Of a DNA stretch of 64,000 nt, positions 1-64,000 are shown in pieces; the stretch's first letter is position 1, and every line of letters starts with the position of its first letter. The position numbers were made by a program, and so were the translations under genes. This stretch comes from a virus, in IMG/VR virus record IMGVR_UViG_3300025913_000025, positions 1 through 64,000 of that record; one strand, 5' to 3'. The notes beneath the pieces were generated by a model, which was not told the DNA's origin, made no database searches, and saw only the letters and a program-made list of their open reading frames with translations.

Positions 1-65
1 CTGCTCGGCTCAACGGTCCGCGGCGAAAGGACCGTCTTTTCGCCGCGGACCGTTGAGCCGAGCAG
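1..65. repeat. Perfect inverted repeat at the window edge, 28-bp arms
   Basis: Positions 1-28 and 38-65 are exact reverse complements separated by 9 bases (GGACCGTCT). The repeat lies inside the reading frame of the clamp-like gene, where so long a perfect palindrome is not expected. It may be a fold-back artefact at a contig end. It could also be a real hairpin, for example a telomere-type end. The sequence alone cannot separate these. Confidence 0.9.
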
Positions 66-767
66 CACATCCCCACTCGCGGACTTGAGAAACGATTTCA
101 GCGCGCGGAGGGTATCTCCTGGCAACGTGGCCGAGAGCGGCGCGGTAGGGGTTCCGATTGCCCAGACGACGGGAAGTTCTGCTATCAACATCCTTCGGCC
201 GTCACTTCCAACCAACCGAATCGTCTCGTCCGTAAGCTCGATCCGCACTCCGTCGATACCTCGCGTGCTGCGTGCTTCGGTATAGTCGGCGCACTCAGCC
301 AACGCGTTCAAGAGCTCGGCCGAGTCAACGCGCCACGCGTCCTCCGGTACGGCCGGACAATCGAGCGGTTGAGTGTAAGACGGATAGCACGCCGCAAGCC
401 GCCAGGTCGATCGAATCCCCCCGCGAGAACTCCAGTATTTCGCCGTGACCAGTCCGGGCGAGAACTCGAGATAAACCGGTTCGCCGTCTTTCACGGTCCG
501 CGAGAGCTCACCTAGTTTCCCGACCGGTACCAACGCAGCCCATCGGCCAGGTGAGTCGACTTGCCAGGTAGGCAAGGCGCGCCGTTGAATCGTGCCGGCA
601 CCATCCCGCCAAGCGATGTACGGAGCTTGTCCGGCCCGGTCAATCCCGAACGTAGCGACTTCGGTTGGAATCGACCGCAAGAGCGGTGCGGCGAATCGTG
701 GGAACAGCGCGAAACGTGGGGCAGGCGCCGGCAAGGCCAGTTGAAACGGACCGTGGACTTGAAACAT
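1..767 (-). CDS. DNA sliding clamp (DnaN)-like protein, 3' end cut off by the window
   Basis: About 255 residues are visible and no stop is reached. Residues 149-200 look like the second domain of a bacterial beta clamp: a helix with ALAECADYTEARSTRGIDGV followed by LVGSDGRRMLIAEL, matching the clamp pattern of ETR, GV and a TDGHRL-like turn. Residues 84-135 resemble the end of domain I, with a YPSY turn, and residues from about 212 start a third domain. Such clamps tether polymerases to DNA. The ATG at 767 has GGAG upstream (CGGAGCTCGTTCG). The last 20 or so residues fall in the edge palindrome and may not be genuine. It is probably cotranscribed with the DUF932 gene. The clamp call is fold-level motif recognition, not a close match. 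Confidence 0.6.
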   Translation of the reverse strand, partial: MFQVHGPFQLALPAPAPRFALFPRFAAPLLRSIPTEVATFGIDRAGQAPYIAWRDGAGTIQRRALPTWQVDSPGRWAALVPVGKLGELSRTVKDGEPVYLEFSPGLVTAKYWSSRGGIRSTWRLAACYPSYTQPLDCPAVPEDAWRVDSAELLNALAECADYTEARSTRGIDGVRIELTDETIRLVGSDGRRMLIAELPVVWAIGTPTAPLSATLPGDTLRALKSFLKSASGDVLLGSTVRGEKTVLSPRTVEPS

Positions 768-806
768 CGAACGAGCTCCGAAGGAAGGAAGAGAACCGAG
801 GGGAAA

Positions 807-831
807 GGGGGATTGAACGTCTCAATCCCCC
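807..831. terminator. Intergenic hairpin, 10-bp stem
   Basis: GGGGGATTGA and TCAATCCCCC pair perfectly around a 5-base loop, between the DUF932 stop and the clamp-like start on the minus strand. No T-tract follows, so it may be an attenuator or mRNA-processing structure rather than a full terminator. Confidence 0.5.
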
Positions 832-847
832 CCCCTGCGTTTGCCGG

Positions 848-1669
848 TCAAGCTCCCATCAACCGCGCCATTTCCTCTGTCAATTTCCAGATCGCTTGGT
901 TGAGACGGACGTTTTCGGAAACCCCTTTGATCTCGCGGGTGCGCGTCTTCCGGCCCGTCTCGGATCGACTCCGGATCCCTCCGCAGATCAGGTTTTCTTG
1001 GATCACATTGGTTGTGGTCCAAAGGTTTCCGGCCTGATCTTCCCGACGGCGGGGGGAAAGAATCTGAGCTTCGGTCACGGGTTTATCGGGGACAAGCTCC
1101 TTGACGGCCGTCGCGAATGCGCGCTGAACGGGCGCGGGAAGCGCGAGTTGTTTCCACGTTTTGATGGACTCGAGAGTCCGGGGCGCGGAGTCCATTACCT
1201 CAAAAGTCGCGTCGATAACCTGATCGTGGAAATCGGAACCGCCTTTGTGATGCACCTTGACGGAACCGAGATCACTGGATTGGACAACCAGCCCGTTTCC
1301 GCAAACGAGCCGAAAGATGCCGCTCATGAAGTTGTAAGACGACGTCCCATCATGGGAGTTAACGAGCACCAATTCCGGGAACTCGTCACCAACGGCCGTC
1401 GGCGCGAGCAAGTTCTCTTGGCGGAACCGGAGCAAGTGTTTCGTGAAATCGCCTTTCCCTTCGATGCGCGAGCGGGATTGAACGGCGAACGTGGGGACGA
1501 ATCCGCGGTCGCGCAACACGTCGACAACTTCGATTGTCGGAACGAACTTGTAGCGATCGCTCATCGAGTGCCAGGGGGTTGCGGCGAAGACGGACGGGAC
1601 CAGACGACGGAGGGAATCGTTGCTCAGGGCGATGGGCTGGCGTCCGACGATGCGGGTTGGAGTGTGCAT
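848..1669 (-). CDS. DUF932 (phage/plasmid-like) protein
   Basis: 273 residues. It has the layout of the DUF932 family of phages and plasmids: an N-terminal YKFVPTIEVVDVLRDRGF segment, a central FPELVLVNSHDGTSSYNFMSG strand with the conserved N-S-H-D-G, then CGNGLVV and a helical C-terminus. The function of the family is not settled; it is often found near replication or DNA-metabolism genes. The ATG at 1669 has AGGAG 9-13 bases upstream, preceded by a CTTCCTTCC element. It is the first gene after the promoter at 1721-1748 and lies 80 bases ahead of the clamp-like gene, so the two probably form one operon. Confidence 0.85.
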   Translation of the reverse strand: MHTPTRIVGRQPIALSNDSLRRLVPSVFAATPWHSMSDRYKFVPTIEVVDVLRDRGFVPTFAVQSRSRIEGKGDFTKHLLRFRQENLLAPTAVGDEFPELVLVNSHDGTSSYNFMSGIFRLVCGNGLVVQSSDLGSVKVHHKGGSDFHDQVIDATFEVMDSAPRTLESIKTWKQLALPAPVQRAFATAVKELVPDKPVTEAQILSPRRREDQAGNLWTTTNVIQENLICGGIRSRSETGRKTRTREIKGVSENVRLNQAIWKLTEEMARLMGA

Positions 1670-1720
1670 TCTCGAGACTCCTGGAAGGAAGGAAAACCGA
1701 TCGAAGCTTGATACGCTGGA

Positions 1721-1748
1721 AGTATAACGTGTGTGACGGGCTGGTCAA
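1721..1748 (-). promoter_or_regulatory. Sigma-70-type promoter for the DUF932/clamp operon
   Basis: Read on the minus strand: TTGACC, a 16-base spacer, then TATACT. The spacer carries CGTCACAC, and TGTGTGACGGGC (1730-1741) and TGTGTCACGGGC (1758-1769) form an imperfect direct repeat across the region, which looks like an operator pair. Confidence 0.65.
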
Positions 1749-1797
1749 CACGAATTTTGTGTCACGGGCGCGGATTCGGAAAATCGCGCGGTGGATG

Positions 1798-1826
1798 TTG
1801 CTTGGTTGGAACGACTTGCGTAGCAT
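1798..1826 (+). promoter_or_regulatory. Promoter candidate for the DUF5681 gene
   Basis: TTGCTT, a 17-base spacer, then TAGCAT, about 43 bases before the ATG at 1869. It diverges from the minus-strand promoter at 1721-1748. Confidence 0.5.
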
Positions 1827-1868
1827 GAACGCAGCCTGTACCAACTGGAATCTTTCTGGAATTCGCCG

Positions 1869-2366
1869 ATGATGCCCGAGGAAACGCGAGAGAAAGATTA
1901 CTCCACTCGCTACGCAAAGGGGTCATCAGGGAACCCCAAGGGACGGCCGAAGGGGAGTAAGTCATTCGCCGATACGTATAGGCGAATGTTGCGAGGGAAC
2001 AAATACGTTACCCTCGAGAAAGGCCAGTTCATCGAGAAAGAACTTCCGGCCGGAATGACCGTACAGAAAGTCCTGGCTGGCATCGCGATTACGAAAGCGC
2101 TGAAAGGTCATGTTGCCTTTCTGAAGGAAATCACGGACAGAACCGAAGGCAAGGTCCCGGTCAGAGTGGCGGACGCGAACGGGAACGCGCTCCAAGCGCC
2201 TATTACGATCGTGAGGGTGCACGGTATTGCGGGGGTAACGGCCGAGCTTGTCCAACAACTGGGCGGACCGCAAACCGTTGATACAACCTTTCAAGTTGAA
2301 CCGCCGCCCACCGAAGCGGGTGACGATGGAACCGAGGGTGAAGACGGTCAAACTCGCGACAGGTGA
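1869..2366 (+). CDS. DUF5681 domain protein
   Basis: 165 residues. The N-terminus carries the DUF5681 signature: a short basic lead, then GSSGNPKGRPKGS at about residues 18-30. Members are common next to phage packaging genes and some have been suggested to act like small terminase subunits, but this copy is 21 kb from the large terminase gene. The C-terminal 40 residues are acidic and Pro/Gly/Glu-rich, probably disordered. It is the only plus-strand gene in a minus-strand neighbourhood and has its own promoter candidate. The start may be either of two adjacent ATGs (1869 or 1872). Confidence 0.75.
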   Translation: MMPEETREKDYSTRYAKGSSGNPKGRPKGSKSFADTYRRMLRGNKYVTLEKGQFIEKELPAGMTVQKVLAGIAITKALKGHVAFLKEITDRTEGKVPVRVADANGNALQAPITIVRVHGIAGVTAELVQQLGGPQTVDTTFQVEPPPTEAGDDGTEGEDGQTRDR

Positions 2367-2466
2367 GCGCGAAGTGTTCCAGGTGCGACACCCAGACTTC
2401 CGGGCCGTTCGAGCCGACGAACACGAACAAGATACCTCCTCGGTCGATCAGGTCACCGCGTCGCAT
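2203..2466 (-). CDS. Small hypothetical protein, 3' end antisense to the DUF5681 gene
   Basis: 87 residues, unrecognised. The ATG at 2466 overlaps the stop of the upstream minus-strand gene by 14 bases and is preceded by a very strong GGAGGAGACA ribosome site, which argues for translation. The first 40 residues (GGILFVFVGSNGPEVWV...) look like a real strand-rich fold. The last half is His/Arg-rich and lies antisense to the DUF5681 gene, so the true protein may be shorter in origin or this tail may be incidental. Confidence 0.45.
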   Translation of the reverse strand: MRRGDLIDRGGILFVFVGSNGPEVWVSHLEHFALTCREFDRLHPRFHRHPLRWAAVQLERLYQRFAVRPVVGQARPLPPQYRAPSRS

Positions 2467-2710
2467 TGTCTCCTCCCTTCGTCACCCGCTCGATGATGCG
2501 GGTCGCGACCAGGCGGCCGGAATCGTTCGGGCGACTCAACATATAGTCGCAATAATCGTAAAGCGTTTCCCCCCGCTCGGCGCGAGCGGCAATCGGATGG
2601 GGTAGCGCGTGCAGGCCGGTTGCGCTCTCGAGTGCCAGGGTTGCCAGGGCGATTCGCCGACGGGACTCGGTTCGCTCGATGCGGACGGGTGAGACGTTGG
2701 TTCGGGACAC
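2453..2710 (-). CDS. Small hypothetical protein
   Basis: 85 residues, unrecognised, Arg-rich and probably all-helical (RRRIALATLALESATGL...YCDYMLSRPND). The GTG start at 2710 has AGGAG 7-11 bases upstream. Two 21-bp palindrome-containing repeats lie directly upstream and may regulate it. It is translationally coupled to the next gene through a 14-base overlap. Confidence 0.6.
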   Translation of the reverse strand: MSRTNVSPVRIERTESRRRIALATLALESATGLHALPHPIAARAERGETLYDYCDYMLSRPNDSGRLVATRIIERVTKGGDNATR

Positions 2711-2728
2711 TGGGATTCTCCTGGGAAG

Positions 2729-2788
2729 AAAAGCATGCTTTTTGTTGGGCCTACATAGCCGCCGAAAAAAAGCATGCTTTTTGTTGGG
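2729..2788. repeat. Two direct repeats with a 14-bp palindrome, operator candidates
   Basis: A 21-base sequence built on the palindrome AAAAGCATGCTTTT followed by TTGTTGGG occurs at 2729-2749 and 2768-2788, 39 bases apart. The gap 2711-2931 has no gene. It also holds palindromes GATGCATC (2844-2851) and TGCATGCA (2900-2907) and the direct repeat GGGTGCATG (2871-2879 and 2897-2905). This is a dense cluster of likely protein-binding sites. Confidence 0.75.
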
Positions 2789-2931
2789 GCGACATTAGGG
2801 AAAAACGCGTTTTTTCTCGAAAATCGACACATGAGTTTTCGTGGATGCATCACCATCCACCGATGGGAGTGGGTGCATGGGTGCACACGTCAACATGGGT
2901 GCATGCACTGGCCGGGGGGAGGTCAGTCGAC

Positions 2932-3156
2932 CTACCATGGCTTGACGACCGACGGTCCTCCTCTCACGTGATCGACCAACACGACTCCCTCGCGAGGGTA
3001 AGGCAAGGGGTTACGCATTCCGTACCGTCCGATAGCCCAGACTTCGGCAATGGGTGCGCCTTGCTTGTCATGTCCGACAATCCGGTATGTATACTGTCGG
3101 TCGGGTTTACCCTCTGGGTGTAAGGTGACGATGTCGCCAACGCAAAACGTTGCCAT
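2932..3156 (-). CDS. Small hypothetical protein with an SH3-like start
   Basis: 74 residues from ATG 3156. MATFCVGDIVTLHPEG followed by YTYRIVGHDKQGAPIAEVWAIG looks like a small beta-barrel of the kind with a GDxV turn. This start is preferred over an in-frame ATG at 3174 because TGGAGCTC precedes it, the same ribosome-site type used by its neighbours. Function unknown. Confidence 0.65.
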   Translation of the reverse strand: MATFCVGDIVTLHPEGKPDRQYTYRIVGHDKQGAPIAEVWAIGRYGMRNPLPYPREGVVLVDHVRGGPSVVKPW

Positions 3157-3243
3157 GGGGTGAGCTCCATTCAAGGGTTCAAGGAAGAGGTCATCCCGCG
3201 CGCCCGATTAGAATCGGGGTCTCTCCACGCGCGGTCGGGGGGT

Positions 3244-3486
3244 TCACGCTTCGGAGGTCGTCTGTGTCACGTACTCGGCCACGGATCCGCACGTCGACGC
3301 TCTGTAGTCTTCCCAGAACTCGCGCCGAGTCCCGTATGGGACGTCTTCACGGCCCGCCCAGTAAATCGCCTCAAAAGCTTCTCTAGACGCCTTGCGGGGG
3401 GTCGTGCGATGGCAAGTCGCGCAGAGCCGCATACCTGATCGTTCGCGGTACTCGGCTTGTTCCGCACCGCAAATTTTGCAAGTCAT
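3244..3486 (-). CDS. Small zinc-ribbon protein
   Basis: 80 residues. CKIC at residues 3-6 and CATC at about 22-25 form a probable four-cysteine zinc knuckle, followed by a charged helical region (REAFEAIYWAGREDVPYGTRREFWEDY). GGAGCTTGACTC precedes the ATG, near-identical to the site of the next gene upstream. It probably binds nucleic acid or protein; no specific function is recognised. Confidence 0.7.
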   Translation of the reverse strand: MTCKICGAEQAEYRERSGMRLCATCHRTTPRKASREAFEAIYWAGREDVPYGTRREFWEDYRASTCGSVAEYVTQTTSEA

Positions 3487-3520
3487 GAGTCAAGCTCCGG
3501 TCAAGAGGTTCCGAACGGGT

Positions 3521-3745
3521 TCAAGACGCGTCGACCAACGGCGCGGGATAGACGTAGGTTCTGGCAGGGGTTCCGCAAACCAAGTAGATCACAACACGCG
3601 TCTCAATCGAGCGGACGGACCGACGCCACGCGTGATCCGCAGAATGTTTGTAGTTTCCGGCATACACAACACCGTTGTAATCGTCGACGATTTGAAAGTA
3701 AGGCGTTGGCGAAAGCAGTTGTCGCAAGCGAGTCAGGATCGTCAT
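3521..3745 (-). CDS. Small hypothetical protein
   Basis: 74 residues, unrecognised. Basic N-terminal helix (TILTRLRQLL) and a strand-rich remainder ending in a Pro/Ala-rich tail. The leader reads CTTCCTTCCGACGGAGCTTGACTC before ATG, a clear example of the window's leader motif joined to a GGAGCT ribosome site. Confidence 0.6.
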   Translation of the reverse strand: MTILTRLRQLLSPTPYFQIVDDYNGVVYAGNYKHSADHAWRRSVRSIETRVVIYLVCGTPARTYVYPAPLVDAS

Positions 3746-3831
3746 GAGTCAAGCTCCGTCGGAAGGAAGTAAGGCTATCCCATCCCCTGCGCCGGGTTGG
3801 GCCCGGTTCGCCGCGCTCGCAGGGATTCGGT

Positions 3832-4188
3832 CTACCTGGCAATCCGGTATTCAACCTTGACGTCCGGCCTTGCGAGCTCAACGTCATACGCGACCCACCC
3901 ATCCGCCCATTTCAGTAGGCGGGGCGCGCGTCCTGCGTATTCTGTGGTGTTTTCGTCGCGGTTATACCTCGCGCCGACATAGTCCGGAAACAGCGCGACG
4001 ACATCGGCAGGGGGAAATTCCGTGAACCGGTCGCGACGTCGCACCGTGCCAACGTGAGACACGATTTCAGCGTATCGTTCGGGCTTGTCGGAAAGGTAGT
4101 TCGGCGCGCGGTATCGCACATCGTACTCGCGCCCGTTCACTCTGTAGGTCGTTTCACCTTGATAACCACAAACTAGCGATGGTGCCAT
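3832..4188 (-). CDS. Hypothetical protein
   Basis: 118 residues, unrecognised, with several Tyr-rich strands (YQGETTYRVNGREYDVRYR, GWVAYDVELARPDVKVEYR) suggesting a beta-rich fold. The ATG at 4188 is preferred over an upstream in-frame ATG at 4215 because GGAGCTCGGACT precedes it. Confidence 0.65.
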   Translation of the reverse strand: MAPSLVCGYQGETTYRVNGREYDVRYRAPNYLSDKPERYAEIVSHVGTVRRRDRFTEFPPADVVALFPDYVGARYNRDENTTEYAGRAPRLLKWADGWVAYDVELARPDVKVEYRIAR

Positions 4189-4211
4189 AGTCCGAGCTCC
4201 GTGGGGGAGGT

Positions 4212-4448
4212 TCAATGGTCAACGCGTTCACCAGCAAACGACTCCGGATCGACAAGCCGAGATTCAACCAGATCCGCACGTCGAAGCAACGTAAGAGGTT
4301 TGATATGCATGTCGCAAATGAGCGATCCAAGCAGACGGTCACCGTTGTCTTCAACGACGATGAATCGCGCTTGCGCGTCTCCAGGATCAACAATGTCGCG
4401 GTACTGAACGATGACACCAACCAGCGAACGATCTGAAGGCCGAATCAT
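4212..4448 (-). CDS. Small hypothetical protein
   Basis: 78 residues, unrecognised, with alternating strands (VGVIVQYRDIVDP, ARFIVVEDNGDRLLGSLI). The ATG follows AGAGGACTCGCAA. It lies in the minus-strand small-gene operon. Confidence 0.6.
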   Translation of the reverse strand: MIRPSDRSLVGVIVQYRDIVDPGDAQARFIVVEDNGDRLLGSLICDMHIKPLTLLRRADLVESRLVDPESFAGERVDH

Positions 4449-4503
4449 TTGCGAGTCCTCTTGTTCGTGAACATTTGATCTTTCCGCATGCCCCGCCCAG
4501 GGT

Positions 4504-4539
4504 CGCGAACCCCTGGAAGCGCTTGGCGGGGGGTTCGCG
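4504..4539. terminator. Hairpin after the 4542-4712 gene, 10-bp stem
   Basis: CGCGAACCCC (4504-4513) pairs perfectly with GGGGTTCGCG (4530-4539). It starts 2 bases beyond the stop of the minus-strand gene. It lacks a T-run, so it is either a weak terminator or an RNA-stabilising structure. Confidence 0.5.
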
Positions 4540-4541
4540 GT

Positions 4542-4712
4542 TCAGTATCCCAGCAGTCCGAGCAACCATTGCGCGTCATACTCTTCACGCTCTGCCTCAC
4601 CGTTCTCCGCGAGTAGTTCAACGAGCGTTGTACCGTGGTTCCGACACTCGCGGTCCGCTCGCTTCGGCGTGATGGTGATCCCTTCGGCGCTATCGTAGTA
4701 CGTGGCAAACAT
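4542..4712 (-). CDS. Small acidic hypothetical protein
   Basis: 56 residues from ATG 4712 (GAAAGGAAACGACC upstream, a good ribosome site). Sequence begins MFATYYDSAEGITITPKRAD and ends in an acidic amphipathic helix (ENGEAEREEYDAQWLLGLLGY). Unrecognised. Confidence 0.6.
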   Translation of the reverse strand: MFATYYDSAEGITITPKRADRECRNHGTTLVELLAENGEAEREEYDAQWLLGLLGY

Positions 4713-4726
4713 GGTCGTTTCCTTTC

Positions 4727-4930
4727 TCAACCGTGTTGACGATAGGTGATTGATTCGTAGACCCGGTGAAGGAGGCCGTTCACTTCGTATCGGAGCTTGA
4801 CAGGCTCAAGAGCTTCATCGTTGTCGATCAGAGCAACGTGGCGATCCCATGCGGCGTCTGCCAGGTCTTCAGACGGACCGTGGTAAATCGTGCCTACCGC
4901 GTTGCTCCAGACTGAGTAGGTCGTTTCCAT
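4727..4930 (-). CDS. Small hypothetical protein, first gene of the minus-strand operon
   Basis: 67 residues from ATG 4930 (AGGGGACGAACG upstream). Unrecognised. It is nearest to the promoter candidate at 4976-5004 and is followed after 14 bases by the next small gene, so it probably leads the operon that runs down to about 2200. Confidence 0.6.
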   Translation of the reverse strand: METTYSVWSNAVGTIYHGPSEDLADAAWDRHVALIDNDEALEPVKLRYEVNGLLHRVYESITYRQHG

Positions 4931-4975
4931 CGTTCGTCCCCTGCGTGCCACTCGTCACACGTGTCTTACAATCTA

Positions 4976-5004
4976 TTAATACGTCACAACAGGCGGGTTG
5001 TCCA
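4976..5004 (-). promoter_or_regulatory. Promoter candidate for the minus-strand small-gene operon
   Basis: Minus-strand TGGACA, a 17-base spacer, TATTAA. Just downstream, 4953-4960 is CGTCACAC, the reverse complement of the GTGTGACG at 1731-1738 inside the other minus-strand promoter. A second copy with one change, CGTCACAA, lies at 4982-4989 in the spacer. Confidence 0.5.
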
Positions 5005-5957
5005 CAACTTTCTTTCCCGTGGTTCTCGGATTGTTCCGTAACACTTGTGGTACAACGGGTTGCGTCTCGAAAGTTTTTCCGGCTGGTATCCTTCCCCTAG
5101 ATAGTGAAGCGCGTGCGCCCGCGTTCTACCTGCCTGGCCGGTCTCTCCTGGCCATGGGGCGCTGCCTGGCCGGTCGGTCGGTGGGGCTGCGTTGACAGCT
5201 CAGGCGCTAGGCCATGCTCGGCGGGTCATCGGAGGGTGAGCGGTCCTCGGGGGGAGCTCGACTCCGACCGACCGGCCGATATCCGGAAACGTTGCGCCGA
5301 TGTGCGCCGACGATGCGCCGAAAGTTCGGCGCTCGAGCTCGGCTCGAGCCGGTGAGAACCTGGGTAGCAGGGGAGGGCGGGGTCGAATTTCCCGAATGGG
5401 GGGGGTGTACCCCCCTCCGCGCGATCATCCCCACGCAGCAATTCGCCCAATTTCCGATCGCCTCAAAGCCCCTCCCAGCAGCGCACCAACGGCACCACGG
5501 AGCGCCCAGCCCCCCTCTCGCCACCGCCCACAATCGCCTGCTGGCCTCTCCAAGCCGTCAGTCGCGCGATCCCTCCGCGAATCCGTCGATTATCTCCCAA
5601 GCGGCTCAGCGACCGTCCTAGCCCCTCGAATGACCAGCCACCCAATCGTCTCCAAGCCTCCCCACAGCGTTCTTCATTCCCTCCCCTCTCCAAGCCGTCC
5701 CCTCTCTCCGAAGCTCTCCCAGCGTCCTGCCAGCCCCCTTCCGAGCCATTCCGCTTCTCGCCCCATTCCCCTCCCTGCTCTTCCCACGAATCCCCGCCAA
5801 TTCCCCGGCATTTCCATCCAATTCTCCGCATTTTCCCGTCCCCTGCTCTTCCCGATTCCGGGCCTTTTCGATCCCGCTTCCTGCCCCGAAACACGGATCT
5901 CCCCTTCCCGCGCCGAAGGCGCTCGGCGCGCATTCCCGAATTTTTCCGATCCAGTTC
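5005..5957. other. Long non-coding region, candidate origin or control region
   Basis: No convincing gene is seen between 4931 and 6048. Open frames here are Pro/Ser/Arg- or Arg/Gly-rich by-products of base bias. GCGCCGA occurs at 5294-5300, 5304-5310 and 5315-5321, with an inverted copy TCGGCGC at 5326-5332. The palindrome GCTCGAGC occurs at 5331-5338 and 5342-5349. All are spaced about one helical turn apart. A G6-TGTA-C6 hairpin lies at 5400-5415. From about 5470 to 5950 the plus strand is strongly pyrimidine-rich with recurring CTCCAAGCC. It separates divergent gene blocks. Confidence 0.6.
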
Positions 5958-5961
5958 TTGA

Positions 5962-5990
5962 TTGCCGCAAACGTACCCGCCGAGTACAAT
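5962..5990 (+). promoter_or_regulatory. Promoter of the first methyltransferase gene
   Basis: TTGCCG, a 17-base spacer and TACAAT. The -35 lies in GATTGCCGCAAACG, a sequence that recurs before other genes in the window. The transcript leader would carry CTTCCTTCC at about 6013-6021. Confidence 0.75.
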
Positions 5991-6048
5991 CCGTTCCGTG
6001 TCGCGCCAAGATCCTTCCTTCCGAGCCATTTTCCGTTCAGGAGCTCCC

Positions 6049-7380
6049 GTGGCCCACGACCTTCCCGGGAAAGACGGCGCGGTGATCTGGCAAGGCGACT
6101 CTCGGGATCTCCTCCGCGAAATTCCCGATTCCTCGATCGACGCAATCGTAACCGACCCGCCCTACGAACTCGGCTTCATGGGCAAGTCCTGGGACGCGAC
6201 CGGTATTGCCTACGATGTTTCGATGTGGCGCGAGTGCCTGCGCGTCCTGAAGCCCGGTGGCCACCTGCTCTCATTCGGCGGGAGCCGGACTTATCACCGG
6301 ATGGCGTGCGCGATCGAAGACGCGGGGTTTGAGATTCGTGACCAGATCATGTGGATCTATGGCGGGGGATTCCCGAAATCCCACGGCGTGAGCAAGGCGA
6401 TCGACAAAGAGGCTGGCAAGACACGGGAGCGAATTCGAGGTGTCCGGTCCAAAGTAGGACACGAAGTTTATGCGACCGACGAATGGACCAAGGAATTCGG
6501 CGATTCGGTGTTGTCGCCTGAGCCAATCACCGAAGCCGCCCAGCAATGGCAGGGCTGGGGCACCGCTCTCAAACCCGCTCACGAGCCGATCGCTCTCGCG
6601 CGGAAACCGCTGATCGGCACCGTGGCGGAGAATGTGCTGTCGCATCGGACCGGAGCGATGAATATTGACGTGTGCCGAGTAGAGGGCGCGTGGCAACGGA
6701 GCGGTCCGTGCCACGATTTACGGGGCGGAGCATACGGCAGTCACGAGACCATTCACCATAACGGGATGCCGAACGAACAGGCTGCCCACCCACAAGGCCG
6801 CTGGCCCGCCAACGTTTGCCACGACGGCTCTGACGAGGTACTCGCCGCGTTTCCCGAATCGACTACCGAGACAAACGCTCGCAGTGCCACGAACCGCGAT
6901 AACGAACCGAGTAGCGAACGAATTTACGCGGATCGAGGCGGTACTAGTTTCACCATGAAGCCAGGCGCCAGAAGGGGCGATACCGGCTCCGCCGCCCGAT
7001 TCTTTTACTGCGCTAAAGCCAGCCGCGAGGATCGCAACGAAGGCTGTCAATCTCTGCCTCCGCGCTTACTCAACTGGTCGAGTGGCACCGAGAACCCCGG
7101 CAGTTTTCAGTCCGAAGGCACAAACAAAACGTCCGCGAACCATCACCCCACCGTCAAGCCAACCGACCTGATGCGCTGGCTCTGCCGGCTCATTACCCCA
7201 CGCGGCGGCCTGATCCTCGATCCGTTCGCCGGCTCTGGGACGACCGGCAAGGCTGCCGTTGTCGAGTCGTTTCGCTTCATCGGCATCGAGCAAAACCCCG
7301 AATACGTGGAAATCGCGCGGCGGCGGATCTCTCACGCCCGCCCTCAACATCCCTTGTTCGCCTCCCTCTCCGACGACTGA
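6049..7380 (+). CDS. DNA methyltransferase, DPPY type
   Basis: 443 residues. It transfers a methyl group from SAM to an exocyclic amino group in DNA. The catalytic motif DPPYELGFMGK is near residue 40 and the SAM-binding FAGSGTTGKA near residue 400. This order (IV before I) is that of beta-class N6-adenine or N4-cytosine enzymes. HLLSFGG and HPTVKPTDLMRWL are typical companion motifs. Upstream in-frame codons overlap the promoter; GTG 6049 has AGGAG with ideal spacing. No cognate nuclease is adjacent, so it probably protects phage DNA from host restriction. The target sequence cannot be read from the protein. Confidence 0.9.
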   Translation: MAHDLPGKDGAVIWQGDSRDLLREIPDSSIDAIVTDPPYELGFMGKSWDATGIAYDVSMWRECLRVLKPGGHLLSFGGSRTYHRMACAIEDAGFEIRDQIMWIYGGGFPKSHGVSKAIDKEAGKTRERIRGVRSKVGHEVYATDEWTKEFGDSVLSPEPITEAAQQWQGWGTALKPAHEPIALARKPLIGTVAENVLSHRTGAMNIDVCRVEGAWQRSGPCHDLRGGAYGSHETIHHNGMPNEQAAHPQGRWPANVCHDGSDEVLAAFPESTTETNARSATNRDNEPSSERIYADRGGTSFTMKPGARRGDTGSAARFFYCAKASREDRNEGCQSLPPRLLNWSSGTENPGSFQSEGTNKTSANHHPTVKPTDLMRWLCRLITPRGGLILDPFAGSGTTGKAAVVESFRFIGIEQNPEYVEIARRRISHARPQHPLFASLSDD

Positions 7381-7429
7381 TCTCTCTTCCAAGCCATGCC
7401 CGCGCCCCACAAAATCACCAACTCCTCGA

Positions 7430-7458
7430 TTGACGCAAACGACCCCCAATGCTAGGAT
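7430..7458 (+). promoter_or_regulatory. Promoter for the 7504-8759 genes
   Basis: TTGACG, a 17-base spacer and TAGGAT. The -35 sits in GATTGACGCAAACG, close to the promoter at 5962. CTTCCTTCC follows at about 7484-7492 before the first gene. Confidence 0.75.
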
Positions 7459-7503
7459 TCACCGTCCCGATTCCCCGATCCCCTTCCTTCCGGACCCCCT
7501 GCG

Positions 7504-7632
7504 ATGCCCTACAACGGACCTCCCGGCACTCCGCGTGACGACCGGTTCCCGCTTCCCGGCTGCCTGCTGATCACATCGCTCTGGGCCGTGACGGTCCTGG
7601 TCGGGTACTTCGCGTTCCGCTCGACGCACTGA
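7504..7632 (+). CDS. Small single-span membrane protein
   Basis: 42 residues: a polar Pro/Gly-rich start (PYNGPPGTPRDDRFP) followed by one hydrophobic span (CLLITSLWAVTVLVGYFAF) and a short basic end. It is the first gene after the promoter at 7430-7458 and lies 17 bases before the HAD gene. No classical ribosome site is evident. Function unknown. Confidence 0.6.
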   Translation: MPYNGPPGTPRDDRFPLPGCLLITSLWAVTVLVGYFAFRSTH

Positions 7633-7649
7633 AACCCGGAGCTACTTCA

Positions 7650-8474
7650 ATGACCGTTCCCTCCGAGAAACCAACGTCGCCGATCCGCGCGATCACCTTC
7701 GACGTCTTCGGTACCATTCTCGACCTCGGCTCCGCAGCCTGGGCGAAGCCCTACGCCAACGCGATAGCCGCCATCAACAAGGGCATCGCACCGTACCGGC
7801 CCATCGAGACGATCTTCGCTGATATCAATGCGGACTGGCCGTCGCTCTCGCTTTACCCGGATGTGATGCCCGGCCTGATGCACCTGAAGAAGAACTTCGT
7901 GATCGCCCCGCTCTCGAACGCCGGCCTGATCGTCGGCGAAGCGATGCGTGAACGGTTCGAGTTGCCGTGGACCATGATCGTCGCCACGGAGTCAGCGATG
8001 GCCTACAAACCCGATCCGAAGGTCTATGAGCGTGCGGTGAACCAGCTCCAGTTCAAGCCGCGTGAGATCCTTCACGTCGCCGCCCATCGTTACGACCTTC
8101 GCGCGGCGAAGAAGCTCGGATTCGCGACCGCCCTGGTCCTGCGTCCCGGCGCGAAAGACGATCCCCGCTCCACAGACCGGTTCGATTTCACGGTTCATGG
8201 CATCTATGAACTGGCTGCATGGCTCGGCATGAACCCGAGATGGGTGGTCTCCGTCCTGGCTTTGCCCGAGCCCAAAAAATCACGCAAGGCAAGTCATTAC
8301 GTGTTCCACATTGACGCCATCTCCAGTGACCAGGCCGTCGCCGCGGGTCGCGTACTCGTGGAGTCAATGTGTCCCGTCAAGGACGGCTGGACCCACCACA
8401 TCGCCGCGATGCACTCGGGTTCCGTGTCGCTCGATGCGGAATGCGTCAACAAACTGCTCGCGTTGCGTCCCTGA
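7650..8474 (+). CDS. HAD-superfamily hydrolase, haloacid-dehalogenase type, with extra C-terminal domain
   Basis: 274 residues. HAD motifs are complete: FDVFGTILD (nucleophile Asp18), PLSNA (motif II), KPDPKVYERA (motif III Lys) and HVAAHRYDLRAAKKLGF (motif IV), the pattern of type II 2-haloacid dehalogenases. The natural substrate may be a haloacid or a phosphate ester. About 75 extra residues after position 200 form a domain that resembles the whole of the next small gene (SDQAVAAGRVLVESMCPVKDGW versus RDEAVGIAHRIIEQVFPSKLGW). A HAD enzyme is unusual phage cargo; it may act on nucleotides or on a host metabolite. Confidence 0.8.
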   Translation: MTVPSEKPTSPIRAITFDVFGTILDLGSAAWAKPYANAIAAINKGIAPYRPIETIFADINADWPSLSLYPDVMPGLMHLKKNFVIAPLSNAGLIVGEAMRERFELPWTMIVATESAMAYKPDPKVYERAVNQLQFKPREILHVAAHRYDLRAAKKLGFATALVLRPGAKDDPRSTDRFDFTVHGIYELAAWLGMNPRWVVSVLALPEPKKSRKASHYVFHIDAISSDQAVAAGRVLVESMCPVKDGWTHHIAAMHSGSVSLDAECVNKLLALRP

Positions 8475-8507
8475 TTCCACGGACTTGCTTCCACGGAGCA
8501 ACCTCGA

Positions 8508-8759
8508 ATGAAATTCGCCGTCTCCGCCCTCGCCGCAAAACGAAACACGCTCCCCGTCGAACTGCGGAATATCGGCTTCCTGGTCGAAGCCGTGACCAGA
8601 GACGAAGCCGTCGGGATAGCCCATCGAATCATCGAACAGGTGTTTCCGAGCAAACTCGGATGGATCCGCGAACTCAACGTGATTGCCGCACAAGAAGACC
8701 CGCTCAGCGTCGAGGAGATTGTCAATTCGCTGCGCGAGTGGAGTCGCCCCAATTCCTGA
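8508..8759 (+). CDS. Small protein related to the C-terminal domain of the upstream HAD protein
   Basis: 83 residues. The core FLVEAVTRDEAVGIAHRIIE, then KLGW and VIAAQEDPLSVEEIVNSL, aligns with the C-terminal domain of the HAD protein. The pattern is compatible with a small alpha/beta domain. ATG at 8508 follows GGAGCAACCTCGA. Function unknown; the pairing suggests it partners or regulates the HAD protein. Confidence 0.7.
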   Translation: MKFAVSALAAKRNTLPVELRNIGFLVEAVTRDEAVGIAHRIIEQVFPSKLGWIRELNVIAAQEDPLSVEEIVNSLREWSRPNS

Positions 8760-8770
8760 ACCCCCCGCAC

Positions 8771-8799
8771 TTGCGATTGCCGCAATCGTTGAATAGAAT
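8771..8799 (+). promoter_or_regulatory. Promoter candidate before the 8853 gene
   Basis: TTGCGA, a 17-base spacer and TAGAAT. Two copies of GATTGCCGCAA lie here (from 8775 and 8812), so this region holds a doubled version of the motif seen at the other plus-strand promoters. Confidence 0.6.
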
Positions 8800-8852
8800 A
8801 CGGCGAACCGTGATTGCCGCAAACGATGGCCGCTATTACCCCGAGTGAGATC

Positions 8853-9149
8853 ATGAAAGACGAACGCGATCGCATGGATATCACGTCTCTGGGCATGCTC
8901 TCGCTCATCATCCTGGGCATTATCGCGATTTGCATCCAGTTTTTCCGTCCGATCCTCTTGCCCAGCCACAACCCATCCCATACCCAGCGTTACCGGATCA
9001 CGCAGGCGCTCACGCCGACCGACGTCCGAACCTGGGAGCATGCCGCTTGGGATCCCTACTATAACTCCAGGACATTGACTCAATTCACCGACCAGGCCAC
9101 CGGCAAGAAGCGGTTCATGACGACCGGGATTCTCATCGAAGAAGAATGA
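8853..9149 (+). CDS. Small membrane-anchored protein
   Basis: 98 residues. One N-terminal transmembrane segment (LGMLSLIILGIIAICIQFF) is followed by a soluble part of about 65 residues. The start is uncertain: ATG 8826 is in frame but lies inside the second promoter-like motif and has no ribosome site; ATG 8853 and 8874 are alternatives. No family recognised. Confidence 0.55.
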   Translation: MKDERDRMDITSLGMLSLIILGIIAICIQFFRPILLPSHNPSHTQRYRITQALTPTDVRTWEHAAWDPYYNSRTLTQFTDQATGKKRFMTTGILIEEE

Positions 9150-9177
9150 TCTTTCCTTCCCAGCGAAAGGACAGACC

Positions 9178-10134
9178 ATGATCAGCGAGCAAGACGGAAC
9201 CTTGATGTATAACCGCAAGGTCGAGCGACTCGTCGACGAGCTTCGCGTCGCGATCAAAAAACACTGTGAGAAAACCGGCGAATCCTACAATCTCGCGATC
9301 ATCAATCCCGAGCTCTTGAACGCCGACGGAACTCCGCTCGCGACCCATGACGACGGCGCGATCGCCGCGGCGTTCTGGCGACGAGTCGCGCCGGCCCCGA
9401 CCGGCGAACTCCGTCGATGCCCGTTCTGCGGAGGGCGCACCCACGGCTACGAATCCGAGAAGGGCCGTTTCACACGATCCTGCACGACGTGCGGTGCCCG
9501 TGGTCCAATCGGAGATTCGATCGAATCGTCGCTCATGAACTGGCAGGTCCGCGTCCCGCCGCCGGCGCCCCGCGCAACCTCGGTTCTCCCGAACATCCAC
9601 GCCATCAGTGCGGACGTCGGCGCGAAGCTCGACGCCCTGGCCGTCGCCCTGGCCGAACTCCACAAGGCCACCGGCGAGGACAACAGGCTGATCTATCGTG
9701 ACTCGAACGTGGCGCTCGATATGTTCAATGGCGTGGCCACGCCTTCGCCCTACGGTCCCGTGCCACCGCAAAGGCTCGAGGTGACAGGGCCGTTCCGTGG
9801 CGACATGCAACTCCGCTCCGTGGCAACCTTCGACGAGATCCCGGGGAGGGTCGTCAAGAGCGTGCACGTCGGAAGTCCGAACGATCGCATCGCGATCACG
9901 ATTCTGTTCGCCGACAATTCCTTTGCCACGCTGACCACTGCTAGCACGCCGATCGATACAGTGTCGGGCGAAGGAGGCGAGCTTTACATGAAGCTCAACC
10001 CGATCACCGAGCCGCGCGACTTGCTCGACGCCGGCCTCATCGACGACGCTCGGTACGAGGCCATGCTGAAAGAGCGGGAGACAGCCGCCAAGATGAAGCA
10101 GTTCTACGACCTCAAGGCCGAACTCGGCCTCTGA
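9178..10134 (+). CDS. Lar-like zinc-ribbon protein, possible restriction alleviation
   Basis: 318 residues. Residues 79-125 match the Lar restriction-alleviation pattern: RRCPFCGG, a strand, then CTTCGARGPIGD and a helix ending in NWQVR. The four cysteines should bind zinc. Lar of the Rac prophage lowers type I restriction and promotes modification. The rest (a helical N-terminus and a strand-rich C-terminal half ending in a Lys/Glu helix) is unrecognised. It is much longer than plain Lar, so the ribbon may only be a nucleic-acid-binding module here. AGGACAGACC precedes the ATG. It lies between two methyltransferase genes, which fits an anti-restriction role. Confidence 0.6.
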   Translation: MISEQDGTLMYNRKVERLVDELRVAIKKHCEKTGESYNLAIINPELLNADGTPLATHDDGAIAAAFWRRVAPAPTGELRRCPFCGGRTHGYESEKGRFTRSCTTCGARGPIGDSIESSLMNWQVRVPPPAPRATSVLPNIHAISADVGAKLDALAVALAELHKATGEDNRLIYRDSNVALDMFNGVATPSPYGPVPPQRLEVTGPFRGDMQLRSVATFDEIPGRVVKSVHVGSPNDRIAITILFADNSFATLTTASTPIDTVSGEGGELYMKLNPITEPRDLLDAGLIDDARYEAMLKERETAAKMKQFYDLKAELGL

Positions 10135-10150
10135 CCCGAAAGGAACGACG

Positions 10151-10837
10151 ATGGGACATGACGAGACGACAGAGCGAGGTATCGACCGGTTCTGGTGGAG
10201 GAAGCGGTTCATGCTAGTTCCCGCGACGGAGACGACCGATGCAAAATTGGTTCTCAGGTCGTTTCCTGATGCTGATGTGTTTCAGGTCATCCGGGAGGCA
10301 TTCGCAGGAAAACCGACCGGTGTCTACAACGCGGACGTGGCCGCCTGCGCCGCATACTGCGAATACACAGCCGAGCATCCCGAGATGTCGCCCCGCGCGA
10401 TCCTGGGACCGGCATCACTCTCCTCCCCTGCGGAGGCGCCCGCGCCAGACAAACTTTGTTCCAGGGAATCCATTCTGGCCGGTATCTACGAGCTCAAATG
10501 GGACTGGCAACGCAAAGTGGACATGCTCATTTCTGCGGTCGAGGCGCTCCCGGATCACGCCGTCGCGCCAACCCCCAAGACACCCCTATTCACGCGCCGG
10601 ATGACCGAGATCCTCGAGAACCGGCGTGTGATCAATGGCTACTCGCCAATCGATCGTTGCGAAACCGCTGTTCTTTTCCTGGAGCGTCTCTCCAGCAACG
10701 CGAAAATGAACATCATCCAGCATCTCGTTGACCAGAAGGATGGGTCCCCGAGCGAGGTTGCCGCGAATTCGCTGCTCGACCTGGCGATCCTCTGTCAACG
10801 GATCGCCGAGGAACTGGCCAACTTCCCGCGGGAGTGA
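10151..10837 (+). CDS. Hypothetical helical protein
   Basis: 228 residues, unrecognised. The N-terminal half is mixed and the C-terminal half is helical (SPIDRCETAVLFLERLSSNA, ANSLLDLAILCQRIAEELAN). AGGAACGACG precedes the ATG, 16 bases after the Lar-like gene. Confidence 0.6.
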   Translation: MGHDETTERGIDRFWWRKRFMLVPATETTDAKLVLRSFPDADVFQVIREAFAGKPTGVYNADVAACAAYCEYTAEHPEMSPRAILGPASLSSPAEAPAPDKLCSRESILAGIYELKWDWQRKVDMLISAVEALPDHAVAPTPKTPLFTRRMTEILENRRVINGYSPIDRCETAVLFLERLSSNAKMNIIQHLVDQKDGSPSEVAANSLLDLAILCQRIAEELANFPRE

Positions 10838-10873
10838 GACCATCGAACTCCTGGCCACCATGAAAGGACAACC

Positions 10874-11089
10874 GTGGACGCGAAATCCCAAGAGCGTCAA
10901 CTGACGCCCAGCGAACTCGAGGACATCACGATCGCCCGGATCGAACACGGCGCGGTCGGACAGAATGCCGTCGCGTGCGGTCGCTGCAACCGGACGATCG
11001 AGCACATCCCGAACGATAGGTTCTTTAAGAACTGTCTCGTCATGGCCCCGTACTGCGACTGGTGCGAACACCGGGAGGAGAACTCGTGA
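10874..11089 (+). CDS. Small four-cysteine zinc-binding protein
   Basis: 71 residues. CGRC and CDWC, separated by about 25 residues, probably bind one zinc. GTG start with AGGACAACC upstream. Its stop overlaps the GTG of the next gene, so translation is coupled. Confidence 0.6.
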   Translation: MDAKSQERQLTPSELEDITIARIEHGAVGQNAVACGRCNRTIEHIPNDRFFKNCLVMAPYCDWCEHREENS

Positions 11090-11316
11090 AGCCCGGCTTC
11101 ACCCTCACACTGAGCCGCAACATCAAACACAAAGGCCAGGCGAACGAATGGACCGCGAGCGCTGACGGATTCCGCCCCGGGATCGGGCGCACGCGGCTCG
11201 AGGCCAAGGGCTCATTCTTCGGGGCGAACATGCCGGAGCTCGGCTGCGTTGGCCAGGTCGATATTGATCCCGAGAGCACGATGCCGCAACTGACCTGGAA
11301 GGCCTACAACCGATGA
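11086..11316 (+). CDS. Small beta-rich hypothetical protein
   Basis: 76 residues from GTG 11086 (AGGAGAACTC upstream). Strand-rich (PGFTLTLSRNIKHKGQ, LTWKAYNR), unrecognised. It overlaps both neighbours by 4 bases. Its last bases (AGGCCTACAACCGATGA) recur exactly before the 11680 gene, a scar of a tandem duplication. Confidence 0.6.
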   Translation: MKPGFTLTLSRNIKHKGQANEWTASADGFRPGIGRTRLEAKGSFFGANMPELGCVGQVDIDPESTMPQLTWKAYNR

Positions 11317-11642
11317 AAAACCCGGTCTTGATCCGCGTTGAGAAACCGATCGGAGTCGAATGGGAGAACCCGTTTTCACCCGAGGAGTGGCCGCCCGGGG
11401 CGAGGATCGAATTCATGAACGCGACGGATCGGTTTGTGACGATATCGATTCTCAGTGATGGAAAACTGGATATGGAATTCACTTTACAGAAAGCATGCAG
11501 AAGCAAGGGTAAATTGGCTCCGTCGTACTTTAGCGTGTACTGCGAACGCTTCCATGACGATTTCGATGATCACGCCAAGGTCAAATTCCGCGCGAGTCAC
11601 CCGGGAGCATCCGTGGCGATTTACCTTACGTTTTACAAATGA
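11313..11642 (+). CDS. Hypothetical beta-sandwich-like protein, copy 1 of a tandem pair
   Basis: 109 residues. VEKPIGVEWENPFSPEEWPP, IEFMNATDRFVTISI and PGASVAIYLTFYK align with VEKPVGIEPANPFNPEDWPP, IDFSNPTDRPLKVAI and PGASVAIYVT of the next gene. Strand spacing suggests a small beta-sandwich. ATGA overlap with the previous gene. Function unknown. Confidence 0.65.
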   Translation: MKNPVLIRVEKPIGVEWENPFSPEEWPPGARIEFMNATDRFVTISILSDGKLDMEFTLQKACRSKGKLAPSYFSVYCERFHDDFDDHAKVKFRASHPGASVAIYLTFYK

Positions 11643-11679
11643 GCCTAATCACGGCTCAGACCCAAAAGGCCTACAACCG

Positions 11680-12039
11680 ATGAAGTTCCTCACCCGCGTT
11701 GAGAAGCCGGTCGGAATCGAGCCGGCGAACCCGTTCAATCCGGAGGACTGGCCACCGGTGCTCACGATTGACTTCTCCAACCCGACCGATCGGCCTCTGA
11801 AGGTCGCGATCAACCGCGACGATACGCCGTATTTCGTGATCATCGTGAACAAGGCGGAAATCGTCGCGGACCAGCTTTGCCCGGGCCGCGTCAAAATTCA
11901 ATGCGATCCCTTCGCTCTCGATCTCCGCGACCATGCGCGGATCAAGTTCTGGGCCAGCGCACCGGGAGCGTCCGTCGCGATTTACGTGACGTGTCGCGAT
12001 TTACGTCACGCCGTGCAAGACACCCGATCCTATCCCTAA
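11680..12039 (+). CDS. Copy 2 of the tandem pair, with a changed C-terminus
   Basis: 119 residues, paralogue of the previous gene. After GASVAIYVT a 19-base unit is present twice in tandem (11975-11993 and 11994-12013, second copy imperfect). This adds sequence and shifts the frame, so the last 14 residues are unrelated to the paralogue's end. The start is at ATG 11680, in the conserved duplicated context. Confidence 0.65.
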   Translation: MKFLTRVEKPVGIEPANPFNPEDWPPVLTIDFSNPTDRPLKVAINRDDTPYFVIIVNKAEIVADQLCPGRVKIQCDPFALDLRDHARIKFWASAPGASVAIYVTCRDLRHAVQDTRSYP

Positions 12040-12060
12040 CCTTCAGCCACGGAGAAACCA

Positions 12061-12602
12061 TGCCCATCGTCGAACATGAAGACATGCGGGTCGCCATCGC
12101 CCGGGACGTGCTCGCCCAGCTCGATCGGGAGGACGTGCCGCTTCGGGTTAGCCCGGAAGGATACGTCTCCGGTTTTTATGAACCGAAAGATTGGTCGGCC
12201 GATCTTCAGCAAATTGTGGATGAAGTTAAGACGTATTGCGATGTCTGCGCATTAGGCGGATTGATCTTGAGTAAGGCGAGACTTTACGACTCGGTCCCGA
12301 TCTGCGAATTGCTTGAGGAGGACCCAGACGAGGCACCGGGCGAAGTTTTTGGAATTCAAGCAACCATTTACGAACAACTCGATCAGGTTTTTGGACAAGG
12401 CCAGCGAGAACTTATCGAGACGGCATTCATGGAGGTCCGATACTTCGCACGCGCGCTTTCAGAAGCGGAACGAACCAAAGCGGTTCGATATGGAGGCCAG
12501 TTCCACGACGATCGGCTTCGCCTCCGCGCGATCATGGAAAACATCATCGCCAATGGCGGCGAGTTCCGGCCGGAATCCCCAACCTCCGAGAAAGCCCAGT
12601 GA
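12061..12602 (+). CDS. Hypothetical protein
   Basis: 180 residues. A central CDVCALGGLILSKARLYDS segment followed by an acidic linker and a long helical C-terminus resembles a type of small phage protein I have seen but cannot name. GGAGAAACC precedes the ATG. Its TGA overlaps the GTG of the methyltransferase gene. Confidence 0.6.
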
Positions 12603-13855
12603 CCTACCAACTGATTCGCGGGGACTCGCGCAGGCTTCCGATCGCCGATCGAAGCGTGCATTGCGTGGTGACGAGCCCCCCCTATTTCGCTTTGAGAGAC
12701 TACGGCGTTACGGGGCAGCTTGGACTTGAGCCCACCCCGCGAGCCTATGTCCAAGCGATGCTCCAAGTATTCGCCGAAGTCCACCGCGTGATGCGTGATG
12801 ACGCCACGCTTTGGTTGAACATCGGCGACAGTTTCTTTGGCGGTGGCTACTCAAACCACGCGGTCAACGGGGAAGAGTGGAAGACCGCAATGAACGGCGA
12901 CAAGCGGCGTTCGCGCCAACAGGACCTAAAGCGCGCGAACCCGCAACTCAAGCCGAAAGACTTGATCGGCATCCCGTGGATGCTCGCATTTGCTCTGCGG
13001 GACGAACTGGGATTCTACCTGCGGTCGGACGTGATTTGGCACAAGCCGAATCCGATGCCAGAGAGCGTGACGGATCGCCCGACGAAAGCGCATGAATATT
13101 TGTTCCTGTTATCCAAGTCGGCGGATTACTTCTATGACGCCGAAGCGGTGACCGAAGATGCGATCACGGATGCGCCGCGTGAGCACTGGACGGAGCGGGA
13201 CTACGACCAATCAATGCTCGCCCACAAACAAGCGAACGGCGTGAAAGGCAGACCGATCGGTGTGGCCGGATACACGGCGCCCGGTCGTCGCAACCGGCGC
13301 TCCGTCTGGACTATCACCACGAAACCGTTCAAGGGCTCGCATTTCGCCGTGATGCCTTCCGATCTCGTCAAGCCCTGTATTCAAGCCGGAACATCCGAGA
13401 AGGGCTGCTGCCCTGAGTGCGGCTCACCGTGGGAACGGGTTACGGAAAAGGATTCCGTTCAGACCTTCGATTATGAGGGAAAGAACGCCTCGCAAGACCC
13501 CCAGTTTTCGCAACGCCGAATGCTGGCGAACATGCGGGCCAGACGTAAACAAGGCCATCCCCACGACAACCCGTTCCCATCAAAGAAAACCCTCGGCTGG
13601 CAACCCTCCTGCTCCTGCGGCACCGGCGAACCGGTCCCCTGCACGGTCCTCGACCATTTCAACGGCGCGGGGACGACCGGCGTGGTCGCCCTCGCGCTCG
13701 GCCGCCGCTACATTGGCGTCGACCTCAGCGCCGATTATCTCGCGATGGCTCAGCGCCGGATCGACCGACCTCACGCGCTGCCGGTCCGAACGGCGAGCAA
13801 ACCCGAAGATCACCCGCTCCTGGCTAATCTCGACGATCCCGATTCCCCAACCTGA
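12599..13855 (+). CDS. DNA methyltransferase, SPPY type
   Basis: 418 residues. Catalytic motif TSPPYFALRDYG at about residues 25-36 and SAM-binding FNGAGTTGVVALALGRRYIGVDL near 355-378. SPPY is typical of N4-cytosine enzymes of the beta class, though some N6-adenine enzymes have it. DVIWHKPNPMPESVTDRPTKAHEYLFLLSK is the conserved middle of this phage and type II group. A cysteine pair region (CCPECGSPW and CSCGTG) may bind zinc. GTG start overlaps the previous stop. It is the second solitary methyltransferase in the window. Confidence 0.9.
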   Translation: MTYQLIRGDSRRLPIADRSVHCVVTSPPYFALRDYGVTGQLGLEPTPRAYVQAMLQVFAEVHRVMRDDATLWLNIGDSFFGGGYSNHAVNGEEWKTAMNGDKRRSRQQDLKRANPQLKPKDLIGIPWMLAFALRDELGFYLRSDVIWHKPNPMPESVTDRPTKAHEYLFLLSKSADYFYDAEAVTEDAITDAPREHWTERDYDQSMLAHKQANGVKGRPIGVAGYTAPGRRNRRSVWTITTKPFKGSHFAVMPSDLVKPCIQAGTSEKGCCPECGSPWERVTEKDSVQTFDYEGKNASQDPQFSQRRMLANMRARRKQGHPHDNPFPSKKTLGWQPSCSCGTGEPVPCTVLDHFNGAGTTGVVALALGRRYIGVDLSADYLAMAQRRIDRPHALPVRTASKPEDHPLLANLDDPDSPT

Positions 13856-13866
13856 AAGGATCCTCA

Positions 13867-14511
13867 GTGCTCGTCCTCTTCAACAACACGATCCTCGACG
13901 TCACCCGGATCGCCGCCGCGGTCCGGGATCCCGCAGCCGATGAAGTGACCGTCAGTTTCGCCGTGGGAAACGACATCATCCAGGAGACGTTCACCGGACC
14001 CGAGGCGGCGGGGATCTGGTCCTTCCTGCGCGAGCGCGTCCAGGAAGTCCGCCCCGCCGTCGCCGATTCCGGGCCCGCGGTCGCACCGGCTCCCGCTCCG
14101 GCCGCACCCGAGGCACCCGCGCTGGTCGTGATTCCCAACTCGCTCGATCCGCGGCTCGCAAACCTGCTCAACAACGCCCCGGCGTTCGTTCCTCGAGATC
14201 CCAAACGCTTCGCGCAGACCCCGGACGAGATCAAGGCCATGGTCGCTGCGGCAAGCGCACCGGTCGCGCCCGCATTCCCGCAGGTCGAACCCCCGCCCGT
14301 CCCAGAAGCCACGCCGGCCGAACCAGAGGACTCCGGCCACGCTGGAGGCACGTTCGCCGAGGTCGTGGAAATCCTGAACCGCTACAAGGAGGCTCTCACC
14401 GCGATCGCCGACACAGCTCTCAATCCCCACGAGGGCCTGAGCGGGTCGACGCTCCGGGCCGTCGGAATTTACGCTCGATCCGTGATCCGCATGGTGGAGG
14501 AACCGAAATGA
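13867..14511 (+). CDS. Hypothetical protein, first of three tandem relatives
   Basis: 214 residues. The first 60 (MLVLFNNTILDVTRIAAAVR, VTVSFAVGNDIIQETFTG, a helix IWSFLRERV) share their plan with the next two proteins. A Pro/Ala-rich linker of roughly 90 residues with charged stretches and a helical C-terminal domain follow. GTG start after AGGATCCTCA. Function unknown. Confidence 0.6.
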   Translation: MLVLFNNTILDVTRIAAAVRDPAADEVTVSFAVGNDIIQETFTGPEAAGIWSFLRERVQEVRPAVADSGPAVAPAPAPAAPEAPALVVIPNSLDPRLANLLNNAPAFVPRDPKRFAQTPDEIKAMVAAASAPVAPAFPQVEPPPVPEATPAEPEDSGHAGGTFAEVVEILNRYKEALTAIADTALNPHEGLSGSTLRAVGIYARSVIRMVEEPK

Positions 14512-14828
14512 TCCTGCTCAAACTCGGTGGAGAACTGATCAGTCTCGAGCTTCTCGTCAGAGTTGAATACAACGACGACAGCGACTATGGCCCGGATGGC
14601 GACGTGACAATCTCGCTAGTGAATGGGACATGCCTTAGTTATTACGGAGACACCGCGAAGGCCCTCCGGTGGCTGTTCGACAAGGTTCTTCCCAACTGGA
14701 ACAACAGCGGAATCAGGTCGGCCCGAGTCGTCTGGAACGTCGTCGACGACTGGAAACAGTCACTCGTAATTGCCGAAATGATCGCACAAAGGGAGAAATC
14801 AAACAAACTTACGGAGAACCCCCAGTGA
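14508..14828 (+). CDS. Hypothetical protein, second of three tandem relatives
   Basis: 106 residues. MILLKLGGELISLELLVRVEY, a Tyr/Asp-rich turn, VTISLVNGTCLSYYGDTAKA and the helix LRWLFDKVL match the plan of the neighbours. ATGA overlap upstream, GTGA overlap downstream. Function unknown. Confidence 0.6.
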   Translation: MILLKLGGELISLELLVRVEYNDDSDYGPDGDVTISLVNGTCLSYYGDTAKALRWLFDKVLPNWNNSGIRSARVVWNVVDDWKQSLVIAEMIAQREKSNKLTENPQ

Positions 14829-15085
14829 TCATCCACATCGGCGGAGAGTACATCAACACCGATCAGATCGCCCGGGCATACGTCCATCCAGGTTTGGTGA
14901 CGATCTTCTTCAACGGGGCCCAGACCGGCGTGGCCTACATGGGACACCAGGCAAAATGTCTCGCCTGGTACTTCGAGAACATGAACGACTTCATGGCTTC
15001 GAATCCGAACCGGCTGGTCGACCTGGCCGGGCTGCTCGAGCGCGTCGACGAGTCCAAGGTTGACGGCCCCCCGAGCAGGAGCTAG
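14825..15085 (+). CDS. Hypothetical protein, third of three tandem relatives
   Basis: 86 residues from GTG 14825. IIHIGGEYINTDQIARAYVH, VTIFFNGAQTGVAYMGHQAK and CLAWYFENM repeat the strand-strand-strand-helix plan of the two preceding genes. It ends in TAG, evidence that TAG is a normal stop here. Function unknown. Confidence 0.6.
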   Translation: MIIHIGGEYINTDQIARAYVHPGLVTIFFNGAQTGVAYMGHQAKCLAWYFENMNDFMASNPNRLVDLAGLLERVDESKVDGPPSRS

Positions 15086-15232
15086 GATCAACACGTCCTT
15101 TGGAGGTTGCGATTGGGAAGCGGGAAGGCCCCGGGTAACACTGGGGTCTTTCCGTGCGCGGCGCGGGAGGAGATTCCGTGAAGAACGGACTTGCGAAGTG
15201 ACGGGAACCGAGTAGATTTGATCGAGCAAAGA

Positions 15233-15264
15233 GAAAAGCCCAAGGCACGAACCTTGAGCTTTTC
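15233..15264. terminator. Stem-loop in the gap before the winged-helix gene
   Basis: GAAAAGC...AAGG pairs with CCTT...GCTTTTC around a 6-base loop with a 2x2 internal loop. In the same 279-base gap an upstream hairpin pairs GGAAGGCCCC with GGGGTCTTTCC (about 15139-15169). Either may end transcription from the methyltransferase operon or control the next gene. Confidence 0.4.
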
Positions 15265-15326
15265 AGAATTTCGGTGGGCAACCACGCCCGATTTCAGCGA
15301 CACGCACCACACCCCCGTGAGGAGCA

Positions 15327-15374
15327 ATGTCTGTGACGATCACCCGAGGAAGGACGAACGTCTGTGAGTATTAA
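15327..15374 (+). CDS. Putative leader peptide of 15 residues
   Basis: MSVTITRGRTNVCEY, with GAGGAG ideally placed before its ATG. Its end overlaps the GTG start of the next gene by 11 bases, while that gene's own ribosome site is poor. This suggests translational coupling through a leader. No regulatory residue run is evident. Confidence 0.4.
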   Translation: MSVTITRGRTNVCEY

Positions 15375-16410
15375 TCGCACACCGCGCAAATCACGTCAAC
15401 CCAAGAACCCGCAAATCTTTGCGGTTTTTTCGAGCCTCACCTACACCGTCGGACGCGACAAGCGGCTCAACGCGACGGATCGTGCCGTCCTGAAAGTACT
15501 TGCGCTGAATTCATGGCACACTTACGAAGTTCGGATCTCGGTCAAGAGGCTCGGGGTTTTCGTGGACCGTTCGCGCCGGACGATCCAGCAGACGCTTGGG
15601 AAGCTCAACCGCCTGGGCTATATCGAGACCGTGATTGACCCCACGCTCAGGATCGGTCGCTTCTACGTTTTGCTCTGGCTGCGCAACAAGAAACGGCCGG
15701 AAATCGTGCCCGATCCCGGCGCGAAACCGAAGCGGCGCCTGCGCCCCGTAAATTGCCCGGAGATAACAGTCTGCAATAGCGCCTCGGAGAGCTCTTTTGA
15801 CAAACCAGAAGGCGCTTCGAATCCGGAATCCAGCGCGCAGCCGGTTAAACCTCGGCCTCGGTCTCAGCCTCGACGTTCGCGAAAGCCCAAAAACCAGACC
15901 GCCCGACCGAAGCGCGCGCAGAAAAAAAAGGAAAAACGGAGGATGGGTAAATTTGGGCGCGAAATTTTCGCTCCCGACAAGCCAGCAAATCCGGCCGGAC
16001 TCGACGAAGACGCCCTCCGGAGCCTGCTTTTCACAATCAACGACTTCCGAACGACGAACCAGGGCCGGCGCGAAGCCGTCAGCCAGGCGGCTTCGATGCT
16101 CGCGGACGGCCTCGGGGACCAGCACAGTCTCCGCGGGCATGCCGGCAATCTCTGGACGATGTACCGGAACGGCTACTCGCAAAACGCCGTATTCACCGCT
16201 CTGGGCGATGTTTACGAAAAGATGGCCGGGAAATTCGGCGAGCATCCCGGGAAGTCTTACCAACGGAAATTGGGCAATTTGTGGCGGATCGAGGACGAGT
16301 CACGTCCCTGTTTCGACGGCGACACGTATTACACGCTGGCCGGAGGTGAGACGCTCAAGGCGTTCGACCGGCGACAGGCTGCCTGGAGGGCGAGTCGTGC
16401 GAACGCCTGA
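15364..16410 (+). CDS. Winged-helix protein, possible replication initiator
   Basis: 348 residues. Residues 30-95 form a winged helix-turn-helix (TDRAVLKVLALNSW, DRSRRTIQQTLGKLNRLGYIE, then a wing). A long basic linker (PKRRLRPV, RSQPRRSRKPK, KRAQKKKEKRR) leads to a helical C-terminal domain of about 140 residues. This N-wHTH plus basic linker plus C-domain layout is known in phage and plasmid replication initiators, but no Rep family is recognised. A DNA-binding regulator is equally possible. GTG start, coupled to the leader ORF. Confidence 0.55.
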   Translation: MSINRTPRKSRQPKNPQIFAVFSSLTYTVGRDKRLNATDRAVLKVLALNSWHTYEVRISVKRLGVFVDRSRRTIQQTLGKLNRLGYIETVIDPTLRIGRFYVLLWLRNKKRPEIVPDPGAKPKRRLRPVNCPEITVCNSASESSFDKPEGASNPESSAQPVKPRPRSQPRRSRKPKNQTARPKRAQKKKEKRRMGKFGREIFAPDKPANPAGLDEDALRSLLFTINDFRTTNQGRREAVSQAASMLADGLGDQHSLRGHAGNLWTMYRNGYSQNAVFTALGDVYEKMAGKFGEHPGKSYQRKLGNLWRIEDESRPCFDGDTYYTLAGGETLKAFDRRQAAWRASRANA

Positions 16411-16440
16411 ACCCGGATTCGTTTCACCAGGATAAACGCC

Positions 16441-16776
16441 ATGACTAATTCTCCCGAGATCCGAGTCAATGTCCCCGATCTCAAAAGCGAACTGAGTCCC
16501 AACGGAGGCATGCGAATCTCAGCCTCGAACGCCGTCCGTTCCTTCCAGGCCGTTTTACGCAGAATGCCGGGGGAGATGATTTACACGACCGACGAATTCG
16601 GCGTTCGGCAATCGAAAGGCTGGGTCGCGGTGGATACAATCGAAGATATCGAGCGCGCGACTGCGGAACTGCTGCTTTGGACGGCAACAGCCAAGGTCGG
16701 CGAGGTAGCGGCTCGCATCTCGAAAGTCGCTCACCTGCGCCGCGGTGGTCTACTCGCGGCGCTCGATGAAGTCTGA
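16441..16776 (+). CDS. Hypothetical protein
   Basis: 111 residues, unrecognised. Mixed fold with a C-terminal helical part (ERATAELLLWTATAKVGEVAARISKVAHL). AGGATAAACGCC precedes the ATG. Confidence 0.6.
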   Translation: MTNSPEIRVNVPDLKSELSPNGGMRISASNAVRSFQAVLRRMPGEMIYTTDEFGVRQSKGWVAVDTIEDIERATAELLLWTATAKVGEVAARISKVAHLRRGGLLAALDEV

Positions 16777-16788
16777 AGAAGGATTCCG

Positions 16789-17034
16789 ATGACCTACGCT
16801 CAATCCGTCGCCTGCGTCAGACCGATTGCTTCGAGTGAGGCCGTGATCGCCGCCTTCACGGCTTTCGGTCGCGAGCATATCCGAAGCATGGGGCGAGGAC
16901 GCATCGCCTTCATCGGCCGCGTGATCCATGACGGCAAAGAAACGATCGAGGTGCGCGGAGGTCGTCGCACGCTCGATCGGATTCCGGACACATTCCAGGG
17001 ATTCCCGGTCCTCAAGATCATCTTCACGCCCTGA
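16789..17034 (+). CDS. Small hypothetical protein
   Basis: 81 residues, unrecognised, alpha/beta pattern (SSEAVIAAFTAFGREHIRSMG, IAFIGRVIHDGKETIEV). Last gene of the plus-strand block. Its end overlaps the end of the convergent peptidase gene by 11 bases. Confidence 0.6.
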   Translation: MTYAQSVACVRPIASSEAVIAAFTAFGREHIRSMGRGRIAFIGRVIHDGKETIEVRGGRRTLDRIPDTFQGFPVLKIIFTP

Positions 17035-17767
17035 TGCCCGGCAGATCCGCGGCATAGCTCACCGCATCGAACGCACCGAGCGGCTTCCACTCGTTCGACG
17101 TGATCGGGTAAGCCTCATCCCAGAACGTCGCGATGAAGTCGTAGCTCATCTTCTTCGGCTTGCCCCACGTCACCGTCCAGACCCAGTTGTCGTCATAGCC
17201 GAGGAGCGGGACACAGTGGCCGCCGACGCTCGGCGAGCCATCCACGACCGTCCAGGGTTCGTCGTTATCGAATTGGTCGAAGGCCGACTTCGGGCAGTTG
17301 AAGCCCATCGGAAAGGGCCCGAGCGTGGCCAGGGCGCGGCGGATCTGGTCGTCGTCCCGCGTGAAGACGTTCAGCGTCGAGCAGCCGGTGATCTTGTGCC
17401 GGTTCACGCCGATCCCGATCGTCTGCCAGTAATGCAGCGCATCGAGCATGTTCGTGCCCGGCCCGGGAGGTGGTCCGTTTGCCGGGTAGCCGGTGATCTC
17501 GCGCCAGTCTTGGATGACGACGTCGTCGGGAGGGTTGTTGTAGTGTCCGTTGTTCTTCGTGACGACCTGGATGATGATCGCGAACGCGGTCGTCACGCAG
17601 TCCGACCAGATATGGTTCCCCTTCGCCGACCACGGGAGCGGGACGTTCTGCGCCCAGTGGATCTCCTTGGGGAGATTGGACTGCGACGGCGGGACGTATT
17701 TCGCGAACTGGAGGGACCTAGGATCGTGGCGGGCGGGGAGCTTGCCGAGCTGGCCGTGAAGAGACAT
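17024..17767 (-). CDS. Papain-like (C1-type) cysteine peptidase, lysis candidate
   Basis: 247 residues. The papain plan is visible: IHWAQNVPLPWSAKGN, then SDCVTTAFAI with nucleophile Cys57 at the start of the long helix, VGGHCVPLLGYDD with catalytic His184, and TVTWGKPKKMSYDF as the last core strand. The usual Asn-Ser-Trp after His is changed. No signal peptide. Next to it on the same strand is a two-span membrane protein, so the pair could be an endolysin-holin cassette. Proteolysis in capsid maturation or in the host is another option. ATG 17767 has GGAG upstream. Confidence 0.65.
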   Translation of the reverse strand: MSLHGQLGKLPARHDPRSLQFAKYVPPSQSNLPKEIHWAQNVPLPWSAKGNHIWSDCVTTAFAIIIQVVTKNNGHYNNPPDDVVIQDWREITGYPANGPPPGPGTNMLDALHYWQTIGIGVNRHKITGCSTLNVFTRDDDQIRRALATLGPFPMGFNCPKSAFDQFDNDEPWTVVDGSPSVGGHCVPLLGYDDNWVWTVTWGKPKKMSYDFIATFWDEAYPITSNEWKPLGAFDAVSYAADLPGIRA

Positions 17768-17844
17768 TCCAGGTGACTCCGACGTGCAAAGACAGGCGTT
17801 GAACGACCGTAGACGGTCATTCTAACCTGAGCTTGCGCGGGGAG

Positions 17845-18057
17845 TCACGCGAGGCCGGCGAGGAACTTGATCGCGAGGATTCCGATCACGGCGGCCAGGA
17901 CAATCCAGAGGATCGTGATGATGAACGGCGGAATCGTGACCCCCATCTGGCGGGTAATCACGAAGACAACGCCGATGACGGCCGCGATCAAGATGATGGC
18001 GATCGCGTAGTAAACGATCGTCCCGGACACCATGGCCTGCGCGAAGAGGGAGAGCAT
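17845..18057 (-). CDS. Two-span membrane protein, holin candidate
   Basis: 70 residues, almost entirely hydrophobic. Spans lie at about 13-35 (TIVYYAIAIILIAAVIGVVF) and 43-65, with a short basic loop between them. Size and topology fit class II holins. Its position 77 bases upstream of the cysteine peptidase supports a lysis role, but any small phage membrane protein is possible. Confidence 0.55.
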   Translation of the reverse strand: MLSLFAQAMVSGTIVYYAIAIILIAAVIGVVFVITRQMGVTIPPFIITILWIVLAAVIGILAIKFLAGLA

Positions 18058-18126
18058 TCGACGCTCGATTCGTGTGAGAGAAGAGCGCGGGCGGAAACCC
18101 GTTTCCCTCTCTCAGACGTGCGAATC

Positions 18127-18387
18127 TCATGCCGGTTTGCCGAGCGATCTTCCTTCCGCGTCCGCATGATCGCCGATGATCTCAAGCATACGATCAACGA
18201 GCCGCCAACCGCGTTCGTTTTTGGCGTTCAGGTGAATCAGATCGCTTTTGAGCGTCTCGCGCTCGAGGAACAGACCATCGCGCTCCCCAGTAAGCCGGGC
18301 TATTTCCTGATCCTACTTGAGGATCTCAGCGGCGAAGTAAGCCATCGCTTCTTCTTCTGACGGTGGTATCAGCGCGAATTCACCCAT
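18127..18387 (-). pseudogene. Small coiled-coil protein gene interrupted by an in-frame amber codon
   Basis: The ATG at 18387 has a good AAAGGAACC site. Codon 25 is TAG (18315-18313), after which the same frame stays open for another 61 codons to TGA at 18127. The read-through product joins MGEFALIPPSEEEAMAYFAA to a heptad-like helix (EIARLTGERDGLFLERETLK) and a second helix. Both halves look like genuine protein. TAG is a normal stop for several genes in this window, so this is a nonsense mutation, a regulated read-through or a sequence error. Confidence 0.6.
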
Positions 18388-18402
18388 GGACCAAGGTTCC
18401 TT

Positions 18403-18867
18403 TCACGAAACAGGATGTGCCGCGCATGGGCCAGTGTGTCCGGTCGCTCGCGAGCATTGCCAGCCGTCCGGCGCTTTATCGCAAACCCGAGGGCCGATGA
18501 TGATCTCGGCGATCTCGGGGTTTTTGCAGAGCGAGTAGAGACTGTGCCATTCGGGAGGACACTGATCTTTCTCGCCCCAGGGTGTAGGGATGTGGACGAT
18601 CCCGACCATATCCCAGGAATCGTCGCGATCGGGAAGTGCGGTCAGATAGCCATGGTCGATACGAGGTTCACAGTCCTCGAATCCCTTGTCCGGGACAAAG
18701 ATGATCTCGACCTCAGAACCGAAATCAGCCAGCGTCGTAGCCTTGACTTTGTCCCATTCGGACGTCGTTAAATCCTCAGAATCGGGGTCTGTCCCGTCTT
18801 GAGCATCAATCTCCTTGCGAAGCCGCTCAAGAGTCGGAAGATTGTAGTCGCTCACAAATTTAGCCAT
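18403..18867 (-). CDS. Hypothetical protein with Cys-rich C-terminus
   Basis: 154 residues from ATG 18867 (GAGAGG upstream). Acidic N-terminal half. The C-terminus VCDKAPDGWQCSRATGHTG ending in PCAAH has the spacing of a small metal-binding motif common in phage and actinobacterial proteins. Function unknown. Confidence 0.6.
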   Translation of the reverse strand: MAKFVSDYNLPTLERLRKEIDAQDGTDPDSEDLTTSEWDKVKATTLADFGSEVEIIFVPDKGFEDCEPRIDHGYLTALPDRDDSWDMVGIVHIPTPWGEKDQCPPEWHSLYSLCKNPEIAEIIIGPRVCDKAPDGWQCSRATGHTGPCAAHPVS

Positions 18868-19162
18868 CGACCAGCCTCTCAATCTCCTGGTTCATCGTCT
18901 CGAAGGTAAACGCCGGCCCGGGTTGAACGAACATGATCGTCGCGTCGTTTCTCCGAACGATCAACGCGAACCGCAGGATCCCGAGACCGTTCTCGTCGCG
19001 GTCTTCCCAGAGAAATAGGACGCTCCCATCGTCTCCGCCCAGGGTAATGCGCACGCGATCGAGCGCAGCCGTGATCTTCTCGCGGTCGCCGGTTTTCGTC
19101 TCGCCACGGAACGAGCAGGAACTATCGACGTTGACGGTCGGTGCGTGGTCATGAACAACCAT
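18860..19162 (-). CDS. Hypothetical protein
   Basis: 100 residues, strand-rich (RVRITLGGDDGSVLFLWEDR, LRFALIVRRNDATIMFVQPG), unrecognised. Overlaps the next gene by 8 bases. GGAGCGCTGACCCTCG precedes the ATG. Confidence 0.6.
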   Translation of the reverse strand: MVVHDHAPTVNVDSSCSFRGETKTGDREKITAALDRVRITLGGDDGSVLFLWEDRDENGLGILRFALIVRRNDATIMFVQPGPAFTFETMNQEIERLVDG

Positions 19163-19168
19163 CGAGGG

Positions 19169-19342
19169 TCAGCGCTCCGGGGGAGGTTTGATCTTCATCT
19201 TCTTCGCCATATCCACAAATGCGATTCGCATCAATCGCGCCTTCGGAATCGAGGTATCACGGCTAACCTTATCGAGCCAGGCGGCGTATGCCGCACTCGC
19301 TCTCAGAAAGATTCCGGTATCGCGTTGTTTTGGGGTTGCCAT
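19169..19342 (-). CDS. Small basic protein, ribbon-helix-helix-like
   Basis: 57 residues from ATG 19342. TGIFLRASAAYAAWLDKVSR and SIPKARLMRIAFVDMAKKMK resemble the strand plus two helices of CopG/Arc-type repressors, but the match is loose. It is the first gene of the minus-strand lysis block and diverges from the VWA gene, a sensible place for a regulator. Confidence 0.45.
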   Translation of the reverse strand: MATPKQRDTGIFLRASAAYAAWLDKVSRDTSIPKARLMRIAFVDMAKKMKIKPPPER

Positions 19343-19435
19343 TGAGCTTGGTCCTGCATAGCATCTGATAGTCAACCGGAAGAATCCTATCACCGATCTT
19401 CCCAGCAATCAACCCCCGATCTCGAAAGGAACCCG

Positions 19436-20098
19436 ATGCCCAAGCCAGGATTCACCGACATCATCGTTGTCCTCGACCGCTCCGGATCGATGGAGAACAT
19501 CGCCGAATCGACGATTCAAGGCGTGAACAAATTCGTCGCGTCTCAGAAGGCGGTTCCGGGCCAGTGCGTGCTCACCCTCGCGCAGTTTGACCACGAGTAC
19601 CAGCTCGTCTACTCGGCCAAGCCGATCGCTGACGTTCCCGACTTGACCGCAGAGACGTTCGTCCCGCGTGGCCAGACGGCACTGCTCGACGCGATCGGCA
19701 GGACGATCAAAGAGACCGGCGAGCGACTGTCTGCGATGGCCGAGGAGGATCGGCCCGAGCATGTCGTGGTCGTGATCTCCACGGACGGCTTGGAGAACAA
19801 CAGCCGGTTCTTCTCTGCGGAAATGATCCAGGGCATGATCACGCATCAGACAGATGTCTACAAATGGCAGTTCGTCTACCTCGGGGCGAATCAGGATGCG
19901 ATCGCCACCGCGAAAACTATGGGCATCATGGCGAGCAACGCGATGACCTTCACCGCGAACACTCGGGGCGTGTCGTCCTACTTCGGCGGCGTGAGTGCGA
20001 AGTTCGCCGAGCTGCGCGCGGGAGTCGTTATGGATATGGCCTTCACTGACGAGGACCGGCAGAAGCAAGAGGAAGCCGCCGCAGCCGGTAAATCCTGA
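19436..20098 (+). CDS. Von Willebrand factor A domain protein
   Basis: 220 residues, essentially one VWA domain. VVLDRSGSM is the MIDAS metal motif (DxSxS). A conserved Thr lies in GQTALLDAIGRTI and an Asp in VVISTDGLEN. VWA proteins bind partners through a metal ion. Cytosolic phage versions are uncharacterised. ATG follows AAAGGAACCCG. Its stop overlaps the next ATG. Confidence 0.85.
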   Translation: MPKPGFTDIIVVLDRSGSMENIAESTIQGVNKFVASQKAVPGQCVLTLAQFDHEYQLVYSAKPIADVPDLTAETFVPRGQTALLDAIGRTIKETGERLSAMAEEDRPEHVVVVISTDGLENNSRFFSAEMIQGMITHQTDVYKWQFVYLGANQDAIATAKTMGIMASNAMTFTANTRGVSSYFGGVSAKFAELRAGVVMDMAFTDEDRQKQEEAAAAGKS

Positions 20099-20301
20099 TG
20101 CCGATCCCGGTGGGAACCCGCGTGCGCGTCAAACTCGCGCACGCATTCCGTCACGGCCAGCAGGGGATCATCCGCGAGATTTCCCCGCCTTCGGAGAACT
20201 CGACCCGGAAGAAGCAACCAAACTTCTACTGGGTCAAGTTCGCCGAACTTCCCGATGGATTCTTTGAGGAAAATGCGCTCGAAATTGTGAAAGGAGACTG
20301 A
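20098..20301 (+). CDS. Small SH3-like barrel protein
   Basis: 67 residues. VGTRVRVKLAHAFRHGQQGI and FYWVKFAELPDGFFEENALE have the pattern of a KOW/SH3-type barrel. It is translationally coupled to both neighbours through ATG/TGA overlaps. Function unknown. Confidence 0.55.
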   Translation: MPIPVGTRVRVKLAHAFRHGQQGIIREISPPSENSTRKKQPNFYWVKFAELPDGFFEENALEIVKGD

Positions 20302-20780
20302 TGGGAAACCCGATCAATATTCAGGAGTCGAAGATCCAGGCGGCGAATGCCGTGATGGCGACCTTAGGTGACGAGACGTGCCGGTTTTTCGTCCGCAGGA
20401 ATCGGCTTCGCATCGCGACCGCAGACGGGGAGAGCCAAGTCTTCGTGGCGTCGATCGGGGATCGGCTTGATATGAGCCGGACACACTTCCATTGCGGGAG
20501 TAACCGCTCGATGGCTATCGCGCAATTGGCGCACTGGCTACGTGGAAGGCGCCGGTACTCGTTACACGTCTGGAGATACTGGGTCGGACCCCCGGTCAAG
20601 CTCGGGAACGAGCGCACGCTGGAGCTTCTCGAGGCCACGGATTACGGCGATCCGGAGATGACGGCCTGCGTGGCGTGTGGGGATCCGGAGGTTGATTCGC
20701 TCGACTGGTGGACATCGCCCGAGGGAGTGACGGGGCCGTGTCACATGGGACCGAACTGTATCAAGGAGAAACGATCGTGA
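20301..20780 (+). CDS. Hypothetical protein with C-terminal cysteines
   Basis: 159 residues. The N-terminal part is alpha/beta. The C-terminal CVACGD...CHMGPNC may bind a metal. Coupled to the next gene through a GTGA overlap. Function unknown. Confidence 0.6.
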   Translation: MGNPINIQESKIQAANAVMATLGDETCRFFVRRNRLRIATADGESQVFVASIGDRLDMSRTHFHCGSNRSMAIAQLAHWLRGRRRYSLHVWRYWVGPPVKLGNERTLELLEATDYGDPEMTACVACGDPEVDSLDWWTSPEGVTGPCHMGPNCIKEKRS

Positions 20781-21394
20781 TCAATCTTCTCGACAACGAA
20801 TCTCGTCTTTCCCCCGCGCAGAAAGACTACGTTCGCGCCGTGCCGGGCAAACCCCAATCGACGATCAAATGGATCGGCCATTTTGTGAACGCGACGGTGC
20901 AATCAGCGCTGGCGGTCTTGCTCGTCTGGAACGCGCTCGGCCACACTCCCCGCCCGCTCTTTAACGTCGCCTTCGGGTGGGTTTGCATCTTCATGGCGGC
21001 CGGCTGGTTTCTCTTGGCCTGCAACCTCCTCGACGTCATTTATCTGATCGAGATAGCGGTCGATGACGACCTGAATAAAGTCCAGTTCGGCCATCCAGGC
21101 TGGGCCAAATTGACAAAGGAAGTCCGCAAGCGAATACCCGAATTCCGGCTCAGAAAAGGATGGTTGTTCTGGAGAGGCTGGTTCCTGATCCGGCAGGTCG
21201 TCACAGTAATCGGCTTGTCCATGAACGGCTATTTCGCGACCTGCGTCGTATTTATCGTGACGCTCATGGCTGAAGAGGCGAGCAGGCTTACATTGCTCCA
21301 TGCCGTTGAGGCTGCCATCGTGCAACTCGTGCCCGATGTCGCTCCCGAACTCACCAACGGCCAGGTCGGCGAGGAGGCGACTCATGCTCGTTGA
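20777..21394 (+). CDS. Multi-span membrane protein
   Basis: 205 residues from GTG 20777 (GGAGAAACGATC upstream). Probable spans at about 35-53 (VQSALAVLLVWNALG), 63-88 (FGWVCIFMAAGWFLLACNLL) and two more around 140-175. Cytoplasmic ends are charged. No family recognised; it lacks the compact size of a holin. Confidence 0.6.
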   Translation: MINLLDNESRLSPAQKDYVRAVPGKPQSTIKWIGHFVNATVQSALAVLLVWNALGHTPRPLFNVAFGWVCIFMAAGWFLLACNLLDVIYLIEIAVDDDLNKVQFGHPGWAKLTKEVRKRIPEFRLRKGWLFWRGWFLIRQVVTVIGLSMNGYFATCVVFIVTLMAEEASRLTLLHAVEAAIVQLVPDVAPELTNGQVGEEATHAR

Positions 21395-21611
21395 TGAGAC
21401 GCACGCCCTCATGACGCTCGATGAATTCGAGTCGCTGCCTGAGTCTGACGGTCGGATCCCGGAACCGGTCGAACTCGGGCTAAGATGGAAGATCGACGTC
21501 AACTCCGCTTATTCTCTTCAAAGAGGCCTGCCCGCCAAATGGGAGATGGGCGAATACGTGAAGCCGAACGGGCATATCGTGATCAAGTGGCGCGAAGTCA
21601 TCGTTGTTTGA
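21384..21611 (+). CDS. Small hypothetical protein
   Basis: 75 residues from ATG 21384 (GAGGCGACTC upstream), overlapping the membrane protein gene by 11 bases. Acidic N-terminus and a strand-rich end (GHIVIKWREVIVV). Unrecognised. Confidence 0.55.
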   Translation: MLVDETHALMTLDEFESLPESDGRIPEPVELGLRWKIDVNSAYSLQRGLPAKWEMGEYVKPNGHIVIKWREVIVV

Positions 21612-21618
21612 GGATTCA

Positions 21619-22029
21619 ATGGCGAACCCGAGACTGATGCGATTGCCGACGTTCACTGAGAAGGAACCGCTCGTGTTGCGCGAGGTCGTCGTTCCGGAGG
21701 AATTCCGGCGAGCCATAATCAACGGCCAGAACGACTACGTCCGCGCCTACACGATCGGCGAATGCACGGTCCTCGTCACGAAGGAATTCGGCAAGTGGCA
21801 TCTCTCGATCGCGCACCAGGGACACCCGAAGCGGTATCCGACCTGGGATGAATTGGCCGAGGTTCGTTATTCGGTGGTCCCGAATGACGTCACGATGGCG
21901 ATGCTCTTGCCGCCGCTCGAACAGTATGTCAACATCCATGAGCACTGCTTTCAGATGATCGAGGTTCCCGACCAACGGAGGAGTCCTCTCGAACCCGAAC
22001 CCATCGACGCCTCTCCGCATGAATGCTAA
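21619..22029 (+). CDS. Widespread phage protein of unknown function (DUF7694-like)
   Basis: 136 residues from ATG 21619 (GAGGATTCA upstream). NDYVRAYTIGECTVLVTKEF, WHLSIAHQGHPKRYPTWDEL and DVTMAMLLPPLEQYVNIHEH are the hallmark stretches of a family seen in many phages of high-GC hosts (YPTWDE, VTMAxLLPP, YVNxH). I believe this is DUF7694. Role unknown. Confidence 0.7.
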   Translation: MANPRLMRLPTFTEKEPLVLREVVVPEEFRRAIINGQNDYVRAYTIGECTVLVTKEFGKWHLSIAHQGHPKRYPTWDELAEVRYSVVPNDVTMAMLLPPLEQYVNIHEHCFQMIEVPDQRRSPLEPEPIDASPHEC

Positions 22030-22454
22030 GATCGTCCGTGGGTATCCTTCCTTCAGAATCGGTTCGCCGCTTCTTAACCCTACCGGGCCAAGCAAACGTG
22101 TATACATGGCAACGCACCGCGCTCGCCCGAATCGAGGTTCTTCCCGGCAAGCAACGATGCACCGAGCCTCAGTACGAGAGCGCCCGGAACCTCTTCTATG
22201 CCATCGGGACTCGTCACTTCCCGGATCCCAAGATCAACCTGATCTCGACCGACACGATCTCCCGATTGGTGATTCGCTGGCTGGTTGATGACCGGGAATG
22301 GACCGTCACGATCGCCAAGGATGGGACAATCCGGGACTCGATGACATCCGAGAAGGGCGAAGGTGTCATCCAGTCCTACACGATGACGCGCGAAGCCGCG
22401 CCTCACGTCCTCAAGATGGTCCGTTGGCTCCTCCTGGGAGACGAAGCGGAATGA
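22023..22454 (+). CDS. Hypothetical protein
   Basis: 143 residues from ATG 22023; the start is uncertain because a GTG at 22038 is also in frame and neither has a clear ribosome site. A CCTTCCTTC motif lies within the first codons (about 22047-22055), which hints that the true start may be further downstream. Mixed alpha/beta, ending in a helix APHVLKMVRWLLLG. Unrecognised. Confidence 0.5.
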   Translation: MLRSSVGILPSESVRRFLTLPGQANVYTWQRTALARIEVLPGKQRCTEPQYESARNLFYAIGTRHFPDPKINLISTDTISRLVIRWLVDDREWTVTIAKDGTIRDSMTSEKGEGVIQSYTMTREAAPHVLKMVRWLLLGDEAE

Positions 22455-22798
22455 TCGACTGGGCGACGGTGGCCAGGTCCGGTGACAAGAGACTCGCGGT
22501 GATCGCACCGCTTGCCCGGGAATACGTGCGCGCGGTCATGAGGCTGCAACTCGTCTGCGCGCAGGAAGGACGGCGCTACCCGCGCGGCGTCGGCCCGCTT
22601 TTCCGCGGCCGGAAGCCCAACGCCGTGTTCCGGGTCGAGCTCGCCTGGGATCGACTCCGAGGTTATCTCGACCTGCTCGATCAGCGTACCGGATCGTCGA
22701 TCACGGCGCACGTCGTCGAGGACATCCGGCAGACGGTAGACTCGATGTGGCCACGCATGCGCGAGCGATTCGAACTGCCGAGCGATGCCGCAGCCTGA
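22451..22798 (+). CDS. Hypothetical helical protein upstream of the terminase
   Basis: 115 residues, ATGA overlap with the previous gene. Helical and basic (AREYVRAVMRLQLVCAQEGRR, LDLLDQRTGSSITAHVVEDI). Its place directly before the large terminase gene is typical of small terminase subunits, but no DNA-binding motif is clear, so this is only a positional hint. Confidence 0.55.
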   Translation: MIDWATVARSGDKRLAVIAPLAREYVRAVMRLQLVCAQEGRRYPRGVGPLFRGRKPNAVFRVELAWDRLRGYLDLLDQRTGSSITAHVVEDIRQTVDSMWPRMRERFELPSDAAA

Positions 22799-22809
22799 GA
22801 GGCGAGCTC

Positions 22810-24375
22810 ATGTCCACCGCAGATTTGCCGGTCGACGAAACCGAGATCCACGCTTCGGCCTGCGTCAAGGAGATCCCGCTGGGCGAGGGGAAGACGCGGC
22901 CGGCAGAACTCGCGGTCACCGACAATCAGGGCGGGATGGACCTTTACTTCCATGCCGGCCAGACGAAGGCATGGGATTCCGAGCGGCGATTCATCGCGAT
23001 CATCGCTGGCACGCAGAGCGGAAAAACCGTCTTCGGTCCCATCTGGCTCTGGCGCGAAATCCAGCGAAAAGGCCGCGGCGATTACCTGGTCGTCACGCCA
23101 ACGTTCACGCTGCTCGAACTGAAGGCACTCCCCGCGTTCAAGCGGTTCTTCGAAGCGCAGATGAAGCTTGGCGAGTACCTGAGCACCCCCGTGCGCCGGT
23201 TCAAATTCAGTGCTGACGGTGAGCGGATGATGTTCGGGTCTCACGACCCGCTCAATCCGACCGTGATCTACTTCGCCTATGCCGAGGACCCCGAATCGCT
23301 CGAGTCCATGACGGTCAAGGCGGCCTGGCTGGACGAGTGCGGCCAGAAGAAATTCAAGATCGGCTCCTGGGAGGCGATTCAGCGTCGGCTCGCGGTTCAC
23401 GAAGGCCGCGTTCTGATGACCACGACCCCCTACGACTTCGGTTGGCTGAAGCGAGAGGTCTTTGACCGCTACGAAGCCGGCGATCCGCTCTACGACGTGG
23501 TCCGGTTCAACTCGATATCGAACCCGGCATTCTCGAAGGCCGAATACGAACGCGCCCGCGCCACGATGCCGCCGTGGAAGTTCGCGCTGTTCTATCAGGG
23601 CCGGTTCATGCGCCCGGCTGGGCTGATCTACGATTGCTTCGAGACGAAGACGCACACCTGCAAGCGGTTCGTCATTCCCCCGCAGTGGGAGCGGTACATG
23701 GGCCTGGACTTCGGCGGCGCGAACACTGCCGCCGTGTTCTTGGCAGCCAAGCCCTACACGTCGAAACTGTATCTCTACCGGATATACAAGGCAGGCGGGA
23801 GAACGGCCGTCGAGCATTCCTATCACATGACGCTCGGAGAACCCGAAATCGCGCTTGCCGTGGGCGGGGCGCGTGCGGAGGGTCAGTGGCGCCAGGAGTT
23901 CAGGGCGGGAGGGAAGATCGAGACGCCCGAGGGCAAGACCGTGAGTGTCCCGGGCATGCTGGTTCGCCGGCCGTTGATCACCGAAGTCAACCTTGGAATC
24001 GACAGGGTTTACGGGACGATCAAGCGTGATGAACTGATCGTCTTCGATGACCTGGAAGGATTCATTGACGAGATCGAGGAATACTCCTGGGAGATCAACG
24101 CCAACCAGGAACCGACCGGAGATATCGAAGACAAGGGTAAATACCATTTTTTAGACAGCACCAGATATGTTATTGGGTACATTCGTGGCCCTCTCTTCCG
24201 GGACGACATCCCCGAGGAACCGAAGGCCAAGATCGCTCGGATGAAGGCGGAGAAGGAAGCCGAGAAGATCACGGCCGAGAACGAAGAGAAGGCGTTCCGG
24301 GCGCATGCGGATGCGGAAGACAAGAAGGCGCAGCAGAACCCGTTCGATCCTCGCTGGTGGCAAGGGGGCTGGTAA
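22810..24375 (+). CDS. terL: Terminase large subunit
   Basis: 521 residues from ATG 22810 (GAGGCGAG upstream). The ATPase motor has Walker A GTQSGKT at 67-73, Walker B AAWLDE at 171-176 and coupling motif MTTTPY near 203-208. The C-terminal RNase H-like nuclease begins with MGLDFGGANTAAV (Asp300). It cuts concatemeric DNA and pumps it into the prohead. The end is a long charged helix (MKAEKEAEKITAENEEKAFR). This is the start of the packaging module; the portal follows 2.4 kb later, after small genes and a TnpB element. Confidence 0.92.
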   Translation: MSTADLPVDETEIHASACVKEIPLGEGKTRPAELAVTDNQGGMDLYFHAGQTKAWDSERRFIAIIAGTQSGKTVFGPIWLWREIQRKGRGDYLVVTPTFTLLELKALPAFKRFFEAQMKLGEYLSTPVRRFKFSADGERMMFGSHDPLNPTVIYFAYAEDPESLESMTVKAAWLDECGQKKFKIGSWEAIQRRLAVHEGRVLMTTTPYDFGWLKREVFDRYEAGDPLYDVVRFNSISNPAFSKAEYERARATMPPWKFALFYQGRFMRPAGLIYDCFETKTHTCKRFVIPPQWERYMGLDFGGANTAAVFLAAKPYTSKLYLYRIYKAGGRTAVEHSYHMTLGEPEIALAVGGARAEGQWRQEFRAGGKIETPEGKTVSVPGMLVRRPLITEVNLGIDRVYGTIKRDELIVFDDLEGFIDEIEEYSWEINANQEPTGDIEDKGKYHFLDSTRYVIGYIRGPLFRDDIPEEPKAKIARMKAEKEAEKITAENEEKAFRAHADAEDKKAQQNPFDPRWWQGGW

Positions 24376-24677
24376 TGAGACTTGTCGACCTTGATCCGCG
24401 ATGGGCCTGTGACGCCGATATCGTCGTCGATGGAGTCAAGAAACATTTCGAGGGCCGACACGGGATGGCGGTTACGTTCGATTGCCCGCACTGTCGAGCA
24501 ATCCGACTCGCCGTCTGGTTTGTGAATCCGATTGACGGCGGTCCGCCGACTGATGATGCCGACCATCTTTGGACGCGAATTGGAGACACATTCGATTCGC
24601 TCACATTGTCGCCATCGATCGACGCCTCGACGCATGGACATTGGCATGGATTTATTCGCAATGGCCAGATTTCTTGA
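24375..24677 (+). CDS. DUF6527-like zinc protein, copy 1
   Basis: 100 residues from ATG 24375, sharing TAATG with the terminase stop (AGGGGG upstream). VTFDCPHCRAIRLAVW, LTLSPSIDAS and GHWHGFIRNGQI match the family plan of a metal-binding CPxC, an LSPSI turn and WHGF-NG. Paralogue of the next gene. Role unknown. Confidence 0.65.
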   Translation: MRLVDLDPRWACDADIVVDGVKKHFEGRHGMAVTFDCPHCRAIRLAVWFVNPIDGGPPTDDADHLWTRIGDTFDSLTLSPSIDASTHGHWHGFIRNGQIS

Positions 24678-24690
24678 CTAAGGAGATCCC

Positions 24691-25032
24691 ATGGATTCCC
24701 CGCCTACAGGCGTTCCGATCACATTCGTCCCGTCCGTCATCGATTGGGACGGCCATTTCGACGAGCAAGGCCGACAAGACAGATTGGATCTCGCTCCAGG
24801 ATCAGCGAACTGGGTCAACGACCAGTCCGATAAAGTGGGCGCATTGTTGTTTGTCTGCCCCTGCGGTTGCGGGAAAACGCACGCGATCAACGTTTCGATC
24901 GGACCGAAGCAGGAACATTCCTGGGCGTGGAATGGCGATACTCTCAAGCCGTCTCTTACTCCAAGCATTCAGTGTCTCAGCAAGTGCCGGTGGCACGGCT
25001 ATTTGACGGATGGCGCGTTCGTGCCGTGCTGA
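24691..25032 (+). CDS. DUF6527-like zinc protein, copy 2
   Basis: 113 residues. LLFVCPCGCGKTHAINVSIG, WAWNGDTLKPSLTPSIQCLS and CRWHGYLTDGAFVPC are the classic DUF6527 pattern. The four-cysteine arrangement and His probably bind zinc. AGGAGATCCC precedes the ATG. Role unknown. Confidence 0.75.
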   Translation: MDSPPTGVPITFVPSVIDWDGHFDEQGRQDRLDLAPGSANWVNDQSDKVGALLFVCPCGCGKTHAINVSIGPKQEHSWAWNGDTLKPSLTPSIQCLSKCRWHGYLTDGAFVPC

Positions 25033-25062
25033 CCTGTCGCTTGCGCGGTCACGAAGTCCGCG

Positions 25063-25344
25063 ATGAACCGAAAGGTGAACACTTTGAACATCAAAATGAC
25101 GCCGATCGTCCGTTCCTCGAACATCCTGGCGGCCGGTTATGACGAGACAACCGGGACGCTCCGTATCGCTTTTGAATCGGGTGGGAGTTACGATTACAGA
25201 AACGTCACGAAAATCATGTTTGAACAGTTGTTGAGAGCACCGAGCGTTGGACGTTTCTTTCACTCGAATATAAAGGGAAAGTTCCCTACGCGGATGGTAC
25301 CCGCTTCGCCGAGTTCGTCTGGGAATGAAGAACAGACGAGTTAG
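25063..25344 (+). CDS. KTSC domain protein
   Basis: 93 residues. SSNILAAGYDETTGTLRIAF, SGGSYDYRNV and LLRAPSVGRFFHSNIKGKFP are the KTSC domain, a small beta-rich domain fused to or near nucleic-acid enzymes, function unproven. The start is uncertain: ATG 25063, GTG 25072 or ATG 25096. A second, N-terminally lost KTSC end lies 1.3 kb downstream beyond the TnpB gene. TAG stop. Confidence 0.75.
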   Translation: MNRKVNTLNIKMTPIVRSSNILAAGYDETTGTLRIAFESGGSYDYRNVTKIMFEQLLRAPSVGRFFHSNIKGKFPTRMVPASPSSSGNEEQTS

Positions 25345-25354
25345 AGATTAAGTC

Positions 25355-25382
25355 TTGCGTTTGTTGTGCAATTCGATAGAAT
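25355..25382 (+). promoter_or_regulatory. tnpB promoter, probably giving a leaderless mRNA
   Basis: TTGCGT, a 16-base spacer, TAGAAT. The -10 ends 7 bases before the tnpB ATG at 25389, so transcription should begin at or very near the start codon. Confidence 0.55.
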
Positions 25383-25388
25383 GTCGAG

Positions 25389-26594
25389 ATGGCTTATCGC
25401 ACGATAAAAATCGAATGGCTACCCAAATCTGAAAAGCAATGGAAGGCCTATACAGGAGCAAGAGTCGAGGCTGCGCGGCTCTGGTCGTGGCTCGTGGAAC
25501 GGCACGCGGAAATACGCCAGCGCAAATCGTCATGGCCGAGCAAAGCAGAAATACAAAAAGAGATCAAAGGTTTGTTCCCAGGCTTACATTCTCAATCAGC
25601 GCAACAGACTGTTGCTGATTTCTGCGAATCGATCACATCAGCGGAAACGCTTCGCAAAAACGGCAAGTCGTATACGTATCCGCATGTCAAGCCACGCTAC
25701 CGGCAGGTAATCTTCACGAACCAAGGTGCTAGAGTTCGCGACAAAACCTTGCTTCTGCCGTGCGGAGTTAACGGAACCCTCGAGATTAAAATTCCTACTC
25801 GCGTCGAGCTATGTGGGCGCATGTTAGAAGTTCGTCTTAATTACGGATCAGTAGAGATCGTTTCTAAAGTGGATGAAGTGAAACTGACTGATGGGCCAAC
25901 GATCGGAATCGACATCGGAATCAATACTCTACTTGCGGCGACAGATGGAGACAAGGCAGTTTTGGTGAGCGGTCGCGAAGTAAAAGCGGCGACGCAGTTA
26001 AGGAACAAACTGTGCGCCGAGATCAACTCAAAGCAGTCGGCGAAAACCAAAGGTTCGCGCCGATACAAGAAGCTTCAGCGGCGAAAGATGCGCGTGTTGA
26101 CGAAAACCGCAAATAAGATTCACGATTTATGTCACAAGGCAACACGGAAGATCGCTGATTCATTTCCGAATGCGAAAGCTTATGTTGGTAAGCCGTTCAA
26201 TGACGCATGTCAAAGCACTAATAAAAAGCAAGCACAAATGGTGTCTGTTGCTTGCAATCGTAAATTGATTGCGATGCTTAATTGTAAGTTGGCGATCGCA
26301 ATTGAGGTGGATGAAGCGTACACGTCACAAACCTGTCCTTCTTGCGGATCTCGGTCCAAGCACGGACGGGTCTATCGCTGTCGATGCGGATGTAAAGCGC
26401 CCCGAGATTTAGTAGGGTGCCTCAACATCCGTGCGATCGGCATCGACGGCGCGATGCGCCCAGGCATTCATATCCCAACCGAGATCCAGTTCGCGCACCC
26501 ATCCAAGTATCCCGGTGTAAACCGGGTAGATCCCTCGGACACAGGGCAAGTTGCTCGGGAGCAATCCCGAGAAGCCACTAGACGCAAATCCTAG
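25389..26594 (+). mobile_element. tnpB: TnpB RNA-guided nuclease of an IS605/IS1341-type element, no tnpA
   Basis: 401 residues. RuvC-I is GIDIGINTLLAATD (Asp175). RuvC-III is APRDLVGCLNI (Asp340). The zinc ribbon is CPSC (316-319) with CRCGC (331-335). The usual RuvC-II Glu strand is replaced by AYVGKPFNDACQ; acidic residues lie instead in IEVDEAYTSQTC (Glu306/Glu309), as in TnpBs described with rearranged catalytic sites. TnpB cuts DNA guided by an RNA from the element's right end. The gene is clearly more AT-rich than its neighbours, indicating recent arrival. No transposase is adjacent. Confidence 0.9.
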
Positions 26595-26640
26595 CGGCGT
26601 GTCACGATTACTCCAATGTCCCCAAGGCTTTGTACTCACA
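26505..26640 (+). ncRNA. Candidate omega (right-end) RNA of the TnpB element
   Basis: Three hairpins lie at and beyond the 3' end of tnpB. CCCGGT-GTAA-ACCGGG is at 26511-26526 and CTCGGGA-GCAA-TCCCGAG at 26554-26571, both with GNRA loops. An 8-bp stem with one mismatch at 26574-26598 contains the tnpB stop. In known systems the guide RNA overlaps the tnpB 3' end and finishes with the flanking sequence as guide. Here the guide would begin near 26640 in the KTSC remnant. Ends are approximate. Confidence 0.6.
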
Positions 26641-26641
26641 A

Positions 26642-26767
26642 TTGTTGACCGCACCGAGCGTTGGACGGTTCTTCCACACGACCATCAAGGGGAAGTTCCG
26701 AACCCGCCCGGTACCTGCGCCGACGAGGCCGTCGCCAGAACCCGAGAATCCAGAATCCGAGGAATAA
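26642..26767 (+). pseudogene. KTSC domain remnant downstream of tnpB
   Basis: Translates as LLTAPSVGRFFHTTIKGKF and a Pro-rich end to TAA. It aligns with the C-terminal part of the intact KTSC protein at 25063-25344, but has no start or N-terminal two thirds. The homology begins right where the element's right end should be. It looks like the stump of a second KTSC gene cut by the insertion or by later recombination. Confidence 0.75.
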
Positions 26768-26771
26768 TCCG

Positions 26772-29222
26772 ATGCCGCCGACCGCCAAGCTCAACGCCTC
26801 GAGAATGAAACGGACGTTGGGCCAGCGTCAGAAGTACAGGGCGGCGCCTGGAGAGGAGAAGCGGCCGGGATACTGGGGCGGGACCGGGATCCAGGCCGGA
26901 ACACTGTTTTCAGACCGCGACCGGACGCGACGGTCCCCATCCCCGCCCGAGGTCGTCGAACTCTATCGCTCGCTCGTCTACACCTGCACGCGGATCAATT
27001 ACAACGCGTTCAGCGAGCAGCAGCTCCGGCTTTACCGGACGACCAAGCGCGGACAGTCGAAGGGTCATCTCAAGAGCTGGCAAGTCGATTCCGTGCCGCG
27101 CAAGCAAATCGAATACATGCGCAAGTCCGGTCACATCGCGAATGAAATGAAGGGGGTCCAGGAGATCGAGGAGATCGTTGACCTGGACTTCCCGCTCCTC
27201 CGGGCCGTGACGGACGTCAACAAGCAATGGGACCATACCGCTCTGATGCGGTACACGTCGGCCTGTCTGGACCTGTTCGGCCGTTCCCATTGGTGGATGG
27301 AGTCTTACACCGGGGCGCGGACTGACAACGTCTGGCCGCTCCTCACTCAGTTCGTTTACCCCTGGCGCGACGGCGAGAAGTATTCGCTGATCGACTACTT
27401 CTCCTACGGAGCGATGCGACTACCCTACGACGACGTCATGGAGGTCCGCGACGTCGCCATGCGCGACCCCTACGCCCTGGGAGTCGCGCCCGCCGAGGCC
27501 GCGTTCGCGCACAGCGACCTGTTCGATATGTTCATCTCGTATGAACGGAACGTCTTCGAGCAAGGTGCCGCGCCGAAGATGCTCGTGTTCAACAAGGATC
27601 CCGAGATGCCGATGGGGCGCGTCGAGCGCGAGCGACTCCAGCGAGACATCAACTATGGGCTGGTCCGTGGCCAGCAGGGAATTGCCTGGGTCGTGGATGG
27701 CAACCTCGACGTCAAGCCGATGAGCTTCCTTCCGGAAGGCATGGCGAAGCTGGGAATCGGTGCCGAATCCCTGGCGCGGGTGGCGAACGCGTTCCTTGTC
27801 CCCGTATCGTTCCTAGACATCACCACATCGAACCGATCGACGTCCGAGAGCGACCGAAAGCTTCACGCCGAAATCTGCATCAGTCCGCGCTGCGCCCTTG
27901 TCGGGTCGGCATTCACGAAATGGACCCGGAAGCGCGGCAAGATGATCGACGAATCGCTCAAGGCACGCGGCTCGAGCGTCACCAGCAATCACAACCGCCT
28001 GCTCTGGATGTTCGATAACCCGGTTCCCGAGGACCAGGAGCGGCATCAGAAGGTGATCGATATGCAGCTCGCGCGCGGCCAGCGCACGATCAACCAGATC
28101 AATGCCGAGGAAGGACTTCCGGCCGTCGAATGGGGCAACGAACCCTGGTTTAACATGAACCTCATTCAGCCGTCCGTGGCCGAGGAACAGCGCCAGTGGT
28201 CGCGTCAGCAGCAGGAAACGAAGCTCGCTATGACTGCCGCGCAGCCAGCCGCTCCCGGCAAGCCGGGAAAGAAGCCGGGCCGGAGTGGTGGCACGGACGC
28301 GGCGGACGGGACTCCCGGGGCGGCCACGCCGGCACTTCCGAAACCGGCTCCCGATGAATACGAGGATCCCGGGCAGGAGGTCGTCATCCCGAACGCCGGC
28401 ACGAGCAAGCCGAAGGCGGGAGATGGTCACTACGCGAAGCTCTCGGCGAAGCGCGCGGCGCGAAAGCCGCATTGGGCGGATGAATGGGACCTGGCCGAGT
28501 CCCTGCTTCGCGCGGCTCTGCTCGAGATGGGCCTGGGCGCGGAGGAATCCTACGAGGACGTCGTGATGACCCCGAAGGAGCGGATCGACGCTTTGCACGT
28601 TCTCCGGATCCAGTGTGCCGACGCAATGCGCAAGATGGCCGAGCGGACGAACGCCGAACTCGAGGAGCAAGAGGAGACCATCGGCAAAGCGCTCGGCTCG
28701 AAAGCCAAGGAGGTCGTGGACCGATTCTTCAAGAGCGCACGCCGGTTCGTTCGCGCAACTGCGGTCGCGTCTGCCCTGCTCGTCTTCGGTCCGGGAGAGG
28801 CTTCCGACGCCGAGGTCAAGGCGATCGAGAAAGCACAGACGGTCCAAGAGGCCTATCTCGACGGGTTCCGACGTCGTGTGTACGATGGCGACGGCACGCT
28901 TTCGGGTCAGTTTGTGTCGAACGCCGAGATGTATGGACGGGCGGTTTGGGGAACGGGCGCCAACATGCTCCGCGACGTGGCGATTGATAAAGATGTGTTC
29001 ACTGAAGAGATGCGAGAGCACGTTGGAGACGATGTTCCGTGTGATACGTGTGTTGAGCAAGTCGATCTCGGCTGGCAACCCATCGGCACTCTCTTGTCCA
29101 TCGGGGACTCAGAATGCTGCAACGGATGTCACTGCATGTATGTGTTCCGCGACGTTGACGGTACAGAATGGACCGCAGGCCGAGGACCGCTCGAGGAGAT
29201 TGCCTTCGGCGTGACGGGATGA
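26772..29222 (+). CDS. Portal protein fused to a MuF-like minor head domain
   Basis: 816 residues from ATG 26772 (GAGGA upstream). Residues 30-480 are an HK97-type portal: a clip and stem region around VELYRSLVYTCTRINYNAFS, LPYDDVMEVRDV, and a crown with VPVSFLDITTSNRSTSESDR. A Pro/Gly/Ala-rich linker follows (about 490-580). The C-terminal 230 residues are helical and end in CDTCVEQVDLGWQPIGTL and CCNGCHCMYVFRD, the cysteine-rich end of Mu gpF-type minor head proteins. The portal forms the ring at the packaging vertex; MuF proteins sit inside the head. Fusion of the two is known but uncommon. Confidence 0.85.
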   Translation: MPPTAKLNASRMKRTLGQRQKYRAAPGEEKRPGYWGGTGIQAGTLFSDRDRTRRSPSPPEVVELYRSLVYTCTRINYNAFSEQQLRLYRTTKRGQSKGHLKSWQVDSVPRKQIEYMRKSGHIANEMKGVQEIEEIVDLDFPLLRAVTDVNKQWDHTALMRYTSACLDLFGRSHWWMESYTGARTDNVWPLLTQFVYPWRDGEKYSLIDYFSYGAMRLPYDDVMEVRDVAMRDPYALGVAPAEAAFAHSDLFDMFISYERNVFEQGAAPKMLVFNKDPEMPMGRVERERLQRDINYGLVRGQQGIAWVVDGNLDVKPMSFLPEGMAKLGIGAESLARVANAFLVPVSFLDITTSNRSTSESDRKLHAEICISPRCALVGSAFTKWTRKRGKMIDESLKARGSSVTSNHNRLLWMFDNPVPEDQERHQKVIDMQLARGQRTINQINAEEGLPAVEWGNEPWFNMNLIQPSVAEEQRQWSRQQQETKLAMTAAQPAAPGKPGKKPGRSGGTDAADGTPGAATPALPKPAPDEYEDPGQEVVIPNAGTSKPKAGDGHYAKLSAKRAARKPHWADEWDLAESLLRAALLEMGLGAEESYEDVVMTPKERIDALHVLRIQCADAMRKMAERTNAELEEQEETIGKALGSKAKEVVDRFFKSARRFVRATAVASALLVFGPGEASDAEVKAIEKAQTVQEAYLDGFRRRVYDGDGTLSGQFVSNAEMYGRAVWGTGANMLRDVAIDKDVFTEEMREHVGDDVPCDTCVEQVDLGWQPIGTLLSIGDSECCNGCHCMYVFRDVDGTEWTAGRGPLEEIAFGVTG

Positions 29223-29251
29223 TGGCGGATTTCTTCCTTCGGAGATCGAGA

Positions 29252-29602
29252 ATGGCGAGCGTGCGGACGGACGCAGAACTGATCGAGGAACTCCGGGCGG
29301 CTCTCGTGAGCATCGGCCGAATGCACGAGTTCGGCCTGAGCCGCGAGTATGGTTCGCCGTCGCATCGTGGCTACCACGACGGAATGGCCCGTTGCGCTCG
29401 ATACTGCGTGAAGCGGATCGACGCCTGGCCGAACGATTACCAAGAGCCCATCCATCCGTTTAAGCTCCTCGCGTCCTGTGATGGAATCGAACCTGAGCAA
29501 CCCCTGATCAGTGGCCGTCACTTCATGATCGGGATCTCGATCGCGGGACTCATTACCTTCATTCTGGGGATCGTCACGGGGATCTTCGGATGTGCGCGAT
29601 GA
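29252..29602 (+). CDS. Tail-anchored small membrane protein
   Basis: 116 residues from ATG 29252 (CTTCCTTCGGAGATCGAGA upstream, the leader motif joined to the ribosome site). A soluble helical part is followed by one C-terminal span (GISIAGLITFILGIVTGIFG). Unrecognised. ATGA overlap with the next gene. Confidence 0.6.
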   Translation: MASVRTDAELIEELRAALVSIGRMHEFGLSREYGSPSHRGYHDGMARCARYCVKRIDAWPNDYQEPIHPFKLLASCDGIEPEQPLISGRHFMIGISIAGLITFILGIVTGIFGCAR

Positions 29603-29856
29603 ATGCCTCGGATTCGCCTGGCGAAGAGGGCCGGTACTTCGAGAATCAGCTCACCTGGCGTTTCTTGTATCGTGCCGGTGAAAAGGTGCTGAACCCAGTC
29701 TTCCTACCGGTTGTGCTTCGGGCCTATTCGATCACTGGTGACCAAGAAGCCGACGAGCAAGTTGCCGCCGAGTGCCGTGAGGCGAATCAAGTCGAGTTAG
29801 AACGAGTGCGTCTTGAGTTTGATCGAATAAACAAAGCGAGCGAAGAGAATGCCTAA
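29599..29856 (+). CDS. Small hypothetical protein
   Basis: 85 residues from ATG 29599, chosen for the ATGA overlap with the upstream stop; ATG 29590 is in frame too. A hydrophobic middle and a charged helical end (EVRxxxEFDRIN-like). Unrecognised. Confidence 0.55.
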   Translation: MNASDSPGEEGRYFENQLTWRFLYRAGEKVLNPVFLPVVLRAYSITGDQEADEQVAAECREANQVELERVRLEFDRINKASEENA

Positions 29857-30088
29857 CTGGGAATACAAACGCATCATCATCACTCCAGCGTCCGCAGAGG
29901 CCACGTTCAACGAACTGGGCGCGGTCGGCTGGGAACTGGTCGCGGTCGAGGGCGAATCGGTGCGCACGGTGCCGATTGCGACGTTCAAGCGGGAGACCGG
30001 TGTTCCGGTCGAACCGGTGCCGACTGAGGTTGAGCAGGCGATAGAGATGCTCGTCAGCGACGACGTTCCCAAGAAAGATGAGCCGTGA
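29849..30088 (+). CDS. DUF4177-like small protein
   Basis: 79 residues. WEYKRIIITPASAEATFNEL then GAVGWELVAVEG is the DUF4177 pattern (W-EYK, LNELG-GWELV), a small alpha/beta domain common in phages and bacteria, function unknown. Overlaps both neighbours. Confidence 0.75.
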   Translation: MPNWEYKRIIITPASAEATFNELGAVGWELVAVEGESVRTVPIATFKRETGVPVEPVPTEVEQAIEMLVSDDVPKKDEP

Positions 30089-30585
30089 GCGGCGCTCTGA
30101 ATTTCAGCGGATTCATGATCTGGAACGGCCCGGCGCTTGTGAAGGCGAAGCGGGATGAACTGGAAATGCGCATGAGGCGAGCGGGGGAACGCGCGGTTGC
30201 GATGGCGAAGAGGCTTGCGCCCGTGGACACTGGTCGGCTAAAACGCGGAATAGTGTACCACTATAACCAGGCAAGAAATGAACTATTGATCGTATCAGAC
30301 AGTCCATATGGGATATTTCAAGAGTATGGGACGGTTCATTTCAAAGCCCATCCTCACATCAGGCCAGCGCTTGTTTGCCTGGATCGCGAGTTCCCAGGCC
30401 TGAACATCGGCGCGGCGTTTTACCACGCTACGGAACTGAAATCGAGCGTCGCAACCCCCAGGACTGCGGCGCACCATTATCACCAGGCCTACAACCGCGC
30501 CTATAGCGCACGGTTCAATCGAGGCGGCGCAGGAAGAGCGCGGAGCTATATCCGTTCTCAACGTGGAGACTATGAAGGCGCATGA
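30085..30585 (+). CDS. HK97 gp10-like head-tail/tail protein
   Basis: 166 residues. A helix with MAKRLAPVDTGRLKRGI, then LIVSDSPYGIFQEYGT and HPHIRPALVCLD, is the conserved core of gp10-like proteins (APVDTG-L, YG-xxEyGT, PHIRPA). They act at the head-tail junction or in tail completion. The C-terminal 55 residues are His/Arg/Tyr-rich. GTG start overlapping the previous stop. Confidence 0.8.
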   Translation: MSGALNFSGFMIWNGPALVKAKRDELEMRMRRAGERAVAMAKRLAPVDTGRLKRGIVYHYNQARNELLIVSDSPYGIFQEYGTVHFKAHPHIRPALVCLDREFPGLNIGAAFYHATELKSSVATPRTAAHHYHQAYNRAYSARFNRGGAGRARSYIRSQRGDYEGA

Positions 30586-30947
30586 GTTCCATACGCGACA
30601 AGACCTGCGGCGAGTGCGACCATTCACGGCCACTCAGCACAGAGGAAGTCATTTGCGGCAACGTTCCGCCGCGCGCCGAGATTTACGGCACGATCACCGA
30701 GAAGAATGGCGCGATCCGACCGCTTCTCACAACGATCCGCCCGATCATGGCGATCGACGAACCCTGCTGCGCGGATTTCATCCCGATCACGAACGAGACG
30801 ATTCCAGCGCCGGCCCCGATCCGGAAGCGCGCCAACATCTGCATCGAACCCGGCTGCGTCTGCAAGAAGGAGGAAGGCAGCGACTACTGCGCGGATCACG
30901 AACCGGAAGACGCCGAGATTCCCGAGGATCCGTGCCCTGAGGCCTGA
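30582..30947 (+). CDS. Cysteine-rich hypothetical protein
   Basis: 121 residues. CGEC at the N-terminus, CCADF in the middle and CIEPGCVCKKEEGSDYCADH near the end suggest one or two metal sites. The last 15 residues are acidic. Unrecognised. Confidence 0.6.
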   Translation: MSSIRDKTCGECDHSRPLSTEEVICGNVPPRAEIYGTITEKNGAIRPLLTTIRPIMAIDEPCCADFIPITNETIPAPAPIRKRANICIEPGCVCKKEEGSDYCADHEPEDAEIPEDPCPEA

Positions 30948-30987
30948 GTGAATATCAACGAGCGAGGTTTACATTCGGAGCGACATC

Positions 30988-31596
30988 ATGAACGAGAATC
31001 GACGCCAGTTCCTCACCACCGTTGTTTCAGCCAGCGCGCTCGGAGTCCTTGGTATCGCGCCGAGCTTCGGCGCGATTTCATCGAGCACGAGCGACGACGC
31101 GGCCGAGAAGTATCTCGAGGGCGAGCTCCGCAAGTTCGATGAACTGCGAGTCGCGCCGTCGCAAAGTCGAACGTTCAAGTACATCCGTGAGAACGATTTC
31201 CACGGAAACTACGGGACCAGTTACGGAGGTCGCATCGTCGCGCTCGAAAAAGGGCGCTACTACGAGGTCGTGCGACCGACACTGGTGAGAACCGAGGAAT
31301 GCCAGAGAGGCGCGAACATGGTGCTTCGCGGGTTCCTCGACGGCAAGCCGTGGATGCGGTGGCTGGACGATCTCGACAAGTGCATCATCGAGAAGTTCCG
31401 TCCGGTTTTGGGAACGCCGAGGCCAGCGACGTTGTGCATGCTGCATCTGGCGGGCATCACTGGCATCGCCGTCACGTACAACAATTTCACCTGTGCGGAC
31501 AAGAACACGTTCACGATGACTCCGTTGCGGATTCCCGATCATTGCACGATCGTTTCTCGCGGATTCGCGACCGAATTCGTGAATCCGGTCAAATAG
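30988..31596 (+). CDS. Protein with a twin-arginine signal, probably exported
   Basis: 202 residues. NENRRQFLTTVVSASALGVL then GIAPSFGA is a textbook Tat signal (RRQFL, moderately hydrophobic core, A-x-A-like site near residue 29). The mature part is a mixed fold with a CADKNTFTMTPL segment and is unrecognised. Phage-encoded Tat substrates are rare; it may act in the periplasm or envelope, for example in superinfection exclusion. GGAG precedes the ATG. A second such protein lies at 41717. Confidence 0.7.
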   Translation: MNENRRQFLTTVVSASALGVLGIAPSFGAISSSTSDDAAEKYLEGELRKFDELRVAPSQSRTFKYIRENDFHGNYGTSYGGRIVALEKGRYYEVVRPTLVRTEECQRGANMVLRGFLDGKPWMRWLDDLDKCIIEKFRPVLGTPRPATLCMLHLAGITGIAVTYNNFTCADKNTFTMTPLRIPDHCTIVSRGFATEFVNPVK

Positions 31597-31629
31597 ACAA
31601 ATGCTCCCCTTCCTTCCGAAAGGCCCCGA

Positions 31630-32346
31630 ATGACCGCAGAACAGATCGTAGACCTGCTCAACGAAATCCACGCCCTTGACCCAAAAGTTCTGAAGCCGCT
31701 CATCGAGACGCGGGTTCCCTGCAACCAGGCGATCGTGGACCATCCGACCATCACCGTGGACGGCGAATCACCAACCGGGCCGTGTACCGTCGGCCTGCTC
31801 GGAATCCTTGAAGGGATCGCGGGCATTGACGGCAAATTGATCGCCATGCGGAGCGACCAGAAGACGGGCGACGTGGTGGGGTTCCTGGTTGTGCCCTTTG
31901 AGACCGCGAAGCGGAAACCGGTGACGCATGTCCCCGAGCGGTATATCCCGGAGTCATCACTCAGAGCGGTCAGTGCGACCCGAACGGCGGAACTCGATGC
32001 CGAGATCAAGATGATCAAGGACGCGGCACAGGCATGGACGCCACCGGCATCGATGGAAGCGAAGCGGATCGAGTGTGCTTGTTCAGAACACGTGAGGTTT
32101 CTTACGAACCAGATCGTGTTGCGTATTCTCGTGCATCGGACACCGCTCGACCGGTCCAATTACGTCGTACCGCTGGCCGCGATCGTGAACATCCCGCGCA
32201 CATGGATGGGACAGCCACCGGGTAAATTCGCCGAAGCCTTGCACAGTATCCTGAATAGCGAGGGGACTTTCTCGCCGCTGGCCGAAGCCGCGATCTTGAT
32301 GAATCCGGTCACGATGATCGATCCGGTGGAAGGAGGATCGCTTTGA
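31630..32346 (+). CDS. Hypothetical protein
   Basis: 238 residues, unrecognised. The N-terminal helix (AEQIVDLLNEIHALDP) is followed by a strand-rich core and a helical C-terminus. The leader is CTTCCTTCCGAAAGGCCCCGA, where CCTT and AAGG could pair and mask the ribosome site. Coupled to the next gene by a TTGA overlap. Confidence 0.6.
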   Translation: MTAEQIVDLLNEIHALDPKVLKPLIETRVPCNQAIVDHPTITVDGESPTGPCTVGLLGILEGIAGIDGKLIAMRSDQKTGDVVGFLVVPFETAKRKPVTHVPERYIPESSLRAVSATRTAELDAEIKMIKDAAQAWTPPASMEAKRIECACSEHVRFLTNQIVLRILVHRTPLDRSNYVVPLAAIVNIPRTWMGQPPGKFAEALHSILNSEGTFSPLAEAAILMNPVTMIDPVEGGSL

Positions 32347-33071
32347 CCGACCACAGCAAATACGACGTTGACTCCTGGACGAAGAAGCCGCCCGAACCGC
32401 CGCCTCTCGAACTGCCGGCCGTATACACGACGATCGCATCTGCCGATTGCGACCCATTCCCGCGCCCGTTCACCGGCGACCCCTACGAAGCGGCGGCTCC
32501 GCTCATCGCGCGATTGCGGGAGGTCCTCGGATGCTGGAAGGGCGACAACTTCGGAAGCAAGTCCAACCGTCTTCGCGCTGAACTATTCGCGCTCGCGGCG
32601 AAGGTCCCCGACTGGCACAACGTCGTCTTCGCCGAGATCGTCGCGTCCGCCATGAGGCAGTTCGGCAATCGGCCGATCCATGCCGCGTTCCGAATTGAAT
32701 CGGAAGATGACCGCAGTTTTGCGAACACGCACGGCGTTGCGTTCCATCGCCGCGGGACTTCGAACTACGGAGCGATCGACAAAATCGCCAAGTCGTTGGT
32801 TGGACCGTTGATGGAGGAAATCGAACAGGTGACGAGGACGCACGGCGGTTCTCTTCCGACGCTTGTCGCCGCGAGGTTTCCCGACTACACACCTGTCAAC
32901 GACGTGCTGATCGCGGATGTCATGTTCGACAACAAGCTCCCTGTTCGGTTCTACAGCAATCTGACCATGGGTTTATTGTGGAACGAATTCCGCGTGGCCG
33001 TCACGGTGCGGATCGACGGCATGAGGCACAGCGAAGCCTACGAGGTCGATTGGAAGCGGCTGGAGCTTTGA
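32343..33071 (+). CDS. Hypothetical protein
   Basis: 242 residues, TTG start with AGGAGGATCGCT upstream. Alpha/beta, unrecognised. It has the plan of a substrate- or subunit-like soluble protein with no obvious motifs. Last gene before the head module promoter. Confidence 0.55.
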   Translation: MTDHSKYDVDSWTKKPPEPPPLELPAVYTTIASADCDPFPRPFTGDPYEAAAPLIARLREVLGCWKGDNFGSKSNRLRAELFALAAKVPDWHNVVFAEIVASAMRQFGNRPIHAAFRIESEDDRSFANTHGVAFHRRGTSNYGAIDKIAKSLVGPLMEEIEQVTRTHGGSLPTLVAARFPDYTPVNDVLIADVMFDNKLPVRFYSNLTMGLLWNEFRVAVTVRIDGMRHSEAYEVDWKRLEL

Positions 33072-33090
33072 GGCGGATCGGCGCACCCTC

Positions 33091-33119
33091 TTGCGTTAAG
33101 GCATCTTGCGATTTATCTT
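33091..33119 (+). promoter_or_regulatory. Promoter candidate for the protease-capsid genes
   Basis: TTGCGT, a 17-base spacer, TATCTT, in the 120-base AT-richer gap before the protease gene. A second TTGCGA lies at 33106. Confidence 0.45.
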
Positions 33120-33191
33120 TGGCGGGTACATACTTAGACCTAGAAGGGATAACGCAAGGTCGAGCGGTTCCCGACACGAGGCAGGGCCCAG

Positions 33192-35255
33192 ATGCCACAA
33201 GTTGCGGAAGTGAAAGCGAACCGCTTCAAGGAATTCTCGGCCAAGGTGCGCGTCGTCGATGCCTCGGAAGAGGCGAACGTCGATGTCGTCGCCGTCGTCA
33301 CGTGTGACTCGGTGGATGCCGATGAAGAGGTCGTTCTCCCGGGCGGAGCCGACCTGAGCCGGTACATCAAGGCACCGCGGATCCAGCTCTGTCACGCCTA
33401 CGGAAAGCCAGGCGAATACTACCCGCTCCCGGTCGGCAAGGCGCTTTGGACCAAGCGCGAAGGCCGAACCCTGATGCAAGGGATCCGGTTCGCCAAGACG
33501 GAGATGGGCCAGGAAGTCGCGGAACTGTTCCGTGACGGCATGATGAACACGTTCTCGATCGGGTTCATCTCGCTCGAGGCTTCTCCGCCGACGAAGGCCG
33601 AGATCGTGGCAAGGCCGGAGTGGAAGGACGCGAAGCTCATCCATCGCAAGTGGCAGCTCCTCGAAGTCTCCGCCGTGCCGATCCCGAGTAACGAAAACGC
33701 GATCGGTGAATGGGTCCGCAAGGGCCACCGGATCCCGAAGTTCCTCATTGTCAAAGGAGGTCGATCCGTGGCCAAGAAAAGTGGCGACCCTGTTCCCGAG
33801 CCGCATGACACAGCGACCGACAAGCCCACCGATCACGACCCCGGGCGAGAGCCACACGATTTTACCCCCGGCGATCACGTCGAGGTCGACAAAGCCATGG
33901 GCGGCGGATGCGGGAGCGTGAAGTCGGTCCACGGCGAGGGGGAGGACCTGCCCGACGATGCCGAGGACATGACGGACGGCCACCGGCCCGCGGCAAAGGT
34001 CGAGATGCACGACGCCGAGCATAAGTGTACCGGCGTGATGAAGTGCTTCGGTCGAAAAAGCATGGCCATGGTCGCGACCGAGCACAAGGCCGTGACGGAT
34101 GCCACGCTCAAGATCGGCGACAAGATCATCGTTCACTCGATGGCCGGAGGTGGATTCGGAATCATCAAGTCGATCCACAAGGGAACCGTTACTAACGTCG
34201 ATGAAGACTTTACCGACGGTAGCGAGGACCCTGCGGCGAAGGTCGCGATCATCGATGCCGATGGTCGCGATACCGGGAAGACGATCGGCGCTCTGGCGAA
34301 GCATCTTGCCCTGATCAACGACAAGTCTTACTACGGTTCCCCGTGGATGGGCGAGGAAGCGGAGAAGGGCAACGCCTACCGGATCATGGCGCAAGGCCTG
34401 ATCGACCGGCACAAGAAGATCATGCGGACGCAGAAGGCCGGGCATCTGTACGCTCGGCAGGACAAGATGGAAGCCCATTACGTCCGGCACAAGTCGGACG
34501 ATGATGACACCAAGGGCTACCACACTGCCGAACAGTGCAAGGCCATGCTCGGCGAAGCTCCGGGCTGCAAGGCCGTCACGGTGGACGTCGATCATCCGCC
34601 CGATGAAGACGCCTGGGAAATGCTCCATCCCGCGCCCCCGTCCCACGATATGTGGTTCGCTCGCTCGATCAAGGCGATGAATGAGGCGAGCGGGACTGAG
34701 GGGGGATACACGCTCGCGCCGGAGACCCGGGTCGACCACTCCGGTGAGGACGACTTCCTTGAGGAAGAGACCCCGACCTACATGCCCAAGCCGCGCGAGG
34801 TCGTTCAGTGGGAGGACCACGAAGGGATGCACGCGGGTGCCGGCCGGGTCAAGTCGATCCACATGAGCGGCAAGGCCGTTCCGGATGTGATGAACGAGTG
34901 TATCGGGACCAAGGAAGTCCCGCATGCAAGAATCAACCTCTTCAAGAAGGGGGAGGACGGCGACTACACCGAGACCGAGCATCATGTCGGTGTGAAATGC
35001 AAAATGTGCAAACGGATGCCGATCCTGAGCGTCAGTGCCAAGACGGTACAGGCACCCGTGGTTGAGCGCAAGGAAGCGCCGGCGCGGACCGAGCCGGCTC
35101 CCGAGGGGCCGACGCTCAAGCGCATCCCCAAGGTTCAGACCGAGGAGCAGTTCCAGGCGGAGATGTACCAGACGTTGAAGTCGCGAGAATCCGCCCCCGA
35201 GTTCAAGCAGAAGGCGATTGACGAAGCGGTCAGACAATACATCGGCGGGGTGTAA
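33192..35255 (+). CDS. Prohead protease with a long repeat-containing C-terminal region
   Basis: 687 residues. The first 190 are an HK97-type (S78) prohead protease: VVTCDSVDADEEVVLPGG, LCHAYGK with the likely catalytic His, and MNTFSIGFI with the likely Ser. The remaining 490 residues contain three related modules, each with a GxGxVKSIH-like turn: GGGCGSVKSVHGEG with PAAKVEMHD, GGGFGIIKSIHKGT with PAAKVAIID, and HAGAGRVKSIHMSG with PHARINLF. Spacing suggests small beta-barrels. This part may act as scaffold, since no separate scaffold gene was seen. ATG follows AGGCAGGGCCCAG. Confidence 0.8.
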   Translation: MPQVAEVKANRFKEFSAKVRVVDASEEANVDVVAVVTCDSVDADEEVVLPGGADLSRYIKAPRIQLCHAYGKPGEYYPLPVGKALWTKREGRTLMQGIRFAKTEMGQEVAELFRDGMMNTFSIGFISLEASPPTKAEIVARPEWKDAKLIHRKWQLLEVSAVPIPSNENAIGEWVRKGHRIPKFLIVKGGRSVAKKSGDPVPEPHDTATDKPTDHDPGREPHDFTPGDHVEVDKAMGGGCGSVKSVHGEGEDLPDDAEDMTDGHRPAAKVEMHDAEHKCTGVMKCFGRKSMAMVATEHKAVTDATLKIGDKIIVHSMAGGGFGIIKSIHKGTVTNVDEDFTDGSEDPAAKVAIIDADGRDTGKTIGALAKHLALINDKSYYGSPWMGEEAEKGNAYRIMAQGLIDRHKKIMRTQKAGHLYARQDKMEAHYVRHKSDDDDTKGYHTAEQCKAMLGEAPGCKAVTVDVDHPPDEDAWEMLHPAPPSHDMWFARSIKAMNEASGTEGGYTLAPETRVDHSGEDDFLEEETPTYMPKPREVVQWEDHEGMHAGAGRVKSIHMSGKAVPDVMNECIGTKEVPHARINLFKKGEDGDYTETEHHVGVKCKMCKRMPILSVSAKTVQAPVVERKEAPARTEPAPEGPTLKRIPKVQTEEQFQAEMYQTLKSRESAPEFKQKAIDEAVRQYIGGV

Positions 35256-35398
35256 CCGCCGTTCACCGATAGCAGACCTACCGAGATTTGAGATATCAGG
35301 GCGTCACCCCCGGGGAAACCTTCGAGGTTTTAGGGCGGATCGACCCCGGGGATATGCCGCCTCTTGGTTGTCACCCCATCTTTCACAAGGGGCCAACC

Positions 35399-36862
35399 TT
35401 GAAACGCAAGTACAAGTGCCTGAAGGGCTTCAAAGCGCCCAACGGGACCGTGATCTTCGAGAAGGGGACCGACACCGAGCCGCGGTTCTACGTCCTTGAG
35501 GAAGAGGACGCTCAGGAATCGATCGCCGGTGGTTATCTCGAGGCCGTCGCCGTGAGCGAGATGGAGCTCATGATGACGCGCGCCATCGAGGCCTACGAGG
35601 AGAAGCGCGCGCCCTTGACGGCCGCCAACACCGCGTCGATCGTCTCGGCGGTGTTCGAGAAGCTCTATGACAACAAGGGCCCGCTCAACGTCCGCGTGAT
35701 CACGGATGAGGCCGACAAGACGAAGGGACTCGGTGAGTTCCTCCAGTGCGTCGGAATCTACGGCGACCCGCAGGCGCCGGCGAGCCAGAAGACCTGGGCG
35801 GGCAAGACGCTCGAGGAAGTGTACAGCAAGCGGGCGGATCCCAGCTTCGCGGACCGCTACCAGAAGTCGCAGGAAGCGATGGGCATCAACCGGAAGACGG
35901 CGTTGGCCGAGTCTTCGGGCATCACGGGCGGTTACACCGTGCCGACCGAATACTCCATGGCGCTGCTCGAGATCCGGCCGGAAGACAACCTCATGGTTGG
36001 CTTCACGGACGACTACCCGATGACGGGCCGCGAGCTGAAGATGCCGGTCCTCGACCAGACGACCCCGAGCGGCGTCGTCGGCCAGACGTCTTACTTCGGC
36101 GGCGTGGTTGCCACCTGGACGGCGGAAGCCGCCACCAGGCAGGAAACCGAGCCCAAGTTCCGCGAGGCGACTCTCGTTGCGAACGAGCTCTCCGGTTACG
36201 CGCTCGCGTCCCGGAACGTGCTCTACGACAACAAGGTCGCGCTCGAGATGCGGCTCACCAAGCTCTTTGGTGGTGCCGTGTCCTGGTTCCGCGATTACGC
36301 GTACCTGAACGGCGATGGCGTCGGCAAGCCTCGCGGCATCCTTGGTGCGCCGGCAACCCTGCACGTCGACCGCGCGGTCGCGAATCAGGTGAACTACGCC
36401 GACGTGACGGCGATGTATGGCCTGCTCATGCCGCAGTCCATCCCCACCGCGTTCTGGGCGATGCAGCAGAGCGTGTTGGCCAACTTCCTCCAGATGGCCG
36501 ACAGCCAGGGCCGGTATGTCGTTCAGCCCTACTACCCGACCTACCAGGCCGGCGTGGCAGGCGGTCCGGCAACCGTCCGGCCGATCATGACGATGCTCGG
36601 CCTGCCCATCAAGACGTCGGAAAAGCTCAACACCTTGGGCTCGACCGGCGACCTGATGCTGATCGACCCGAAGCAGTATTTCACTTCCTCGCGCCAGGAG
36701 CTCGAGATCGCTGCGTCCGAGCACTACCGCTTCATCAACAACCAGATCACCTACCGGTTCATCTGGAGAGGCGATGGCGAAGCGTGGATGAACTCCTACT
36801 TCACGCTCCAGGATCAGACGACCAAGATTTCTCCCTTCGTATGTTTGGATGTGCATTCGTGA
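35399..36862 (+). CDS. Major capsid protein, HK97 fold
   Basis: 487 residues from TTG 35399 (AAGGGGCCAACC upstream). An in-frame TTG at 35288 and ATG at 35354 would lengthen it. Residues up to about 180 form a helical delta-like prodomain to be removed by the protease. The mature part starts near SSGITGGYTVPTEYSMALLE and shows the HK97 signs WTAEAATRQETEPKFREATL, ASRNVLYD and NGDGVGKPRGILGAP. It forms the icosahedral shell. A strong hairpin follows at 36915-36945. Confidence 0.9.
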   Translation: MKRKYKCLKGFKAPNGTVIFEKGTDTEPRFYVLEEEDAQESIAGGYLEAVAVSEMELMMTRAIEAYEEKRAPLTAANTASIVSAVFEKLYDNKGPLNVRVITDEADKTKGLGEFLQCVGIYGDPQAPASQKTWAGKTLEEVYSKRADPSFADRYQKSQEAMGINRKTALAESSGITGGYTVPTEYSMALLEIRPEDNLMVGFTDDYPMTGRELKMPVLDQTTPSGVVGQTSYFGGVVATWTAEAATRQETEPKFREATLVANELSGYALASRNVLYDNKVALEMRLTKLFGGAVSWFRDYAYLNGDGVGKPRGILGAPATLHVDRAVANQVNYADVTAMYGLLMPQSIPTAFWAMQQSVLANFLQMADSQGRYVVQPYYPTYQAGVAGGPATVRPIMTMLGLPIKTSEKLNTLGSTGDLMLIDPKQYFTSSRQELEIAASEHYRFINNQITYRFIWRGDGEAWMNSYFTLQDQTTKISPFVCLDVHS

Positions 36863-36914
36863 TAAATGAGCGAAAGCTCAGTTGACACGTATGAGGCATC
36901 CTGAAATGATAGGC

Positions 36915-36945
36915 GCCCGAACGAACTTCGCCGGTTCGTTCGGGC
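36915..36945 (+). terminator. Terminator after the capsid gene, 12-bp perfect stem
   Basis: GCCCGAACGAAC pairs with GTTCGTTCGGGC around a 7-base loop. Just before it, at 36882, TTGACA with a weak -10 (AATGAT) may be a promoter. A GAAA-capped 5-bp hairpin lies right after the stop at about 36867-36880. Confidence 0.7.
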
Positions 36946-36979
36946 ACCATTTACACGCCAACCTGAATCGGAGGTCGGA

Positions 36980-37600
36980 ATGTCGGAAACAATCGTACCG
37001 CGCGAAACCATCTTTGACGACTCGCCCGGAGAAGAATGGCGTTGGATTCCGGGATGGCCGGCTTATCAGGTTTCGGATCGCGGCCGTGTCAAAAGTTTCT
37101 GGACTCGCGAAGGTTCTCCGCGAAACGGCACGCTTCGAATGGTCGTGGGATCAGTCGGAAAGATCCTGAAACCGGCGTGCGAGCCGAAAACTGGACACTG
37201 GCATGTCACGCTTGGGAAAGGCGCTTCAGGTGGGCAGAAAACGTTCAAGAACAGCCGGCTCGTCCTGATGGCATTCGACCGCCTGCCTATTGGAAAAGAG
37301 GATGCGAGGCACCTGCACGATCCGGATCCGCGAAACTGCAATCGATCGAATCTCGCGTGGGGTTCACGGCTTGATAATTTTAAAGACTTCGAACGGCACA
37401 CGGGGATGAGACTGAACGCAAAGCTCTCGATGCAACAAATCGAGGAAATCCGATCGCGGATCGACGGAGTGCGAGGAACCCAACGGCGACTGGCAAAAGA
37501 GTTCAACGTTTCGGTTCAATTGGTGACTTTGATCAAGCAAGGAAGAACAGGCTCAGATTCAAGGAAAACGCTCAATGACGACGGATCGTATTCTCTTTAA
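36980..37600 (+). CDS. NUMOD4/HNH homing endonuclease, copy 1
   Basis: 206 residues. EEWRWIPGWPAYQVSDRGRV is a NUMOD4 DNA-binding motif. KNSRLVLMAFDR and ARHLHDPDPRNCNRSNLAWG form the HNH-type core (HLHD, N-S-NL-WGS). A C-terminal helix-turn-helix follows (TQRRLAKEFNVSVQLVTLIK). Such free-standing enzymes cut a cognate allele and spread their own gene. It stands alone between hairpins after the capsid gene. The first His of the HNH core is shifted, so activity is not certain. AGGTCGGA precedes the ATG. Confidence 0.85.
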   Translation: MSETIVPRETIFDDSPGEEWRWIPGWPAYQVSDRGRVKSFWTREGSPRNGTLRMVVGSVGKILKPACEPKTGHWHVTLGKGASGGQKTFKNSRLVLMAFDRLPIGKEDARHLHDPDPRNCNRSNLAWGSRLDNFKDFERHTGMRLNAKLSMQQIEEIRSRIDGVRGTQRRLAKEFNVSVQLVTLIKQGRTGSDSRKTLNDDGSYSL

Positions 37601-37696
37601 TCGGCGAGCCGTCAAACCGGCGTGAAATGGGCGGTGCCACGGCACCGGTCAAACGCCAATTCGCACAAGCGTCCCGTGTCGAACTATTCCAGGGTC

Positions 37697-37716
37697 GAGA
37701 ACCCGTTCGGGTTCTC
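37697..37716 (+). terminator. Hairpin after the first homing endonuclease gene
   Basis: GAGAACCC pairs with GGGTTCTC around GTTC, followed by TCT. It lies 25 bases before the next gene's ATG, so it could also affect that gene's translation. Confidence 0.5.
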
Positions 37717-37740
37717 TCTGGTTCAATCGAAGGAAACAGC

Positions 37741-38184
37741 ATGTATACTGAACAACTCAGTCAGCAATTGGCCTTCATGGGCCAGGTCATCCCCGCGACG
37801 GCGGCGACCGGCTCGAGCATGGTCACGGAGGCCATCCCGCTCGGCAACCAGCGCCGCACGCTGTTCACGCTCCAGATGGGTGGGTTCGCGACCAGCGGTG
37901 CCGCGCAAATCTTGGTCCAGGGTGCCACGGCATCCGGTGCGACCTTCACCACGATCACGTCGCTCACTTCGCCGTTCCTCACGGCATCGGGAGCGGTGCA
38001 GTCGGAGGCGACGGAGGAAAACATCGTCGCGCTCAACCTTGGGTACCAATGGTTGAAAGGCGTGGTCTCAGTGACAGGAGCCAATGTCAGCGGTATCGCA
38101 CTCAGCGTCTACGGTGGAAATTTTCGCTGGGGTCCGGGATCGCAGTATAACCGGAGTTACGTACTCTCACCGACAATTTTCTGA
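37741..38184 (+). CDS. Probable virion structural or decoration protein
   Basis: 147 residues from ATG 37741 (GAAGGAAACAGC upstream). Ser/Thr/Ala/Gly-rich strands (ILVQGATASGATFTTITSLT, WLKGVVSVTGANVSGIALSV) suggest a secreted-like beta-sandwich, as in capsid decoration proteins. Its own strong terminator and its place two genes after the capsid gene imply high expression. Not matched to a family. Confidence 0.6.
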   Translation: MYTEQLSQQLAFMGQVIPATAATGSSMVTEAIPLGNQRRTLFTLQMGGFATSGAAQILVQGATASGATFTTITSLTSPFLTASGAVQSEATEENIVALNLGYQWLKGVVSVTGANVSGIALSVYGGNFRWGPGSQYNRSYVLSPTIF

Positions 38185-38249
38185 GGTGTTTATGTGAGTA
38201 ATCGTCGAACGATGACGGTTGCAAAGCAGAACACATCCGGGTAAAATGC

Positions 38250-38283
38250 GAGGCCATCGGAAGCGTCAACTTCCGATGGCCTC
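38250..38283 (+). terminator. Strong terminator, 14-bp perfect stem
   Basis: GAGGCCATCGGAAG pairs with CTTCCGATGGCCTC around a 6-base loop and is followed by TTTC. It ends the structural-protein transcript just ahead of the second homing endonuclease gene. Confidence 0.8.
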
Positions 38284-38312
38284 TTTCACAAGCCCCTTGA
38301 CTGGAGGGACTC

Positions 38313-39122
38313 ATGTCGGAATCGATTATCACGAATCAAGCCGTTCCTGTCATCAGCCAAGGGGAATTCGCGTTCGGCGATCTTCCGGAAACGGAAGAAT
38401 GGCGAGGCATCGTCGGATTCGAGGGGTACGAAGTCTCGAATCTCGGGCGTGTGCGCAGTTGGAAAGTTATCGGCGGCCATCGAAAACGATCTAGTGAGCC
38501 ACGGATTAAAACGCTCACACCAGATCCCGAAGGCTATTTGAACGTAGGGCTTTGGAAAAACGGCAAAACGATTCTAAAAGGCGTGCATAGGCTCGTTTTG
38601 ATCGCATTCGTCGGAATCCGCAGTTCCAAGATTCAATCCCGTCATATCGACGGCAACCCCGCCAACAATTTGCTGTCCAATTTAGAGTGGGGCACGGCCA
38701 AGCAAAACGCAGACGACAGGACGAGGCATGGGAGAACTCCAATGGCCTCGGTTCACTATGCGACCGAGTTCACAGAAGAGACGATTATTGAGATTCGCCG
38801 AAGACGTGCTGCCGGTGAAAGACAAATCAGTCTTGCGGCTGAGTTCGGAATCACGAGGGCTGGAATTTCAGGGATTTGCGTGGGAAGAACATGGGCATCT
38901 GTGAAAGAAGGTCTTGAGGTATCAAGAAAATCGCATAGCGAAGCGCGAAAACTCCGTGGGGAAGGAACAAAATCGTCCAAAATCACAGCGCTTCAGGCAT
39001 CAGAAATCAAAGCGAGACTTCGCAACGGCGAGAGTCACGCCTCGATCGCGTCTCGGTTTGGGGTCAGTCCATCATACGTCACTCTGATGAACAGAGGTAA
39101 ACTCTGGTCCGAGGTCGATTAA
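38313..39122 (+). CDS. NUMOD4/HNH homing endonuclease, copy 2
   Basis: 269 residues. EEWRGIVGFEGYEVSNLGRV (NUMOD4), then an HNH core KGVHRLVLIAFVG and SRHIDGNPANNLLSNLEWGT with the canonical RHIDGN and N-L-WGT. Two C-terminal helix-turn-helix repeats follow: AGERQISLAAEFGITRAGIS and GESHASIASRFGVSPSYVTL. Related to copy 1 in the same intergenic neighbourhood. GGGACTC precedes the ATG. Confidence 0.9.
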   Translation: MSESIITNQAVPVISQGEFAFGDLPETEEWRGIVGFEGYEVSNLGRVRSWKVIGGHRKRSSEPRIKTLTPDPEGYLNVGLWKNGKTILKGVHRLVLIAFVGIRSSKIQSRHIDGNPANNLLSNLEWGTAKQNADDRTRHGRTPMASVHYATEFTEETIIEIRRRRAAGERQISLAAEFGITRAGISGICVGRTWASVKEGLEVSRKSHSEARKLRGEGTKSSKITALQASEIKARLRNGESHASIASRFGVSPSYVTLMNRGKLWSEVD

Positions 39123-39134
39123 CCCGAAGGCACC

Positions 39135-40871
39135 ATGGCAAAGATACAACAGCGCGTAGTCTTCCGTGACCACGAACTCGCTCACCGCTATCTCGACGGT
39201 TTCAAAGGAATCGAGATCGGCGCAAGCGAGAACAATCCGCACAACATCGCCGGCACGATCAACGTCGACTACTCTGACGAACACACGCGATTCAAGGAGG
39301 TCGAGGTCGAAATCTGCGGGACCGCCTGCAAAGTGGATGTCGTTGCGGAAGCCGACGAGTTGCCATTTGACGATAGCAGCCAGGATTTCGTGCTTTCCAG
39401 TCACGTCTTCGAACATCTTCCCGACCCGATCAAGGCCGTCAAAGAATGGATTCGCGTGGTTCGTCCGGGCGGAATTATTTTCGCCGTCGTGGCGTTGAGC
39501 GAAGGTCCAGGGACTCACCCTGCGGATAACGGAAAGCCGATCACGGAACTCGACCATTACGCCGAAGACCATGAGCGGGGCGAGACGGTCGAGACGCATC
39601 CAATCCCCGAGGGTCACGAAAAGCGTGGACACTACCATCGCTTCAGTTACCAATCGATGAAAGCGTTCGTCAAACGATTCTTTCCGACCGAACTGAAGTA
39701 CATCGACGGAGAACCAACAGACTCCAAGGTTGGAGTTGGCCATACTCACGTCCTCCGAGTCACCAAGCCGACCCCCACCGGCTCGCCCAGGATCGACATC
39801 AAGCCCCAGCGCGTCCGCGTCTGGATCAACATGCCCGATGAAACGGGATGCACCTACTATCGGGCGGCCGCGCCGTTCCAGTTCTGCCACGAGGAGCTTT
39901 CCCAGAAAGGCATCGACCTGTACCGCGGTGGCGTCGACGGCGGCGCGATGCCGGACTCGAGCTACGACGTTTACGTTCAGCAACGGGCGCCCGATCCGAG
40001 CGCGTACACGTTCTTTCACTGGGTTCTCAAGAGCAATCGGCGCCTGATCTGGGAACTGGACGACGACTTCAACAGCATCCCGAAGTGGTCGCCGGCCTAC
40101 GAGGGGGTTCGCAAGGGCGGAAACTTCGCCGCACTGGGTTGCTACCTCGACTTCGCGCACGCGATCACGACGTCGACCCCGTTCCTCGCGGCGAAGATCG
40201 AGGCCGATTTCACGTTCACCAAGGGGAAGACGGTGGTTCTGCCCAACCTGGTGGACGTCTCGAAGTACCGGCGCGTCCTCCCGAGCCCGGGCCGGACGAA
40301 GCGGATCATCTGGACGGGGTCCGGATTCCATGCGGCCGATCTCGAGCTTCTGGTCCCGGTCGTTCAGAAGATCGTTGACGAGACGGATTGGGAATTCGTC
40401 TTCATGGGCGCGATCCCGCCCGACATCTTCAAGTTCCCCGAGCGGCGAGTCTGGAGTCTCGGAGGAGCGCAGATCAAATACTACCCGCGGCTCCTGTGCG
40501 AGCTGTCGGCCGACGTCGCGGTGATCCCGCTCACCCGCACTCTATTTGACCGGAGCAAATCCGCGATCAAATGGATGGAATGCAGCCTGGCGGGCGCGGC
40601 TGTCGTGGCGACCAAGTTCGGTCCCTACGAGGATGCGATCGAGGATGGTCAGACCGGGATTTTCATCGAGAACCCAAACGACCCCGACGAATGGATGGGC
40701 GGGATCCGGTACGCGCTCGAGCATCGGGAACGGCTCGTCGCCAACGCGATTCCCGAGGTGATGAACGGTCACTCGTGGCATTCGATGGTCAATCGGCAGC
40801 GTTGGGTGGACTTTTTCGTGGAGCAAGCGAGACTTTCCATCGAGTTTCAGAACGCGCACCCATTGCCTTGA
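39135..40871 (+). CDS. SAM methyltransferase-glycosyltransferase fusion
   Basis: 578 residues. Residues 1-220 are a class I methyltransferase: FKGIEIGASENNPHNIAGTI (SAM loop), VVAEADELPFDDSSQDFVLS and SHVFEHLPDP, then VRPGGIIFAVV. Residues 225-560 are a GT-B glycosyltransferase: GCTYYRAAAPFQFCHEEL at the acceptor side, RIIWTGSG and WEFVFMGAIPPDIF mid-domain, and KWMECSLAGAAVVATKFGPY with EDAIEDGQTGIF as the donor-sugar site. It could methylate and glycosylate virion protein or host surface sugar. It lies in the head-gene region, which favours a virion target. AAGGCACC precedes the ATG. Confidence 0.85.
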   Translation: MAKIQQRVVFRDHELAHRYLDGFKGIEIGASENNPHNIAGTINVDYSDEHTRFKEVEVEICGTACKVDVVAEADELPFDDSSQDFVLSSHVFEHLPDPIKAVKEWIRVVRPGGIIFAVVALSEGPGTHPADNGKPITELDHYAEDHERGETVETHPIPEGHEKRGHYHRFSYQSMKAFVKRFFPTELKYIDGEPTDSKVGVGHTHVLRVTKPTPTGSPRIDIKPQRVRVWINMPDETGCTYYRAAAPFQFCHEELSQKGIDLYRGGVDGGAMPDSSYDVYVQQRAPDPSAYTFFHWVLKSNRRLIWELDDDFNSIPKWSPAYEGVRKGGNFAALGCYLDFAHAITTSTPFLAAKIEADFTFTKGKTVVLPNLVDVSKYRRVLPSPGRTKRIIWTGSGFHAADLELLVPVVQKIVDETDWEFVFMGAIPPDIFKFPERRVWSLGGAQIKYYPRLLCELSADVAVIPLTRTLFDRSKSAIKWMECSLAGAAVVATKFGPYEDAIEDGQTGIFIENPNDPDEWMGGIRYALEHRERLVANAIPEVMNGHSWHSMVNRQRWVDFFVEQARLSIEFQNAHPLP

Positions 40872-40878
40872 CGCGCGA

Positions 40879-40906
40879 TTGCGGCAATAATCCAGCGCAT
40901 GAGATT
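40879..40906 (+). promoter_or_regulatory. Promoter candidate before the 40936 gene
   Basis: TTGCGG, a 16-base spacer, GAGATT. The -35 sits in GATTGCGGCAA, again the recurring promoter motif. Confidence 0.5.
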
Positions 40907-40935
40907 ACTTCCTTTTCATCGATTGGAGAGTCACC

Positions 40936-41364
40936 GTGGATCCCGCGTTGGATTATGACGTGCTGCGCGTGTATGTCGGTGCGCTTCCGCCCGAGGATCG
41001 CCAGGTCTTCGAGCTGATGGCAGGCCTCGAAGGAAACGATCCCGTCTCGGACCGGAACGAGATCAAGGAAGCGCTGGAGCTCAAGAAGGGCAAGACAGCG
41101 GGCCGCATCGAGCGCGCGTTCCGTCGGCTCCGCGCGGCGGCTGAGATTGACGCGGACGTCGAGGACGACGACATCATCGAGAGCTTGATCATCGGCGAGA
41201 CGCGACGACGGGCGAGACTGGTGATCAAGATACACACCTGCCAGCGAGCCGAAGAGGAAGCGCCGGTAGCCGAACCCAAGAACGGGTTCCAGGGGCTTTT
41301 TTGCGATCAATCGCCTGCCGACGTCCCAGCGGATGCGAACGAAGACGACGACCTTCCGCTCTGA
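40936..41364 (+). CDS. Small acidic protein with a sigma-region-4-like helix-turn-helix
   Basis: 142 residues, GTG start. LPPEDRQVFELMAGLEGNDP, EIKEALELKKGKTAGRIERA and FRRLRA follow the order of sigma-70 region 4 (a helix, a turn with repeated Leu, and a recognition helix ending in Ar-RLR). No region 2 is present. It may be a phage transcription factor or anti-sigma-type partner. The C-terminal 45 residues are acidic. Confidence 0.45.
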   Translation: MDPALDYDVLRVYVGALPPEDRQVFELMAGLEGNDPVSDRNEIKEALELKKGKTAGRIERAFRRLRAAAEIDADVEDDDIIESLIIGETRRRARLVIKIHTCQRAEEEAPVAEPKNGFQGLFCDQSPADVPADANEDDDLPL

Positions 41365-41373
41365 GGTGAATCG

Positions 41374-41739
41374 ATGGCGCTCCGCTCGAGGAGGTGGGTT
41401 GACCGGAAGACCGGCCAGAGAGTGACCCGCGCTGATTTGGCGCGGTTCCTCTTTGAAGATGATTCCTGCACGCTCGGCGGGATTACCGTGCCGTCTTTGC
41501 GCCCCATGATGCTTCTGTGCCCAAAATGCAAACTTCTCGCGTTCCGAAGCGGCGAGCACGCGTTTTTTGATTCCAACAACGTCGTCTACGACTGCTACGA
41601 ATGCGGATACTTTGCCTGGGACGAATCGACCCAATCCGAGCATCCGTTGCCCGCATATTGGATCGCGGACGCGAAGTCCTGGGGCGCATACGAGGATTCC
41701 GAGGTAGGAAAAGATCATGACCGATCCCAATCGCCGTGA
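41374..41739 (+). CDS. Zinc-ribbon hypothetical protein
   Basis: 121 residues. LCPKCKLLAFRSGEHAFFDS then YDCYECGYFAWD is a four-cysteine ribbon with two CxxC knuckles. Overlaps the next gene by 23 bases. Function unknown. Confidence 0.6.
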   Translation: MALRSRRWVDRKTGQRVTRADLARFLFEDDSCTLGGITVPSLRPMMLLCPKCKLLAFRSGEHAFFDSNNVVYDCYECGYFAWDESTQSEHPLPAYWIADAKSWGAYEDSEVGKDHDRSQSP

Positions 41740-42274
41740 CTTCCTGAAGACGACGGTCGCGTTTGCGGGAATCCCTCTGATCGCTTCGCCGTCTGCGGCG
41801 GGACCGGTCATCGAACCGCCGAAGAGGCCGAATCGTTATCGACCGGCCGACGTCCAGGCGCTTCTTCCCAAGCCTGGCAAGACGAACGTCATGGCGAGGA
41901 TCCACACCGATTACCTCGATGATCAGGACCAAGTGGTCCTCATTGATGGACTGCGTCTCTGCGAATTCCACGAACTTGCAAGGGTGGTGACGCCTTCCCC
42001 GGAACTCGGCAATCATGGTTGGGAAATCCTTGGGAAATGCCTCTGGATTTCCCAGAGTGAAAAATCTCTGACGGTGGGACTCGTGCTCACAGAAGTCCCC
42101 TATTTTCTCGCATGCGAAAACCAACTTGATGTCGCGCTCGGCTTCAGATCGCACGAATCTTCACCACCGACCCCGGACGAATGCCGACGATTCGAGAACT
42201 ACGGCGTTCCCAAGGCAATTCACCGACGCTGGGAATTGCTCGAGTTGATCCTGGTCCCGATTGAGGAGGACTAG
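41717..42274 (+). CDS. Second protein with a twin-arginine signal
   Basis: 185 residues. DPNRRDFLKTTVAFAGIPLI then ASPSAAG is a complete Tat signal. The mature part begins in a basic Pro-rich stretch and has a strand-rich C-terminal half (SLTVGLVLTEVPYFLA). Not similar to the other Tat-type protein beyond the signal. TAG stop. Probably acts outside the cytoplasm. Confidence 0.7.
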   Translation: MTDPNRRDFLKTTVAFAGIPLIASPSAAGPVIEPPKRPNRYRPADVQALLPKPGKTNVMARIHTDYLDDQDQVVLIDGLRLCEFHELARVVTPSPELGNHGWEILGKCLWISQSEKSLTVGLVLTEVPYFLACENQLDVALGFRSHESSPPTPDECRRFENYGVPKAIHRRWELLELILVPIEED

Positions 42275-42279
42275 AAGCG

Positions 42280-42678
42280 ATGGCGAGCTTCCTCTGTTTC
42301 ATCCTGTTCGTGGCCTTCGTGCTCACGTTCTACATCGCCTGCTGGCTGTTCGGCGAGCGCGGTCGTTTGATGACGAAGCTCGATGTCGAGCGAACATGGC
42401 CGACAGCACTTCAACAGGTCATCGATGTTCCGATGGCAGGCGGTCCCGCCGATGGCGCGACTCAAAAGATCAATCTCCTGGCGAGCGTCATAAACCTGCC
42501 GATTGTCAGGGTCCGCAGCATGATGGAGCAGCCGATCTGCACGATCTGGACAGCCGAATCCGCGCCGGCGGTTGAGATTCCGGAGGGCGTGCAGGTCGAG
42601 CATGGCCACGCGGTTTACGAGCGCCATGTCGAATACCGTTTCAAAGAACTGAAGGGAGCATCGATTGAAAGCAAGTGA
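42280..42678 (+). CDS. Small membrane-anchored protein
   Basis: 132 residues. N-terminal span FLCFILFVAFVLTFYIACWL with a cytosolic or periplasmic domain behind it. It lies 5 bases after the Tat gene and overlaps the GroES gene by 14 bases. Unrecognised. Confidence 0.6.
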   Translation: MASFLCFILFVAFVLTFYIACWLFGERGRLMTKLDVERTWPTALQQVIDVPMAGGPADGATQKINLLASVINLPIVRVRSMMEQPICTIWTAESAPAVEIPEGVQVEHGHAVYERHVEYRFKELKGASIESK

Positions 42679-42979
42679 ACTGCTTTGCCCGATCGAACCG
42701 TTGACGAACGTCGTGGTCGTCAAGCGGATGCAAGAAGAGACGATCACCGCAGGCGGGATCATCATCCCCGAGGTCTCCCGCGAGAAGCCCGCCAAGGGAG
42801 TCGTGATCGCGAGCGGCCCGGGCACGTTGCTCCCGACCGGTCACATCGAGCCGACCGGCGTTGAGTACGGCGATACCGTCCTCTTCGGCAAGTACAGCGG
42901 CACCGAGATCGAGGTCTTCGGCGAGCGCCTCCTCTTGATCCGCGCCGAGCACCTCCTTGCCACGGAATCGGAGGACTGA
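42665..42979 (+). CDS. groES: GroES-type co-chaperonin
   Basis: 104 residues, TTG start after GAAGGGAGCATCGA. The cpn10 fold is clear: IEPLTNVVVVKRMQEETITA, mobile loop GGIIIPEVSREKP, GVVIASGPG, GDTVLFGKYSGTEIEVFGER and LLLIRAEHLLA. It caps the host GroEL ring during folding. Phage T4 gp31 serves capsid folding in this way. No groEL is nearby, so it should work with host GroEL, probably for the capsid protein. Confidence 0.92.
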   Translation: MKASELLCPIEPLTNVVVVKRMQEETITAGGIIIPEVSREKPAKGVVIASGPGTLLPTGHIEPTGVEYGDTVLFGKYSGTEIEVFGERLLLIRAEHLLATESED

Positions 42980-43488
42980 TGGCGACCCGACTCAAACGGC
43001 TCGTGCGCAAGGTCGTTTCGACCCACGCCAAGGACGTGGCGAGACTCCGGGCCCTGCTCAACAAGAACGGTTACGATGCGGACGATCTCGAGATCGAGGC
43101 CGCCTATATCGCGTGGAGTCGATCGCTACCACGTCCGTCCGAGTGGCATTCCCTCTCGTACATGACTAACGAAGCAACGTTGTTGAAGGTCCTGCTCGAC
43201 GTGATGATCGTGGAACCCGAGCAGGAATTTGTTGAAACCCCGATCGCGCTCCACACGTCCAGTTCGGGCGCGGAGCTACCGAAGGAGAGCAACCGTGCAG
43301 AAGCCAGCCAAAAACAAGATGACCGGAGCCGCACCGAAGACCAAGGCCGCGGCCGCGCCGGCGCCCAAAGCGTCGCCCGCCTCCGGGAAGAAAAACGCCG
43401 CCGCGCCGGCAAAGGGAAAGAAAGCGAAGTGAAGGCGACCGAGTCGGCTCAGGTCGATGACTTCGAAGATGAAGATGAGGACGACTGA
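42979..43488 (+). CDS. Hypothetical protein with charged C-terminal tail
   Basis: 169 residues. Residues 1-90 are a folded helical domain (LRALLNKNGYDADDLEIEAA, YMTNEATLLKVLLDVMI). The rest is a charged, disordered tail ending in DDFEDEDEDD. A short Lys/Ala-rich frame with a strong ribosome site overlaps the tail, so the true arrangement here is unclear. ATG overlaps the groES stop. Confidence 0.6.
   Translation: MATRLKRLVRKVVSTHAKDVARLRALLNKNGYDADDLEIEAAYIAWSRSLPRPSEWHSLSYMTNEATLLKVLLDVMIVEPEQEFVETPIALHTSSSGAELPKESNRAEASQKQDDRSRTEDQGRGRAGAQSVARLREEKRRRAGKGKESEVKATESAQVDDFEDEDEDD
43295..43432 (+). CDS. Overlapping Lys/Ala/Pro-rich small basic protein
   Basis: 45 residues in another frame, GTG start with GAAGGAGAGCAACC upstream. 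Made of Lys, Ala and Pro (KTKAAAAPAPKASPASGKKN), like a histone H1 tail. A strong site and natural composition support it. It lies fully inside the preceding gene, and its stop is adjacent to an AAAGAAAG run, so one real protein could change frame here. Confidence 0.4.
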   Translation: MQKPAKNKMTGAAPKTKAAAAPAPKASPASGKKNAAAPAKGKKAK

Positions 43489-43506
43489 CCGGATCAAACC
43501 GGTCAG
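43485..43506. terminator. Bidirectional terminator, 8-bp perfect stem
   Basis: CTGACCGG pairs with CCGGTCAG around ATCAAA, between convergent genes. The stem includes the stop codons of both genes. Confidence 0.65.
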
Positions 43507-43982
43507 AACAACTCGCCTTGAGTGCGCCGCTCCGATTGCTTCGGGCGGCGTTTCTTTTTGGTCGCTTCCAGACCAGGTCCCGGCATCGACACGGGGACAA
43601 CATACTCACGCCATGCCTTGCGGAGCCGGTTCCGAAAGATCGCGCCCAGAATCGCCTTTGGCATCTTGTGGAGCTGGAGCTCGACCATTCGGTCGAAGAC
43701 TTCGACGATCGCCTCGGCGCTCTTGCCTTCGGTGATGACTCGCGTCACCTGCTGGATGTTCTTGAAGATCCAGTAGTCGTCGAGCAGCAGCAGCGAGAGT
43801 TCCACGCCGGCCGCATTCGCCGCGGCCTGCCGCGCGCCGCGCGCCAGGTTTATGTTCGCCACGGTCTCCAGCAACGAACAGAGCGTGCCGGTGTACGGCG
43901 ATTCATCCGTGGCTTCTTTGGCGAGGTAGAGGAAGTCCGGAATCGGACCCTGCGGTTTCCGCCGTGGCCGTTTCTTCGTCAT
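43503..43982 (-). CDS. Hypothetical helical protein
   Basis: 159 residues. Basic ends (TKKRPRRKPQG; KKKRRPKQSERRTQG) around a helical core (LCSLLETVANINLARGARQA, AIVEVFDRMVELQLHKMPKA). Could be a small nucleic-acid-binding protein. GAGGGCGCA precedes the ATG. One of a few minus-strand genes in the structural region. Confidence 0.6.
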   Translation of the reverse strand: MTKKRPRRKPQGPIPDFLYLAKEATDESPYTGTLCSLLETVANINLARGARQAAANAAGVELSLLLLDDYWIFKNIQQVTRVITEGKSAEAIVEVFDRMVELQLHKMPKAILGAIFRNRLRKAWREYVVPVSMPGPGLEATKKKRRPKQSERRTQGELF

Positions 43983-44004
43983 TGCGCCCTCGGCAAAAAG
44001 AAAT

Positions 44005-44054
44005 CCCCGGGCCGACCGAACCCTTGGAGAAGAAGAGTTCGGCCAGCCCAGGGG
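44005..44054. terminator. Imperfect hairpin downstream of the 44073-44339 gene
   Basis: GGGC...CCGAAC pairs with GTTCGG...GCCC, with a 3-base internal loop and a purine-rich loop. It lies just after the minus-strand gene's stop. Confidence 0.4.
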
Positions 44055-44072
44055 AAAGAATCCGCGTGAAGT

Positions 44073-44339
44073 TCAGTCTGGATCAACATGGTTCCCGTGT
44101 AGCATGAAGCAGGTTTGATCGCCCGGATTCAATTCAAGCGAATGTTCTTCTCCGCGTTCCAACCAGCCCATTTCTTGCTCAGTCACAAATACCTGCGATG
44201 CTTCGGTCGTCTTGGCCTTCATCAGCCAGAAGCCGATCGTGCCCCAACGGAAACCGGGGATTCCGACCAAATGCCAAGACTCATCGTCCACGTCGATCAT
44301 TGCGCCGAAGGTGTACTTTCGGAAGTTTGCGAGACGCAA
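44073..44339 (-). CDS. Small hypothetical protein
   Basis: 88 residues, TTG start with GGGGGTTGAGAG upstream (an ATG at 44300 is an alternative). Strand-rich, with Trp at regular spacing (ESWHLVGIPGFRWGTIGFWL). Unrecognised. Confidence 0.5.
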   Translation of the reverse strand: MRLANFRKYTFGAMIDVDDESWHLVGIPGFRWGTIGFWLMKAKTTEASQVFVTEQEMGWLERGEEHSLELNPGDQTCFMLHGNHVDPD

Positions 44340-44464
44340 CTCTCAACCCCCTCTTGGATTCGACGCAAGCCTATGGAACAATAGGCACATCGGGTTTCGG
44401 ATCAACGTAAGATAACGAAGGCCGAATTCGATGGAAATCATAAGCCAGTGAGACGAAGTAGTCA

Positions 44465-45792
44465 ATGGCAACTATCGATCTCATTACCCCCGATACTTTC
44501 GCGAGCGGATGGGCGACCGCCGACGTTGCGCTCAGCGATGCCGATCAGAACTACCTACCGCTTCTTATCACGGCCGCGTCCGAAGGGATTCAGCGCTGGC
44601 TCAATCGGTGGATCAACGTCCGCGACTACATCGAGATCCGGCAGCCGATCCCCGGACAATGGGACAAGCCGGACCCCGATTATATCGGTTTGAGCTGGTT
44701 CCCGCTCCGGCCCTCCGCGCTTAATCCGAGCTTGAGTTGCCGGACCAACCGCTCGTCCGCAGTGTTCATCTCGAACCAGGGGAACACGAACGTTCAGGAT
44801 GCCTGGTTCTCACTCTACACGATCGGCGAGCCGGACTTCGGCCTTCCTACGCCGGCAGGGATCACGGTCTCCTCTGTCTCGAGCGGCATCCAGACCGACA
44901 ACACGTTCCCCTTCTTTGGAGTCCCCCTCGCGACCGGGTTTTCAGTGGTCGCCTCTGGTACCGGGGGAACGATCCCGACCGGGACCTATCAGGTCGCCTA
45001 CTCGAATCTCAACGGTGCCGGGGAGTCGGTACCGTCTGCGACGAGAAGCGTTGCCGTGACGCTCGGTCAACAACTCATCGCCACGTTCCCGACCCTGATC
45101 CTCAGGCGCTCTCGAGGAACCTCTACGTTTCGACGACGAACGGCAGTTCGGCGACGATGACGGTCCAGAACTCGGCGCCGATCACCGATACCCGATACGC
45201 CGCGAACGCGCTAGTCTCAGGAGCCGCTCCGCAGACGGCGAACTATGCCACGCTCGGCCAGCTCGCGACCGCGATCAACAACTTGGGCAACGGCTGGACC
45301 GCGCAGATCCAGGGACCGACCACGACGTTCGGCGAGTGGTCAACCGCCGATGTCTGGGCTTCGTGCGGAACGCAGGTGGGTTGTCTTTCGACTGGATTCA
45401 CGCAGGGCCTCGATGTGTTCATGACCCGCATGGTCGGCGTTCAAACCGATGTCGCAGGCGGGGCCGTCTGGTTGCCAAAGGGCGCGACTCAGTATGGATC
45501 GGGACCGGGCAACGTGACTCAATGGCCGGGCAGTTGCGATATCGTGATGGGCGGTTCGAACTGGAACGGACCGGTCTTGCTGAAGTATGCAGCCGGATTC
45601 ACGACTGTCCCCGCAGCGATTCAGGATGCGTGCGTCGAACTCGTGAAGGCCATGTTCGAGCGCAAGGGGACCGACACCACGCTCAAGAGTGAGAACACGG
45701 ACCGGTACAGGCGCGAAGCGCTCGAGATGATTCCTTATCTTCCCGGACCGGTGAAGAAGGCGCTTTCGCTCTGGCGATACATCCCTGTCTGA
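44465..45792 (+). CDS. Head-tail connector protein with a frameshift near 45095
   Basis: Two frames together give about 442 residues. The first (44465 to about 45097) starts like gp6-type connectors (DQNYLPLLITAASEGIQRWL, YIEIRQPIPG) and runs into a fibronectin-like insert (TGTYQVAYSNLNGAGESVPS, ending ATFPTL). The -1 frame continues the same insert (LSRNLYVSTTNGSSATMTVQ) and the connector's C-terminal helices (VPAAIQDACVELVKAMFERK, YRREALEMIPYLPGPVKKAL). In the first frame a stop comes at 45160 after an Arg-rich run. No slippery heptamer is seen, so a one-base deletion or sequencing error is likely. Confidence 0.7.
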
Positions 45793-45804
45793 GAAGAGGG
45801 TCCG

Positions 45805-48800
45805 ATGTCGACGCCGACAATTTGGCAAAGCCCGATCAATGGTGCGCAGGCCGCGCTCGCCGCGAAGTATACGGTCGGGCTCGGATCAATGGTGATCACG
45901 AAGGGATACGGCGACGTGATCCGGCAGAAGCTCCTCGATCTGGGCTTGCCGTCGATCTCGCCGTCAGCGCCGCTCGCGTACACGATCACGTCGAAGACTC
46001 AGCCCTCGACGCTTGCGACCTACGAAGCGATCTATCAGGCAACTGGACTCACTGATGATACTCTGAGCGGAGTCAGCACGATCGAGGGTTCGATCGACCA
46101 GGCGTTCTCGATCGGCAGCAAGTTCGCGGTGAATCTGACTGCCGGCCAGATCGCGTTGATACAGACAGCGATCAACGCCGTCGAGACAGGCAAAGCGCCC
46201 CTCATCGCGCCCACGTTCACTGGCCAGGTTTCTGTTCAAGCGCCGACCGCGTCGACCCTCCTTCAGAGGTGGTTGGACAGCAACGGTTCCATGGTCGCCA
46301 CGATTGACAACGCCGGGTCCAATCTCGGAACGGCAGAACTCACGATCCTCGGTATCGCCAACGCCGGGATTCAGGACCTGGGTGGCCAGGTCGTCAACGT
46401 CAAGAATCCCGCCTATGGCTGCACTGGCAATGGCACGACGGATGACGCGCCCGCGCTCCGGCTGGCAATCACCAAAGCGGCGGCAATCGGCGGGACCGTG
46501 TTTTTCCCGAATGGAACGTTTCTGCTCAAGAGCCAGATCACGATTCCCAGTAACGTGACATTTCAAGGCGCCGGTCCCGGCAGCGTGATTCAGGGCGATG
46601 GGACATTTCAGGTCCTATTCGACGTCACCGCAGTCAGTAACGTCCAGTTCGTTTCGCTGAAACTGAACGGCGGAGCCAGCGTCGGCATTTACATCGATAC
46701 CTCGTCACACATCAGCGTAACGAATTGCGAGATCGATAACTTCACCCGCGTTCGCGACACGCTCTACACGTCGGGAATCCTGCTCAACGCGGCAAGCAAC
46801 GTCCTGATTCGCGGCAATAAATTCTCGGGATGCGGGTACAACGCCGGACCGGGAACGGCCGCGAACGGGACCATCGTTTTCAAGGACAACGCAACGACTG
46901 ACTGCACGAACGTCACGGTTTCCGAGAACGCGATTTTCAACGCCGGACTCTTCGCGATTTGCGGATTCGATATCTCGGAATGCAAGATTCTCGATAACTA
47001 TATAGATCAAGGAAACATCGGCAATACAGACTACAATAACGGATATGGCATCCTTGCATACGACGCGCAACACGCATTGCCGGGTCGGAACTTCGTCAAG
47101 AACAACCTGATCCGAGGCAACTTCGTCACTACCTGTTATGGGACCGGGATTTACTGCGTCGTCGGAATCGACAACACGATCGCGCACAACATCGTTGTCA
47201 ACAGCGCTCTGACGATGGATTCGTCCAGCCTGCGGCAAGGCGGAATCGTCGCCAATGAGTCCGTGCGGACCATCATCGACGGCAACCACGCGATCAACAT
47301 CGGCGGCGCCCAGCTCAATCTCGTGTCGGGGATCGCGAGCCTCGTGGGCACGGGTGACATGGTGACGAATAACACGATCGATAATGTTCCCACATCTGGA
47401 GGCGACGGATTCTATTGCGGGGGCACCGGCGAGGTAGTCACCATTACGGTCGGCGGCACGGTGGCCGATAACACAATCACAAATTGCGGTCAACATGGCT
47501 TGCATTTTGATATCACTCCCGACAAGACCGGGCTCATCATCGAAGGGAACAGCGTCACGTCGGTCGCTGGAGTCGGGATGCGATGCGGCCAGTTGATCCG
47601 ATGCCTGATCAAAGGGAACTCGATCACCGACTTTGGCGACGGCCAACAAGGGTTTCTGAGTGCCGGCACAGGCAGCGGCACCAATCGATGTGTGTTCGAG
47701 GGTAACATCGTCGTCACGACCGTCTCGAATTCTGGCCGGGCGTTCTCGTTCGCGAACGCGCGAAACCAGTTTATCAACAACGTGGTCATCGGCGCGGGGA
47801 TCCTTGCGACCGGGTTCTACGACACCACCAACCTGTCCTCTGAGCCGAACATCTATTCCGGGAACCGGTGCATTGTCGGGGTGACGAATCCGTTCAGTTT
47901 TCTCGGTCAGGTGAGCTGCCTGAACGGAAACTACAACACGGGGGCCGGCGCGCCGGTCACGACTCCGTTCATTCTCGGCGAGGATTACTACGACTCCACC
48001 AACGAAGTCTGGTACACGTCCAAGGGCACGTCCTCAGCGGCGGACTGGGTTGCTTACGTTTCGGCGATCGCGCCCACGCTCACCGGGCAGGTCATCGTGC
48101 AGGCCGCGGCGGCATCGACCTTGCTCCAGCAATGGAACGACAATGCTGGAAACCCGATTGCGGCGATCAATAATTCCGGCGCGGTCGGAGTCGGCACCGC
48201 ACAGCTCGGCATCGGCACCGCGAACCCCTTGCGTCCGCTTCATATCATGGCGGCGGACATCGGCGCGGGAACGTACATCGCGCTCGACAACACCGATACG
48301 ACCCACAATAACAACGGATCGATTATCGCGTGGACAACGACCACAACCGGCGTTGGAGGAGCCGCGTTTAAAGGCTATGCGTCAATCACGGGAAAGATCC
48401 TCACGCACGATCAACCGACGCTGGCCAGCACTCTTACCTATCTCACGGCGAACGGTTCCGGTGCATTCAATACATACTTGATGGACCAGTTCGGCGCTTT
48501 CACGATTCCGGGGAACGTCTACGCGACGGTGCGCGACAATGGAGGCGCCGATTTCGACGTTAAGCATCCCACCTACGGATGCAAATGCGATGCGATGAGC
48601 GCCATTGCAACGGGCATCACGCTCAACTCACCTACGATCACGATGACCGTGCCGACCTCGGGAGATGTCGGCACGGCAATCTCGGTTCCCGGCGCGGGCA
48701 CTGCGGGCGCTACGCTGGCGACGACGATAAGTGCTGTAAATGGCACCCTGATTACGCTCGCGAGTCCCATCGTTACGACCGTCAGGACCGCGATCATTAC

Positions 48801-50781
48801 CTACGGCGCCAGCTCTTTGACAGCCGTGGCAACCAATGTAGTGGCCGGATCGACTCTGAGCGTGGTGGTGCCAACTTCGGCCGACGCCGGCAAGACGATT
48901 TCGATTCCCGGCGCTGGCACGGCGGGCGCCGCACTGGTCACCACGATCAGCACTGTATCGGGCACCACGATCACGCTTGCCGCGAATTGCCTTGCGACCA
49001 TCGCCTCGGCCACTGCGCTGTACGGCACCGACGACACGACGCACTTCCGCAACGCGATCACGGCGGCGGCGGCGGTAAGCGGAACCGTGCTCGTGCCAAC
49101 CGGCAACATGCTCATCGCGTCTCTGATCACCTTGCCGTCCAACATCGCGGTCATGGGCACCGGGCCGGGATCAATGATCACGGGAACCAGCGGACTCGAG
49201 GTGCTGATCTCGCTGAACGGCTCGACAGGCGTACGGATACGCAACCTCACGCTCAACGGCGGTGCCAGCGTGGGAATCTTCGCGACGGCGTGCAGCAACT
49301 TCCTGATCGATAACTGCGTCATCAATAATTTCAACCGCGTCCGCGATACGCTCTATACCTCGGGAATCCTGCTCAACGCAGCAACGATCGGCTGGATCCA
49401 GAAGTGCCAGTTCGCGAACAATGGCTACGGCGGCGCTGGCGCGATCACCAATGGCGCGATCGTCTTCAAGGACAACCCGACGACCGATTGCACATTCATC
49501 AATGTAGTGTTCAATGAAATCGTCGGAGCGGGCCTCTACGGAATCTGCGGCTTCGACGTGTCCGACTGCAAGTTCATTTCAAACACGATCAATCAGGGCA
49601 ACGTTGGGACCACCGACTACAACAACGGTTACGGAATCCTGGTCTACGACGCGCAGCACGCTTCAGGACGCAATTATGTGTTTCGGAACGTCGTCGCGTT
49701 CAACAACGTCTCGAACTGCTACGGGACGGGCATCTATCTCGTCGTCGGTATCGACAACATCATCGCCCACAACATCGTGAAGAGCGTCGCCTTGACGATG
49801 GATTCGTCGAGCCTGCGGCAAGGCGGAATCATCGCCAACGAATCCGTCAATACGATTATCGATGCGAATGAAGTCGATACCGTGGGCGGCGCACAGGTTA
49901 ACCAGGTTGCCGGGATCGCGTCACTGATCGGCACGAATGACGAGATCACCAATAACCGGATCGCAAACGTCACGGCAACAGCCGGAGACGGAATCAACGT
50001 GGGCGGATCGGGTGAAGTCGTCACGTCCACCGTGGGCGGCAGGTACAGCGGAAACTCGATCAAGACCGTTGGCCGATACGGAATGAACTTCGACACGTCC
50101 ACGGCTAAGGTCGATCTCGTCGTCGAATCAAACTACGTGCAGAGTTGCGGCTCGATCGGCTACTTTATCAACAACGTTCAATACAGTCAGTTCAACCACA
50201 ACAAGGTACGTGACTTCGGTGCTGGGTCTCAGGGCTTCTTGATCGGGTCGTCCTCCTCGACGACCAACGTCTCGCTAAACGGCTGCGAGGCCGAGATTAC
50301 GAGCACGAACTCGGGACGTGGGTTTCAGATCGCAACCGGTCCCAACACGGTCAATAGTTGCGTTGCGTCCGGCATCGGCGCGGCGCTCAGCGTGGGCTTC
50401 CTCGACCAATCGAACACGACACCGCCTGTCGTTTGGACGGGCTATAGCTACACGCGCGGAACGGTCACGACGCCGTTCAGTCGATCCGGTCAGCAATCAT
50501 GCCTAGACAGCATGTACAATTCGGGCGCCGGCGCGCCCGCGACCACTCCCAGAGTCGTCGGCGAGAAGTATCTCGACACAACCAATAAGCAATTCTACAT
50601 TGCCGTTGGCACGAGCGCCGCGACGGACTGGGCACCGTCCGACACTCCGCTTCTCACGGGTACCGCGGCTCCGGCAACGACGCCGTTCCGGCTCAACCTG
50701 ATGTTTCTCGACACGACCAACAAGAAGGCCTACGTGTCCATGGGAGTGGCCTCGTCGGCAGACTGGGTGTTACTCAATTGA
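45805..50781 (+). CDS. Giant tail spike/fibre with duplicated beta-helix domains
   Basis: 1658 residues. A short N-terminal part (1-190) is followed by a right-handed beta-helix of the pectate-lyase-like type from YGCTGNGTTDDAPALRLAIT to about residue 720. A linker leads to a second copy from about 925 to 1560. The copies share stretches such as ALTMDSSSLRQGGI with NESV and VRDTLYTSGILLNAA. Before copy 2, a segment of about 58 residues (PGAGTAGATLATTIS-type) is doubled. Both copies end in a GAPxTTPxxxGExYxDTTN-type motif. Such spikes bind and often cleave host polysaccharide. It sits between the connector and head-closure genes. Confidence 0.85.
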   Translation: MSTPTIWQSPINGAQAALAAKYTVGLGSMVITKGYGDVIRQKLLDLGLPSISPSAPLAYTITSKTQPSTLATYEAIYQATGLTDDTLSGVSTIEGSIDQAFSIGSKFAVNLTAGQIALIQTAINAVETGKAPLIAPTFTGQVSVQAPTASTLLQRWLDSNGSMVATIDNAGSNLGTAELTILGIANAGIQDLGGQVVNVKNPAYGCTGNGTTDDAPALRLAITKAAAIGGTVFFPNGTFLLKSQITIPSNVTFQGAGPGSVIQGDGTFQVLFDVTAVSNVQFVSLKLNGGASVGIYIDTSSHISVTNCEIDNFTRVRDTLYTSGILLNAASNVLIRGNKFSGCGYNAGPGTAANGTIVFKDNATTDCTNVTVSENAIFNAGLFAICGFDISECKILDNYIDQGNIGNTDYNNGYGILAYDAQHALPGRNFVKNNLIRGNFVTTCYGTGIYCVVGIDNTIAHNIVVNSALTMDSSSLRQGGIVANESVRTIIDGNHAINIGGAQLNLVSGIASLVGTGDMVTNNTIDNVPTSGGDGFYCGGTGEVVTITVGGTVADNTITNCGQHGLHFDITPDKTGLIIEGNSVTSVAGVGMRCGQLIRCLIKGNSITDFGDGQQGFLSAGTGSGTNRCVFEGNIVVTTVSNSGRAFSFANARNQFINNVVIGAGILATGFYDTTNLSSEPNIYSGNRCIVGVTNPFSFLGQVSCLNGNYNTGAGAPVTTPFILGEDYYDSTNEVWYTSKGTSSAADWVAYVSAIAPTLTGQVIVQAAAASTLLQQWNDNAGNPIAAINNSGAVGVGTAQLGIGTANPLRPLHIMAADIGAGTYIALDNTDTTHNNNGSIIAWTTTTTGVGGAAFKGYASITGKILTHDQPTLASTLTYLTANGSGAFNTYLMDQFGAFTIPGNVYATVRDNGGADFDVKHPTYGCKCDAMSAIATGITLNSPTITMTVPTSGDVGTAISVPGAGTAGATLATTISAVNGTLITLASPIVTTVRTAIITYGASSLTAVATNVVAGSTLSVVVPTSADAGKTISIPGAGTAGAALVTTISTVSGTTITLAANCLATIASATALYGTDDTTHFRNAITAAAAVSGTVLVPTGNMLIASLITLPSNIAVMGTGPGSMITGTSGLEVLISLNGSTGVRIRNLTLNGGASVGIFATACSNFLIDNCVINNFNRVRDTLYTSGILLNAATIGWIQKCQFANNGYGGAGAITNGAIVFKDNPTTDCTFINVVFNEIVGAGLYGICGFDVSDCKFISNTINQGNVGTTDYNNGYGILVYDAQHASGRNYVFRNVVAFNNVSNCYGTGIYLVVGIDNIIAHNIVKSVALTMDSSSLRQGGIIANESVNTIIDANEVDTVGGAQVNQVAGIASLIGTNDEITNNRIANVTATAGDGINVGGSGEVVTSTVGGRYSGNSIKTVGRYGMNFDTSTAKVDLVVESNYVQSCGSIGYFINNVQYSQFNHNKVRDFGAGSQGFLIGSSSSTTNVSLNGCEAEITSTNSGRGFQIATGPNTVNSCVASGIGAALSVGFLDQSNTTPPVVWTGYSYTRGTVTTPFSRSGQQSCLDSMYNSGAGAPATTPRVVGEKYLDTTNKQFYIAVGTSAATDWAPSDTPLLTGTAAPATTPFRLNLMFLDTTNKKAYVSMGVASSADWVLLN

Positions 50782-51209
50782 GCTACGGCGATCCCTACAA
50801 CACGACGGTCTACAACGCGCCGCAGCCGGGATCGACGCTCACCCCGAGCGGTCGGTATGGCTATGGTCCGAGCCGGTACATCTATCGGAACCAGGTCGAT
50901 CTCTACGCCCGGATTGCGGCGAAGGATCGCGAGAAGGCGACGATCGGTGCGCTCTACGAACTGGTGGCGTCTTCCGTGCCATGCTCGGTCCAGCCCGGGG
51001 ATATCATGACCAGGTACACCCCCGATGAAAAGATCGAGCAGTTCATCCCCTACGAGATTTACTTCCGGACGAACCCGGCGCAGGGTCAATACAACATGGT
51101 CAACTGGATCGACGACTCGGGCGCTTCTCACGATATCGCCGTGATCGGTACGCGATCGTTGGCAGGCCGCGGCAACGTCTGGGCGATCACGGGAGAGGAG
51201 CGGATCTGA
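50778..51209 (+). CDS. Head closure (stopper)-type protein
   Basis: 143 residues, TTG start overlapping the spike's stop. RNQVDLYARIAAKDREKATI, CSVQPGDIMTRYTPDEKIEQ and FRTNPAQGQYNMVNWIDDSG then IAVIGTRSLAGRGNVW follow the short beta-barrel pattern of phage head-tail joining proteins. Position after the connector supports this. It would close the portal channel and link the head to the tail. Confidence 0.65.
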   Translation: MSYGDPYNTTVYNAPQPGSTLTPSGRYGYGPSRYIYRNQVDLYARIAAKDREKATIGALYELVASSVPCSVQPGDIMTRYTPDEKIEQFIPYEIYFRTNPAQGQYNMVNWIDDSGASHDIAVIGTRSLAGRGNVWAITGEERI

Positions 51210-51787
51210 TGTCGACTGCCGGACCTAATGGAGTCGGATCGGTCGGAACGAGTAATGTGATCGGAACGATCGATTGGACCGGCGCACTCAATGTTTTCGC
51301 ACCAGACGGAGTCTATGCGACGGCAGTTCTGAATTCGAGCGAGGTGAGTTACTACCTGCATGGGGCCTCGTTTGGTTTCTCGATTCCTCCGGGCGCGACG
51401 ATCAACGGGATACAACTGGACATTCTTTGCCAGGGAACAGGTACCGCACTCATTCAGGATCACTCAATTCGCCTTTATCAAGGCGGAGTTCTCACGGGAA
51501 CCGATAAGGCCGTGGGGACCACATGGCCAGTTTTTGGGGCCGAGGCATACAGGTCCTACGGAGGACCGGCCGATCTGTGGGGTGCATCATGGGGACCTTC
51601 GGACATAAACGACGTAACTTTTGGCGCGGCGATTTGCGCGATCAACAATGCGCCATCGGGCGGAATAGCTTATGTCGATTACTTTCGAATAACTGTCACA
51701 TTCACGAGCACGAACCAGGTCTCTCAGCAAGTGACCGTTGCAAGACCTCCTCAAGCCGCTTATGATTGGACGCAGAAGCCCGACTAA
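51209..51787 (+). CDS. Virion appendage-type beta-sandwich protein
   Basis: 192 residues. FGFSIPPGATINGIQLDILC, DIN-DVTFGAAICAINN and IAYVDYFRITVTF are typical of small structural or appendage proteins with an FG--xxxxA-xDyvxixV pattern. It probably decorates the virion or tail. ATG overlaps the previous TGA. Confidence 0.6.
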   Translation: MSTAGPNGVGSVGTSNVIGTIDWTGALNVFAPDGVYATAVLNSSEVSYYLHGASFGFSIPPGATINGIQLDILCQGTGTALIQDHSIRLYQGGVLTGTDKAVGTTWPVFGAEAYRSYGGPADLWGASWGPSDINDVTFGAAICAINNAPSGGIAYVDYFRITVTFTSTNQVSQQVTVARPPQAAYDWTQKPD

Positions 51788-51846
51788 TCTTACGGCGAAC
51801 CGCGAGAGCGGAACGTCTTTACCTGATAAGAGTTGAGGTTGCCCTC

Positions 51847-52314
51847 ATGGCCAGACTTCTCGGATCCTGCTTTGTGGCTCCCACGTCGGTTGTGGGAGGC
51901 ACTCCGCAAACCCTCATTCAGATGGTCGCGCCGACGAACCAGCGCGGGGCCGTTTATCAGTTCGCGTGGTCGTTCGACGGCACGAACTCGGCCAATACCC
52001 CGGGTACCCAGATCATCTTGCGCCAGACGACGGCCGGCACGGCGACCAACACGGCTGTTGCTCCCAAGAAGATCAACGATCCCAGTGGCGTCGGCGAGAC
52101 GCTTCAATTCACCTATCAGACGGCCTATACCGTCGAGCCGACCGCGAGCGACGTGATGATGGAATTCACGCAACCGGTCTTCGGCGGCCTTCTGAGCCAG
52201 GCGTTCGCGCCCTGGAGCTCGGAAATCATGATCCCGGGCGGCACGCGGCTCGGCTTCAAGTCGTCGTGCGCGCAGACGGTCAACGCGGGTCTGACGGTCT
52301 GGTACGAAGAGTGA
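51847..52314 (+). CDS. Structural-type beta protein
   Basis: 155 residues from ATG 51847. ARLLGSCFVAPTSVVGGTPQ, QFAWSFDGTN and LGFKSSCAQTVNAGLTVWYE are strand-rich with Gly/Thr turns. Resembles small virion proteins but no family is recognised. GAGTTGAGGT lies a little upstream. Confidence 0.55.
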   Translation: MARLLGSCFVAPTSVVGGTPQTLIQMVAPTNQRGAVYQFAWSFDGTNSANTPGTQIILRQTTAGTATNTAVAPKKINDPSGVGETLQFTYQTAYTVEPTASDVMMEFTQPVFGGLLSQAFAPWSSEIMIPGGTRLGFKSSCAQTVNAGLTVWYEE

Positions 52315-52390
52315 TCGATCCGGCCATTGGGCTTCCAGGTGGGCGCGCTGGGTTCCGGTGCGCCTGCCTTGCACTCAGGGAGAGAACGCC

Positions 52391-52573
52391 ATGGCGGACG
52401 AAAACGAAAAGGTCGAGGCGCCCGAGCCGAAGCACGAAGATACGCCGCTCGGGTTCAAGCGCGAAGAGATCCGATGCGGGAACTGTGGCCAGCCGGCCAC
52501 GCTCTTGACGCCGCTCAATCCCAAGGATGGGCAGGTCGAGCGCGTGCTCCCGCATTACGGTTGCCGCGATTAG
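52391..52573 (+). CDS. Small zinc-knuckle protein
   Basis: 60 residues from ATG 52391 (GGGAGAGAACGCC upstream). Acidic start, then RCGNCGQPATLLTPLNPKDG and HYGCRD. CGNC plus a late Cys/His may bind zinc. Stop overlaps the convergent gene's stop. Confidence 0.55.
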   Translation: MADENEKVEAPEPKHEDTPLGFKREEIRCGNCGQPATLLTPLNPKDGQVERVLPHYGCRD

Positions 52574-53037
52574 GCATTAGCCGCGACGTGTGGCTTGCGG
52601 AAATAGTCCTCGAGCGCGATCACGGCACGGCGGATCAGGTCCCGTTGCTCGGCGCTGATGTCGAGCACAAGCCCTGCATAGTGATCGACGTTGTAGCGGT
52701 CGTCGAGGCTGACGCCGAGCCGACGAATCCGGGTCTGGCAATCGTTGATGAGATGAAAGTAGATTGTGCGGATGATTCGCGCGTGCATGTGCAAGGATTT
52801 GGGAAGGAAGAACTTGGCATCGTAGATGAAGGGTCCGTTCAGGTTCACGCGGATCTTGTCCTCGTGGGGAACCATGTAGACGAACATGACGCCCCCGGGA
52901 TGAAACTGGCGATCGAGAGCAAAGAGCTTCTCCAAGAATCCTTCGCCAGCCGGTTGATTCGCTAGATCAAGTGCGGCACTGGCGATCCCCATGAAGAGGT
53001 GGCGTGACGGCTCGTGATACCTGATTGACGTTCCCAT
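52570..53037 (-). CDS. Hypothetical protein
   Basis: 155 residues from ATG 53037, preceded by AGGAGGGGGAACGCGG. Helical and basic (IRYHEPSRHLFMGIASAALD, HARIIRTIYFHLIND). Unrecognised. A single minus-strand gene between tail genes. Longer in-frame starts upstream lack ribosome sites. Confidence 0.65.
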   Translation of the reverse strand: MGTSIRYHEPSRHLFMGIASAALDLANQPAGEGFLEKLFALDRQFHPGGVMFVYMVPHEDKIRVNLNGPFIYDAKFFLPKSLHMHARIIRTIYFHLINDCQTRIRRLGVSLDDRYNVDHYAGLVLDISAEQRDLIRRAVIALEDYFRKPHVAANA

Positions 53038-53088
53038 CCGCGTTCCCCCTCCTGAAAGAAAGATCGACATCATCGCGATCAACCACCC

Positions 53089-54798
53089 GTGAACATTACA
53101 GTTCGGCGCGGAAAACGGCAACGCTCGTCGATACAATCGACGCCATTCACGGTTGAAGTGTCCGTGGAGGTTCCGGGCCGGACCATCATCACCGGGGTCC
53201 CTCCGGCGCCGGTGCGAAGGCACGGCTCGACCAGGTCGTTGCGGAACAAGATCGGGCCCCTCGTCACCCCGACGACTCCGCCGAGAATCATTCTCAATCC
53301 AGCTCGCAAGCAAAAGCCGGCCGCGCCGATCGCGCGGATCGTCAGAACTCCGTGGCCAAACGTCACGCCGATTCCCGCCAGCGCCAAGCCAATCCCGCTA
53401 TTCGTTCGGGCGATCGCGCGACCGCTTCGCCCGGGACGGACGGCGACCACGCTGATCACGCGGCGGGATCACGGCAACGGATGGCCGAGTCCGCAACCGA
53501 TCATCGCCAGGCGTCACACGGCTCGACGGCGTGTCGGCAAAGCAACGGTCGTCTCGAGTCCGGGGACGCCCTATCCGTTCACGCGCGCGGTTATCGGGAG
53601 GCTAGCCAAGCACAAGCCGTTCAGGCGAACGATCCAGGTCCTCAAATCGACGTTCTTCCCGACAACCCAGCTCCCGAAGATCACGATCGGCAGCCGGCCA
53701 GCGCGACCGCGGAAGCATGGCAGGATCGCAAACGTCGTCAATCCCCGCGTCTTCTACGCCGCGATTAGCCGGCCGACAGTCATTGTCGGTACCCGGGCGA
53801 TCGGCAAACGCCGCGTCGGTGCGGCGAGCTTCCATCGCTCGCGCGGAGTGCCGACGTTCCGGCCGAACCTATCTGTGTTCAAGGCGCAGCCCCACGGCAA
53901 GCCAGCCAAGCCTCCGGTTGTGCTCAAGACCAAGCGACATAGCGAGTATCCCGTGAAGCCCAAGAGCTTCTCGGTTGCACCTCGACCAGCCAGGAAGCCG
54001 ATCGGCTCGAGCCTGCTCCAGTCCGCGAAGGGCGGCCAGGTTGGACCTTTGACCAGGCCGACGCCAATCGTGCGAGCGCGACCGGCGCCGCTCCCGCTCC
54101 GCGGCCGAGCACGGATCCTCAAGGGTGGCCAGAATATCGCGGCCCAGACTCCAATCCCGTCCAGGCTCAGCTTTCATCGAGCGAAGCCGAAGCTCCGGCG
54201 CGGTAGCGCGCTCTCGACGTTCACCCGCGGTCCTTCTCCGCTCGGGATGAACCCGCGACCGCGCCACGTGATCGGAGTTCGTCCGGCTGAGAAGCGCAAG
54301 GTCGGCAAGGCCACAGTTCCCGTCTCGACACCCCTCGGAGCGGCGGGAATGGCGATCAGTCTTCCCAACGCGATGGCGGTCTGGTTACTCCAGCAACCGG
54401 CGTTCGTGAACGCGTTCGCCTGGGATGCGCTGACACACGACTGCGTTTCAGCGGATTGGGACGATCCGGGAGACGCGTATCCCTACTTCGTCTACCGCGA
54501 ACCGCTCGGCCATCGAGATTACATTTCGGACGGAAGCTTCGAAGAAGACGGACAGATTGAAATCGCTGTCTTGCATCCGGAGAAGGAGACGGCGCGGGTG
54601 CTGGGTACGATCGTGGGAAGCATTTTGAAGGACGCTCCGTTAGAATTTCTGGGGGGATCCGTCTTCTACTTTCGTTGGGTCAACCCCGGATTCCCTCCAG
54701 TCGCAGAGCCAGGAACCCAGCAAAACACGTGGGTTTGGCGACGGGTTCTCATCTTTGAGTACAAGATTGACGGGTATGATTTGCCCGTTCTCACATAA
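53089..54798 (+). CDS. Very basic Arg/Lys/Pro-rich protein ending in a tail-terminator-like domain
   Basis: 569 residues, GTG start. Residues 1-420 are almost free of acids and full of Arg, Lys, Pro, Gly and Val with loose repeats (RRRVGKATVVSSPGTPYPFT, GKRRVGAASFHRSRGVPTFR, EKRKVGKATVPVSTPLG), probably disordered. From about 425 a folded domain follows: MAVWLLQQPAFVNAFAWDAL, YPYFVYREPLGHRDY, DGQIEIAVLHPEKETARVLG and a last strand near VLIFEYKI. That matches tail-terminator (DUF3168-like) proteins and sits right before the tail tube gene. The role of the basic half is unknown. Confidence 0.6.
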   Translation: MNITVRRGKRQRSSIQSTPFTVEVSVEVPGRTIITGVPPAPVRRHGSTRSLRNKIGPLVTPTTPPRIILNPARKQKPAAPIARIVRTPWPNVTPIPASAKPIPLFVRAIARPLRPGRTATTLITRRDHGNGWPSPQPIIARRHTARRRVGKATVVSSPGTPYPFTRAVIGRLAKHKPFRRTIQVLKSTFFPTTQLPKITIGSRPARPRKHGRIANVVNPRVFYAAISRPTVIVGTRAIGKRRVGAASFHRSRGVPTFRPNLSVFKAQPHGKPAKPPVVLKTKRHSEYPVKPKSFSVAPRPARKPIGSSLLQSAKGGQVGPLTRPTPIVRARPAPLPLRGRARILKGGQNIAAQTPIPSRLSFHRAKPKLRRGSALSTFTRGPSPLGMNPRPRHVIGVRPAEKRKVGKATVPVSTPLGAAGMAISLPNAMAVWLLQQPAFVNAFAWDALTHDCVSADWDDPGDAYPYFVYREPLGHRDYISDGSFEEDGQIEIAVLHPEKETARVLGTIVGSILKDAPLEFLGGSVFYFRWVNPGFPPVAEPGTQQNTWVWRRVLIFEYKIDGYDLPVLT

Positions 54799-54809
54799 AG
54801 GGGCGGTCG

Positions 54810-55217
54810 ATGGCTAACAAGCTTACCGGCAAGGCGTCTTACGTCTTGCTCAACAACACCCAGATCCCGATCACGAAATACTCGCCGAAGGTGACGCGGA
54901 CCCTCGCCGACTCCACCGACTCGACGGATTATGACGCCACCATCGACATGATCAATATGTCCCAGCTCCCGGTCACGTTGAGCCAGGAGCTCTCCGTCGA
55001 AGGGAAATGGAACCTCGCGAACACGAATCAGGCGCTCTTGACGATGTGCTACAGCGGCATCACTGCCGTCCCCGTCGTCCTCGGATTGAACGCTGGTGCG
55101 CTGTTCGGCAGCGGTCTCTTCGATATGTCGGACTTCAGCGCCGACTCGCCGATCAACGATACGATCACGTTTACATGTACGTTGCGCAGCAACGGGAAAT
55201 TCACTCCGGGAAGCTAA
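54810..55217 (+). CDS. Major tail tube protein
   Basis: 135 residues. NKLTGKASYVLLNNTQIPIT, ADSTDSTDYDATIDMINMSQ and LSVEGKWNLANTNQ are the pattern of siphovirus tail tube proteins (LTGK start, T-Ds-D strands). It polymerises as hexamer rings around the tape measure. GGGGCGGTCG precedes the ATG. A hairpin and a homing endonuclease gene follow. Confidence 0.85.
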   Translation: MANKLTGKASYVLLNNTQIPITKYSPKVTRTLADSTDSTDYDATIDMINMSQLPVTLSQELSVEGKWNLANTNQALLTMCYSGITAVPVVLGLNAGALFGSGLFDMSDFSADSPINDTITFTCTLRSNGKFTPGS

Positions 55218-56134
55218 TCCTGTTGGCGCGAGTTTACTCGAAGGAACTCGCGCCGCCCTTCTTGATCCAACTCATGAAGGTACTTTCGTTGTTCCGAAGG
55301 ATAGCCCCATTTGAGGTTGTTAGCGCGGTTGTTGAGCGGACTCGGATCAGGGCAATGTCTCGCTTCCATGCCCTCGGGGCACGGGCCGACAAAAGCCGTC
55401 AAAATGACGTGAGACAACTGAAGCCGACGTTTATATCCATCATCGCGGCGAAGTCTCACCGCAACGTGACCGTTGGTCATCACGGTCAGTTTCACAGGTT
55501 TGTGCGTTCCACCAAGAACGATACCCGGTTTACGACCGCGCCCTGAACCTTTTTCGCCATAGATCGGATTCCAGTAGGAACGGACTCGGCCGTGTGATGA
55601 TGCTTCGAATCCTGGCCATTCGGGAATCTCAACCCAGCGTTCCTCACTGGCATCGACGTTCTGGAGGAACTGAGTTGCGATAATCGAACGGCCGCCGAGA
55701 ACGGCCGCCGACTTCTTTCTTAACGGAGTAACGATCGCTTCTTCAGGAGTCCAGCCGAGTTCGATTCTCTGACGCAAGCTAAGCGCTTTCACCACGCATC
55801 GAGGATCTCTCGACCATGCCTGAAGATGTTTGGTCTCACCGAAGGCCGTAACCAGTCTTAGCTGAGTGTAGTTCGCATACTGTTGAACGCGAGGAATCCA
55901 GGTGCAGTTATCTGGCGAGTATCCCTTCGAGTTGTCTTTTCGCTCGATCGTCAGATCGTCGGCGTACCCGTTTGCTCTGGCCCAATCCAAAAAAGCTTGG
56001 CGGCTATTCCGCCATTCATCACAGATCGTGAGTCCCTTAGATCCGTACCACCGAAACGATTTGCAGTTTCGATTGCCGCAACGCTGTTTCATTCCATAGT
56101 AAATTCCTATGAGTCGATCGCGAGCGATGGTCAT
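55214..56134 (-). CDS. Double-domain HNH homing endonuclease
   Basis: 306 residues, antisense to its neighbours. Residues 1-105 are an HNH-related domain (IYYGMKQRCGNRNCKSFRWY, GSKGLTICDEW, TIERKDNSKGYSPDNCTWIP), then a linker with FGETKHLQAWSRDPRCV. Residues 165-290 are a NUMOD4 motif (RWVEIPEWPGFEASSHGRVR) and a second HNH core (HVILTAFVGPCPEGMEARHC with N-NNLKWG). AAGGGGACGCGA precedes the ATG. It looks like a fusion of two free-standing endonucleases. Its promoter region abuts that of the tail chaperone gene. Confidence 0.85.
   Translation of the reverse strand: MTIARDRLIGIYYGMKQRCGNRNCKSFRWYGSKGLTICDEWRNSRQAFLDWARANGYADDLTIERKDNSKGYSPDNCTWIPRVQQYANYTQLRLVTAFGETKHLQAWSRDPRCVVKALSLRQRIELGWTPEEAIVTPLRKKSAAVLGGRSIIATQFLQNVDASEERWVEIPEWPGFEASSHGRVRSYWNPIYGEKGSGRGRKPGIVLGGTHKPVKLTVMTNGHVAVRLRRDDGYKRRLQLSHVILTAFVGPCPEGMEARHCPDPSPLNNRANNLKWGYPSEQRKYLHELDQEGRREFLRVNSRQQD
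55225..55254. terminator. Hairpin after the tail tube gene, 10-bp perfect stem
   Basis: GGCGCGAGTT pairs with AACTCGCGCC around a 10-base loop, starting 8 bases beyond the tail tube stop. It lies inside the last codons of the convergent endonuclease gene and may stop transcription from the tail tube side. Confidence 0.55.
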
Positions 56135-56244
56135 TCGCGTCCCCTTTTGCTTTGAATCAGGATGAGTTTCGAGTATCGTGATACGAACGCCTGGGATCTT
56201 AGCACACTGACTACTCTGTTTGCTACCTTTATTCGGGGTTGCCC

Positions 56245-56802
56245 GTGAACAACGATCTTCCGACGATGAACAGCCAGCCCAAGCCGATCGTGTGCGGGGG
56301 TAAGACCTACATGGCCTACCCGCTCACGTTCGAGGACATGGGCGAGGTTCAGAACTGGCTCGATGAACAGCAAGAGATTCGCGTTCAGAGCATGCTCGAG
56401 CGCGCGGTCGAGCGTGGCGTCCTCCCTACTGAGATTCTCAAGTACATGGCGCGGAGCGCGATGGACGTTGCCGCGCGGAACCGGTTGATGCTCGGGAGCC
56501 AGGAAGCTTCCGAGGCGCTCGCGAGCCTGGATGGCTCGGTGTTCGTGATGTGGTATTCGATCCACAAGGGCGATCCCACGTTTACGATCGAGGACGCGAA
56601 GGCGATCATCAAGGACAAGCTCGGCCACGAGTTCGCTCAGAAGGTTCAGGAAGTCGCCGATATCGTAGGACCCCAAGACCCAAAATCGACAGCGCCGGAG
56701 AGTGGATCACCGACGCCCGGCGCTGCACCGATATCCCCGTCGACTGGTGGCGACTCTATTCCAAGCTCATCCGCGAGGGCGAGAAGACCCGCCAGCAGAT
56801 AA
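56245..56802 (+). CDS. Tail assembly chaperone, short form (gpG-like)
   Basis: 185 residues from GTG 56245 (GGGG six bases upstream; TTG 56239 and ATG 56266 are also in frame). KPIVCGGKTYMAYPLTFEDM and a helical body (WLDEQQEIRVQSMLERAVER, YMARSAMDVAARNRLMLGSQ) are typical of tail chaperones. After residue 147 the unshifted frame gives a Ser/Pro/Gly-rich end, the usual short-form tail. It helps load the tape measure in tail assembly. Confidence 0.75.
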   Translation: MNNDLPTMNSQPKPIVCGGKTYMAYPLTFEDMGEVQNWLDEQQEIRVQSMLERAVERGVLPTEILKYMARSAMDVAARNRLMLGSQEASEALASLDGSVFVMWYSIHKGDPTFTIEDAKAIIKDKLGHEFAQKVQEVADIVGPQDPKSTAPESGSPTPGAAPISPSTGGDSIPSSSARARRPASR

Positions 56803-56945
56803 GCCAGATGACCATGCAGGATCTGCGGCTCTTGACGCACGAGACGCCACCGACGGGCATGGGCGGGAAGATTGAGTCTGCGGCTGAACTGTTCGCGGCC
56901 TGGGAAAAGAGCAAGGCGGAGGCGAATTCGTGGCATTCGATCTAG
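56245..56945 (+). CDS. Tail assembly chaperone, long form by -1 frameshift (gpGT-like)
   Basis: At 56679-56685 the heptamer C-CCA-AAA is a canonical -1 slippery site in the correct frame. Slipping moves CCA AAA to CCC AAA and opens a frame that adds the sequence from KIDSAGEWITDARRCTDIPV and DWWRLYSKLIREGEKTRQQI to WHSI. This second half looks like a normal protein and matches the G/GT arrangement of siphoviruses. It ends 16 bases inside the tape measure gene. Confidence 0.8.
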
Positions 56946-58564
56946 GCTCGGGAGTGATCCGCATCGCGGCGGATATGAAGCCGCTCCTGGCCACGCTCGG
57001 CGCGGCCCGCTACCAGCTCGCGCGGTTCGTCGCTGGCACGCGGACGCTTGCTGAACTCTCGGGGTTCGTTGGCGCCTTCGGGACCGTGGGCGCTGTCTAT
57101 GCGCTCACCAAAGGGTTCATTGACGCCAATCAGGCGGCGGCCCATCTCGAAGAGACAATGAACCGGATCGAGGTTGTATTCGGAAGTTCGGCGCGAGTGA
57201 TCCTCGAATTCGCGGATCAAATGGCGGCGAAGTTCGGTTATCTCAAAAAACCGATCCTTGAAGCGGCATCCGCATTCGGTGAGTTCGGCCTAGCGGCCGG
57301 AATGACCAAGAAGGAGGCCGCGCAGTTCTCTCAGGCCATGGCGCGAGCCGCCATCGATGCTCAGAGCTTTTTCGACGTGCCGATTGCGACGGCGACTCAG
57401 AAGATTCTTGCGGGTCTGGCCGGCATGCCGCGCCCGCTCCGCGAATGGGGATCGTTGCTCAACGCGACCCAGGTCAAGCAAGAAGCCCTTCGGCTCGGCC
57501 TTGCGAAGACGACAGGTACGATCAGCGAACAGGACAAGGTTCTCGCGCGGTCGATCCTGATCCTCAAGGATCTCCAGATCGTCGAGGGAGACGCGGCCCG
57601 GACTATCAACAGTACGCAGCGACTCACCGATTCAGCGATCGGGCGGATTGGGAACGCGTTCACGAATCTTGGAATGGCGCTCAAACCGCTCTGGCACGGG
57701 ATCATGAAGGGACTTGATAACAGCGCACAGGGATTCCAGGCGTTCATCAACCGGAACATGAGTGCCATCACGTCCTGGTCCGAATGGGTCGTGAGTACCG
57801 TCTCGAAATTCGTGAGGTTCTTCCAGCCGGTTTGGAATGCACTCTCGGACGGCTGGAACCGATTCTGGGCAGCGCTAGTTGCTGAGACAAACAAGACGAT
57901 GGGCGCGATATCTCGAGCATTCGGTAAGGAAGGCGAGACTAGCGCGGACATGGTTCACTCCTTAGCCGATGGAGTTACCTATCTCGCCGATGCGGTTATC
58001 GGCCTGATCGGAGTCTGGGGCCAGTTCCGGGAAATGTTCGCCGATACGCTCGTCGTCGGTTTGGACCTTCTTTACGGAATCGCGATTGCCGTCGAAGGAA
58101 TTGCCTACGCATTCAAGGGGATAGCCCAATTTATCTCTGATACGATCGAGTTGATCGCGGTCCTCAACAATTCGATCATGGACGTCGTCGAGGCAGTAGG
58201 CGAAAAGCTCGTCGGAGTCGCTCCCAACCTCGATCAATTCCGGATGCAAGAGCGCGACGCAGGGAAGGGCAACAAGAAGGCGAAGCGCCGAGGTATCGGC
58301 GAGATTGCAGCCGATGTGAAGGCGGCTGACTTTGCAAAGGACAACGACGCGCGCCGCGAACTCAATGAGCCGGAGGAAGGCAAGAAGAAGGGTTCGGTCT
58401 TCTCCTCCTTCGAGGAGTTCTACAAGAAGCTCCAGGCGGGATCAGGTGAAAAAATCGCCAAGGAGCAACTCGGTGAACTCAAGGGAGCAAACGAGAACCT
58501 CATGGCGATCGTCAATGCCATGAAGAATGCCAAGAACCCGATCGCCGTTGCAGGGGGACGTTGA
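56930..58564 (+). CDS. Tape measure protein
   Basis: 544 residues, GTG start. Helical, Ala/Gly-rich, with features of tape measures: IRIAADMKPLLATLGAARYQ at the start, LEETMNRIEVVFGSSARVIL, hydrophobic stretches between 340 and 405 (VIGLIGVWGQFREM, LDLLYGIAIAVEGIAYAFKG) and a charged C-terminus. It sets tail length. By the usual 0.15 nm per residue the tail would be about 80 nm. Follows the chaperones, as expected. Confidence 0.85.
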   Translation: MAFDLGSGVIRIAADMKPLLATLGAARYQLARFVAGTRTLAELSGFVGAFGTVGAVYALTKGFIDANQAAAHLEETMNRIEVVFGSSARVILEFADQMAAKFGYLKKPILEAASAFGEFGLAAGMTKKEAAQFSQAMARAAIDAQSFFDVPIATATQKILAGLAGMPRPLREWGSLLNATQVKQEALRLGLAKTTGTISEQDKVLARSILILKDLQIVEGDAARTINSTQRLTDSAIGRIGNAFTNLGMALKPLWHGIMKGLDNSAQGFQAFINRNMSAITSWSEWVVSTVSKFVRFFQPVWNALSDGWNRFWAALVAETNKTMGAISRAFGKEGETSADMVHSLADGVTYLADAVIGLIGVWGQFREMFADTLVVGLDLLYGIAIAVEGIAYAFKGIAQFISDTIELIAVLNNSIMDVVEAVGEKLVGVAPNLDQFRMQERDAGKGNKKAKRRGIGEIAADVKAADFAKDNDARRELNEPEEGKKKGSVFSSFEEFYKKLQAGSGEKIAKEQLGELKGANENLMAIVNAMKNAKNPIAVAGGR

Positions 58565-59556
58565 TGCCGCTCCGACTGAACTCCACGACCAGCAAGCCAG
58601 CCGGTCCCACGAGCAGCGAGAATGAGGACTTCAGCCTCGACATCAATGGCGTCACATGCGCAATGGATCTTCGCGGTGGTGGCGACAGCGTCATCACGGA
58701 ACAGGTCACTCCGGACGGCCCGCAGGCGCAAGTTATCCTGAAATGCTTTTGGGAGGATCGGTGGAAGCTCATCAAGGCCCTGATGGGATCCAACACACTC
58801 GACAACTCGAACACGATCCAGCGCAAGATTCCATTCGCCTATCCCTCGCGCGAAGGTCTATTCTGCACGGCGATTCCCGAGATCCGCGGGTTGAAGCCTT
58901 ACCGTGACGACATGGGCGATGTCACGGGGATGCCCGGATGGATGGCCTACGAGTTCGCCTATCTCACGGCGATTTTCTCGAAGCCGAGTTACCAGGTCGT
59001 CGAGGATGACAGCCCGCAGGACAACGATCTTTCAGGGAAGACGTTCATCACGACCCGCATTCAGGAATCCGGAGAGACTCTGAGTCCCCAGGGAGGGACT
59101 TACTTCTTCACCGAGGGATCCCAGTCCGGCCAGCCGGTCAAAGACACGAACATCGGCCTGATCTACACCCGGTTCGAAATCACAATGACCCGGCACTTCA
59201 TGCCCGTCGTGCCGATTTGGGACACCCTTGCCTGTCTCGGACGCACGAATCTGAATGGCTTCGATCTCACGATCGGGACATTCTTGCCGGGAACGGTGTT
59301 GTTCGCGGGACTGCACATCGAACCGCGCGCGGAGCCTTCGACCGGCATTGTGCTCTGGGACGTCGATTACAAGTTCCTCGCGAATGCCGCGAACACCTGG
59401 AACACGATCCTTGACCGCGACGGGAAGTTCTCGAAGATCAACACCGACGTCTCGGGAAATGGAGCGGTCCCGTTCCCGCAGGTCGATTTCACCCGGCTCT
59501 TGAGCGATACGATCGCGACCGGACCAGATCCCGCTCCGGGACCGGAGCCAGCCTGA
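58564..59556 (+). CDS. Tail protein, probably distal tail
   Basis: 330 residues, ATG overlapping the tape measure stop (TGATG). Strand-rich (DFSLDINGVTCAMDLRGGGD, VTPDGPQAQVILKCFWEDRW, RKIPFAYPSREGLFCTAIPE). Position directly after the tape measure suggests a distal tail or tip protein. No family recognised. Ends in a Pro-rich tail. Confidence 0.6.
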   Translation: MPLRLNSTTSKPAGPTSSENEDFSLDINGVTCAMDLRGGGDSVITEQVTPDGPQAQVILKCFWEDRWKLIKALMGSNTLDNSNTIQRKIPFAYPSREGLFCTAIPEIRGLKPYRDDMGDVTGMPGWMAYEFAYLTAIFSKPSYQVVEDDSPQDNDLSGKTFITTRIQESGETLSPQGGTYFFTEGSQSGQPVKDTNIGLIYTRFEITMTRHFMPVVPIWDTLACLGRTNLNGFDLTIGTFLPGTVLFAGLHIEPRAEPSTGIVLWDVDYKFLANAANTWNTILDRDGKFSKINTDVSGNGAVPFPQVDFTRLLSDTIATGPDPAPGPEPA

Positions 59557-59557
59557 A

Positions 59558-60001
59558 ATGCTGGGACGCAACTTCTCACCGATCCGTCCAGGTCAGCAAA
59601 GCGGTTCGCCGTCATTCAACCGCGCGCTCACGGCCGGCATGCTCAACGCTCCCCGCGCGGAGCTCGAGCGTCTTGGCCGGCTCCGCGGTGGATCGGGCGT
59701 TTCGATCCTCGACACGCCAGGCGGTCCGCAGGTCAACATCGTCACTCCCGGCCAGCTCTACATTCAGCTCACCGGACCGGCGGCGGGCGACGGCGGGTAC
59801 CCGTGGGCGGAGTTCGTCCGGGTCTACCAGCAAGGCTATGTCGCGACCGGGCGCACCGGGGGTAACGATCCCGGAGCGGACGGCTATGATCCGGCCTACG
59901 AATCTCAGACCGGGGACACGACGTTGACGGCGGACGGGACCACCTATCTGGCGAACTACTCCGTAACCTCGGGAAATTGGTTGTTCGACGGCAAGAACTG
60001 A
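59558..60001 (+). CDS. Tail-tip-region protein, paralogue 1
   Basis: 147 residues. ILDTPGGPQVNIVTPGQLYI, TGPAAGDGGYPWAEFVRVYQ and TTYLANYSVTSGNWLFD align with the N-terminal third of the next protein. Low-complexity Gly/Thr content fits an extracellular virion part. Function unknown. Confidence 0.6.
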   Translation: MLGRNFSPIRPGQQSGSPSFNRALTAGMLNAPRAELERLGRLRGGSGVSILDTPGGPQVNIVTPGQLYIQLTGPAAGDGGYPWAEFVRVYQQGYVATGRTGGNDPGADGYDPAYESQTGDTTLTADGTTYLANYSVTSGNWLFDGKN

Positions 60002-60018
60002 AGCGACGGGAGCTCGCC

Positions 60019-61218
60019 TTGTTCCGTTCCCTGATCCCGCGCCAGCGACCCGGCTATCCGATCAGTTCTGGCGATCTCAACCGGACCGCGCGCCAGGTCG
60101 AGTGGCTCTCACGGCTGCGCGGGACCGGGAACATTCGGACGATGGACACCCCGCAAGGGCCGTTACTCCAGCAGGTCCTTCCGGCGACCATTTACGCCGT
60201 GCTTACCGGTCCGGCCAACGGGATTGGCGGATATCCTTGGAAGGAAGAGGTACGGCTTCCGGATGGGACATGGATGGAAACGGGGGTCACAGGTACGAAC
60301 GTGGCCGGCGCGGACTTCTTCGATCCGACCTACGAGCGACGGACCGGAAGCCTCACCGTTCCCCAGGATGGGCGGCGTTACCTGATGGGGCGCACGCCGT
60401 CGAGTGGGGAATGGATGTTTGCCTACCGGGTGGTGTGCAAGAGTCAAGACACGCTTTGTTTCATCGCTCCCGGATGCGGTCTCGATTCTCAAGCGTCACG
60501 GAACATCGTTACAGTTATCGACGCCGATGGAAATGTAGTTGGTGAGGGAGGTGCGTCGTTTGGAGTATTCGGAGGGCAAGGTGGCTGGCATACCTGCATC
60601 GACGGCATTCCGCCCGGAACCTACACTGCGACCATTACCTCGAATCAAGGCCCAATTGCAAGCCAAGGATTCGAGTACAAGGCACCGTGTAGCCCACTCA
60701 CAGTCACGATCCCTGGCTATGGTTGCATGTTTGTTCCGTCGTTCCTTACATACACTGGATTCATTGGCGGTGTTCCTGGATTCCTTCCGCCGACCAACGG
60801 AACAACTTTCAGTTACCAGGACACGCCGGCCGACCTTCAAGGATTCGGGATATTCAACGACCTAATCAGTCCGTTCTGCGCGAAATTCCCTGATAAGGTT
60901 TGGTGTAGCCCGGTTTATCCGCCACTCGATCCTACGACATCGCCATGGAGATTCGCGGTCGGTTTTACCGGATGCTTGGCGACTGCGTACCAAGTGTTTA
61001 CGCGGCGTGTGAACGGGATATTCTGGGTACTCAATACGCCGCAACCACTTGGCGCGTTAGGCGGCGGCGGAAATTCCGTGAATACATGCTTCCCGTTTAG
61101 TATCACGGTTCCAATTTCTGTTCAGCCGTTTGCGTTTTCGTTGACCGGAACTCAAAACAACGACTCGATTCCGTTCGATGGAACGCTGGGCGGAGTCGAA
61201 ATAGTGGACTGCCCATGA
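60019..61218 (+). CDS. Tail-tip-region protein, paralogue 2 with Cys-rich C-terminal domain
   Basis: 399 residues, TTG start with GGGAGCTCGCC upstream. Residues 35-130 repeat the previous protein (MDTPQGPLLQQVLPATIYAV, GPANGIGGYPWKEE, SSGEWMF). A C-terminal half of about 250 residues contains many cysteines (CKSQDTLCFIAPGCG, CLATAYQ, CFPF) and Gly-rich strands like a virion adhesin. A PPGTYTATITSNQG segment resembles a carboxypeptidase-regulatory or Ig-like fold. Confidence 0.65.
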   Translation: MFRSLIPRQRPGYPISSGDLNRTARQVEWLSRLRGTGNIRTMDTPQGPLLQQVLPATIYAVLTGPANGIGGYPWKEEVRLPDGTWMETGVTGTNVAGADFFDPTYERRTGSLTVPQDGRRYLMGRTPSSGEWMFAYRVVCKSQDTLCFIAPGCGLDSQASRNIVTVIDADGNVVGEGGASFGVFGGQGGWHTCIDGIPPGTYTATITSNQGPIASQGFEYKAPCSPLTVTIPGYGCMFVPSFLTYTGFIGGVPGFLPPTNGTTFSYQDTPADLQGFGIFNDLISPFCAKFPDKVWCSPVYPPLDPTTSPWRFAVGFTGCLATAYQVFTRRVNGIFWVLNTPQPLGALGGGGNSVNTCFPFSITVPISVQPFAFSLTGTQNNDSIPFDGTLGGVEIVDCP

Positions 61219-61409
61219 CTCCTCGATGCTCGCATTGCCCGATCGCTACGAATGCGTTCTGCCCTGGAATGACGGATAAGGCGGTTTGCGGACATTTTGC
61301 ATCGTTGCCAATACGAGCACCACTAACGATGGCAGAGGCCATCGCGATTTGGTGGAAGCAGTCCGAGGCAATATGGCGTGGAGAGCAACCGCGAGGATGT
61401 TGCGGTTGA
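61215..61409 (+). CDS. Small Cys-rich protein
   Basis: 64 residues. CSHCPIATNAFCPGMTDKAV then CGHF forms a compact Cys/His site. The C-terminal helix is Trp-rich (AIAIWWKQSEAIWRGEQP). ATGA overlap with the previous gene, and its stop lies 4 bases before the end of the convergent pilin-like gene. Function unknown. Confidence 0.6.
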   Translation: MTPRCSHCPIATNAFCPGMTDKAVCGHFASLPIRAPLTMAEAIAIWWKQSEAIWRGEQPRGCCG

Positions 61410-61413
61410 TCCG

Positions 61414-62883
61414 TCACTTTTGGATGCGTGCCCCCAACTGCGCCGTGTAGAACGGCGCGCTCGTGTCCCGCCCGTTGAAGTCCTCGAGACTATTCGTCGC
61501 GACCTGCCCAGTGCGGCCGAACAGGGTCAAAAGCAACCGCTCCCCCCGGAGCTGACGCCCAGACTGATCACCGTTGACCGGATAGCTCGACGCTGAACCG
61601 GGCATCGGCAGCGCGTAGCCAACTCCGGACTGAACGACCGGCTCGAAGACGTCCGTTCGCTCCGTGATCCAGAAATGCCAGAAGACCCCGCGCTCGCCGA
61701 AGCTCGTCGGCGATGAGTAGACCGTCGAGACGATCGCCTGCCCGTTCGGGTTGAGCATCAGATCGACCGTGTGCGCGATCGGATCCACCGGCAGCCGGGA
61801 TCGCTCCAAGCTCGAGTCCCAGGTCGTCGCGTCGATCACGATGTTGGTCGGAAGCGACGTCTCAGGCGTGTTGGCCGAGATGACCGGCCGGCGAGTGATC
61901 GTATAGAGGATCGGCGGCTCGATAAGCTTCGGCGTGGCGATGGGACCGTTTGTGTAGAAGGCGTCCGAGGCCGGCACGTTCCAACGCGACAGTGACGAGA
62001 GCCATGTCTCGATCTCCCATTCCGCCACGTTGTCCACAGTGCCGTCGAGGCCTGCAAACCCCCCGCCCGCGACGTCGATGCCCTCGTCGATCCCGTCGAA
62101 TCCCTGGTCGACATACCCGTCGCGGTTATCATCGAGACCATTCACTATGAATAGGTATTCCGGGTTGACCGTGATCGGCGTCGAGCCCTGCGCGTCGGTG
62201 TAGGTCCGCGTGAGATGCGAAGCCGCACCGGGCACATCGTCATTGACGAACAATTCGGGGTTCGCCACGGTCATCGGCCCGACCACGGTGTACGACTGCC
62301 CGGCCTGCCCGAGCTTGATCTTGTCGCCGATTCGGACATTCCAGAACCAGCCGGTTGGATTGTCGAATCCGGCGTGCGTGTCGTTATCGAGGAACGGCGA
62401 TTGCTCGATCATGAGCACTTGACCGTAGCTTGGGTTGTTCGGAGAAACCTGACCGCTTGTCGGGATAGTCGGTGGGTAGTAGGGGTAAACCGCGCTCGTC
62501 CCGTCCGGGTTGCGCACGGGATACGGAGGAACTCCGCCGTTGAAGACCATGACGGTCTGCGGCACTGGCCAGACGGTGACGTGACCGCTCGAGTAAGGAG
62601 GGCCCGGCTCAATCTGGACCCAGCGATTGAACGCCAGGACGGTCGGCGAGTTGGCGTAAGTCGGATCAGGAAGCAAGCGAATTCCTCGTGGAGCGTTGGC
62701 CTTGGTGGCGGCGGCTCTAGCCTGGATCAGTCCGCCTTGCAAGAGCCGTGCCGCTTCCGTGACCTGTCGGTGACGAATCGCCGGGATGATCGACGGCAGC
62801 AGCGCGGCCGAGACCAAGAGAATGATCAGGACCACGACCATCAGTTCAACCAGGGTGAATCCGCTTCGTCTCATCGGCAGCAT
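61414..62883 (-). CDS. Type IV pilin-like / pseudopilin protein
   Basis: 489 residues. MLPMRRSGFTLVELMVVVLI is a classic class III signal: cleavage after Gly, methylated Phe, Glu at +5, then a hydrophobic helix that packs pilin cores. The rest is a large extracellular domain with an Asp-rich loop (LDDNRDGYVDQGFDGIDEGI) resembling calcium-binding repeats. Such large prepilins are frequent in planctomycetes. AAAGGAAAACCCC precedes the ATG. It ends 4 bases from the last tail gene, with no attachment site or repeat visible between them. Confidence 0.85.
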   Translation of the reverse strand: MLPMRRSGFTLVELMVVVLIILLVSAALLPSIIPAIRHRQVTEAARLLQGGLIQARAAATKANAPRGIRLLPDPTYANSPTVLAFNRWVQIEPGPPYSSGHVTVWPVPQTVMVFNGGVPPYPVRNPDGTSAVYPYYPPTIPTSGQVSPNNPSYGQVLMIEQSPFLDNDTHAGFDNPTGWFWNVRIGDKIKLGQAGQSYTVVGPMTVANPELFVNDDVPGAASHLTRTYTDAQGSTPITVNPEYLFIVNGLDDNRDGYVDQGFDGIDEGIDVAGGGFAGLDGTVDNVAEWEIETWLSSLSRWNVPASDAFYTNGPIATPKLIEPPILYTITRRPVISANTPETSLPTNIVIDATTWDSSLERSRLPVDPIAHTVDLMLNPNGQAIVSTVYSSPTSFGERGVFWHFWITERTDVFEPVVQSGVGYALPMPGSASSYPVNGDQSGRQLRGERLLLTLFGRTGQVATNSLEDFNGRDTSAPFYTAQLGARIQK

Positions 62884-63092
62884 GGGGTTTTCCTTTCTCC
62901 GAGGTGGCTGTTGTGAATGAACACGCGCTCGCGTTCCGGGCCGTCGATAAAGACGTCCTGGAGGACTGCGGCAAGCGCACCGGGGAACCGGCGCGCTTGA
63001 TCGATCAGAGCAGGGTTCGCGATCACGTCCGAGATCAGAGCCGCGAGCAGGACAATGATCAGCAGGTGCCAGATCGCGAATTGACGGACCAT
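62871..63092 (-). CDS. Small membrane protein upstream of the pilin-like gene
   Basis: 73 residues. N-terminal span FAIWHLLIIVLLAALISDVI, then a charged C-terminal part. It overlaps the pilin-like gene by 13 bases, so the two are probably cotranslated. Unrecognised. Confidence 0.6.
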   Translation of the reverse strand: MVRQFAIWHLLIIVLLAALISDVIANPALIDQARRFPGALAAVLQDVFIDGPERERVFIHNSHLGERKTPCCR

Positions 63093-63104
63093 CGATGGTG
63101 ACTC

Positions 63105-63704
63105 CTATTTCCAGTGACGTTTGAGGAACTCAAGGACGCGCAACCCTTCTGCGGTCACACGGTAAGCGGTTCCGGCACAATAATTACACGCATGCTCATA
63201 ACCAAATTCGGACGGAAGACCGCAACCGTTGCACGCCGGACACGGAACTTCCAGCGCCGGAAAGAAAGGAGCTGGTTGCGGTTGCGCCTCGGTCGGCTTG
63301 TCGCGGTCCGCCCACAGAACGACGGTCGACTCTGGTTCGGAAGCTGGGGAAACGATTTCAGCGCATGCCGAGTCTTTCCGATACCGTTCGAGCGCGGCCT
63401 CCTGGTGTTGAATGAACGTGATGATGTCTGCGGTCATCATCGGTGGGCGACCCGTGATCTTCGCTACCTCATCAACAACGAGCTTCCATGCCTCCGCGTG
63501 ACGCTTGTCCGTTTTTTCCCTCTCCGCGAATGCCATCACAGCCTTGATGTAGCCGATGACTTCGTTGGCCTGGTCGTCGGCGTCGATCAGCGCTGAGTGC
63601 GCCACCGCGAACTGCCAAACCTTGATCCAGAGTCGCTCGATCGTCTGGAGTTCCTCGTAACGCTCGGCGGGAATCGTACACGTTCTGGCTTCTTCCACAG
63701 TCAT
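63105..63704 (-). CDS. Zinc-ribbon protein with a helical N-terminus
   Basis: 199 residues from ATG 63704, overlapping the regulator's TGA (GTG 63698 has better ribosome-site spacing). Helical N-terminal 120 residues, a Pro-rich linker, then CPACNGCGLPSEFGYEHACN and YCAGTAYRV, a DnaJ-type zinc ribbon, and a short terminal helix. Function unknown. Confidence 0.6.
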   Translation of the reverse strand: MTVEEARTCTIPAERYEELQTIERLWIKVWQFAVAHSALIDADDQANEVIGYIKAVMAFAEREKTDKRHAEAWKLVVDEVAKITGRPPMMTADIITFIQHQEAALERYRKDSACAEIVSPASEPESTVVLWADRDKPTEAQPQPAPFFPALEVPCPACNGCGLPSEFGYEHACNYCAGTAYRVTAEGLRVLEFLKRHWK

Positions 63705-63985
63705 TCTCCCTTGAGGATCTGAAGGCATTCAAGCAACTTCTGACCGAGTGGCTCGATCCGGTAGTAGGTCTCCCGCTTGCGATGCGACGAGATCGCGCCC
63801 GCCGTGCGGAGCAGGAGCAGATGATGATTCACCGAGCCGCGCGGCATGTCGGCCAGCGAGTGAATCGTTTTCAGCGAGCATAGCCCACCCGCCAACATGA
63901 TCAGGATTCGGGCTCGGGCCGGCACCGCAAGAAGCGAGAGCCGTTCCGCCGAGACGATCAAATCGCGATCGGTGATTTCGGACAT
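63701..63985 (-). CDS. ArsR-type winged-helix regulator
   Basis: 94 residues from ATG 63985 (an in-frame ATG at 63997 is possible). VPARARILIMLAGGLCSLKT, LADMPRGSVNHHLLLLRTAG and AISSHRKRETYYRIEP are the helices and wing of the ArsR fold. No metal-binding cysteine pair is seen in the DNA-recognition helix. It may control the pilin-like gene group downstream. Confidence 0.75.
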   Translation of the reverse strand: MSEITDRDLIVSAERLSLLAVPARARILIMLAGGLCSLKTIHSLADMPRGSVNHHLLLLRTAGAISSHRKRETYYRIEPLGQKLLECLQILKGE

Positions 63986-64000
63986 ATTCTCATTCACGGA

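Follow-up and report, generated by a model that had tools for sequence, protein, structure and literature searches.

The DNA analyzed here (the window) comprises bases 1–64000 of a virus record of 107,419 bases. At 39135–40871 on the plus strand it contains one uninterrupted open reading frame (ORF) of 578 aa, with an ATG start and a ribosome-binding-like GAAGG motif directly 5′ of it. The ORF, together with Pfam and PHROGs matches, identifies the product as a fused methyltransferase-glycosyltransferase (MT-GT), with a class I methyltransferase (MT) at the N terminus and a GT-B glycosyltransferase (GT) at the C terminus. The gene had been predicted to lie in the head gene region, and this placement was borne out by the prohead protease/scaffold gene (33192–35255, plus strand; phrog_80, 4.8e-7) and the major capsid protein (MCP) gene (35288–36862, plus strand; phrog_10, 2.5e-29) located upstream; terminase (22747–24375) and portal (26661–29222) genes are also found upstream. 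The MCP is a possible substrate of the fusion enzyme. The MCP gene is followed by an HNH endonuclease gene, a mobile gene in the head cluster (36980–37600, plus strand; phrog_59, 2.6e-23), a small Ser/Thr-rich (20%) gene (37627–38184, plus strand), and another HNH endonuclease gene directly 5′ of the fusion (38313–39122, plus strand; phrog_59, 8.8e-52). The small gene, flanked by these two HNH genes of the same family, matched no family in Pfam or PHROGs; it may encode a head decoration protein and is a further candidate substrate.

Several other genes of the record were characterized. A phage GroES co-chaperonin gene sits inside the head gene cluster, downstream of the fusion (42665–42979; phrog_3188, 1.3e-21, with PDB matches). 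A few genes downstream of the fusion, 41717–42274 encodes a protein of 185 aa whose start is Tat-like (RRDFLKTT); it is homologous to part of the protease encoded at 33192–35255 (1.2e-10) and represents a duplicated protease-type domain. A 1658-aa tailspike-like protein (45805–50781) contains a long internal duplication, with copies ~2586 bases apart, and a 489-aa protein on the minus strand (61414–62883) has a type IV prepilin-like N terminus (pilin match; Pfam N_methyl). Approximately 40 kb from the MCP gene, a 306-aa protein (L002:12213–13133, record positions 76213–77133) has a piecewise match to the MCP family (1.1e-14); it probably corresponds to the Phage_capsid match of the Pfam survey and gives the record a second capsid-like gene, possibly a degenerate one. 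That survey, performed on the called genes of the whole record at an E value of 1e-4, identified DnaB, two N6/N4 DNA methylases, CsrA, a PAPS reductase domain, and HAD proteins, among others; genes lacking a Pfam match could conceal a base-hypermodification gene. Among the called genes, Pfam recognized no nucleotide-sugar pathway gene, no base-hypermodification gene (hydroxymethylase, thymidylate-synthase-like, or other), and no membrane flippase or membrane-bound GT family. Since a nucleotide-sugar pathway was not found in the record, the enzyme would use host nucleotide-sugars.

Domain Architecture of the Fusion Protein

The original prediction that a single chain contains both enzymes as complete domains held in Pfam, PHROGs, AlphaFold models, and Foldseek. 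Residues 1–222 (39135–39800, plus strand) form a class I SAM methyltransferase domain according to Pfam, an alignment of 17 relatives, the model, and Foldseek. Methyltransf_11 matched residues 43–116 (5.9e-14) with 52.9 bits, compared to a curated cut-off of 21.2. The alignment revealed a motif I-like EIGAS (residues 27–31), an acidic VD (44–45), SSHVFEH (88–94), and RVVRPGG (107–113), with G29, V44, and D45 invariant in the 17 relatives. Motif I has the short EIGxS form rather than GxGxG; the SAM-binding motif I and the acidic residue following strand 2 are nevertheless both present, and the model and Foldseek indicate a Rossmann-like fold. The first AlphaFold model was built on GT rows, with just two rows covering the MT, and its MT half was poor; a mixed MT and GT alignment misplaced MT rows onto the GT, so the MT was modeled separately. 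Modeled alone with the 17-row alignment, it showed the class I arrangement with a mean pLDDT of 88.8. Foldseek searches with this model matched many solved class I MTs, including AtmM, which is listed as a D-glucose O-methyltransferase and appeared near the top of the match lists, and RebM, an enzyme that acts on a sugar.

Residues 225–578 (39807–40868, plus strand) form a GT-B (GT4-like) glycosyltransferase domain, as judged by Pfam, PHROGs, alignment, model, and Foldseek. Glyco_trans_1_4 matched residues 389–529 (1.1e-8, above the curated cut-off) and the glycosyltransferase family phrog_7162 matched residues 231–529 (1.8e-26). In the AlphaFold model, most of the GT half exceeds pLDDT 90 and two Rossmann-like halves are seen; Foldseek matches to the GT half include the solved GT-B/GT4 enzymes methylmannose polysaccharide mannosyltransferase, PglA, MshA, and BshA. 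The GT motifs are DDD (residues 309–311) and FDRSKSAIKWME (residues 471–482). By inspection, the canonical EX7E of retaining GT4 enzymes is absent from the latter: E482 is the second Glu, and S474 occupies the site eight positions earlier. The phrog_7162-type family has FxxSKSxxKxxE in place of EX7E, and the S474 deviation is a family trait. Because the first Glu is missing, the enzyme is named GT4-like rather than GT4, and with these canonical residues altered, the donor and mechanism cannot be read from the sequence. The structural matches are not specific enough to point to a substrate.

The end of the MT and the linker (residues 196–226, HVLRVTKPT..GSPR.D; 39720–39812, plus strand) are conserved in the closest relative described below. 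The fusion protein contains no transmembrane segment (highest 19-residue hydropathy, 1.34) and is predicted by hydropathy to be soluble.

Conservation of the Fusion and Related Gene Arrangements

A single-protein query of viral and genome contigs returned no relative, and tblastn of phage and plasmid records gave none covering 80% of the fusion protein; relatives were retrieved only by profile queries. A search for fused homologues had been proposed in the original prediction, and a profile scan retrieved one. It is encoded by L096, a related 7.2-kb phage contig, in a 593-aa ORF (4951–6732) with the same MT-GT order and 52% identity to the window protein over its full length; apart from L096 and its second copy (L180), no further fusion of the same MT and GT types was found in 202 loci searched with both profiles. 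The fusion cannot be explained by an assembly artefact because L096 keeps it whole. The two halves are similarly conserved (54% and 51% identity), and the MT end and linker reach 65%, above the whole-protein value. Nucleotide differences between the window and L096 peak at third codon positions (0.65 and 0.53 in the two halves, compared to 0.30 and 0.31 at second positions). Both phages share the gene order protease, MCP, HNH, small gene, MT-GT, and next gene, with neighbor identities of 48–50% (protease), 72% (MCP), 46% (HNH), 56% (small gene), and 44% (following gene). L096 possesses only the first of the two HNH genes that flank the small gene, one fewer than the window.

The same two activities also occur as separate neighboring genes. 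In L189, 2 bp separate an MT gene (4968–5564) from the GT gene downstream of it (5567–6709), which is the order seen in the fusion; the two genes are homologous to the matching window halves (9e-21 and 1.6e-22), and the GT belongs to phrog_7162 (1.2e-50). The L189 pair adjoins DNA-metabolism-looking genes rather than head genes, and this counts against a head-protein target. L181 has the order MCP, gap, GT, MT, with a phrog_7162 GT and an MT that is 50% identical to the window MT over residues 5–147. More distant MTs lie between the MCP and GT genes in L030/L137, L172, and L052. In L175, which encodes a distant relative of the window MCP, a Pfam-confirmed MT is located downstream of the MCP and, as we read its neighbors, is flanked by GT2 genes on both sides. 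The Pontimonas phage phiPsal1 record has MCP, a group I GT, an MT on the opposite strand, a GT2, and a neck protein, and in record MW202801 the MCP is followed by GT, MT, NodB, and GT genes. A split MT/GT gene pair is likely the ancestral state of the fusion.

Other MT types and architectures are also found near this GT. Methyltransf_13/14-type genes were identified by Pfam near the same GT in three loci, where full Methyltransf_13/23/14 sugar C-methyltransferase-like genes are located beside it or nearby (L158:7045–8265, L155:1077–2351, and L047:1200–2468); enzymes of this type are known to C-methylate nucleotide-sugars. In three further loci (L190:4926–6473, L192:4896–6464, and L193:4920–6575), a related MT is fused to a different C-terminal domain. 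The L190 gene is directly 3′ of the MCP gene (phrog_1357) and is a second, separate MT fusion in the slot behind the MCP. The C termini of these three proteins are possibly GT-B-like, with weak matches to Glyco_transf_9/28, and these matches were too weak to confirm a GT9 identity. N-terminal GT extensions in L015, L030, L055, L097, and others were considered as additional fusions, and several proved to be overlapping ORFs in GC-rich DNA. The GT ORFs ending near 6954 in L127, L138, L145, L146, and L154 were rejected as MT fusions since their N-terminal domain differs; this conserved domain of ~200 aa (YADGDWGRPLAEHLNALDRIG..., GGNYWWATA) gave no clear Pfam match.

The genomic setting of the GT family was surveyed in 110 nonredundant phage loci carrying a phrog_7162-type GT, with the neighborhood defined as 6 kb. 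An MCP gene was found within this distance in 46 of the 110 loci, nearly always upstream and on the same strand, and some head gene in 56. Approximately half of the loci have no recognized head gene within 6 kb, which counts against a head protein as the target. An MT was detected with our own profile in 40/110 loci, an upper bound because the profile is impure (one of 10 checked matches, L086:3204–3968, had no Pfam MT match, whereas the matches in L158, L155, and L047 belonged to the Methyltransf_13/14 type); MT and MCP were both present in 19/110. Where the MCP is closely related to that of L030, the GT occurs just behind it in some loci and is absent in others, indicating that the GT is an optional insert in this position. 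MTs were present in the GT-bearing loci L196 and L202/L203 and in none of the GT-free loci with enough sequence, of which there were two, a sample too small to assess enrichment.

Discussion

Phage virion-glycosylation modules (Che8, Corndog, and Myrna) have a GT gene within or next to the head or tail genes. The fusion gene likewise lies within a head gene cluster, and its position suggests a head protein as the target. On balance, the fusion protein is probably a soluble bifunctional enzyme of such a module, presumably expressed late, that methylates a sugar placed on a head protein. With a host nucleotide-sugar as donor, the GT-B half would transfer a sugar to the MCP or a decoration protein, or would lengthen a pre-existing glycan. 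The SAM-dependent N-terminal half would then O-methylate the added sugar, probably as a cap. Fusion in one chain would couple sugar transfer to methylation on one target and, since it ties both activities together, suggests the same product for both. The original prediction proposed linked modification of one target and named virion proteins, DNA, and host surface glycans as candidates. Conservation and gene context support the linkage and the virion protein; DNA or host surface glycans are less probable targets given that Pfam recognized no hypermodification genes and that the protein lacks a transmembrane segment. The breadth of the MT family, whose solved relatives use many substrates, counts against the capsid-sugar assignment.

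As a concept, linked glycosylation and methylation of capsids is already known, and the closest tested parallels are A064R, the Corndog MT and GT genes, and WsaE. In the chlorovirus PBCV-1, A064R is a GT-GT-MT fusion that builds a sugar on the glycan of the MCP and whose MT 2-O-methylates the rhamnose at the glycan terminus (PMC7019647). A064R resembles the window protein in uniting GT and MT in one viral chain with a capsid-glycan role, a likeness by description that carries no evidence of kinship; it differs in having two GT domains with the MT last and in belonging to an algal virus, whereas the window protein has one GT and places the MT first. The cluster O mycobacteriophage Corndog encodes an O-methyltransferase (gp35) and glycosyltransferases (gp36–38) between its portal and protease genes, for which the authors proposed capsid modification (PMC4351075); Che8 gp110 and Corndog gp38 are described elsewhere (PMC12363180, citing Freeman 2023) as being essential if the capsid is to be glycosylated. 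Corndog is alike in gene content, since its head cluster also contains MT and GT genes, but these genes are separate, include more GTs, and lie between portal and protease. GT and MT genes of Rhodococcus phages have likewise been read as virion glycosylation genes (PMC13313380). Outside viruses, WsaE from Geobacillus stearothermophilus has an N-terminal MT fused to GT modules, and its methylation caps the S-layer glycoprotein glycan (PMC2943079). It shares the MT-first arrangement and methyl cap by description but is bacterial, carries two rhamnosyltransferase modules, and modifies a glycan that is still lipid-linked and is moved to protein afterwards.

The GTs from LR756511, Zuko (gp5), Atuin (gp165), L189, and L181 share the phrog_7162-type GT-B domain by profile or alignment but are stand-alone proteins, with the MT encoded by a neighboring gene in L189 and L181. 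In BFVD, two proteins from uncultured Caudovirales (A0A6J5SUQ0 and A0A6J5M7M7) combine a named MT with a GT-B-like part, but their MT is FkbM-type, by database name only. L190, L192, and L193 are also MT fusions from tailed phages but have a different C terminus with only weak GT-B matches. The earlier suggestion that linked modification of one target by both domains would be new in a phage therefore holds only in part, considering A064R, the mycobacteriophage MT and GT gene pairs near capsid genes, and the FkbM-MT/GT tailed-phage proteins in BFVD. The fused GT4-type form was not found for tailed phages in the literature searched. What is new is the conserved one-chain MT-GT in tailed phages, the split pair as its likely ancestor, and the repeated occurrence of this cassette behind the MCP.

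Alternatively, the enzyme could modify the surface glycans of the host with a methylated sugar, which would change the receptor and prevent superinfection or adsorption to debris. Outside phages, the MT finds its best full match in a Brachyspira plasmid gene that has rhamnose and glycosyltransferase genes nearby, indicating that MTs of this type take part in surface polysaccharide pathways, and the GT4 relatives PglA, PimA, and TarM use surface glycans or their precursors. Known phage serotype-conversion systems, however, use membrane flippases and membrane GTs. Neither was recognized in the record, the fusion protein is soluble by hydropathy, and its gene lies within a head cluster and belongs to a GT family that recurs beside MCP genes, making a host-glycan target unlikely. 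It is less probable still that the MT half methylates protein rather than sugar, such as a side chain or terminus of a head protein, with the two halves modifying different sites of one protein. The closest PDB sequence match of the MT is LahSB, annotated as a C-terminal methyltransferase of peptide biosynthesis, but it is one among many unrelated enzymes matched, the sugar-acting AtmM is also near the top, and the known fusions A064R and WsaE both methylate sugar.

Glycosylation of hypermodified phage DNA by the GT half, with the MT half completing the modification, is decidedly improbable. Phage GTs acting on DNA are known (PMC12619734), as is pentose on phage DNA (PMC12838424), and one weak structural neighbor of the GT half, at rank 37, is annotated as a DNA alpha-glucosyltransferase. 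Against this, the Pfam survey found only the two N6/N4 DNA methylases and no base-hypermodification gene, and the fusion gene is in the head region, away from replication genes. An inactive domain serving only as a scaffold, as the noncanonical motif I (EIGAS) and GT4 motifs might hint, is very improbable because both deviations are common to relatives and the two halves have evolved at similar rates with a third-position bias.

The favored interpretation, methylation of a sugar on a head protein, can tentatively be extended to an evolutionary one. A lone soluble enzyme that places and methyl-caps a capsid sugar might be a bacteriophage counterpart of A064R that arose by fusion of an MT-GT pair, itself a mobile cassette found repeatedly behind the MCP in unrelated phages, with at least one separate MT fusion (the L190 type) in the same slot. 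To our knowledge, few tailed phages have experimentally shown virion glycosylation. In dozens of uncultured phages, the phrog_7162-type GT gene neighbors capsid genes, and a methyltransferase is often present as well. A single protein allows capsid sugar transfer and methylation to be assayed together. Sugars with a methyl cap could plausibly shield the virion from binding proteins of the host or the environment.
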